Source of the DNA: Sedimentibacter hydroxybenzoicus DSM 7310
GTDB taxonomy: Bacteria; Bacillota; Clostridia; Tissierellales; Sedimentibacteraceae
Assembly: GCF_013403245.1 (NCBI RefSeq)
Contig: NZ_JACBNQ010000032.1
Span: forward strand, 1-33,454
Reading direction: 5' to 3'
DNA: 33,454 nucleotides
In this document: positions 1-33,454 of the stretch, one piece after another
How the letters are laid out: every line of letters begins with the position of its first letter
How positions within the stretch are numbered: the stretch's first letter is position 1
Position numbers and translations under genes: made by a program
The notes under the pieces: generated by a model
Told to the model about the DNA's origin: nothing
What the model saw: the letters and a program-made list of their open reading frames with translations, nothing else
The model's database searches: none

Positions 1-119
1 GATTATACCTGTTTTTGCCAACCAAAAAAAGCTTTTTCTTTATTTGTTACTTTTTCTTAACTCATGCGTTTGTCGTGCAATAAATAATTTACGTAAATAA
101 TTTGATAATTAAATAATTG

Positions 120-148
120 TTGACTCAATTAAATTAATATGTTATATT
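120..148 (+). promoter_or_regulatory. Sigma-A-type promoter of the cold-shock gene
   Basis: TTGACT at 120-125 and TATATT at 143-148 are separated by exactly 17 bases. Transcription would begin near 155, leaving a leader of about 130 nt before the cold-shock ORF at 287. No other good promoter is visible between here and the ORF. Positions 1-119 contain no gene or convincing structure that I can support. Confidence 0.6.
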
Positions 149-177
149 AAGAAAGTATTACAGATGTATTTATTGAT

Positions 178-246
178 TTCACATGTTTTTAGAGATTATA
201 TATATGTTGTTGATATATAATTTGTAAAAATATGTGAATTTTTTTT
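178..246 (+). promoter_or_regulatory. Terminator-like nested hairpin in the cold-shock mRNA leader
   Basis: The outer stem pairs 178-191 with 225-238 (14 pairs, including one G-T wobble). An inner stem pairs 195-203 with 213-221 (9 A-T pairs). The hairpin is followed directly by eight T residues (239-246). It starts about 23 nt after the predicted transcription start and ends about 30 nt before the ribosome site of the cold-shock gene. As drawn it is an intrinsic terminator inside the 5' leader. An attenuator or temperature-sensitive structure is inferred, not shown. Confidence 0.6.
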
Positions 247-286
247 AACTACAATGGAGTATAAATAAAATATTAGGAGGTACCTC

Positions 287-487
287 ATGAATAAAGGTAC
301 AGTAAAATGGTTTAACGCAGAAAAAGGATTTGGATTTATAACAGCAGATAATGGTAAAGATGTATTTGTGCATTTTTCAGCTATTCAAAGTGACGGATTC
401 AAGTCATTAGAAGAAGGTCAAGCAGTTAGCTTTGATATTACCCAAGGCAATAAAGGCGACCAAGCAACTAACGTAAATAGAATATAA
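287..487 (+). CDS. Cold-shock protein, CspA family
   Basis: This 66-residue protein has the normal length for a single cold-shock domain, a five-strand OB fold that binds single-stranded RNA and DNA in the cytoplasm. RNP1 is visible as KGFGFI (residues 13-18) and RNP2 as VFVHF (residues 26-30), preceded by the typical GTVKWFN start. The ATG at 287 follows AGGAGG (275-280) at good spacing. Family members act as RNA chaperones, and some destabilise terminator hairpins. That is relevant because this gene's own leader carries a terminator-like hairpin. A short terminator follows at 515-539, and a broken DEAD-box helicase gene lies next, a common partner in RNA remodelling. The name is avoided here because Csp also denotes the germination proteases in this window. 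Confidence 0.97.
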
Positions 488-514
488 TTAATACTATAGC
501 TATGAACGTTAAAA

Positions 515-539
515 GTCGGGAACTAAACCCGATTTTTTT
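515..539 (+). terminator. Intrinsic terminator after the cold-shock gene
   Basis: The stem TCGGG (516-520) pairs with CCCGA (528-532) around a seven-base loop and is followed by seven T residues (533-539). It lies 28 bases after the cold-shock stop codon and just ahead of the helicase remnant. Confidence 0.65.
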
Positions 540-558
540 ATGCAGAAAGAGAGAGAAT

Positions 559-855
559 ATGAAATTTGAAGATTTAAATTTAATAAAAGAAATAAATAAA
601 GCTTTAAAAGATGAAGGATATGATAACCCTACATCTATACAAGAACAGGCTATACCCCATGTATTGAAAGGAAGGGATGTACTCGGATGCGCCCAGACCG
701 GAACCGGAAAAACAGCAGCATTTGCTATACCTATAATACAAAAAATATATGAACAAAAAATTAAAAACTCTAAAAACTATAAACCCAGTGGGAACCCAGT
801 GGGGACGGAACCCAGTGGGGACGGTTCTTTTTGGGTCAATATTCAGCCCATATAA
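559..855 (+). pseudogene. DEAD-box RNA helicase, 5' fragment only
   Basis: Starting at the ATG at 559 (GAGAGAG-type ribosome site), the first 75 or so residues are a clear DEAD-box helicase N-terminus. The Q motif is visible ([10 protein letters not shown]) and motif I is [11 protein letters not shown]. Family members need another 300 or more residues carrying DEAD, SAT and the second RecA domain. None of these is found downstream in any frame. The reading frame instead runs into a tandem GGGGACGG repeat (782 on), which adds about 20 unrelated residues, and stops at 853-855. The downstream DNA is an oppositely oriented gene. I read this as a helicase gene truncated by deletion or insertion at the repeat. 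An RNA-binding fragment could still be translated but could not act as a helicase. Confidence 0.85.
782..836. repeat. Tandem GGGGACGG repeat at the helicase breakpoint
   Basis: A 16-base unit, AACCCAGTGGGGACGG, occurs twice in tandem (793-808, 809-824) after a partial copy (782-792), and is followed by TTCTTTTTGGGT. On the minus strand it reads as an AAAAAGAACCGTCCCC-type string, which I recognise as dispersed repeat DNA in many Clostridia and related genomes. That recognition is from memory, not a search. It joins the truncated helicase to the 3' end of the Uma2 gene, whose stop codon abuts the repeat. A degenerate copy lies at 9344-9363. Confidence 0.75.
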
Positions 856-1378
856 ATATATCAGATATATTTATAGCTAAATCGTCGAAAACAGATGAAA
901 CTAAGATCTCGTTTTTACAATAATCTTTAATTGTTTCATTTTCAAAATTGTATACTGTTATAGTTTCAGTCTTAGGATTTGCTATCCAATATTCTTTAAC
1001 ACCAAATAATTCGTACTTAATAAGTTTTGTAAATGCGTCCGTATATTGGCTGCTTGGGCTTATAATTTCAATTACAATTTCCGGTGCTTTCTTATATCTT
1101 TGAAAATTACTGTCATCTAATCCACAAATAACTGAGATATCGGGAATTAACACATTATCATTAAATTCAACTTCAGCTTCGGTAAATACCATACAATTCT
1201 TTCCCTTAAAATAGATTCCTAATTGCAGAAATAAGTTTCCCATTACCTCCTGATGCTTATAATTCGGTCGAGGGGACATTAAAACAATTCCATCAATTAA
1301 TTCATATTTTTTTTCATCACTAGTTTCTAAATTATTAAATTCAAACAATGAAAATTTCTTACTTGAATATTGTTCCAT
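836..1378 (-). CDS. Uma2-family protein (DUF820, PD-(D/E)XK nuclease fold)
   Basis: This 180-residue protein has the Uma2 pattern: an N-terminal YELIDG, a central PDISVI, then an EIISPSS segment followed by D...[13 protein letters not shown]. These match the PD-(D/E)XK nuclease-like core seen across DUF820/Uma2 proteins. The family is common in cyanobacteria and some Clostridia and often spreads with mobile DNA; its biological role is unknown. The ATG at 1378 was chosen because GGAGG lies seven bases upstream; the in-frame TTG at 1390 overlaps that site. The 3' end meets the GGGGACGG repeat, so local rearrangement probably placed it here. Confidence 0.88.
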
Positions 1379-1419
1379 TGCAACCTCCAACTAATTATTT
1401 TTTTTATTCTATCATAAGT

Positions 1420-1517
1420 GCAAGACGCTTATCGTCTTGCTTCACACCGATACAATAAATACATAATCATACAAAGACGTATGTCTTTGTTTCCTCAATT
1501 ATTGTATTTATTATATC
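1420..1517. repeat. Cluster of three inverted repeats
   Basis: A perfect 8-bp hairpin GCAAGACG/CGTCTTGC (1420-1427/1433-1440) is followed by a larger structure. Arms 1449-1463 and 1503-1517 pair at 14 of 15 positions and enclose another perfect 8-bp hairpin, ACAAAGAC/GTCTTTGT (1471-1478/1483-1490). It lies between the minus-strand DUF2200 and Uma2 genes. There is no clear T-run to mark it as a terminator. A small non-coding palindromic element is possible. Confidence 0.55.
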
Positions 1518-1542
1518 AAATTAATTTTATATTAACAATATT

Positions 1543-1893
1543 TCATTTCCGCAAAATCTTATCCATCGTCTTGCCCTTTGCCAATTCGTCAATCATTTTA
1601 TCCAAGTAGCGAATTTCTCGCATAATCGGTTCTTCAATATTTTCAACCCGTATACCGCAGACCACACCCTTGATTAAATTGCGGGAAGGATTAGGCTGAG
1701 GAGATTCGGTAAAGAAAGTTTCGTAGTCGGTTTCTTTCTTTATATGTTCTTGAAGCGCCTCCTGGCTGTATCCTGTCTGCCAGCGTATAATTTCATCTAC
1801 TTCTTCCTTAGTACGTCCTTTTTTCTCTGCCTTCGCAATTAAAAGCGGGTAGACTTTTGCAAAAATCATTTTATAAACATTATTCTTAGCCAT
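1543..1893 (-). CDS. DUF2200 family protein
   Basis: This 116-residue protein matches the DUF2200 family along its whole length. Recognisable stretches are [30 protein letters not shown] near the start, WQTGY in the middle, [20 protein letters not shown], and the closing [21 protein letters not shown], quoted here only in part from memory of the family. The function is unknown; it appears soluble, with no signal peptide or membrane segment. The ATG at 1893 follows GAGG. It begins 22 bases after the XRE regulator gene on the same strand, so the two are probably one transcript. Confidence 0.85.
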
Positions 1894-1915
1894 AACATAT
1901 CCTCTTTTCAATTTT

Positions 1916-2626
1916 TTATGTTGCGGACAACATATTGTATAATTTCAATAAGCGCACATCATCTTTTGAAACCTTGAGTTGATTAATCAAGGCAGCATCC
2001 TCTTTCAGACGGGTTTTGGAAAACAGCATTTTAATGGCAATGGGCATCATGGGTCTGGAGGAAAAACCGTTAAACAATCCCCACTTGGTGTCGGAATCCA
2101 GATATGACGCAAGTATCTGAGCATTGGCCTTTTCCATAGGTGTGTCCCTGTTATTTAGGGAAATACGGGTAAGTGCATCATAATGCTCAATAAACCCCCA
2201 ATACGTATTTTCACAATTCTGATAATTATCAAAATCCTTATAGTTCATATACATCATAATTTTGTATTGATGATTTTCGGTCTCAGACAGCACGTCGAAC
2301 ACGCAACGTATAATATGGTTGCTTCTACCATCATAAAGATAGGAGTAGAATTGAGATACTCCGTTGAAAAATGCAGGACTGTTATTCTGAGAAGAGATAA
2401 CGGTGCGTTTCTGAGGATAGTAGAGTAATTGCTCTACATGAATTTGAAGGGCATCGGCAATTTCATACAGTGTTTCTATATCAACTGATATTTCTCCTCT
2501 TTCATATTTGGAAATTGTGGATTTGCTTTTATTAAGAATATCAGATAATTCGCTCAGTGTTAATCTGCGTATTTTCCTGAAAGTCCTGATTTGTTTGCCA
2601 ATATGTATATTAATTTCAGACATCAT
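1916..2626 (-). CDS. XRE-family HTH transcriptional regulator
   Basis: This 236-residue protein starts with a classic lambda-Cro/XRE helix-turn-helix (residues about 8-63: [20 protein letters not shown], then [11 protein letters not shown]). The remaining 170 residues form a larger C-terminal domain that I do not recognise, probably for ligand sensing or oligomerisation. An AGGTAGC-type ribosome site precedes the start; the second Met is an equally possible start. It is divergent from the MalY/PatB-type gene across 290 bases and cotranscribed with DUF2200. The arrangement suggests that it controls the divergent aminotransferase and perhaps itself, which is inference. Confidence 0.88.
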
Positions 2627-2781
2627 GCTACCTCGTATAAAAAGTTTCGTAAAAATATATAAAAGTTTTTGATTTAGCTATTTTTTATTATATACAAGAA
2701 TTTTAGCATACAAAAAGGAAAAAATCCATTCTAAATAAAAAAAATAATAAGAAAATCTACTCTTAAGAAACTTTGATAGTT

Positions 2782-2810
2782 TTGACATAATAAGTTATGA
2801 TTGATAAAAT
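2782..2810 (+). promoter_or_regulatory. Promoter of the MalY/PatB-type gene
   Basis: TTGACA (2782-2787) and TAAAAT (2805-2810) are spaced by 17 bases. A small inverted repeat, AAACT-N5-AGTTT (2768-2782), touches the -35 box and could be an operator for the divergent XRE protein. The rest of the 2627-2918 intergenic region is AT-rich with no ORF; I found no clear promoter for the XRE gene. Confidence 0.6.
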
Positions 2811-2918
2811 AGGATAAAGATAAAAGGGGATACACCCTTAAAGTAAGAAAAGTCTTTGAGAGGTAGCATTAGGGGAATATCCCCAAATAAAATTAAATTA
2901 ACAGACAGGAGTGGTAAT

Positions 2919-4130
2919 ATGTACAATTTTGATGAAATTATTGACCGCAGTCATACGAATGCTATGAATACGGACGGATTTCGCAGCTATATCTTTCATG
3001 CAGACGATACGATGACATTCCCTTATAAAGATGAGGAATTTATAAGGATGTGGGTTGCAGATATGGAATTCGCAACTCCGGATGTTATAATCGATGCTAT
3101 TAAGGAACGTCTGGATAAACGTATCTTTGGATATACAAGGGTATTTGAAAACAGCTATTATGAAGTATTTGCAAATTGGTGTATGAAACGTTACGGATGG
3201 ACGTTTGATAAAAACCAGCTTGTTATGTCAAACGGTATCATACCGGCATTATTTGAGTTAGTGGATTATATTTGCAAAAAAGATGAAAAGGTGTTGTTTT
3301 TAACACCCTCATACGCATATTTCAAGTATGCGGCTGATCATAACAGCAGAGAATATGTGTGCTCAGATTTGATAAATATCGACGGATATTATACTATAGA
3401 TTTTGAAGATTTGGAAAAAAAAGCTTCCGATGAAAAGACAACACTCTTAATTTTTTGCAATCCTCACAACCCTACCGGACGTGTATGGAAAGAGGATGAG
3501 CTGAAAAAAGTCGGAGAAATTATAGAAAAGCATAATCTATGGGTTATTTCCGATGAAATTCATTGTGATTTGCTACGCCTTAATCAAACACACATTCCGC
3601 TGGGGAAGGTTATGCAGGATTATGAAAGAATGATTACATGTATGGCTCCAAGCAAGACCTTTAACATGGCCGGGCTGATGCTTTCACACATTATTATCAG
3701 AGACGAAAGTTTAAGAGAAATATGGCTTAACAGACATTACAATTTTGACAATCCTTTAAGTATTGCAGCGGCTCAGGCAGCATATGAAAAAGGCGGAATC
3801 TGGTTGGAGGAATTGCGTGCATACTTGGATGAAAATTTCAGATTTACAGGGGAATATCTTTCTAAAAATCTGCCAAATGCAAAATTCAAAATATCCGAAG
3901 CAACCTATCTGGCATGGGTGGACTTAGGTGCTTATTTTGACAAGGATGAGGACTTGCCTATGTTTTTTGCATATGAAGCAGGTGTACTGTTAGAAGGCGG
4001 CAATATGTTTGTAGATAACTCTGACGGTTTTATCCGCCTGAATCTTGCATGCCCAATTTCAATGCTGAAAGGAGGATTAAAAAGAATATGTGAAGCAGTC
4101 AATAAAAAGCATGAGGGTACAGATAAATAA
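2919..4130 (+). CDS. MalY/PatB-family PLP-dependent C-S lyase/aminotransferase
   Basis: This 403-residue fold-type-I PLP enzyme has the usual length for the MalY/PatB family (cystathionine beta-lyase-like, releasing a thiol, pyruvate and ammonia from cysteine conjugates). Visible features are an N-terminal WVADMEF (substrate-gate region), CNPHNPTGRVW, the cofactor-contacting SDEIHCDL, and the Schiff-base lysine in APSKTFNMAG. The ATG at 2919 was chosen because AGGAGTGG precedes it; 21 extra in-frame residues upstream have no ribosome site. It stands alone between its own promoter and a strong terminator, divergent from an XRE regulator. The true substrate (cystathionine, cysteine or another amino acid) cannot be read from the sequence. 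Confidence 0.92.
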   Translation: MYNFDEIIDRSHTNAMNTDGFRSYIFHADDTMTFPYKDEEFIRMWVADMEFATPDVIIDAIKERLDKRIFGYTRVFENSYYEVFANWCMKRYGWTFDKNQLVMSNGIIPALFELVDYICKKDEKVLFLTPSYAYFKYAADHNSREYVCSDLINIDGYYTIDFEDLEKKASDEKTTLLIFCNPHNPTGRVWKEDELKKVGEIIEKHNLWVISDEIHCDLLRLNQTHIPLGKVMQDYERMITCMAPSKTFNMAGLMLSHIIIRDESLREIWLNRHYNFDNPLSIAAAQAAYEKGGIWLEELRAYLDENFRFTGEYLSKNLPNAKFKISEATYLAWVDLGAYFDKDEDLPMFFAYEAGVLLEGGNMFVDNSDGFIRLNLACPISMLKGGLKRICEAVNKKHEGTDK

Positions 4131-4145
4131 ATTAGTACAAAATTT

Positions 4146-4188
4146 AAAAAAGATATTTAGCCTGATTTTCGCACTAAATATCTTTTTT
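4146..4188. terminator. Bidirectional terminator between the PatB-type gene and sleC
   Basis: A perfect 15-bp stem pairs 4146-4160 (AAAAAAGATATTTAG) with 4174-4188. The A-run on one side and T-run on the other let it serve both converging genes. Confidence 0.85.
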
Positions 4189-4207
4189 ATTTTCAATAGC
4201 ATTTTGT

Positions 4208-5491
4208 TTATGGTGTAAGCTCACCTATCTTGGTCACTGCAACATAAATATTTGAAATGCTGTACCATGTGGCAAAGTCAACTATGCCTGTAACAGGAAG
4301 CTGAAATATTTCCTGAAACCTTTTAACTGCATCTTCTGTTGTCTCTTTGAAAATACCATCTACCCTTATTTTAGGTATTGCAGGGTAATTATCTGAAATC
4401 CTGTTGAGCTGTTCCTGAATAGTTCTGACAGCTCCGCCGGCAGAGCCTGACAGCAGGTTTACGCCGGGGAAAGACTGCGGAATTCCCTCAACTATTTGTG
4501 CTTGTGCAAGATAAACCTCGCTTCCGTAATAATACCGCAAAATATCAATAGGGGAATAACCCTGCTCTCCCATGTTTTTTGAGCCCCACTGATTCAACCA
4601 ATCAGGGCAGCTTACTCTTTGCCCGTCGCAGTATTGTGCAAGCAAGGGCTGTCTTATGTTGGGTTTTGTTATATAAGTTGTAAAAATTTCATCCACAACA
4701 TATGCTATCTCTTCAAAAATAGTACGGCCGTATGAAAAGGCTTGATCATAAGCTGTTGAATTAGTAATTGTAAAATCAAAGCCCTTGTTTCTGTACCATT
4801 CGGTATAAACACGATTGAGGGTGAATGACAGAATGGCTAAAACATTCGCCTGGATGGTATTACTTGACCAAGTGCAATAAATTTCACTGCTTGCGACATT
4901 TTTTATGTAGTCTTTGAAAGGAACATAATAATTCGTAGCAGAAAAGTTTGAAGGAACTCCATCATGCACAATGATGGTTTCGGGAATGACCGGTTCAGAC
5001 AAAACAACAAAACCTGATGATGGTGGAAGCTCTTTTATCGCACTTTCGGGAATCTTGGGCGGAAAATTTCCCCAAAGCACAGGATATGGAACAAAAAGAG
5101 TGCGTGATGTTTCATAGGAGTATTTCCGCTGTCTTAAATTAATGTTTTGGATAGCTGTTGTTTCTGGAAATACTTGCACTCCTTCTACAATAATGATATC
5201 AAGATCCTCGCGTGTTGCAATAATATCATATGTACTGAAAGGTTGGGGAAATCCCGGAGCTAAGGAGTATTCCAACGGCGGTGTTGGCAAGCTTATTTCC
5301 TGTGTCCGTCCGGAAGAGTTGGTGCTTATTTGTGCAATTAAGTACGAATTTAATCTTGACATAACGAGCACATTCACATCGGAAAGCGGTATCCCTAAGT
5401 TTGCATCGAAGCATTGGACCTGCAAACGCCCCCTGTCAATCATCTCATTCATTCTTATTTTTCTTGTATCGGGTTTGTTGTATGGTGTCAT
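4208..5491 (-). CDS. sleC: SleC-like spore cortex-lytic enzyme (germination)
   Basis: This 427-residue protein matches the SleC architecture. An N-terminal pro-region with a beta-sandwich look spans about residues 20-120. A SpoIID-related catalytic domain spans about 205-330 (FTLNRVYTEWYRNKGF, ITNSTAYDQAFSYGRTIFE, YCDGQRVSCPDWLNQWGS). A C-terminal peptidoglycan-binding domain spans about 350-415 (VRTIQEQLNRI, VDGIFKETTEDAVKRFQ). In Clostridium, SleC is stored in spores as a zymogen and degrades cortex peptidoglycan once a Csp protease removes its pro-region. The ATG at 5491 follows AAGGAGC. It lies 15 bases after the Csp-like pseudoprotease gene, giving the csp-csp-sleC order known from C. 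perfringens. No typical signal peptide is visible. Confidence 0.9.
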   Translation of the reverse strand: MTPYNKPDTRKIRMNEMIDRGRLQVQCFDANLGIPLSDVNVLVMSRLNSYLIAQISTNSSGRTQEISLPTPPLEYSLAPGFPQPFSTYDIIATREDLDIIIVEGVQVFPETTAIQNINLRQRKYSYETSRTLFVPYPVLWGNFPPKIPESAIKELPPSSGFVVLSEPVIPETIIVHDGVPSNFSATNYYVPFKDYIKNVASSEIYCTWSSNTIQANVLAILSFTLNRVYTEWYRNKGFDFTITNSTAYDQAFSYGRTIFEEIAYVVDEIFTTYITKPNIRQPLLAQYCDGQRVSCPDWLNQWGSKNMGEQGYSPIDILRYYYGSEVYLAQAQIVEGIPQSFPGVNLLSGSAGGAVRTIQEQLNRISDNYPAIPKIRVDGIFKETTEDAVKRFQEIFQLPVTGIVDFATWYSISNIYVAVTKIGELTP

Positions 5492-5506
5492 ATATCTGCT
5501 CCTTAT

Positions 5507-7204
5507 TTACTTCAATTTGTTAAACGATTCAAATAAATCAAGCTTGCCATATCCCCATTGAACATTAGGGTATTCGCGACTGCCGGATCGGCTGCATCCT
5601 CTGATTAACAGGGAGAGAACACGATTACAGCTCATATCCGGCTCATGATTCATTACAATGCCCCACTGCAGCATGATGGCGGCGGCTCCCGTTGTGATGG
5701 CAGCAGCAACTCCCGTTCCTGATGATGTACCGGGTCCCTTGGGATATATTCCTCCTATATTTACACCGGGAGCAACAAAGTCCGGCGACATTCTTGGGAG
5801 TCTGGTCGGACCCCATGAAGAAGCAATAAAAAGACTGTCATCCCTATTGTTATAAGCTCCGCATGTAATAGTTCCTATTGAGGTAGCAGGATTGACAATG
5901 GTATAGTTTGGTTTAGGCTCAATAAATTCTACATATGGGCTGACCATACCTGTTATTGGCAGCCATGCATGATATTCTCCGCTGACGACAATATCACCTT
6001 GCAGTATAATCTCCCATATTCCCGGTGTAGGATCTTCCACTTCTACAATAGCCAGACGACTTCTTAATTGGAAATATCCTATCCCCACCAAAGACTTTTC
6101 CAAAACCAGCGTTTTTCGAAATGCAATATTGCTTTCAAACGGAATCCGGTTAATTACCTGTCCCGTAGGTGATTTAACTGCTACAGATATCTTATCCCAC
6201 GCTTCATTCCAGATTTGAACAGAAAATCCCCTTACATTTTGACCCACGTTAATTCCAATGTTTTGAATCTGTCCTGCTTCGGTGAATACGCCGTCTGTAT
6301 GATGCTTGGCATTGCTTTCATTTCCGGCAGCTGTACAAATGGCAACACCTCTCCTGTTGCATACATAGGTCAAATACTCTTCCATCATACTAAAGCCGGC
6401 GTGTCCGCCGAAATTGGTTCCTAAAGCAATGCAGATGGCTACCGGGCGGTTGAATGTATCCGCCTGGTCCAATATATATTCAATGCCCATCATGATATTA
6501 TCGGAAGTAAATATAATGCTGTCATCCGGCAGCTCAGGAAATAGTCTGAAATAATAAGGGCTTGCGGGCTTCAATTTTACGGCGATGATTGAAGCGTCTG
6601 GGGCTGATCCTATATGACCGTTGTTTTCCCGCCCGCCTGCCACCGATGCTATAAAGGTGCCGTGTCCGATAGTATCCTGCTGAGGAACAATCTCCAAGGG
6701 AGATTCCGATTGCAGTGCTGCGTTAATTTCCTTCTGAGTATACACAGCACCAAACTGCATATCCTCCGGGAAAGTTCCGTTTCCCGTCTGGTCCCAAATT
6801 GATAATATTTTGCTGCTCCCATCTTCATACCGAAAGGATGCGCTGGTATAGTCGATTCCCGTATCCACAAAACCTAAAATTACTCCCTGACCTCTTAAAT
6901 CGACACCCGGCATTTGCTGAAGTCGTGTGGTAATGGGCTCCTCAAAGGTTTCACTATCTAAAAGTGTGTAGTCTATAGGGTGATTATTAATAAAGGTTTC
7001 TCCCAACTCACGTAATATAGGATGTAATTTATCTTCGGAGACATAAGCAATCACATATCCACCTGATAGGACAGTCCCAATGCGAATGTATGGATTTTCT
7101 TCGGCAAACTGCCTGAACCTATCGCTGTCTTGAACTTGAAAGCTTGCTGTGGTCGGCAAGCTGATAAACTCCGCCAACGTCATATCCTTTGGTAATATAT
7201 CCAA
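5507..7204 (-). CDS. Csp-type subtilase, predicted pseudoprotease (Ser to Gly), CspC-like
   Basis: This 565-residue S8-family protein is homologous to its neighbour along the whole length and carries the Csp-type inserted jellyroll-like region. The catalytic Asp (D114 in GFVDTGIDY), His (H181 in IGHGTF) and oxyanion Asn (N295 in AAGNES) are present. The nucleophile position is Gly498 in SSGTGVAAAITTG, codon GGA at 5711-5713; the neighbour has GTSIAAPFVTG there. Loss of the serine parallels C. difficile CspC, a pseudoprotease involved in germinant signalling, although CspC also lost its His. The start is TTG at 7204, with GGAGG inside the upstream gene and one base between the two ORFs, so translation is probably coupled. 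No proteolysis is expected, and a scaffold or signal role is inferred. Confidence 0.88.
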   Translation of the reverse strand: MDILPKDMTLAEFISLPTTASFQVQDSDRFRQFAEENPYIRIGTVLSGGYVIAYVSEDKLHPILRELGETFINNHPIDYTLLDSETFEEPITTRLQQMPGVDLRGQGVILGFVDTGIDYTSASFRYEDGSSKILSIWDQTGNGTFPEDMQFGAVYTQKEINAALQSESPLEIVPQQDTIGHGTFIASVAGGRENNGHIGSAPDASIIAVKLKPASPYYFRLFPELPDDSIIFTSDNIMMGIEYILDQADTFNRPVAICIALGTNFGGHAGFSMMEEYLTYVCNRRGVAICTAAGNESNAKHHTDGVFTEAGQIQNIGINVGQNVRGFSVQIWNEAWDKISVAVKSPTGQVINRIPFESNIAFRKTLVLEKSLVGIGYFQLRSRLAIVEVEDPTPGIWEIILQGDIVVSGEYHAWLPITGMVSPYVEFIEPKPNYTIVNPATSIGTITCGAYNNRDDSLFIASSWGPTRLPRMSPDFVAPGVNIGGIYPKGPGTSSGTGVAAAITTGAAAIMLQWGIVMNHEPDMSCNRVLSLLIRGCSRSGSREYPNVQWGYGKLDLFESFNKLK

Positions 7205-7205
7205 A

Positions 7206-8909
7206 TTAAATTCCTCCCTTGATATAGGATATAAGCATATCCATAGTGTTTTTCAAACAAAGCGTTCCGTATCCCCAATATTGGTTTGGGTAATTCATGC
7301 CATTTTGTCTGCGTGCTCCAAGTCTTAAAAATGCCTTTATACGCTCACCATATAAAAACGGGTCGTTGCCTTCCACAATGCCCCATTGCATCATTAGAGC
7401 AGCAGAACCCGTAACAAAAGGAGCAGCTATGCTGGTTCCTGTAAACAATCCATATCCTCCGTATTTATTAGATGACATAATGTCTACTCCTGGAGCGACC
7501 AAATCCGGCTTTACATAAATATTGCTTCGTGTATACCCCCTACCGGAAAAATCAGCAATACTGTTTAGGTGAGAATTATATGCTCCTACTGTGATTACAT
7601 AAAAGGCTGTCGACGGCAGTGTGAGAGTTGTATCAATATAGGGAATAAAAAATGCCGTATTAAGGGAAACCTCTTCTATTATGGGAAGCCATATATCGAA
7701 ACTTCCATCAATAATTTCATCGGCTTTGATCCTTAACTGCCACAGACCCTCAGGTAGCCTCCCCTCTGTAGCTTCAATCTGAATAAATATATTCTGATCT
7801 ACGTTGTAGTGTCTTGGCTGACCATAATTAATATATACAGCTACATTATTAAAATAGATTACTTTTTCATGGTCTGCATATGTGATTTGTCCCGTTGTGA
7901 CACCGCTTGGAAGAATAAGCTCAATGCTGAATACATCAATAAAGTTTTTCCACAAGGTCAAATAAAACGAAGCTAACCCTCCTGTGGTATAAAAATCAAT
8001 ATTTCTTGTTTCATTCGTTTCAAGTATGCCTCTGTAGTGATGTGCAGCGGCACCTTCATTTCCGGATGCAACAACAATGACATTCTTCCATCTTTGGGCA
8101 ATGTCGTTCATAAAACCTTCAAAGAGCGAGTTACCGTCATGTGAACCATCATTGGTACCATAGCTGATATTTACAGCAATGGGCATCTCAAGGAACTCTG
8201 CTTTATCAATTACATATTTCAGTGCTCTCATCAATTCTGTTGTTCTTGCAAAGGAGCTCTGACCACGCCTTCCAAGACGAACAACAATGAGAGAAGCTTC
8301 CGGAGCAGATCCCCGGTAAATTCTGTTTACACTTCCTCTTCCGTTACCCGCTGCGACACCTGCAACCGCAGTGCCATGTCCGATATAATCCATATCAGGT
8401 ATGATACTATAGGGATACGTACTTGACAAAGCTGTGTTGATTTCTGTCTCGTTATACTCCGCTCCTCCTTTGAAGCCTTGCGGCGGAATTCCTTGCCCTG
8501 CTTGATCCCATATATATTTAATACGCGTGTGACCGTTATCGTTTCTAAAATCAGGATGGGTATAATCAATCCCTGAATCAATGATTCCAATCAGCGTTCC
8601 TTTTCCGGACAGTCCAAATGATGTTTGACTTTGTACCGGAGCAATACATGCTGCATCAAGAGCATCCCGCAAAACAAACTGCAAACGCTTAGGCAGCTCA
8701 ATATGTTCAATTTCGGTCTGTGCGGACAGCCATGAAATTAGTGGCTGTTTTAAGGTGATGATGGCATATTGTTCGCTTAGTATCTCTACTTCAACATCAG
8801 AGATGCTTTCAAATTTTAAAATATCGCCGTGATATTTTACGATAACTTCCCAGGTATTATCTTCTATATTATACCCGGTCTCAAGTTCACTGTTTTTAAA
8901 ATCAATCAA
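7206..8909 (-). CDS. Csp-type germination serine protease, catalytically intact
   Basis: This 567-residue S8 subtilase is of the clostridial Csp type. A pro-domain of about 95 residues precedes the catalytic domain. The triad is complete: D111 (IIDSGIDYTHPDF), H178 (DYIGHGTAVAG) and S493 (TGTSIAAPFVTG), with the oxyanion Asn in VASGNEG. A large insertion between the Asn and Ser blocks corresponds to the jellyroll domain of Csp proteins. The expected role is activation of pro-SleC in the germinating spore. The start is TTG at 8909 with AGGAGG seven bases upstream; no ATG competes. It is second in the operon, 42 bases after a small spore-type gene. Which of CspA or CspB it matches best needs an alignment. 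Confidence 0.92.
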   Translation of the reverse strand: MIDFKNSELETGYNIEDNTWEVIVKYHGDILKFESISDVEVEILSEQYAIITLKQPLISWLSAQTEIEHIELPKRLQFVLRDALDAACIAPVQSQTSFGLSGKGTLIGIIDSGIDYTHPDFRNDNGHTRIKYIWDQAGQGIPPQGFKGGAEYNETEINTALSSTYPYSIIPDMDYIGHGTAVAGVAAGNGRGSVNRIYRGSAPEASLIVVRLGRRGQSSFARTTELMRALKYVIDKAEFLEMPIAVNISYGTNDGSHDGNSLFEGFMNDIAQRWKNVIVVASGNEGAAAHHYRGILETNETRNIDFYTTGGLASFYLTLWKNFIDVFSIELILPSGVTTGQITYADHEKVIYFNNVAVYINYGQPRHYNVDQNIFIQIEATEGRLPEGLWQLRIKADEIIDGSFDIWLPIIEEVSLNTAFFIPYIDTTLTLPSTAFYVITVGAYNSHLNSIADFSGRGYTRSNIYVKPDLVAPGVDIMSSNKYGGYGLFTGTSIAAPFVTGSAALMMQWGIVEGNDPFLYGERIKAFLRLGARRQNGMNYPNQYWGYGTLCLKNTMDMLISYIKGGI

Positions 8910-8951
8910 TATTAGCCCTCCTAATCCTTAATTTTCACATAAAAATAATTA

Positions 8952-9236
8952 TTAAAAAAAGGCATATATCATTTCTCTTTTCACGTAACTGCCAACCCAT
9001 TTTTCGCCGTCCCAAAAATACCCCTGCACATATATATATGTAAATGCAATAGGGAAGAACCAAAACTCCCGGTAATTATTCAGCCACAGATAAAATACCA
9101 TATTGGTGTTTCTTTCGTGAAATAAATTACAGTCAATTGCATAGGACAGATGTGGGGTCATAGCAGGGGGAAAAGCCGGCGGAAGATTATGCCTTAAAAA
9201 AGCGTGTAAATCAGATTGATAAATATATCGTTGCAT
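8952..9236 (-). CDS. Small aromatic-rich protein at the head of the germination operon
   Basis: This 94-residue protein is unusually rich in Tyr, Phe and Trp, particularly in the second half (VFYLWLNNYREFWFFP, GYFWDGEKWVG). The C-terminal pattern resembles small proteins of clostridial spore-formers sometimes misnamed transporters, with an FWFYP motif followed by a GxxWxxxxWV motif. I rest that on recall, not a search. The ATG at 9236 has GGAG seven bases upstream; the in-frame ATG at 9251 overlaps that site. It is codirectional with the csp-csp-sleC genes and 42 bases upstream of the first, so a spore or germination role is suggested by context only. Confidence 0.75.
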   Translation of the reverse strand: MQRYIYQSDLHAFLRHNLPPAFPPAMTPHLSYAIDCNLFHERNTNMVFYLWLNNYREFWFFPIAFTYIYVQGYFWDGEKWVGSYVKREMIYAFF

Positions 9237-9285
9237 ACATACACTCCTCATATAATCAATAACCTCTTCAAAGATAAATATATGC

Positions 9286-9316
9286 TAATATATGTAAATT
9301 AAGAGCAAATTATAAC
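9286..9316 (-). promoter_or_regulatory. Possible forespore-type promoter of the germination operon
   Basis: On the minus strand GTTATA (9316-9311) and CATATATTA (9294-9286) are spaced by 16 bases, resembling the sigma-F/sigma-G pattern (GTATA ... CATA). It lies about 50 bases upstream of the small protein's start. The match is loose; it is offered because forespore expression is expected for csp and sleC. Confidence 0.3.
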
Positions 9317-9343
9317 CTACTTGATATAACTGAACTTGAAGAA

Positions 9344-9363
9344 GAGCCCGTTGGGGACGGTTT
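9344..9363. repeat. Degenerate GGGGACGG repeat copy
   Basis: The string CCCGTTGGGGACGGTTT (9347-9363) matches the core of the repeat at 782-836 (CCCAGTGGGGACGGTTC) with few changes. It lies between the small spore-type gene and the APH-type kinase, marking a second insertion or recombination point. Confidence 0.5.
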
Positions 9364-9380
9364 AGGTTTATAAAGGGAGA

Positions 9381-10358
9381 CTAAAATCCCATGTTTAATA
9401 TATTTTCTTTTATGTTATGGTAATAAATCACATGAGCAACCGTATCTTTTACTTCCGAAATGCCCATTTCTTTTTCATCAGCACCGCAATCTATGCCTAA
9501 TACGCGTTTAATATTGTATTCCAGCCATTGTAGACGACCGTAGTTACTATCGTAAAGATTTTCCCAATTTTGAGGCTTTATACCTCCGGCATTCAGATAT
9601 GAGTCAATAAGTTTTCTGAATAAGTTGAAATCAATATTACAATCTTCATAGCCTGACCAGCACAACGCAAGTTCAAATAATTCAAGTGAAGGATTGGCAT
9701 GTGAAAGGCATTCCAAATCAATAATACGATAATTATTATCATTCCATAATACGTTTTTACTATCCATATCGTTGTGACAAATTGAAAGAATCGGATCAAG
9801 ACTTTTTATAGCCTTATTTCCTTTTTCCTGACTGTCATAGAATAAATGGCAGCTTTCACGCAACAGTTCGTAAAGCTCTTTATTTTCATGCTTCATTTTA
9901 TTGATATAAAAATTCCAGTCTATATGAATTTCGTCTCGTTTGTATGGTGGTGATTTTTTTGTATCTAAATTATGTATTCTTGCAAGGACATTCCCAATTT
10001 CTATACAGTGATGTTCTTTTATTTCGTTTCCTTTTAGTGCTTTGCCATCATACCAATTGAATACATAGAAAAATTGACCATCAATTTCCTGCATTTTCTG
10101 ACCATGAAAAACTAAAGCAGGGAGAATGGGGATACTATGTTTTTCTAAAATAGATTCAAAGTATTCTGCTTTACGATAATTTTCTTTTGCCGTTTCCCTT
10201 TGCATAACATATGGATTCAGCAGTTTAACAGCATAGTTTCCGGTTGTAGTAAACATAGAATACATCTTGTGCATAAATCCTCCTGCCAGCGGAGTGGGGG
10301 TGGACTTTAGTGTTCCTAAATCAAATTGCTTGCATATTTTTTCAAACATAATCTGCAT
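9381..10358 (-). CDS. APH-family phosphotransferase (kinase-like fold)
   Basis: This 325-residue protein has the aminoglycoside/choline/homoserine-kinase fold. An N-lobe lysine is seen in YAVKLL (K45), the Brenner motif is ICHNDMDSKNVLW (H195, D197, N202), and the metal-binding Asp is in RIIDLE (D214). All catalytic residues are present, so it is probably an active small-molecule kinase in the cytoplasm. The substrate is unknown. Family names such as aminoglycoside phosphotransferase do not by themselves imply resistance. The ATG at 10358 follows AAAGGTG. It sits in an eroded accessory segment near a second, truncated APH domain (AraC fusion, 11060-11815). Confidence 0.85.
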   Translation of the reverse strand: MQIMFEKICKQFDLGTLKSTPTPLAGGFMHKMYSMFTTTGNYAVKLLNPYVMQRETAKENYRKAEYFESILEKHSIPILPALVFHGQKMQEIDGQFFYVFNWYDGKALKGNEIKEHHCIEIGNVLARIHNLDTKKSPPYKRDEIHIDWNFYINKMKHENKELYELLRESCHLFYDSQEKGNKAIKSLDPILSICHNDMDSKNVLWNDNNYRIIDLECLSHANPSLELFELALCWSGYEDCNIDFNLFRKLIDSYLNAGGIKPQNWENLYDSNYGRLQWLEYNIKRVLGIDCGADEKEMGISEVKDTVAHVIYYHNIKENILNMGF

Positions 10359-10424
10359 TGTGTCACCTTTACAAAATTATTATAGATTTTAATCGATTAT
10401 ATCATGGGAATACAATTTGTTGAA

Positions 10425-10751
10425 TCAGAACTTCAAAAAAGACTCACCATTTTCTTTAAGTTGGTTAAATATTTTGAGTGCTCCTTTACAGTCAGGTACT
10501 GTTACGGTTAACCTGACTATATCTCCCTTTGCTAAATCTCTGATCTCATCGGCAAACCAAAGCTTTGTTCCGCAGATTTGCATTTCAGCATGTAAAACCC
10601 AAGTACTTAAATTCGCTGGTATCGTTTTAACACCATCGGGAACATATTCACCGTATGGCATTGACATTCCGACTTTACTTCCAAACACTTTTTGATAAAA
10701 CTCTAAAACTTCTTTGCAGTTACCGCTAAATACAAGATATGGTGTAACCAT
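10425..10751 (-). CDS. VOC/glyoxalase superfamily protein (PhnB-like), shortened C-terminus
   Basis: This 108-residue protein begins like PhnB-type vicinal-oxygen-chelate proteins: TPYLVFSGNCKEVLEFYQKVFG, shortened here to its ends, then a QICGTKLWFAD strand. Related proteins usually run to about 135-140 residues and end with a segment containing DKFGxxWM. Here the frame stops in KENGESFLKF and no continuation was found in the other frames. It may be a recently truncated gene. The ATG at 10751 follows AGAAGG. No function can be assigned beyond the fold. Confidence 0.7.
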   Translation of the reverse strand: MVTPYLVFSGNCKEVLEFYQKVFGSKVGMSMPYGEYVPDGVKTIPANLSTWVLHAEMQICGTKLWFADEIRDLAKGDIVRLTVTVPDCKGALKIFNQLKENGESFLKF

Positions 10752-10813
10752 GTTTATACCTTCTTTCTTTTATTATTTGTTGGTAATACATGTAATAACA
10801 TCGCTTCAATGAA

Positions 10814-10960
10814 TCATTTCGTAACCGGATAACATATTTCAGTTACCCAATTCTCTGGATTTGTTTCCACACCGGGGTTTACATGATAAATATTAAACAT
10901 GGGTCCACACATAGTAAATTCGTTGTCTGATATATATTTTGCAACAGCTTCATTTGCTAG
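10814..10960 (-). pseudogene. 3' remnant of a GyrI-like effector-binding domain
   Basis: Reading the minus strand from 10960 gives about 48 codons, including NEAVAKYISDNEF, MCGPMFNIYHV, and the ending NWVTEICYPVTK with a TGA at 10814-10816. This is the typical C-terminal segment of GyrI-like small-molecule-binding domains, often attached to AraC or MerR regulators. The frame is closed by a stop a few codons upstream, so only the tail survives. The rest of 10752-11059 contains no intact gene. Confidence 0.65.
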
Positions 10961-11059
10961 GCTGCAATTCTATTATACAGTTGTTCATAATTCCTTTTTA
11001 TGACTGCACTGCTTGTGCCAAAACCTTCTTGATATGCACTTCATTCTTCCAGATAAATT

Positions 11060-11815
11060 TTAACATCTCTCTACTTGGATTTCAGATTCAATCACAGTCA
11101 AGGCTCTATGAAGCCGGGCGATGCTCTCTCCGTATTTTTCCCCGAATTCCCGGCGATTTTCACCGAAACGGTCGGATTTAGAAAGGGGATTCCCTTTGAT
11201 GCCTCGCGTCAATACAATGATTTGACTTCTATCCAGATATTCTTCGCCGGATTTGGCAGGAATCGGCGTTGATGCCCTGAATCCTTGCGTTGCCAGCGCC
11301 TTTGCTACCTTCATATTCGTGAGTATACTTTCACGGCTGCCCGTTTTAAGGATATAATCCTCTCCTATAGACCACACATTGTTTGAAACCTTTGTACCAT
11401 CCATGGTGTGAACATCAAGTATAGGTAAATCCTGCGGCATATCCCAATTTGCAAGAATTCTTCGTAATTCTTTTTCCGTAAACATAACTGAAACCTCCGA
11501 TTTAGACAGATAATTTTTCGGAGAGCCGCCGTACATTCGTACAAACGCCTTGTAAAATCCCGCATAGGTATCAAAACCATATTCCAGAGCCACATCAATG
11601 GCGCGACGACCGCCAGCTATTTCATTCAATGCCCGGTTAAGTCGCAGTCTGCCTATATAGGCAGACACGGACATACCTGTTGACTGTACAAACAGACGAT
11701 GATAATGCCATACAGAATAGCCTGCCATGCTTGCAAGCTCCTCGACGGTGATATCGGTTTTCAAATTTTGCTCAATATAGTTAATGCTTGATTTTATGAT
11801 GTCTGATGTATGCAT
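11060..11815 (-). CDS. AraC-family regulator fused to a truncated APH domain
   Basis: Residues about 1-105 form a complete AraC-type double helix-turn-helix (DITVEELASMAGYSVWHYHR, then AIDVALEYGFDTYAGFYKAF and GGSPKNY). Residues about 130-245 resemble the N-lobe of an APH-type kinase (YILKTGSRESIL, TRGIKGNPLSKS, YGESIARLHRAL). The Brenner motif and metal-binding Asp expected further on are absent because the frame stops at 11060. DNA binding may persist, but kinase or ligand-binding function should be lost. The ATG at 11815 (AAGAAGAG upstream) is preferred over GTG at 11833. Downstream DNA holds a GyrI-like remnant, so the locus is decaying. Confidence 0.8.
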   Translation of the reverse strand: MHTSDIIKSSINYIEQNLKTDITVEELASMAGYSVWHYHRLFVQSTGMSVSAYIGRLRLNRALNEIAGGRRAIDVALEYGFDTYAGFYKAFVRMYGGSPKNYLSKSEVSVMFTEKELRRILANWDMPQDLPILDVHTMDGTKVSNNVWSIGEDYILKTGSRESILTNMKVAKALATQGFRASTPIPAKSGEEYLDRSQIIVLTRGIKGNPLSKSDRFGENRREFGEKYGESIARLHRALTVIESEIQVERC

Positions 11816-11909
11816 GAGCACTCTTCTTTCCACGTGGTGATTTCAGTATAACAAATAAATCGGGTTAAAACATTTCCTTCTGTGCGAAGTTTTTCATGAT
11901 AACACACAA

Positions 11910-11931
11910 CGGCACAGATTTCTCTGTGCCG
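11910..11931 (-). terminator. Hairpin downstream of ppdK
   Basis: A perfect 9-bp stem, CGGCACAGA (11910-11918) with TCTGTGCCG (11923-11931), encloses a 4-base loop. The minus-strand tail is only moderately T-rich, so it may be a weak terminator for ppdK. Confidence 0.55.
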
Positions 11932-11959
11932 AAGTATTTAAGCTCTATTTCTATTATTT

Positions 11960-14581
11960 TTAATTTTTAACAGCCGCCTGAGCTGCTGCTAATCTTGCTA
12001 CCGGTACTCTGAACGGTGAGCAGGATACGTAGTCAAGTCCTGTTTTGTGGAAGAATTCTATGGAAGCAGGGTCCCCGCCGTGCTCTCCGCAAACTCCCAG
12101 GTGGAGATGATCTTTTGCACCTCTTCCGAGCTTAACGGCTGTTTCAACTAATTTACCTACACCAACTTGGTCTATCGTCTGGAACGGATCCTGTTCAAGT
12201 ATGCCTGCATCCTTGTAATCCTCCAGGAATTTACCTGCATCATCTCTTGAATAACCGAATGTCATTTGTGTTAAGTCATTGGTACCGAATGAGAAGAAAT
12301 CCGCATATTCTGCAACCTCGTCAGCCGTAACGCATGCTCTCGGTATTTCTATCATTGTTCCCACAAGGTATTGAAGGTCGGAGCCAAATTCCTTTTTGGT
12401 TTCTTCCGCAACTTCGATTATTAATTTTCTCAATATGCTTAATTCTTCTTTTTTACCAACGAGAGGAACCATTATTTCAGGTATTATATTTATATTTTCC
12501 TCTCTTGAAACCTCTATTGCTGCTTCAATTATTGCCTTTGTCTGCATTCTTGCTATTTCAGGATATGATATTGCAAGACGGCAACCCCTGTGTCCAAGCA
12601 TCGGGTTAAATTCCTGCAAGCCGTTAATTGTATCCTTAAGCTTAGTAACTGATACGTTCATATCCTTAGCAAGATCGATTATATCCTCTTCATCATGAGG
12701 TATGAATTCATGCAGAGGTGGATCTAACAATCTTATTGTAACGGGACGAATTCCCATCACCTTGAAAATTCCCTTGAAGTCATTTTTCTGCATAGGCAGT
12801 ATTTCCGCCAATGCTTTTTCTCTTTGTTCAACTGAATCGGCAATTATCATTTTACGTACTGAGAATATACGGCTTTCTTCAAAGAACATATGCTCAGTCC
12901 TGCATAAGCCTATACCTTCAGCACCGAATTTCACGGCAACTTCGGAATCCTTAGGAGTATCTGCATTTGTCCTGATGCCAAGCACTCTGAATTCATCTGC
13001 CCATTCCATTAGTTTACTGAAGTTTCCTGATATATTTGCTTCAACTGTTTTTATTTTTCCTTTATATACGCTTCCTGTGCTTCCGTCAAGTGAAATATAG
13101 TCGCCTTCCGTATATGTTTCACCTTTTACGGTCATTATTTTACTTGATTCATTAACATTGATTGACTCACATCCTGCTACACAGCATTTACCCATTCCTC
13201 TTGCCACAACGGCAGCATGTGATGTCATACCTCCTCTTGAAGTAAGAATACCCTTGGCTTTATTCATTCCTTCGATATCTTCAGGGGAGGTTTCCTTTCT
13301 AACCAAAATTGTATCTTCGCCTCTTTGAACTGCAGCAACAGCTTCATCTGCAGTAAAATAAATTTTTCCTGTAGCAGCTCCCGGTGATGCAGGAAGCCCT
13401 TTTGCTATAGGTACTGATTTTTCAAGATCTGCCTGGTCAAATTTAGGATGCAGCAATTGATCTAATGATTTTGGGTCAACTCTCATAACGGCTTCTTTCT
13501 TAGTAATAAGACCTTCGTCAACCATTTCTACGGCAGCTCTTAATGCTGCATCTGCAGTTCTTTTGCCGTTACGGGTTTGCAGGAAGTATAATTTCCCTTC
13601 CTCTATTGTAAATTCTATATCCTGCATATCTTTATAGTGCTGCTCAAGAGTATGGGCAGCCTCTATAAATTGATTATATATTTCAGGCATAACTTCATTT
13701 AATTTGTCTATTGGCAACGGTGTTCTTATACCTGCAACAACGTCCTCGCCCTGAGCATTAATCAGGAATTCGCCGAATACATTCTTCTCTCCTGTAGAAG
13801 GATTTCTTGTAAATGCAACACCTGTACCTGAAGTATCTCCCATGTTGCCGAAAACCATTGATTGTACGTTTACTGCTGTTCCTAAATTGTGGGGTATATC
13901 ATATAGATTTCTGTATGTAATTGCTCGTTGGTTATTCCATGATCTAAATACTGCTTCAACTGCCATTAACAGCTGGTTTTCAGGTTCCTGAGGGAATTCT
14001 GTCTTTGTTTCTTCCTTATATATTGTTTTAAATTCATCAACCAGGCTTATTAAGTCTTCTGCAGTAAGCTCTGTATCGAAATTATATCCCTTTTCTTCTT
14101 TTGCAGTTTCAAGAGCATTATCAAATTTTACTTTAGGTATTTCTAAAACTACATCACCAAACATTTGGATGAATCTTCTATAACTGTCGTATGCAAATCT
14201 TTTATTTCCGGTTTTATTTGCCATTCCTTCAACTGTTTTATCGTTCAGTCCAAGATTTAATATTGTATCCATCATACCGGGCATTGAAAATGCAGCTCCG
14301 GAACGAACTGATACTAATAAAGGATTATCTATATCACCAAACTTTTTGCCTGTTTGTTCTTCAAGAATTGATAGGTTTGCTTCAATTTGATTAATTATTT
14401 CATCCGTTAATTTTTTTCCCTGCTCATAAAATTCGGTACACGCTTCGGTTGTAACTGTTAATCCGGGAGGTACAGGAAGACCAATATTAGTCATTTCACA
14501 AAGGTTAGCACCTTTTCCACCCAACAGATATTTTTGAGAAGCATTACCTTCTTTAAACAAATAAACCCACTTTTTGCTCAT
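11960..14581 (-). CDS. ppdK: Pyruvate, phosphate dikinase
   Basis: This 873-residue enzyme has the usual PPDK length. It interconverts pyruvate, ATP and phosphate with phosphoenolpyruvate, AMP and pyrophosphate, and in anaerobes often runs in glycolysis. Three regions are seen: an N-terminal ATP-grasp domain, the swivelling phosphohistidine domain with GGMTSHAAVVARG (His at residue 455), and the C-terminal TIM barrel with GVCGEHGGDP (Cys at residue 831). Both positions coincide with the Clostridium symbiosum enzyme numbering. The ATG at 14581 was chosen because GGAGG ends six bases upstream; the ATG at 14587 directly abuts that site. It is divergent from dxs and monocistronic, with a hairpin after it. 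Confidence 0.98.
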   Translation of the reverse strand: MSKKWVYLFKEGNASQKYLLGGKGANLCEMTNIGLPVPPGLTVTTEACTEFYEQGKKLTDEIINQIEANLSILEEQTGKKFGDIDNPLLVSVRSGAAFSMPGMMDTILNLGLNDKTVEGMANKTGNKRFAYDSYRRFIQMFGDVVLEIPKVKFDNALETAKEEKGYNFDTELTAEDLISLVDEFKTIYKEETKTEFPQEPENQLLMAVEAVFRSWNNQRAITYRNLYDIPHNLGTAVNVQSMVFGNMGDTSGTGVAFTRNPSTGEKNVFGEFLINAQGEDVVAGIRTPLPIDKLNEVMPEIYNQFIEAAHTLEQHYKDMQDIEFTIEEGKLYFLQTRNGKRTADAALRAAVEMVDEGLITKKEAVMRVDPKSLDQLLHPKFDQADLEKSVPIAKGLPASPGAATGKIYFTADEAVAAVQRGEDTILVRKETSPEDIEGMNKAKGILTSRGGMTSHAAVVARGMGKCCVAGCESINVNESSKIMTVKGETYTEGDYISLDGSTGSVYKGKIKTVEANISGNFSKLMEWADEFRVLGIRTNADTPKDSEVAVKFGAEGIGLCRTEHMFFEESRIFSVRKMIIADSVEQREKALAEILPMQKNDFKGIFKVMGIRPVTIRLLDPPLHEFIPHDEEDIIDLAKDMNVSVTKLKDTINGLQEFNPMLGHRGCRLAISYPEIARMQTKAIIEAAIEVSREENINIIPEIMVPLVGKKEELSILRKLIIEVAEETKKEFGSDLQYLVGTMIEIPRACVTADEVAEYADFFSFGTNDLTQMTFGYSRDDAGKFLEDYKDAGILEQDPFQTIDQVGVGKLVETAVKLGRGAKDHLHLGVCGEHGGDPASIEFFHKTGLDYVSCSPFRVPVARLAAAQAAVKN

Positions 14582-14791
14582 AATCATCCTCCAAATATTT
14601 TATTTCACTTATTATGTTGTTTTAAGTTTACCCTATTATTAATTATTTAAAACAACAAGGGGTGACAACTTATTCATTTTTATTGTGTTACACTATTTGA
14701 TATAAATATACTAAATATGATACAATATTAAATCGAAAATGTACAGTATATTTTTAAGAAGAGTCATAAAAATTAATATGAATAATTCGTT

Positions 14792-14820
14792 TTGACATAT
14801 TTATGTAAGCAATATATAAT
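14792..14820 (+). promoter_or_regulatory. Consensus sigma-A promoter of dxs
   Basis: TTGACA (14792-14797) and TATAAT (14815-14820) are spaced by 17 bases, a full match to the sigma-A consensus. Transcription should start near 14827, about 44 bases before the dxs ATG. I found no convincing promoter for the divergent ppdK within 14588-14790. Confidence 0.8.
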
Positions 14821-14870
14821 TATGAGTGCGTATGCTATTAAATAAAACAATTTAATATTGAGAGGAAATA

Positions 14871-16733
14871 ATGAAATTATTGGATAGTATTAATTTTCCC
14901 GAGGATTTAAGGAAATTAAACAATGAAGAATTAAATATATTAAACAACGAATTAAGACAATACATAATAGAATCTGTTTCAAAGACAGGAGGACATTTAG
15001 CTTCTAATTTAGGAGTGGTGGAACTGACAGTTGCTCTGCATTATTCATTTAATACACCTATTGATAAAATAATATGGGACGTAGGTCATCAGTCCTATAT
15101 TCATAAAATAATTACGGGAAGAAAAGAAAAAATGTCTACATTGAGGCAATATAACGGTTTGAGCGGTTTTCCCAAACGCAGTGAAAGCTGTTATGATGTC
15201 TTTGACACAGGGCACAGCAGTACTTCTATTTCTGCTGCAATGGGAATTGCAAGAGCACGGGATTTGAAAAAAGAAAAATATGAGGTTGTTGCCGTAATAG
15301 GTGACGGTGCTCTTACGGGCGGCATGGCATTTGAGGCACTGAATGATTTAGGCAGAAGCAATACCAAACTTATAATCGTACTTAATGACAATGAAATGTC
15401 CATATCTCCAAACGTTGGAGGTATGTCACACTATCTCAGCGTTATAAGAACCAGCTCAAGATATTTATCAACTAAAAAGGATATTGAAAAGCTTTTAAAT
15501 GATATGCCTGTAGTGGGAAAAACAATTAAATCCTTTTTAAAAAGAACTAAGGATGGAATCAAAAAAATGTTTATTCCGGGAATGCTGTTCGAAGAATTAG
15601 GTCTTACTTATATGGGACCGATTGACGGGCATAATACCGAGGAACTGTTAGAATCCTTTAAAGCGGCAAAAAACATAGACGGACCCCTTATAATGCATGT
15701 AATAACCAAAAAGGGCAAGGGATACAAATATGCCGAAACAAGACCTGATGAATATCACGGAGTATCTCCTTTTAATGTGGTGACGGGAGAGGGCTTGAAA
15801 AAATCGGAAGTTCCTACGTACTCGAAAGTGTTTGGCAGAAAGTTATGTGAAATAGCTGGAGAAAATAAAAATGTGGTGGCTATAACAGCAGCAATGACAG
15901 ATGGTACAGGGTTAAAGGAATTTTCAAAAATATATCCGGACAGAATCTTTGACGCAGGTATTGCAGAACAGCATGCTGTTACCATGGCTGCCGGACTTGC
16001 CGTAAATGGAATGGTTCCCGTGGTAGCGGTTTATTCATCTTTTTTGCAGAGGGCGTATGATCAGGTAATACATGATGTGGCACTCCAGAATCTTCATGTT
16101 GTTTTTGCTGTTGACAGGGCAGGACTTGTGGGGGACGACGGAGAAACTCACCATGGTGTTTTTGATGAGGGATTTTTAAGTCAGATACCAAACATGACCA
16201 TAATGGCTCCTGCTGATTATACTGAATTTGAAAATATGCTTACGTATGCAATAAATGAATATGATGGTCCTGTCGCAGTAAGATATCCGAGAGGCAATTC
16301 ATCATCAATCATCAACAACAGCAATTCACCGGTTGAAAAAGGCAAGGGTGCAATCGTTAAAGAAGGCAGTGAGATAACAATTGTCTGTTCAGGTAAAATG
16401 GTAGAAACGGCGATTAAGGTAAGCGAAATATTAGAAAAACAAAATATTGATGCAGAAGTAATTAATCTTCGGTTCATTAAACCATTGGACGAAAACTTAC
16501 TTAATACGTCAGTCAGCAAAACTAAGAAGGCTGTTATTATAGAGGAGAGCTCTTTATATGGTGTTGCTTCCTTAATAAAGACAATTATTCCTGATGATGT
16601 AGATGTTTTATTAAAAACACTTCCTGATGAATTTATCAAGCATGGAAGCGTAGAAGAACTGCTTAAGGCCAATGGACTAGATGAGAAAAGCATAGCAGAA
16701 GATATTATAAACAATAAATGGAGGATGCAATGA
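14871..16733 (+). CDS. dxs: 1-deoxy-D-xylulose-5-phosphate synthase
   Basis: This 620-residue thiamine-diphosphate enzyme is complete. It condenses pyruvate and glyceraldehyde 3-phosphate in the first step of the MEP isoprenoid pathway. Visible motifs are the N-terminal HLASNLGVVELTVALH, the ThDP-binding GDGALTGGMAFEALN through NDNEMSIS, and the transketolase-type pyrimidine domain (DAGIAEQHAVTMAAG, DRAGLVGDDGETHHG). The ATG at 14871 follows GAGAGGAAATA. A consensus promoter precedes it. Its stop codon overlaps the next gene's start as ATGA, so the two are cotranscribed and translationally coupled. The usual partners (ispA, xseB, tlyA) are not next to it in this window. Confidence 0.97.
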   Translation: MKLLDSINFPEDLRKLNNEELNILNNELRQYIIESVSKTGGHLASNLGVVELTVALHYSFNTPIDKIIWDVGHQSYIHKIITGRKEKMSTLRQYNGLSGFPKRSESCYDVFDTGHSSTSISAAMGIARARDLKKEKYEVVAVIGDGALTGGMAFEALNDLGRSNTKLIIVLNDNEMSISPNVGGMSHYLSVIRTSSRYLSTKKDIEKLLNDMPVVGKTIKSFLKRTKDGIKKMFIPGMLFEELGLTYMGPIDGHNTEELLESFKAAKNIDGPLIMHVITKKGKGYKYAETRPDEYHGVSPFNVVTGEGLKKSEVPTYSKVFGRKLCEIAGENKNVVAITAAMTDGTGLKEFSKIYPDRIFDAGIAEQHAVTMAAGLAVNGMVPVVAVYSSFLQRAYDQVIHDVALQNLHVVFAVDRAGLVGDDGETHHGVFDEGFLSQIPNMTIMAPADYTEFENMLTYAINEYDGPVAVRYPRGNSSSIINNSNSPVEKGKGAIVKEGSEITIVCSGKMVETAIKVSEILEKQNIDAEVINLRFIKPLDENLLNTSVSKTKKAVIIEESSLYGVASLIKTIIPDDVDVLLKTLPDEFIKHGSVEELLKANGLDEKSIAEDIINNKWRMQ

Positions 16734-17452
16734 AGCCTGTAATTGGAGTAACAACAGATAGTGAATACAGTAATGGGTATTATTATCAACGGTTAAACGA
16801 ATGGAATTTAAGGGCGATTTCTGACAACGGGGGAATTTCTTTTATGTTCCAGATCACAAACGACGATGAAATTATCGAAAAGTATCTGGAAATGGTTGAC
16901 GGAATTTATTTTACCGGAGGCAATGATATTAATCCTCAGTACTATGGCGAAGATCCGATCAAGGGTCTCGGAACTTTGGATTGTGCCAGAGATGAGTTCG
17001 AAATAAAGCTCTATCGCAAGGCTGCCGAAAAGGACATACCTATATTAGGAGTATGCAAAGGCTCACAGATTATGAATGTGGCAGCCGGAGGGAAGCTGTA
17101 CCAGGATGTAAACACACAGGTTAACGATGTGAACAAACACAACTACAGTTCGTTCGGAGCTTATGAATATCATAATGCGGATATCTGTACTGATTCCAAG
17201 CTGCATGAAATACTTAAGGTGAAAGAGCTTAAGGTTAATTCATATCATCACCAAAGTGTAAAAGAGGTTGCCAAAGGATACAAGATTGTTGCTTCTGCAA
17301 GGGATGGAATTGTGGAAGCTATTGAATCGGAAGAATTGACATTTGCGGTAGGCATTCAGTGGCACCCAGAGGTTATGTACTGTAAGTATCCTATACATGC
17401 CGACATTTTCAAAGCTTTTTTAAGACAATGCGAAATTTATCATAATAAATAG
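16730..17452 (+). CDS. Class-I glutamine-amidotransferase-like hydrolase (peptidase C26)
   Basis: This 240-residue protein belongs to the gamma-glutamyl-gamma-aminobutyrate hydrolase (PuuD-like) group. The catalytic Cys is C109 in LGVCKGSQ, and the His and Glu are H212 and E214 in GIQWHPE. The early YFTGGNDINPQYYGE segment is characteristic. It should hydrolyse a gamma-glutamyl amide in the cytoplasm; the substrate is unknown. The ATG at 16730 has GGAGG five bases upstream, both inside the end of dxs, with a 4-base ATGA overlap. Nothing known links this family to isoprenoid synthesis, so the pairing is simply operonic as far as I can tell. Confidence 0.92.
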   Translation: MKPVIGVTTDSEYSNGYYYQRLNEWNLRAISDNGGISFMFQITNDDEIIEKYLEMVDGIYFTGGNDINPQYYGEDPIKGLGTLDCARDEFEIKLYRKAAEKDIPILGVCKGSQIMNVAAGGKLYQDVNTQVNDVNKHNYSSFGAYEYHNADICTDSKLHEILKVKELKVNSYHHQSVKEVAKGYKIVASARDGIVEAIESEELTFAVGIQWHPEVMYCKYPIHADIFKAFLRQCEIYHNK

Positions 17453-17544
17453 TGATTTAACATACCCCTGAATAATCAAAAAAATATTATTTACTATTGA
17501 AATTAAGCACGTTATACATTAATATTAATATAACTAAATTAAAG

Positions 17545-17569
17545 TCCCCGCTTCCATAGGCGGCGGGGA
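17545..17569 (+). terminator. GC-rich hairpin after the dxs operon
   Basis: TCCCCGC (17545-17551) pairs with GCGGGGA (17563-17569). The tail TTATTTC is only partly T-rich. It lies about 90 bases after the hydrolase stop and is likely the operon terminator. The remainder of 17453-17655 shows no gene. Confidence 0.55.
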
Positions 17570-17655
17570 TTATTTCACTATAGCATAAGCGCTTGTCTGG
17601 CAATTGAACATAAATTATTCAGAATGTCAAAAGAAAAATATAAAGGGGTTTGCAT

Positions 17656-18735
17656 ATGAATAAAATTGAAATTGTAATAGGTGATAAAAAATATAATGTA
17701 AGAACAGATGAAAGTCCGGAGTATGTTAAGAACATAGAAAATATTATAAACGAGCAAATCAATATAATTACTAATTCAAATAAAAGATTTAACGAGATAG
17801 ATAAATTAATTTTGTCTTCTTTCGTAATTGTTGATAAATATATTAAGCTGAATGATGAAATTAACGAATATAAAAAAGAAATATGTGAAGAAATACAGAG
17901 TTTAAAACAGGAAAAAGAAACAGCAATAAAAGAAAAAGAAGAAACGTTGGAGAAATCTTCAGAAGCAATTTTAGAAAAGGAAAGATACAGAGAAAAGCTT
18001 TTAGCAAGAGATAATGACAGAGAATATTTAAACAGTCAAATTTCTAAGCTGCAGGATAAAATAAATGAGCAGGAGCAGCAATTATTAAAAAGTGAAATGC
18101 TCATTAATGAATTAAAAAATAAAAATGAAGAATTAGAGGAATCTATAGAAGAACTTAGAATGGAGCGAGAGAATTTCACAAAAGAGCTAAGCTTCATGAA
18201 TAATACGAAGAGCAGCTTGAACGGAAGAATTTCCAAGCTTCAATTAAAGCTTAACGAAAAGGAACAATCGATTCTTCAACTCGAAAAAACCATCAGGGAG
18301 TTAAAAAGTACCGGTGATGAGAAAACTCAAAAAATTTATAATGTTAATGATGAAAATCAAAAATTAAATTTAATAATAGAATCAAAGCAAAGTGATATTG
18401 AATCACTCAGCAATAAAATAAGTGCATTACAAAATAAGATATATGAAAAAGATGGAATAATTAACAGCAAGGATAAATCTATAGCTGAATATAAGTACAG
18501 TAACGATGAATTAAAGAAAAAATATGATATAATTAACGATGAGAGAGAAAAATACTTAGAAGAGCTGTTAATGCTTAACAATGACAAAGAAAATTTGATG
18601 AATTCTATTAATGAGCTTCAGGAGAAACTGAACAGAAAAGAAGCGGAAAATTTTCAAAATCAGTTGGAAATAACAAAGCTTAAAAAAGATAATATGGAAT
18701 TACTGGATTTACTCGATAGAGAAACCTCTGTTTAA
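17656..18735 (+). CDS. ZapA-domain protein with a long repeat-built coiled coil
   Basis: The first 75 or so of 359 residues match ZapA (NKIEIVIGDKKYNVRTDESP, then a helix containing KRFNEIDKLILSSFVIVDKY). ZapA normally has about 100 residues and bundles FtsZ filaments at the division site. Here the family's helix continues into about 280 residues of highly charged coiled coil. Residues 93-344 consist of four units of exactly 63 residues (nine heptads each), with matching Leu at 125, 188, 251 and 314. The ATG at 17656 follows AAAGGGG. The neighbouring U32 and mutS2 genes are common companions of zapA in Clostridia, and a terminator separates it from the U32 gene. The role is presumably division-related; the coil may act as a spacer. 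Confidence 0.82.
   Translation: MNKIEIVIGDKKYNVRTDESPEYVKNIENIINEQINIITNSNKRFNEIDKLILSSFVIVDKYIKLNDEINEYKKEICEEIQSLKQEKETAIKEKEETLEKSSEAILEKERYREKLLARDNDREYLNSQISKLQDKINEQEQQLLKSEMLINELKNKNEELEESIEELRMERENFTKELSFMNNTKSSLNGRISKLQLKLNEKEQSILQLEKTIRELKSTGDEKTQKIYNVNDENQKLNLIIESKQSDIESLSNKISALQNKIYEKDGIINSKDKSIAEYKYSNDELKKKYDIINDEREKYLEELLMLNNDKENLMNSINELQEKLNRKEAENFQNQLEITKLKKDNMELLDLLDRETSV
17932..18687 (+). repeat. Four diverged 189-bp tandem repeats inside the zapA-like gene
   Basis: Four blocks of 63 codons begin at residues 93, 156, 219 and 282. Corresponding segments are ISKLQDKINEQE (129 on), ISKLQLKLNEKE (192 on), ISALQNKIYEKD (255 on) and INELQEKLNRKE (318 on). A second matching segment upstream of each is ERYREKLLARDNDREYL in unit 1 and EKYLEELLMLNNDKENL in unit 4. 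Nucleotide similarity is lower than the protein pattern, so the duplications are old. Confidence 0.75.
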
Positions 18736-18780
18736 ACTTTTTTAACGGACTTTCATATTTGTGATTTTGCATCAATCTAC

Positions 18781-18803
18781 GGAACGCTTATGCGTTCCTT
18801 TTT
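18781..18803 (+). terminator. Terminator after the zapA-like gene, just before the U32 start
   Basis: GGAACGC (18781-18787) pairs with GCGTTCC (18792-18798) around a TTAT loop and is followed by five T residues. The U32 start codon is only 17 bases further on. The ATG at 18790 falls inside this hairpin, which argues against that longer start. Confidence 0.75.
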
Positions 18804-18819
18804 AAAAACAGGAGAAAAA

Positions 18820-20997
18820 ATGATAAGAAAAACAGAGCTATTAGCTCCTGCGGGAAGTATTGAATCCTTTTATGCTGCAGTAAACAGCGGTGCGGATTCA
18901 GTCTACCTGGGAGGAAAATTATTTAACGCAAGACATAATTCACAGAATTTCGATGATGAACAAATGAAGCGTGTTATTAAATATGCACACAATAAAAATG
19001 TAAAGGTGTATGTTACTTTAAACATAATATTAAAGGATACAGAAATCTTTGATGCATTAAAGTATGCCGCATTTTTGTATGAAAATGATGTGGATGCGGT
19101 AATTGTCCAGGATTTGGGTCTTTTATATCTGTTAAAGAAGCATATACCGCAGTTGCCTGTCAACATAAGCACTCAGGGAGCCGTTTATGATGAATACGGA
19201 GTGAAATTCTTTGAACAATACAATGTACAAAAGGTTATTCTGGCAAGAGAAATGTCACTGGCTCAATTGAGAGAAACCGTTAAAAATACTGATACAGATC
19301 TTGAGACCTTTATACACGGTGCTCTTTGCACGTGCTATTCAGGTCAATGCTACATGTCAAGCTTTTTAGGAGGCAGAAGTGGAAACAGAGGCAAATGCGC
19401 ACAGCCGTGCCGTTTGAATTACAGCTTTTATGATAAGGAAAAGGGTGAATTATCAGAGGAATTTAATGAGATGCCCGTTCTTAGCTTAAAGGATTTTATG
19501 GCAGGAGAAACGGTACATGAATTAATCGACGCAGGTATTACCACATTTAAAATTGAAGGACGCATGAAGGGACCTTTGTATACTTCAGAGGTGGTTAGAT
19601 ATTATAGGCAGATAATTGATGATTATTATAAGGGGACACAGACAGATACGAGTACCCTTAGAGAAAGAGCAGTGTCAACCTTTAGCAGAGGATATACAAA
19701 CTCATACCTTAAACCGGACAAGGATGATGAAATGTTTGCAAAGCTTAGCTCAGGTGTTAAGGGTGAAAATATTGATGAAATAGAAGAAGAAAACAATGAT
19801 ATATCTCATGAATTTTCAGAGTATAAGAGAAATTCATTAAATTTTAAAATAAAATTAAAAATTGGTGAAAAAGCTGAGTTGTTTGCTTCAGACGGTGAGA
19901 ATGAGGTGCTGATTAAAAGCGAAGAACCCTGTGAAAGCAGCTTAAGAAATGCCGTAACAGAGGATATTGTCAAGGAACAGTTAGGGAAGCTCGGCAATAC
20001 AATCTATGAATTACAAGATTTAACGATAGAAAAGCAGGACAATGTTTTTATCAGAAAAAGCACACTGAATCAACTCAGGAGAGATGCTACAGAATTGCTT
20101 TATGAAAAAAAAGCCGTCGTTTACCACAGGGAACCGGTTTGCTTTACACGCAATGAAGTGTTCAGCTTCAATAAAACAGACGAAATTAACAAACCCAGAA
20201 TAAGTGTTAAAATAAACAGTGATGATGATTTTAAACTGATAGACAATCATAAGGTTGACAGAATTTATGTACCTTATAAATTGAATTTGGATTTAGTCAG
20301 AAAAATCAGTGTTAAGGAAAAATATTTGTTTATCCCTAATATAGTTTCCGTGACACAATACAATGAGTTTAAAAACAACTTGAAATTATACGAAGAAATA
20401 TTTGATGGGGTTTGTGTAAATAATGTAGGAAGCTTCTTCTTTTTTAAACAAAACAGCAGCTTAAAAATTCATTGCGGTTCATTTTTTAACATAATAAATT
20501 CATTCTCTACAGAGCTATTAAAGGAAAATGGAGCGGTGAGCGTGACTTTTTCGACGGAATCAAATATAAGAGATATGGAAAGTATAAATAAAAATGCTTC
20601 TGTAAAGACAGAAGTCAAATCCCATGAATATTTGCAGCTTATGGTTATGAAAAATTGTCCCATGTCTTTAATTAAAAAATGTAAAAATCTGCAGGATTGC
20701 AGCACTTGTGAGCATAGAAACAAATATGCCTTAAAGGACAGAAAGGGTGTTTATTTCAATATAGAACGGGATAACAGACTGACACATATATACAACAGTG
20801 TACCGCTGTCTCTTTTGGGTAAGACGGAGGATTTTGTAAGTCAGCATATTGATTATTTCATGGTTGATACAAAGTGGCTTGATGATGCAGAGGATATAAT
20901 TGATGCATTGTATTGTGAAATAAACGGTGTCAGAGTTCCGAATGTTTTAAAGGAAAATAACTATACCAGAGGTCATTATCTGAAGAACATACTTTAA
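18820..20997 (+). CDS. U32-family protein with DUF3656-type C-terminus
   Basis: This 725-residue protein opens with ELLAPAGSIESFYAAVNSGADSVYLGG, quoted in part, the hallmark of the U32 family. The Cys cluster is in CTCYSGQCYMSS through GNRGKCAQPCR (four or more cysteines), followed by SLKDF and FKIEGRMKGP. The family, once called collagenase-like peptidases, includes enzymes that hydroxylate tRNA or 23S rRNA bases (TrhP and RlhA), and long DUF3656 members resemble RlhA. A second cluster near the C-terminus (CPMSLIKKCKNLQDCSTCEH) may bind a metal or Fe-S centre. The ATG at 18820 follows AGGAG. It sits between the zapA-like gene and mutS2. RNA hydroxylation is the best guess; proteolysis is unproven. 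Confidence 0.9.
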   Translation: MIRKTELLAPAGSIESFYAAVNSGADSVYLGGKLFNARHNSQNFDDEQMKRVIKYAHNKNVKVYVTLNIILKDTEIFDALKYAAFLYENDVDAVIVQDLGLLYLLKKHIPQLPVNISTQGAVYDEYGVKFFEQYNVQKVILAREMSLAQLRETVKNTDTDLETFIHGALCTCYSGQCYMSSFLGGRSGNRGKCAQPCRLNYSFYDKEKGELSEEFNEMPVLSLKDFMAGETVHELIDAGITTFKIEGRMKGPLYTSEVVRYYRQIIDDYYKGTQTDTSTLRERAVSTFSRGYTNSYLKPDKDDEMFAKLSSGVKGENIDEIEEENNDISHEFSEYKRNSLNFKIKLKIGEKAELFASDGENEVLIKSEEPCESSLRNAVTEDIVKEQLGKLGNTIYELQDLTIEKQDNVFIRKSTLNQLRRDATELLYEKKAVVYHREPVCFTRNEVFSFNKTDEINKPRISVKINSDDDFKLIDNHKVDRIYVPYKLNLDLVRKISVKEKYLFIPNIVSVTQYNEFKNNLKLYEEIFDGVCVNNVGSFFFFKQNSSLKIHCGSFFNIINSFSTELLKENGAVSVTFSTESNIRDMESINKNASVKTEVKSHEYLQLMVMKNCPMSLIKKCKNLQDCSTCEHRNKYALKDRKGVYFNIERDNRLTHIYNSVPLSLLGKTEDFVSQHIDYFMVDTKWLDDAEDIIDALYCEINGVRVPNVLKENNYTRGHYLKNIL

Positions 20998-21040
20998 CAA
21001 TCGGAGAACGATAATAATGAATAATGATATCGTTCGCTAT

Positions 21041-21112
21041 CGTCATTCCGAGTGTTAGCGAGGAATCTCAGGTTTTTAATTATGAGATCCTTTGCTTATG
21101 CTCAGGATGACG
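21041..21112. repeat. 72-bp imperfect palindrome, REP/MITE-like
   Basis: CGTCATTCCGAG (21041-21052) is complementary, with wobbles, to CTCAGGATGACG (21101-21112). Inside, GGAATCTCA (21062-21070) pairs with TGAGATCC (21083-21090). I recognise this CGTCATTC...GAATGACG-type string as a dispersed non-coding repeat in many bacterial genomes (recall, not a search). It lies between the U32 gene and mutS2. Another hairpin precedes it (21006-21013 with 21028-21035). It creates a false N-terminal extension of the mutS2 frame. Confidence 0.7.
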
Positions 21113-21153
21113 AATACATGGATATTCTGAGTGTAAATGAAAAAGAGGTAATT

Positions 21154-23532
21154 ATGAAAAACAAATCAAAATCGGTTTTAGAGTTTGATAAAATTATAGA
21201 GATTCTTGCATCCTTTGCGGAAACCTCCTTGGGTAAGGAGGAGGTCAGAAAGCTTGATACATCATCAGATCTGGAGGGTGTTAAATTCAAGCAGAAGCAA
21301 ACAGCAGAAGGTGTTTCTATAATTATAGAAAAGGGTGCCCCACCGTTAGGCGGCTTCACTCAGGTAAAGGAGTACGTAAAAAGAGGCTCTGTGGGAGGTA
21401 TCATATCTCTCAGAGGTCTGTTAAACTGCGCCGATTCCTTAAGAGCTGCAAGGCTGGTGAAAAACTATGTCCTTCTTAATAACAAAGAAGAGGGAAGCTA
21501 TGAAATACTGGAAGATTTGTGTAATGGAATTTATACAAATAAGGATATAGAAGAAAGAATATATAACATTATTATAAATGAAGAGGAAATTGCAGATGAT
21601 GCAAGTCCGGAATTAAAGCGTATAAGAAAAGAAATACAGATAAAACAAAATTCAATCAAAAATAAAATCAACCAGATTGTCGGCTCTTCCACAATCCAGA
21701 AGTATCTTCAGGAAAATATTGTTACCATGAGAAATGACAGATACGTTATTCCTGTGCGCAAAGAATATAGAAGCATGGTTAAGGGAATTATACACGACCA
21801 GTCATCCACAGGCTCCACGCTGTTTATAGAGCCAATCGCAATTGTAGAAATGACCAATGAGATATCTGATCTGAAAATGGCAGAAAAAAAAGAAGTGGAA
21901 AGAATCCTTTTGGAATTAAGTGCAATGATCGGTGAAGTTGCAGATGATATGCTGACTAATCAGGATATACTTAAGGAGCTTGATTTTGTATTTGCAAAAG
22001 GAAAATTTGCCATCAGCATAAATGCTGTTGAACCCAAGCTGAATGAGAGAGGATATATACGCATAAAAAAAGGAAGACATCCTTTAATAGACAAAAATGT
22101 TGTTGTACCCATAGATGCGTGGCTCGGTGATGAATTTACCACACTGATTATAACAGGTCCAAATACAGGCGGAAAGACTGTTTCCTTAAAAACACTTGGA
22201 TTGTTTTCTCTCATGGGTATGGCAGGACTTCATCTGCCGGCCGAATACGGAACGGAAATATCAGTTTTCAGTGCCGTATACGCTGATATAGGAGATGAAC
22301 AGAGTATTGAACAAAGCTTAAGTACATTTTCATCACACATGACTAACATTGTGAAAATAATGAAGGAAGTCGATGAAAAATCCTTTGTATTGTTTGACGA
22401 ATTAGGAGCAGGAACAGACCCTACAGAAGGAGCGGCTCTTGCTATTGCCATACTTGACACCTTGCATGAACGAAAAATTGTAACGGCGGCAACGACACAT
22501 TACAGTGAGCTGAAGCTGTACGCATTGACGACAGATGATGTAATCAACGGAAGCGTTGAATTTAACGTTGAAACATTGAGTCCAACCTACAAGCTTTCAA
22601 TAGGTGTTCCCGGGAAATCCAATGCGTTCGAAATTTCCAGGAAGTTAGGATTAAATCAGGATATTATAGATAAAGCAAAAAGAACTATTGAAACTGACAA
22701 GGTAGAATTTGAGGATGCACTGAAGCAGATAGAAGAAAACCGCATATATATTGAAGCAAAGAAAACGGAAATTGACAGATTAAACGAGGAAAGCCAGAAA
22801 AAACACTCAAGCTTTCTTGCAAAGGAAAGAAAAGCTCTTGAAAAAAGCGAGAAAATGATTAACGAAGCAAACTATGAGGCAAGAAAAATAGTGGAAAGTG
22901 CTAAGAAGGAAACTGCGGAAATCATTAAGGAACTGAGAAAGCTGAGCCTGGATATGGATAAAGACAAAGTCCGAAGAGTTAATGAGCTGAGACAAAGCCT
23001 TACTGAAAAAACAAAGGAAGTTGAGGAAAATCAATATAGTGACCAAATCTTTGAGGATGATAATTATGACGATGAAACTCCTTTGTCAAACGGTGATGCA
23101 GTATTGGTAAGGAGTTTAAACCAAAAAGGTCATATTATATCCGAGTTTGACAATTCTCAAAATGTTATGGTTCAAATCGGTTTAATCAAGACGAAGGTTA
23201 AAAAATCTGATTTAGTAAAAATAAAATCAGAGGATGAGAAAAAACAAAAAACAAATACCTCACGAATGGTAAAATTAAAAACATCCTCCATCAATCCGAC
23301 CATCGATTTAAGAGGATTGAATTTAGATGAAGCTTTGCTAGAGCTCGACAAATACCTGGATGATGCATTCATGTCCAATTTAAATGAGGTTCAGGTTATT
23401 CACGGCAAGGGAACAGGTGTTTTAAGAGAGGGTGTTACCCAATTCTTAAAAAAACACAAGCATGTTAAAGAATCAAGATTAGGATCCTTCAACGAAGGTG
23501 GCGACGGAGTGACGGTGGTAACATTTAAGTAA
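21154..23532 (+). CDS. mutS2: MutS2 (RqcU) ATPase/endonuclease
   Basis: This 792-residue protein has the family's usual length. It contains a MutS-type core with Walker A (ITGPNTGGKTVSLKT) and Walker B (LFDELGAGTDPTEGAAL), a long coiled-coil stretch, a KOW-like segment, and a C-terminal Smr domain (IDLRGLNLDEAL, VIHGKGTGVLR). In Firmicutes MutS2 suppresses recombination and, as RqcU, splits collided ribosomes; it does not take part in mismatch repair. The ATG at 21154 follows AGAGG; 34 further in-frame codons upstream are translated repeat DNA (21041-21112) and are unlikely to be real. A strong bidirectional terminator follows. Confidence 0.96.
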   Translation: MKNKSKSVLEFDKIIEILASFAETSLGKEEVRKLDTSSDLEGVKFKQKQTAEGVSIIIEKGAPPLGGFTQVKEYVKRGSVGGIISLRGLLNCADSLRAARLVKNYVLLNNKEEGSYEILEDLCNGIYTNKDIEERIYNIIINEEEIADDASPELKRIRKEIQIKQNSIKNKINQIVGSSTIQKYLQENIVTMRNDRYVIPVRKEYRSMVKGIIHDQSSTGSTLFIEPIAIVEMTNEISDLKMAEKKEVERILLELSAMIGEVADDMLTNQDILKELDFVFAKGKFAISINAVEPKLNERGYIRIKKGRHPLIDKNVVVPIDAWLGDEFTTLIITGPNTGGKTVSLKTLGLFSLMGMAGLHLPAEYGTEISVFSAVYADIGDEQSIEQSLSTFSSHMTNIVKIMKEVDEKSFVLFDELGAGTDPTEGAALAIAILDTLHERKIVTAATTHYSELKLYALTTDDVINGSVEFNVETLSPTYKLSIGVPGKSNAFEISRKLGLNQDIIDKAKRTIETDKVEFEDALKQIEENRIYIEAKKTEIDRLNEESQKKHSSFLAKERKALEKSEKMINEANYEARKIVESAKKETAEIIKELRKLSLDMDKDKVRRVNELRQSLTEKTKEVEENQYSDQIFEDDNYDDETPLSNGDAVLVRSLNQKGHIISEFDNSQNVMVQIGLIKTKVKKSDLVKIKSEDEKKQKTNTSRMVKLKTSSINPTIDLRGLNLDEALLELDKYLDDAFMSNLNEVQVIHGKGTGVLREGVTQFLKKHKHVKESRLGSFNEGGDGVTVVTFK

Positions 23533-23542
23533 AATTAATGCA

Positions 23543-23574
23543 AAACAGGCGAAACTCTCGGGTTTCGCCTGTTT
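23543..23574. terminator. Bidirectional terminator between mutS2 and the ABC-F gene
   Basis: A perfect 13-bp stem pairs AAACAGGCGAAAC (23543-23555) with 23562-23574. Converging genes on both sides and short A/T runs support use in both directions. Confidence 0.85.
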
Positions 23575-23586
23575 AATATACAATAT

Positions 23587-25158
23587 TTATAACTCAATGA
23601 TTTGAGTTGCGATATTTTCGCTGAAAGTGAAATCATGCTCAACAAAAATCATTGTTGGGTTAAAGGCTTTAATCAGCTCTTCAATTTGAATCCTTGAGTA
23701 CACATCTATAAAATTAAGAGGTTCATCCCATATATAAATGTGAGCACTATGAGATAAGCTTTTAGCTATCAATACCTTCTTTTTCTGCCCTTCACTTAAT
23801 TCCTCAAGATTTTTTACAAAATTATCTGAATCCATGTCCAACTTTGCCAGAAGTGTCCTGAATATACTTTCATTGATATTTTCACCGGCAATATAATCCG
23901 AGAACGTACCTTTTAAAAATGATGTATCCTGAGGAATAAATGAAATGTTGAGATTACTTCCTATGTTCAGGGTTCCGTCATAGCTTTTAATTTCACCCAA
24001 AAGTATTTTTATTAAGCTTGATTTTCCGGAGCCGTTTTTTCCTTTTACAGATACTCTGTCTCCGCGTTTTACAGTAAAGCTTACATCGCTTAAAATTTTT
24101 CTTTCACCGAAGCTTAAACCCAGATTATCTGCATTAATCAATACATCTTTGTGGTATGCCTGCGGGATTAATTTCAAAGCATCGTATCTTTCGATATTTT
24201 TAAGAAGCTTCTTTTTCTCATCTATTGATTTTTCCTTTCTTTGTTCAATTGCCTTAGCCCTTTTCATCATTTTTGCAGCCTTGTGACCTATAAATCCTCT
24301 GTCGGGTGAATGCTCACCTATTTTTGATTTTTCTATGAGATTGCTCCAACCGGCTGTTCTTCTGAATGCCGTTTCCATCTGTGATATTTCTTTCTTAAGA
24401 TTTTCATTTTTTGCAACTTCATAGTTGTCCTGTCGGTCTTTATTTTCCTGCCATGATGAGAAATTACCTTTTTGAACTTCAATATTGCATTTGTTTATTG
24501 AAAGTATATGATCAACTGTAGAATCTAAAAAATATCTGTCATGGGAAATTAAAATAAATCCTTTCTTCTGATTTAAATATTCGGCAACACATTTTCTTCC
24601 TTCCTGGTCAAGATGATTTGTTGGTTCGTCAATTAACAAAAAATTATTCTTCTTCAAAAATAAAGCAGCAAGCATAACCTTTGTTCTTTCGCCATTACTT
24701 AAGGTTCCAAATTTTCGGCTCAAAATTTCAGGTTCTACATCAAGCTTTCGCACTTCCTTTTCAATCAATTCCTCTATTATATAGCCACCATTATAGCTAA
24801 AAAGATTTAGAAGATCACCATATTTGACCATTGAATTTTCAGTATTTTCAGATATGCATTCATTCATTTCATCTTCCCACAAGGAAAATGGAGCTATAAT
24901 GTTTTTGGCAACCTCTATTGTTTTCAATTCTTCATTTGTTTCAAATGGAAAGTAATCAAAATTCGTTGAGCTTGTTATGCTTCCACTGTATTTGTATCTT
25001 CCCATCAGTAATTTTAAAAATGTTGTCTTACCTCTTCCGTTTCTCCCGATGAAGCCAAGCTTCCAATCGGTATCAATTTCAAAGGATGTGTTTTCAAATA
25101 TATTTTCATAGTTTCCTTCATATCCAAAGGTTAAATTATTTACACTTATTAATGACAT
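23587..25158 (-). CDS. ABC-F ATPase of the Lsa/CplR-like ribosome-protection type
   Basis: This 523-residue protein has two ABC domains and no membrane segments. The first Walker A is GRNGRGKT (residues 38-45), with signature LSNGERTK and LLIDEPTNHLD. The second has GKNGSGKSS, LSEGQKKK and IWDEPLNFID. The long linker between them (containing AFRRTAGWSN and GFIGHKAAKMMKRAK) is the part that reaches the ribosomal P-site tRNA in antibiotic-resistance ABC-Fs. Sequence character is closest to Lsa and clostridial CplR proteins, which protect against lincosamides, pleuromutilins and streptogramin A; the actual spectrum is untested. The ATG at 25158 follows AAGGAGGG. Its leader contains a consensus promoter, a three-codon ORF and a terminator-like hairpin, suggesting induction by attenuation. 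Confidence 0.9.
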   Translation of the reverse strand: MSLISVNNLTFGYEGNYENIFENTSFEIDTDWKLGFIGRNGRGKTTFLKLLMGRYKYSGSITSSTNFDYFPFETNEELKTIEVAKNIIAPFSLWEDEMNECISENTENSMVKYGDLLNLFSYNGGYIIEELIEKEVRKLDVEPEILSRKFGTLSNGERTKVMLAALFLKKNNFLLIDEPTNHLDQEGRKCVAEYLNQKKGFILISHDRYFLDSTVDHILSINKCNIEVQKGNFSSWQENKDRQDNYEVAKNENLKKEISQMETAFRRTAGWSNLIEKSKIGEHSPDRGFIGHKAAKMMKRAKAIEQRKEKSIDEKKKLLKNIERYDALKLIPQAYHKDVLINADNLGLSFGERKILSDVSFTVKRGDRVSVKGKNGSGKSSLIKILLGEIKSYDGTLNIGSNLNISFIPQDTSFLKGTFSDYIAGENINESIFRTLLAKLDMDSDNFVKNLEELSEGQKKKVLIAKSLSHSAHIYIWDEPLNFIDVYSRIQIEELIKAFNPTMIFVEHDFTFSENIATQIIEL

Positions 25159-25298
25159 AAAAAAGTCCCTCCTTAAATAAGAGAGAAAATTAGTTTCCAT
25201 AAACAGAGCAAAAATCCATAGATTCATGCATCGTTACTGTTCAATTATATAAAATATAAAAAGGTTGGAATATAATTCACTCTCAATAGTAAAATAAC

Positions 25299-25323
25299 AA
25301 AATAGACCCTATAGGCTCATTTT
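25299..25323 (-). promoter_or_regulatory. Terminator-like hairpin in the ABC-F leader
   Basis: On the minus strand AAAATGAGCC pairs imperfectly with GGGTCTATTTT around TATA, and T-rich sequence (ATTTTGTTATTTT) follows. It lies between the short uORF and the ABC-F gene, about 140 bases before the start codon, where an attenuator would be placed. Confidence 0.5.
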
Positions 25324-25354
25324 ATTAACATTCATTTACACATTTAAAAGTAAA

Positions 25355-25366
25355 TTATCTAATCAT
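25355..25366 (-). CDS. Three-codon leader ORF (Met-Ile-Arg) upstream of the ABC-F gene
   Basis: ATG ATT AGA TAA on the minus strand begins about 21 nt after the predicted transcription start and is preceded by GAAAGG (25382-25377) at about 10 bases. Very short leader ORFs on which antibiotic-bound ribosomes stall are known upstream of several ABC-F resistance genes. Translation here is predicted only. Confidence 0.45.
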   Translation of the reverse strand: MIR

Positions 25367-25393
25367 TCCGCCGCTACCTTTCTTTTTCTTAAT

Positions 25394-25422
25394 ATTATAC
25401 AAAAAGCTAATATATATGTCAA
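25394..25422 (-). promoter_or_regulatory. Consensus promoter of the ABC-F gene
   Basis: On the minus strand TTGACA (25422-25417) and TATAAT (25399-25394) are spaced by 17 bases, a full consensus match. A second TTGACA overlaps just upstream (25429-25424). The transcript would carry a leader of about 230 nt. Confidence 0.8.
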
Positions 25423-25468
25423 ATGTCAATTTAATAAAAACATGTATAAAAGAAATTCAAATAAACTT

Positions 25469-25497
25469 TTGCATTTTAATACTGTGAATATTATAAT
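25469..25497 (+). promoter_or_regulatory. Promoter of the GNAT gene
   Basis: TTGCAT (25469-25474) and TATAAT (25492-25497) are spaced by 17 bases, about 45 bases upstream of the GNAT start. Confidence 0.6.
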
Positions 25498-25541
25498 AAA
25501 ATGTAAATTACATAAAATAGAAAAAACTTAGTGGAGGTCGT

Positions 25542-26621
25542 ATGGATAGACAAATAGTAAGATTGGATATGGATAAAGATTTTGAAGCGTTTGAAGAGTT
25601 ATCAGTAATCTCCTTTGGTGAAAATACAAACAGTAAAAAAGAAATGTATGAATGGCTTTTTGATAAAAACCCTTATAATAAATCAGGAAATATGATGTAT
25701 TTATTAAAGGAAGGAGATAAGGTTATAGGCTGCGATGGCCTTTTGCCAAATGAACTGTATGTAAACGGCAAGGTACTGCTTACGGCTCATTCAGTAAAAT
25801 CAATGACTCATCCTGATTACATGAAACAAGGAATTTTCAGAATGATGACTGAAAACTCTTGTGAAAGAGGTTTGAAGGATGGTGTAGATGTAGTTATAGG
25901 GCTTGCAAATGACCAGTCATATCCTGCCTATCAAAGATTTGGATGGCCTACATTGTTTGAAAAAGAAGTGTATGTTAAACCCATATTGATAACCAACATT
26001 TTAAGAAGAAGAATAAAAATGGGAAGTTTGGCATCCTTAGGAAACTCAATTTATTCTGTATATATGAAGAATAAGCTAAAAATGCAGATGGACAAAGAAA
26101 TTAAATTTGAAATTTTAAATGTAGTTCCTGAAGATATACAAGAGTGCTGGGATAAATTCAAATCAAAATACAACGTGCTTCTTGTGAGAGATTACAAATA
26201 TTGTAATTACAGATATAATATAAGACCTGACGTTAATTATGTGACTGTATTGATGAAATTAAATAATGAAATAATCGGATTTGCTATATTGCATAATTCA
26301 ATTGCAAATGGTTCTAAAATGACATCCGCAGTTGAGTTTTTCACAGACCCTACAAATGAAAGATACATAAAAGCATTGTCTAACGGTGTTTCAAAATATT
26401 GTTATGACAATGGCTTAGAATATGTGGTAATTGGAACAGGTTTATATGGAGAATATAAAAAAGTGCTGTTAAGTAACGGTTTTATGATTACAAGAAAGCC
26501 ACCGAAAAATAATATGATGATTGCGAATGTTTTATCTGATAAGGTTACACTGGAGGAATTAACAGGACATGACAAGTGGCACATAACACAGGGCGACGGA
26601 GAAACAGAGCTGGATCTATAG
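25542..26621 (+). CDS. GNAT-family N-acetyltransferase, two-domain
   Basis: In this 359-residue protein the N-terminal half has GNAT features: a strand containing KVIGCDGLLPNELYVNG, then HPDYMKQGIFRMMTENSCERG, the acetyl-CoA-binding loop region, and VIGLANDQSYPAYQRFGW. The C-terminal half (about 190-345) looks like a second, degenerate GNAT fold. Bifunctional GNATs of this length occur in Eis-like and polysaccharide-associated groups; the substrate is unknown. The ATG at 25542 follows GGAGG. It has its own promoter and is divergent from the ABC-F gene, so they share the regulatory region 25159-25541. No membrane segment is visible. Confidence 0.82.
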   Translation: MDRQIVRLDMDKDFEAFEELSVISFGENTNSKKEMYEWLFDKNPYNKSGNMMYLLKEGDKVIGCDGLLPNELYVNGKVLLTAHSVKSMTHPDYMKQGIFRMMTENSCERGLKDGVDVVIGLANDQSYPAYQRFGWPTLFEKEVYVKPILITNILRRRIKMGSLASLGNSIYSVYMKNKLKMQMDKEIKFEILNVVPEDIQECWDKFKSKYNVLLVRDYKYCNYRYNIRPDVNYVTVLMKLNNEIIGFAILHNSIANGSKMTSAVEFFTDPTNERYIKALSNGVSKYCYDNGLEYVVIGTGLYGEYKKVLLSNGFMITRKPPKNNMMIANVLSDKVTLEELTGHDKWHITQGDGETELDL

Positions 26622-26639
26622 ACAATCCATCGTTTTTAT

Positions 26640-26668
26640 TTGACAGGTAAAATATGCTGTGTTATTAT
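26640..26668 (+). promoter_or_regulatory. Promoter of argS
   Basis: TTGACA (26640-26645) and TATTAT (26663-26668) are spaced by 17 bases, with the argS ATG 43 bases downstream. Confidence 0.7.
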
Positions 26669-26710
26669 TGTGAAATAAAATTACAAAAGGAATACCATTG
26701 GAGGTAGATT

Positions 26711-28417
26711 ATGGATTTTAAAGAAAGGGTTGCTGAAATTTTCACATCCATAGAAACAGATTTATCATTAGAGGATGCTCTTTTATTAATAGAAACACCG
26801 CCAAGCCCTGATATGGGTGATTTTGCGGTACCGTGTTTTAAATTTGCTAAAAAATACAGAAAGTCACCTACAGCTATTGCGGCTGAACTTACTGAGAAGA
26901 TAGGTAATGTTGAAGAATTTGAAAAAATTGAAAGTATGGGACCATACGTAAACTTTTTTGTAGACAAAAAGCATTATGCCGAAAAAATATTAAAAACGGC
27001 ATTTAAAGAAAAAGAAGGTTATGGAAGCACAAATGTAGGTGAAGGAAAGTCTGTTATAGTTGAATTTTCATCACCGAATATTGCTAAACCGTTCCATATA
27101 GGACATATCAGAACTACTATTATAGGAAATTCTATTTATAAAATTTATAAATACTTAGGATACAACACCATAACAATAAATCATTTAGGTGATTATGGCA
27201 CACAATTCGGCATGCTTATTTCAGCTTATAAGAAATGGGGAAGTCCGGAAATTGTTGAAGCAATTGAAAAGAATCCTATTCAAGAGCTGTTGAAGCTATA
27301 TGTTAAATACAATCAGGAAATGGAAGAGCATCCGGAATATAAGGATGAGGCGAGATATTGGTTTAAAGAGCTTGAAAACGGCAATGAAGAAGCCATAAAG
27401 CTTTGGACATGGTTCAGAGAAGTAAGCTTAATGGAATTTAACAGAGTTTATGATATGCTTAACATAAAATTTGATTCATATGCAGGAGAAAGCTTTTATT
27501 CGGATAAAATGCCTGCTGTAATGAAGGAATTGGAGGAAAAAGGTCTTTTAAAGGACTCTCAAGGGGCAAAAATCGTAGAACTTCAGGAATTTGGACTTAC
27601 AGATGCGGTTGTTCAAAAAAGTGACGGTTCAACACTGTACGTTACAAGAGATATAGCGGCTGCTAAATATAGAAAAGAAACATATGATTTCTATAAGAAC
27701 ATATATGTTGTTGGTGCGCCGCAAAAACTGCACTTTGAGCAATGGAGAAAAATTATAAACTTAATGGGCTACGAATGGTCAGATGATTGTGTCCATGTAA
27801 TGTTTGGAACAGTCAGCTTAGAAGATGGTGTTTTATCGACGCGTAAAGGAAGAGTTGTTTTCCTTGAGGATGTTTTAAATAAAGCTATTGAAAAAACTAC
27901 TGAAATCATAAATGACAGGAATACTGATTTAGAAAATAAAGAAGAGGTTGCTAAACAGGTAGGAATCGGAGCTGTTATTTTTCAGGAACTGTTTAATAAC
28001 AGAATCAAAGATTATACCTTCTCATGGGAGAAAACATTAAGCTTCGAAGGTGAAACGGGACCATACGTTCAATACACCTATGCAAGAACCTGCAGTATAC
28101 TTCGTAAAGCTGAGCAGGAAGTAAATGATAATGTTGATTATTCAATACTGACAGACAAAGAGGCATTTAATGTTATTAAAAAATTAGATGGTTTCAAATC
28201 TTCGGTTCTTGGTGCACATGATAAATATGAGCCATTTTTTATAACGAGATACATTGTCGGATTAGCACAGGAATTTAATCGTTTTTATCATGAATGTCCA
28301 ATCATAGTAGAAGATAAAGAAATTAAAAAAGCAAGATTATTATTAACAAAGACAGTAAATACCGTACTGAAAAAAGGTATGGAATTGTTAGGGATGGAAG
28401 CACCCGAAAGAATGTAG
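26711..28417 (+). CDS. argS: Arginyl-tRNA synthetase
   Basis: This 568-residue class-I aminoacyl-tRNA synthetase charges tRNA-Arg with arginine. The N-terminal Add-1 domain is seen in residues 1-90. The HIGH motif is at 129-132 in SPNIAKPFHIGHIRTT. The KMSKS equivalent is LSTRKGRVV, which lacks the canonical lysine pattern, as is usual in Bacillus-type ArgS. The C-terminal DALR anticodon-binding domain includes GPYVQYTYARTCSI and ends in LLGMEAPERM. GGAGG lies eight bases before the ATG. It is monocistronic as far as I can see, followed by two palindromic repeats rather than a clear terminator. Confidence 0.97.
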   Translation: MDFKERVAEIFTSIETDLSLEDALLLIETPPSPDMGDFAVPCFKFAKKYRKSPTAIAAELTEKIGNVEEFEKIESMGPYVNFFVDKKHYAEKILKTAFKEKEGYGSTNVGEGKSVIVEFSSPNIAKPFHIGHIRTTIIGNSIYKIYKYLGYNTITINHLGDYGTQFGMLISAYKKWGSPEIVEAIEKNPIQELLKLYVKYNQEMEEHPEYKDEARYWFKELENGNEEAIKLWTWFREVSLMEFNRVYDMLNIKFDSYAGESFYSDKMPAVMKELEEKGLLKDSQGAKIVELQEFGLTDAVVQKSDGSTLYVTRDIAAAKYRKETYDFYKNIYVVGAPQKLHFEQWRKIINLMGYEWSDDCVHVMFGTVSLEDGVLSTRKGRVVFLEDVLNKAIEKTTEIINDRNTDLENKEEVAKQVGIGAVIFQELFNNRIKDYTFSWEKTLSFEGETGPYVQYTYARTCSILRKAEQEVNDNVDYSILTDKEAFNVIKKLDGFKSSVLGAHDKYEPFFITRYIVGLAQEFNRFYHECPIIVEDKEIKKARLLLTKTVNTVLKKGMELLGMEAPERM

Positions 28418-28471
28418 ATGCCCTAACCCTATTTTTTCGACCGTAAGGGAGAGAAAATAGTGGTAGGGCAT
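28418..28471. repeat. Palindromic repeat A with CGACC..AAGGGAG loop
   Basis: ATGCCCTA (28418-28425) pairs with TAGGGCAT (28464-28471), and CTATTTT (28429-28435) with AAAATAG (28454-28460). The loop holds CGACCGTAAGGGAG. It begins directly after the argS stop codon and is not followed by a T-run. Confidence 0.75.
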
Positions 28472-28480
28472 TCGCAACGA

Positions 28481-28524
28481 ATTCCCAATGTATGCGACCA
28501 AAGGGAGCAAATACATTGGTGAAT
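28481..28524. repeat. Palindromic repeat B with the same loop motif
   Basis: ATTC-CCAATGTAT (28481-28493) pairs with ATACATTGG-(T)-GAAT (28511-28524). The loop has CGACCAAAGGGAG, almost the same as in repeat A, although the stems differ completely. The pair therefore belongs to one element family with a conserved loop and compensating stems. Positions 28525-28610 hold no recognisable feature. Confidence 0.75.
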
Positions 28525-28616
28525 GAGACTGCGGTATTTTACATTCCTCAACAATACATATCATGTTTCGTCATTGACCTGAAAATGGAGTGAAAATATA
28601 ATTAAATATAAGATGT

Positions 28617-28640
28617 ACTCGCTTCGGCGAGTTTAACTTA
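28617..28640 (+). terminator. UUCG-capped hairpin
   Basis: ACTCGC (28617-28622) pairs with GCGAGT (28627-28632) around a TTCG tetraloop; the tail TTAACTTAAC is weakly T-rich. It may be the argS terminator or part of the leader of the lytic transglycosylase gene. Confidence 0.5.
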
Positions 28641-28675
28641 ACTTTTCCAATTATATAACATAAAAGGGTGATAAG

Positions 28676-29332
28676 ATGAAATGTGAAAAATACTTGACAA
28701 TTCTTCTTGTAATTTGCATGCTGTCATATTATATGATGATTGACCTAACTATGGCAGCAGAAACAAGAGATATGTCTCAAAGCTATGTTGAACCGGAAAA
28801 TTTATTTATAAGAGAATCATTGGTATCTAATTTAAAACATACTTTAGCAAATGAAAAAAAATTAGCAGAATATACACAACAGATAACCGGCTTCAGTTAT
28901 GATGACAGCCTGTTCATAATCAAGGAATGCAAAGAGAAAGAGTTAGATCCTTTTATAGTCTTAGGAGTCATAAAAAGAGAAAGTGATTTCAACCCCTATG
29001 CTAAAGGTAAAGCAGGAGAGCGTGGCTTGGGACAGCTCATGGAAAATACTGCGAGACCTGTTGCTGAAAATTTAGGATACGTATATGACCCTGATAAATT
29101 ATTTGATGTCAGGTATAACTTAAAGTTAACCATAGCCCAAATCAGTTATCTGTATAGTCTTTATAACAAGGATATTCACAAAGCTCTTACTGCATATAAC
29201 AGAGGTCAGCAGGGTTTAGTAAATTATATGGAAAGAAACACATCAAATAACTCTAACCCTGCAGAAAGTGATTATTCACACAAAGTATTAATATTTGCTA
29301 CAGAGTATAAAGAATTATTTAATGAAACATAA
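28676..29332 (+). CDS. SLT-type lytic transglycosylase, exported
   Basis: The first 27 or so of 218 residues form a signal peptide or membrane anchor (YLTILLVICMLSYYMM). The SLT (goose-lysozyme-like) domain follows at about 75-215: VIKRESDFNPYAKG with catalytic Glu102, ERGLGQLMENTA, FDVRYNLKLTIAQISYL and ALTAYNRG. These enzymes cleave peptidoglycan with formation of a 1,6-anhydro product at the cell surface. The domain set is minimal, with no LysM or SH3 module. The ATG at 28676 follows AAGGGTG. Its terminator at 29368-29406 separates it from the following trio. Confidence 0.92.
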   Translation: MKCEKYLTILLVICMLSYYMMIDLTMAAETRDMSQSYVEPENLFIRESLVSNLKHTLANEKKLAEYTQQITGFSYDDSLFIIKECKEKELDPFIVLGVIKRESDFNPYAKGKAGERGLGQLMENTARPVAENLGYVYDPDKLFDVRYNLKLTIAQISYLYSLYNKDIHKALTAYNRGQQGLVNYMERNTSNNSNPAESDYSHKVLIFATEYKELFNET

Positions 29333-29341
29333 ATACTTAAA

Positions 29342-29370
29342 TTGCTTTATAAATTTATTAAATGTATAAT
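29342..29370 (+). promoter_or_regulatory. Promoter of the three-gene unit 29418-33137
   Basis: TTGCTT (29342-29347) and TATAAT (29365-29370) are spaced by 17 bases. The predicted start near 29377 lies inside the terminator hairpin of the upstream gene. Transcripts from here would lack the left arm and so escape termination. Confidence 0.55.
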
Positions 29371-29406
29371 AGAGTCAATTACTTATTTTTGATTCTATTA
29401 TTTTTT
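29368..29406 (+). terminator. Terminator of the lytic transglycosylase gene
   Basis: AATAGAGTCAA (29368-29378) pairs with TTGATTCTATT (29389-29399), including one G-T pair, and six T residues follow at 29401-29406. Confidence 0.75.
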
Positions 29407-29417
29407 GTGAGGTTTAC

Positions 29418-30296
29418 ATGCAATCTAAAATATACAACTTATTAATTAATTGTTTTGAAGATAATCTTGGTGATAAGATACCCGATATAGATTTTCAATT
29501 ATTTTTAATCAGTGTAAAGTCCTTAGTGCCCTATGAAGATAAAATAGGATGCTTTATTGATGTTGAAAGATATAAAAAGGAGCTTGAGCTGTTTAAGCTA
29601 TATAAAAACGGTGAGGATGAAGTTATAGACAACTATTTTATAAACAACAAGCTGTCATTTAAAGAAGATAATCTTTTGGAGTCAAAGATATTACCGATTA
29701 TAATTACTAACACAATTTGGGATATCTTAGTAAATGAAGTATTAAAAACCGTAACAATATATTCAATTAATAAAAGTACATTATTAGATGCAATTATAAT
29801 ATCTTCTGCCATAGACGTATATTTAAGCAACAATAACACAGATTATGAAATGATAAGTGAAATTACAAAAGGAAGGATAATTGATTTTTCTTTAAAGGCG
29901 TTTTCAGAAAAAAATAATATTATTATAGAAAAAATGAGCTTTATTGAATTTGAAAAAGAAAGAATTAAATTATTAACCAGCGATATTTTATCTGACAGGA
30001 TTATAAACAGGTGTAAATCAATTAATCATATATTGTATAGCAAATTCATAGAATCGTCAGAGGATGAAAATGAGTCAGTGTTAAACAGTTTTTCGGCATA
30101 TTTATATAAGCTTAGAAAAGGTATTATCAGTCCGGATAAATTGAAATTACCTCAGATAAATATACCCGAATTTAAAGAATTTTTAAAATATTCCTCATTC
30201 ACTCACCCTCTGTTAGGGAAATGCAGGGTGGTTAAAAGAGATGATAAGGAAGTTATAATAAGAAACAAATCGGGATTAATAAAGGTGAACATATGA
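29418..30296 (+). CDS. Unknown protein, first gene of the radical-SAM trio
   Basis: I do not recognise this 292-residue protein with confidence. It appears largely alpha-helical, with no signal peptide. A mid-section (ILPIIITNTIWDILVNEVLK, then LLDAIIISSAIDVYLS) is hydrophobic but too interrupted to call transmembrane. The last 30 residues (HPLLGKCRVVKRDDKEVIIR, then NKSGLIKVNI) look like a small beta-barrel module attached to the helical part. GAGG precedes the ATG at 29418. The stop overlaps the start of the radical SAM gene as ATGA, so the proteins are probably made together. A partner or substrate-binding role for the radical SAM enzyme is inferred from context only. Confidence 0.85.
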   Translation: MQSKIYNLLINCFEDNLGDKIPDIDFQLFLISVKSLVPYEDKIGCFIDVERYKKELELFKLYKNGEDEVIDNYFINNKLSFKEDNLLESKILPIIITNTIWDILVNEVLKTVTIYSINKSTLLDAIIISSAIDVYLSNNNTDYEMISEITKGRIIDFSLKAFSEKNNIIIEKMSFIEFEKERIKLLTSDILSDRIINRCKSINHILYSKFIESSEDENESVLNSFSAYLYKLRKGIISPDKLKLPQINIPEFKEFLKYSSFTHPLLGKCRVVKRDDKEVIIRNKSGLIKVNI

Positions 30297-32017
30297 AAAT
30301 ATTATTGGTAACTCTTGATTCAAAATTTATTCACGCAAATCTTGCGGTAAGATATCTAAAGAAATACTGTAAGGATGAGAATGTTGAAATTAAAGAGTTT
30401 ACAATTAACCAAAAATTTGAATACATATTAAATGAAATACTATCGGCTGATGCTGATTTAATTTGTTTTTCAACATATATATGGAATGTTGAATATGTGA
30501 AGGAAATAGCATATATAATTAAGGAAACAAAAAAGGACATAAAGCTTTTATGTGGAGGCCCGGAGGTTTCATTTGAAGTAGAATCATTTATGAGAAACGA
30601 ACCATATATAGATTTCGTTGTATCCGGAGAAGGAGAAATTACATTCAGTGAATTTATTACGGAATTTTATAAAGATACTCCCAATTATGAAAGTATAAAA
30701 GGATTAAGCTATAGAGTAAACGAAAATATTATAATTAACGAGCTAAGAGAACCTGTTATAAACTTAGATACAATAAACTATCCATATGATGAGGATGAAA
30801 AATTTGAAGATAAAATAATATATTACGAATCATCAAGAGGATGCCCATTCTCTTGCAGCTTTTGCATGTCTTCAATTGATAAAAGAATGAGAGTGTTTTC
30901 AATGGAAAGGGTTAAGAAAGATTTAACCATGCTTTTAAAAACAAATGCAAGACAAATCAAATTTGTGGACAGAACCTTCAATGCTGATTATAAGCGTTCC
31001 ATGGAAATAATAGATTTTATTATTAAACACAACATCAATAGCATGACAATCCATTTTGAAATAACTGCTGATATAATAAATGAAGAATTTATTAATTTTT
31101 TAAAAAAACTTCCTGTTAATATGTTTCAGTTTGAAATAGGAGTACAGTCGTTAAATGAAACAACCTTGGATGAAATAAACAGACATATGGATGGGGAAAA
31201 GCTTTATAAGGTCATAAATCAAATAAGAGAAAACAATAATATTCATATTCACCTTGATTTAATTGCAGGTTTACCATATGAGGGTTATGATACATTTAAA
31301 AAGTCCTTTGATGGAATTCATAAGCTTAATGCAGAAAAAATACAGCTTGGATTTTTAAAGGTGCTAAAGGGAACAAAAATTTATAATGATAGATTCAAGC
31401 ATGAAATCAGGTATAGAAAAACAGCCCCTTACGAAGTAATTTGTACAAAATATATAACAATTGATGAACTATTAAGTTTAAAAAACATTGAAGAAATAGT
31501 TGATAAGTATTACAATGAAAAGTACTTTGATAAATCATTAAATTATATATTCAATCACATATTTACCGAATCTGCTTTTGAATTTTACGAATCCTTCAGT
31601 ATGTATTGGCGGAAAAAAGATTTATACAGAATGTCTCACAGCAGAAAAAAGCTTTACAAAATATTGTTTGATTATATAAAATATAAAGATAAATTGACCG
31701 ATGGATTTATTAATTACATGCGATATGACTATGTTTTTAACAATCAATTTGAGGATTTACCGGACTACTTGAACAGAAATGCAGAAGACAAATATAAACG
31801 TATTAAAAGATACCTCTCAAACGATTTAACATTTATTACTAAGTATTTCAAAGATTCTAAGAAAAATGAAAGAATAATAAATGATTTTAGGATAGTAGAC
31901 ATAAATAATGTGCCAACATTATTTATATATAAAGATAAAGAAAATATTTTTAACAGATGCAGCACATATATTTTAAGTGATTTGATTGGGGAGATAACTT
32001 ATGAACAAAAGAGATAA
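30293..32017 (+). CDS. B12-binding-domain radical SAM protein (DUF4080-type)
   Basis: In this 574-residue protein residues about 1-130 match a cobalamin-binding Rossmann domain (ILLVTLDSKFIHANLAVRYL, LICFSTYIWN, LLCGGPEVSFE, VVSGEGE). The radical SAM core follows, with the [4Fe-4S] cysteines C184, C188 and C191 in SSRGCPFSCSFC and later QFEIGVQSLN and HLDLIAGLPYEG. The C-terminal 200 residues resemble the DUF4080 extension. Such enzymes use SAM and often cobalamin for difficult methylations or rearrangements; no substrate is known for this subgroup. AAAGGTG precedes the ATG at 30293. It overlaps the genes on both sides by 4 and 17 bases, a strongly coupled arrangement. Confidence 0.9.
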   Translation: MKILLVTLDSKFIHANLAVRYLKKYCKDENVEIKEFTINQKFEYILNEILSADADLICFSTYIWNVEYVKEIAYIIKETKKDIKLLCGGPEVSFEVESFMRNEPYIDFVVSGEGEITFSEFITEFYKDTPNYESIKGLSYRVNENIIINELREPVINLDTINYPYDEDEKFEDKIIYYESSRGCPFSCSFCMSSIDKRMRVFSMERVKKDLTMLLKTNARQIKFVDRTFNADYKRSMEIIDFIIKHNINSMTIHFEITADIINEEFINFLKKLPVNMFQFEIGVQSLNETTLDEINRHMDGEKLYKVINQIRENNNIHIHLDLIAGLPYEGYDTFKKSFDGIHKLNAEKIQLGFLKVLKGTKIYNDRFKHEIRYRKTAPYEVICTKYITIDELLSLKNIEEIVDKYYNEKYFDKSLNYIFNHIFTESAFEFYESFSMYWRKKDLYRMSHSRKKLYKILFDYIKYKDKLTDGFINYMRYDYVFNNQFEDLPDYLNRNAEDKYKRIKRYLSNDLTFITKYFKDSKKNERIINDFRIVDINNVPTLFIYKDKENIFNRCSTYILSDLIGEITYEQKR

Positions 32018-33137
32018 ATTTTTTGAAGAATTTTATGAAAATAAAAGAAACGACATTTCATTTATTACTATTAAAAAAGGAGCATCAATTAATTTTAAGG
32101 ACAATATTTTCATATCAGACAAGGAGCTTGATATCCCGATCAGGATTTCCAACCTATTAAAAGATATTGAAAAGCAAAAAGAAACGGATGGTATTTCACT
32201 TAACAATATAATAGATGGAATAATCTATTTATTTGGCTCTGATACAGATTTTAAATTTTCAGAAGACTACCATAGGATTCTTAAAGAGTTAAAATTTGAT
32301 ATTACATCTTATATAATATATTGTATAAATAAATTTGATGAAAACGAAAATGAAGACGGTATAGTTTATGGTAAGGCATTAATTAATATAGAAGAAAATG
32401 AAAAAACATGTTTTGTTTATGCTTGTGCCTTAGAAAAAATGGGACTTAAATTATACTCTGATGATAAGGAAGAATTAAGTGGATATTATTTACAGGAAGC
32501 TAACAAATATTTTGAAAAGTGCCTAGATCATAATGATAAATTTGCACTGGCACATTATAAATTAGGATTTTACTATAAAAGAAGCCAGCAGTATGTTAAA
32601 GCAAGACTCATCTGGGAAAAACATCAGAAATATGATGATGACGATTTGAGAATAGATGAAATAAGAAATGAACTAATCCAATTGCAGCCATATGTTGATT
32701 TTGAAAATGGTTATAATTTTGTATTGAAGGATCAGCCTGAAAAAGGCTTAGATTTGTTGTTACCGTTAACCAAGGGATTCGGCAATTGGTGGAATTTGTT
32801 GTTTTTTATAGGACTTGCATATAGAGTGCTTGGAGAATACGACATAGCAGAAACATATTTTGAAAATGTATTAAAAATAGAAAAGAATCAAAAAGACGCT
32901 TTGAATGAATTAGGATTGTGCAAGCTCTGCAGGGGTAAGTATGTAGAAGCAGCTGAATTGTTTTCGGATTTACTTGGATTTGACCCGGGTAATTGTGAAG
33001 TGTTCTGCAATCGTGCAGTAGCATATATGCACAACAATCAAATAGATAGGGCAAAAGAAGATATACAGACTGCATTAAAAATCAACCCTAACGATTCTGT
33101 TGCATTAAGTATAAAAGAAGAGTTGGAGAAAATGTGA
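32001..33137 (+). CDS. TPR-repeat protein, third gene of the trio
   Basis: In this 378-residue soluble protein the second half holds several tetratricopeptide repeats. Examples are ALAHYKLGFYYKRSQQYVKA, LFFIGLAYRVLGEYDIAETY, ALNELGLCKLCRGKYVEAAE and VFCNRAVAYMHNNQIDRAKE. The first 140 residues are not recognisable. TPR arrays usually mediate protein contacts, so it may scaffold the radical SAM enzyme or its target. The ATG at 32001 has GGGGAG upstream and overlaps the radical SAM gene by 17 bases. It is the last gene before a cluster of strong promoters. Confidence 0.85.
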   Translation: MNKRDKFFEEFYENKRNDISFITIKKGASINFKDNIFISDKELDIPIRISNLLKDIEKQKETDGISLNNIIDGIIYLFGSDTDFKFSEDYHRILKELKFDITSYIIYCINKFDENENEDGIVYGKALINIEENEKTCFVYACALEKMGLKLYSDDKEELSGYYLQEANKYFEKCLDHNDKFALAHYKLGFYYKRSQQYVKARLIWEKHQKYDDDDLRIDEIRNELIQLQPYVDFENGYNFVLKDQPEKGLDLLLPLTKGFGNWWNLLFFIGLAYRVLGEYDIAETYFENVLKIEKNQKDALNELGLCKLCRGKYVEAAELFSDLLGFDPGNCEVFCNRAVAYMHNNQIDRAKEDIQTALKINPNDSVALSIKEELEKM

Positions 33138-33147
33138 AAAAAGGGGA

Positions 33148-33176
33148 TTGACAAAGATAATTAAGTAAGCTAAAAT
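33148..33176 (+). promoter_or_regulatory. Tandem promoter P1
   Basis: TTGACA (33148-33153) and TAAAAT (33171-33176) are spaced by 17 bases, starting 11 bases after the TPR gene stop. It is the first of four similar promoters. Confidence 0.6.
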
Positions 33177-33233
33177 TAAAAAGCATTTATCTGAAAAATG
33201 TAAAATTTAGTTGAAAAATAAGTAATAAATTTA

Positions 33234-33262
33234 TTGACAATTAAAAATAGTTGTGATAAACT
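33234..33262 (+). promoter_or_regulatory. Tandem promoter P2
   Basis: TTGACA (33234-33239) and TAAACT (33257-33262) are spaced by 17 bases, with TGTGA just before the -10 box. Confidence 0.65.
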
Positions 33263-33314
33263 AACAAAGCTGTGATTTTCTTGACAGAAGAATTTCACAA
33301 GAAAAAATTGTCAG

Positions 33315-33343
33315 TTGACAGAGGACAATGTGTATGTTAAACT
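33315..33343 (+). promoter_or_regulatory. Tandem promoter P3
   Basis: TTGACA (33315-33320) and TAAACT (33338-33343) are spaced by 17 bases. A second TTGACA at 33281-33286 has no matching -10 box. Confidence 0.65.
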
Positions 33344-33403
33344 GACATTCCGCTCGAAAGAGCAGGGAGTAGAAAATAAAAAAACAAAAACAAAAATTGG
33401 CAG

Positions 33404-33432
33404 TTGACAACATCGAAAAGATGTGATAATCT
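33404..33432 (+). promoter_or_regulatory. Tandem promoter P4
   Basis: TTGACA (33404-33409) and TAATCT (33427-33432) are spaced by 17 bases, again with TGTGA before the -10 box, followed by AAGCTGT as after P2. The window ends 22 bases later with no gene begun. Four stacked strong promoters of this kind usually precede rRNA operons in Clostridia. Confidence 0.65.
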
Positions 33433-33454
33433 GTTCAAGCTGTCCCAAGAGATG

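Follow-up and report, generated by a model that had tools for sequence, protein, structure and literature searches.

The genome of Sedimentibacter hydroxybenzoicus DSM 7310 encodes two adjacent Csp-family subtilases, the second of which has Gly in place of the nucleophilic Ser. In C. difficile, CspC is a pseudoprotease of bile-acid germinant sensing, in which Thr and Gly replace the catalytic His and Ser. This raises the question of whether the second subtilase, which we call CspX, is a form of CspC or a Csp that lost its nucleophile separately, and what role it might play beside an intact protease. A first-pass annotation had read the locus as this organism's two-protein version of the system, with a half-degenerate pseudoprotease reflecting an independent or intermediate loss of activity. 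The window analyzed here is the entire contig of 33,454 bases, from a genome of 3.81 Mb in 71 contigs.

The cspB-cspX-sleC locus

The two subtilase genes have the coordinates and order that the first-pass annotation gave them, and a sleC-like gene comes directly after cspX. All are transcribed from the minus strand in the order orf99, cspB, cspX, sleC (Table 1). The spacing is 1 base between cspB and cspX and 15 bases between cspX and sleC, and Shine-Dalgarno-like strings can be read from the sequence ahead of each csp start (GGAGG) and ahead of sleC (AAGGAG). The locus is thus an operon-like array in which one Csp protease is intact and its partner lacks the nucleophile and retains the His, as previously described.

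Table 1. Features of the csp locus and its flank in the window
Feature	Position	Strand	Basis or remark
cspX, Csp-family subtilase, Gly replacing nucleophile Ser	5507..7204	-	565 aa, TTG start
cspB, intact Csp protease (D111, H178, N284, S493) with CspB prodomain	7206..8909	-	Pfam and triad alignment
sleC-like cortex lytic enzyme, PG_binding_1 domain	4208..5491	-	427 aa; Pfam and grouping with csp-linked SleC
orf99, small protein, 42 bases upstream of cspB	8952..9251	-	relatives upstream of other csp genes
Gly498 codon GGA, nucleophile position	5711..5713	-	47 Ser, 2 Gly, 1 Cys, 1 Ala in 51 rows (CspX included)
His181 codon, catalytic His kept	6662..6664	-	His in 51/51 rows
Asp114 codon, catalytic Asp kept	6863..6865	-	Asp in 51/51 rows
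Native chromosomal flank: PPDK, DXS, peptidase C26, ZapA, U32 peptidase, MutS2, ArgS, others	11960..30800		genus DNA matches

CspB has the features of its family: besides the triad, it matches the Pfam CspB prodomain (PF18425, 68.7 bits against a cut-off of 25) and Peptidase_S8 (PF00082), and its best PDB match by sequence is C. perfringens CspB (4i0w). The locus therefore resembles the C. perfringens SleC activation system, in that a CspB with triad and prodomain is followed by sleC. It differs in that the Csps of C. perfringens, like those of other Clostridiaceae and Lachnospiraceae, are all predicted to be active in the available part of PMC12880746, whereas CspX lacks the nucleophile.

The SleC encoded here clusters with SleC proteins that are csp-linked (41 rows, support 99) and stands apart from 17 SleC-like paralogues of the genus and family, which align over only ~260 residues. 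SleC-like matches occur in 25 of the 249 order genomes, all within the window's family, and the window genome itself has at least three further SleC-like proteins (7 of 26 candidates scored). The genus, otherwise Csp-less among the genomes sampled, carries several SleC-like proteins of ~470 aa, some in tandem (L215-L225).

In seven other loci, a relative of orf99 is encoded just upstream of a csp gene, and in an eighth, L100, the relative overlaps the beginning of a csp ORF. This family of 87-124 aa proteins, with invariant P, L, W, G and W, was found on 9 of 104 locus-strands with at least 350 nt upstream: the window, L096, L100, L101, L102, L104, L105, L116, and L139. The window member has no match in Pfam or NCBIfam, and other members gave four weak single-member Pfam matches (E 0.0019 to 0.17). 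The orf99 family is possibly a further germination component.

CspX has Gly at the nucleophile position of a conserved fold

Our alignments bear out the residue assignments of the first-pass annotation: Asp, His, and oxyanion Asn are kept in both proteins (D114, H181, and N295 in CspX), and the nucleophile is Ser in CspB and Gly498 in CspX. Across 51 aligned second Csps, the column before the nucleophile holds T in 47 rows and S in four (column 497), and column 495 holds S in 26, T in 21, N in two, and D in two. In an AlphaFold2 model of CspX, the long helix begins at residue 497. Judged by these flanking columns and the modeled helix start, the predicted nucleophile register at G498 is secure. 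We also looked for another Ser that could occupy the position. The candidate, S495, sits in the strand preceding the helix and is the usual Ser/Thr at -3, and it was rejected; alignment and model both leave Gly498 in place.

Two substitutions separate the GGA codon from TCA, AGT, and AGC, and three separate it from every other Ser codon, so a single miscalled base cannot account for Gly498. The rest of the protein is well conserved. We defined near-invariant columns as those in which at least 94% of the other rows share a residue, which gave 77 columns; CspX keeps 74 and deviates at three (M1, where the TTG start is read as Leu, G91, and S498), against a median of two deviations per row. Together, the codon distance and the three broken positions make sequencing error or decay unlikely. 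The end branch of CspX is not long either (0.46, tree median 0.5).

The AlphaFold2 model (mean pLDDT 89.7, pTM 0.91) has a beta-rich insert between the subtilase halves, as in the jelly-roll insert and prodomain fold of Csps. Foldseek ranks C. difficile CspC (6mw4) first (E 1.1e-54, TM-score 0.85 by query length); the first nine PDB matches are C. difficile CspC and CspA chains, followed by two of C. perfringens CspB. By sequence, CspX matches Peptidase_S8 and has no match to the Pfam CspB prodomain model (PF18425). CspX thus has the hallmark of a pseudoprotease, a catalytic residue gone (S498G) in an otherwise conserved fold, and from its sequence we infer that it is a non-catalytic Csp that has lost peptidase activity. 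The cspX gene of this species is known from one genome, and the loss of the nucleophile may be recent and neutral.

CspX falls outside the CspC clade

Our reference for CspC is genome G536, which is C. difficile or a very close relative; the CspC that it encodes matches 6mw4 over residues 1-557 (1155 bits). CspX and C. difficile CspC share the Csp fold, Gly at the nucleophile position, and a locus with catalytic CspB. They differ in that CspX keeps His181 where CspC has Thr and falls in a separate clade; in addition, there is no CspBA fusion in the window. C. difficile CspA (PDB 9pr9; CspC:CspA heterodimer, 9pr8) is likewise a nucleophile-less second Csp accompanying CspB. However, the CspA of G536 has Ala at the Ser position and Gln at the His position, is fused to CspB, and belongs to a different clade from CspX.

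In a 69-row tree, CspX falls in a five-row clade (SH-aLRT 99) whose other members have Ser (three) or Cys (one). A constraint that joins CspX to the three CspC rows is rejected, at a cost of 122 log units (p-AU 1.09e-9). Constraining it with three rows of genome G482, which also have Gly, costs 151 log units (p-AU 6.6e-52); this group was chosen after the tree was seen. These topology tests used quick trees, with SH-aLRT rather than bootstrap support. NCBIfam models likewise do not place CspX with the C. difficile proteins: it scores 254.6 bits against a cut-off of 675 for NF040808 (CspC_non_triad) and 271.7 against 1250 for the CspBA model. On this phylogeny, the predicted loss of the CspX nucleophile is independent of the loss in C. 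difficile CspC, and the Ser-to-Gly change common to both appears to have been reached separately. Of the two origins suggested by the first-pass annotation, the independent one is thus upheld, and the intermediate one conflicts with the placement of CspX in a different Csp clade.

The most similar relative that we found has 56% identity to CspX and keeps Ser. By identity or tree position, the nearest second Csps are those of L097 and L101 (both Anaerotignum sp. MB30-C6), L093, L098, and L103. In contrast to CspX, they have Ser (L097, L093, L098, and L103) or Cys (L101). Four of these five second Csps adjoin or are fused to a CspB; on the 4.8 kb contig of L093, no CspB unit was seen.

Nucleophile loss among second Csps

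A contig scan with two peptide patterns supplied 80 Csp loci, the top-ranked 80 of the 347 relatives present in 594 stretches. The scan is neutral with respect to the nucleophile, because one pattern covers the catalytic Asp and neither covers His or Ser. With loci from further genomes added, the set comprised 202 Csp units of at least 350 aa, or 198 after dropping four units of two duplicate loci. Three remaining pairs share at least 95% identity (95.5-96.6%), all of them full triads.

A FastTree tree of the 198 units, a sample that includes those best 80 of 347 relatives, has 54 units on the CspB side, every one with Ser, and 144 on the other side, 12 of which lack it. The bias of losses toward the non-CspB side reflects few events, about eight changes, with kinship uncorrected. 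All four residues are kept in 130 of the 144 non-CspB units of this sample, so non-catalytic function is not the rule among second Csps. The two-Csp layout itself is shared by many relatives, nearly always with both triads intact; the two-protein arrangement noted earlier is therefore real, but it is not peculiar to this organism.

The units without Ser take several forms. Gly occurs with His kept in five (CspX, three from G482, and one from L163) and with Thr at the His position in three (CspC of G536 and two of G604). Cys is found in L101 and Ala in L139, the CspA of G536 pairs Ala with Gln at the His position, and a second loss in L163 combines Ala at the nucleophile with Ser at His and Glu at Asn. 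The fewest state changes at the nucleophile number eight in the FastTree tree and eight in the 69-row IQ-TREE tree, which is enriched for rows without a full triad; in the latter, Gly versus all other letters takes at least four changes. Parsimony itself gives no direction, and we take Ser as ancestral because it dominates. In all, the trees imply about four separate changes to Gly in addition to the forms with Ala and Cys; each of these is in the partner, and 0 of 54 CspB units show one.

G482 (L063, L085; family code f45) has three diverged second Csps, two in tandem, all with Gly and His, which suggests that the Gly form can persist through duplication. These copies fall in an 18-row clade with several records titled or ranked as Lachnospiraceae (L149, L154, L169). 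Their nearest rows are L161 and L165, and NCBI ranks L165 as Clostridiaceae. In a Candidatus Epulonipiscium MAG (L163:7731-15693), four csp genes lie in a row, two without the nucleophile: one Gly form, one Ser/Glu/Ala form within a long ORF, and two intact CspB-like genes.

Several other loci depart from the usual pattern. Anaerotignum sp. MB30-C6 has two csp pairs (L097 and L101) on one complete chromosome (NZ_CP133078.1), with Ser in the second Csp of L097 and Cys in that of L101, where Cys could be a nucleophile or a loss. The second Csp at L124:7923-9620 has Ser in place of the catalytic Asp and keeps His and the nucleophile Ser. The CspA half of a CspBA fusion in G604 (L077:5171-8455) keeps His and Ser, unlike the CspA of G536. 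Finally, at L068:7312-12363, three Csp units are joined in one ORF of 1683 aa, next to which lie an ORF of two fused units and a one-unit ORF.

Distribution and probable lateral gain

At E<=1e-20, Csps were found in one of 27 genomes of the family, 25 of which belong to the genus, and in one of 249 order genomes, in both cases the window's own, and none was found in the 24 other genus genomes. The class-wide sample yielded Csps in 23 of 391 genomes, the window's included; at most three candidates were scored per genome, so per-genome match counts are lower bounds. Distant copies should not be missed, as the same search recovers the G536 Csps at E 1e-55 to 1e-66. G395, which has the nearest copy in the class-wide sample, is likewise the only member of its family with a Csp (1 of 38), and in the family of G307 both of two genomes have Csps. 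Given that Csps occur only in the window's genome among 249 of the order, the cspB-cspX-sleC cassette was probably gained laterally. Alternatively, csp genes may have been present ancestrally and lost many times.

The DNA to the right of the cassette is shared with the genus: bases 10900-30800 match DNA of all 25 genus genomes, counting the window's own, and the AraC gene at 11060-11833 lies beside PPDK in G012 at 89%. The gene at 9381-10358, nearer the cassette, has relatives at only 34-36% in two of the 24 other genus genomes. Across eight genus regions beyond PPDK, synteny revealed no clean empty site that would mark an insertion: seven contain PPDK only, one (a 3.9 kb contig) also has AraC, and the window's other left-hand genes occur in none.

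Composition was considered as evidence for transfer and dropped. The cassette has 41% GC, versus ~40% for native PPDK DNA, and its tetranucleotides fit the genome, with 23 of 57 equal-length genome segments farther from the centroid; for bases 1-6500, 55 of 57 are farther. Eight csp loci of other taxa lie at distances of 0.31-0.71, against a genome mean of 0.25, and the test is weak, as three genus-relative stretches gave 0.25, 0.26, and 0.45. Since composition does not set the cassette apart, any transfer would be old or from a similar donor.

A proposed role for CspX and its alternatives

A GerA receptor was found in 15 of the 17 genomes tested, including the window's (G000), and none was found in G536 and G604, which have C. 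difficile-type loci. The window genome therefore departs from C. difficile-type germination, which proceeds with no GerA-type receptor, and GerA is probably the organism's route into germination; the csp cassette would then be an additional arm or act downstream. We consider it reasonably probable that in this cassette, itself probably gained laterally, CspB is the sole cutter and the nucleophile-less CspX a structural or regulatory Csp subunit. On germination, CspB, the only Csp of the pair predicted to cut, would activate pro-SleC, and activated SleC would degrade the spore cortex. CspX would hold, restrain, or trigger CspB, in a role comparable to that of C. difficile CspA and CspC without being their orthologue, and GerA could feed into the cassette or act in parallel. 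Both the contact of CspX with CspB and the control of SleC are putative. The intact frames, the intact triad and prodomain of CspB, and the conservation of the rest of CspX are consistent with a partner role. According to the available part of PMC12880746, germinant signals in C. difficile are transduced by a CspC:CspA heterodimer, and CspB was not part of that complex; this speaks against a simple CspB:CspX pair.

Other readings of the locus place its history or its function elsewhere. One would make CspX a CspC orthologue from before the His-to-Thr change, that is, an evolutionary intermediate. Both proteins carry the Ser-to-Gly change within a GTGV motif, and CspC is the best fold match of CspX, yet the rejection of a joint clade, the CspC_non_triad score far below its cut-off, and the Ser and Cys of the surrounding relatives leave this reading with hardly any credibility. 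Also very unlikely is an assembly artefact, in which the csp segment of another organism was misjoined or mis-binned. The uniqueness of csp among the 249 order genomes, a contamination estimate of 3.19%, and the distant relatives of the gene at 9381-10358 would fit a foreign segment; against this, the contig carries ~19 kb native to the genus together with the cassette, AraC adjoins PPDK in G012, and the tetranucleotides of both the cassette and bases 1-6500 fit the genome, albeit by a weak test.

The remaining alternatives accept the cassette as part of the genome. It might be dispensable, given the organism's own GerA and at least three other SleC-like proteins, in which case it would have been gained but unneeded, and cspX would be drifting, with the nucleophile the first residue lost. 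The absence of Csps from the 24 other genus genomes also suits such recent decay, but the 565-codon frame is intact, few near-invariant positions have changed on an end branch that is not long, GGA requires at least two base changes from Ser, and the CspB and SleC partners are intact, and we regard decay as unlikely. CspX could instead be a decoy or inhibitor whose Gly site binds pro-SleC or the CspB prodomain and delays germination. Its retained Asp, His, and oxyanion Asn imply a mostly intact cleft that could bind without cutting; however, the two C. difficile pseudoproteases act as a CspC:CspA signalling node in the available part of PMC12880746, and we give the decoy reading a rather small chance. 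A structural or regulatory role for CspX beside CspB is the reading that we prefer.

Implications for Csp proteins

The available part of PMC6636752 limits Csp pseudoproteases to C. difficile and the Peptostreptococcaceae and describes the triads of Clostridiaceae and Lachnospiraceae Csps as intact, and that of PMC6199464 describes CspBA activity as variable inside the Peptostreptococcaceae. The losses outside the Peptostreptococcaceae found here run counter to this limit, as well as to the predictions available from PMC12880746. Our literature search found no report, by title, of Csp nucleophile losses outside the Peptostreptococcaceae, with incomplete coverage of key papers.

We suggest, tentatively, that Csp pseudoprotease subunits arise repeatedly, and that the csp-sleC module moves between distant Clostridia and gives spores with GerA a second, soluble input. 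The independent losses form a natural comparison set for asking which Csp features must stay once catalysis goes, and they bear on whether sensing and cutting generally split between partners. The Anaerotignum strain, whose two second Csps carry Ser and Cys, respectively, could make this question testable outside C. difficile.
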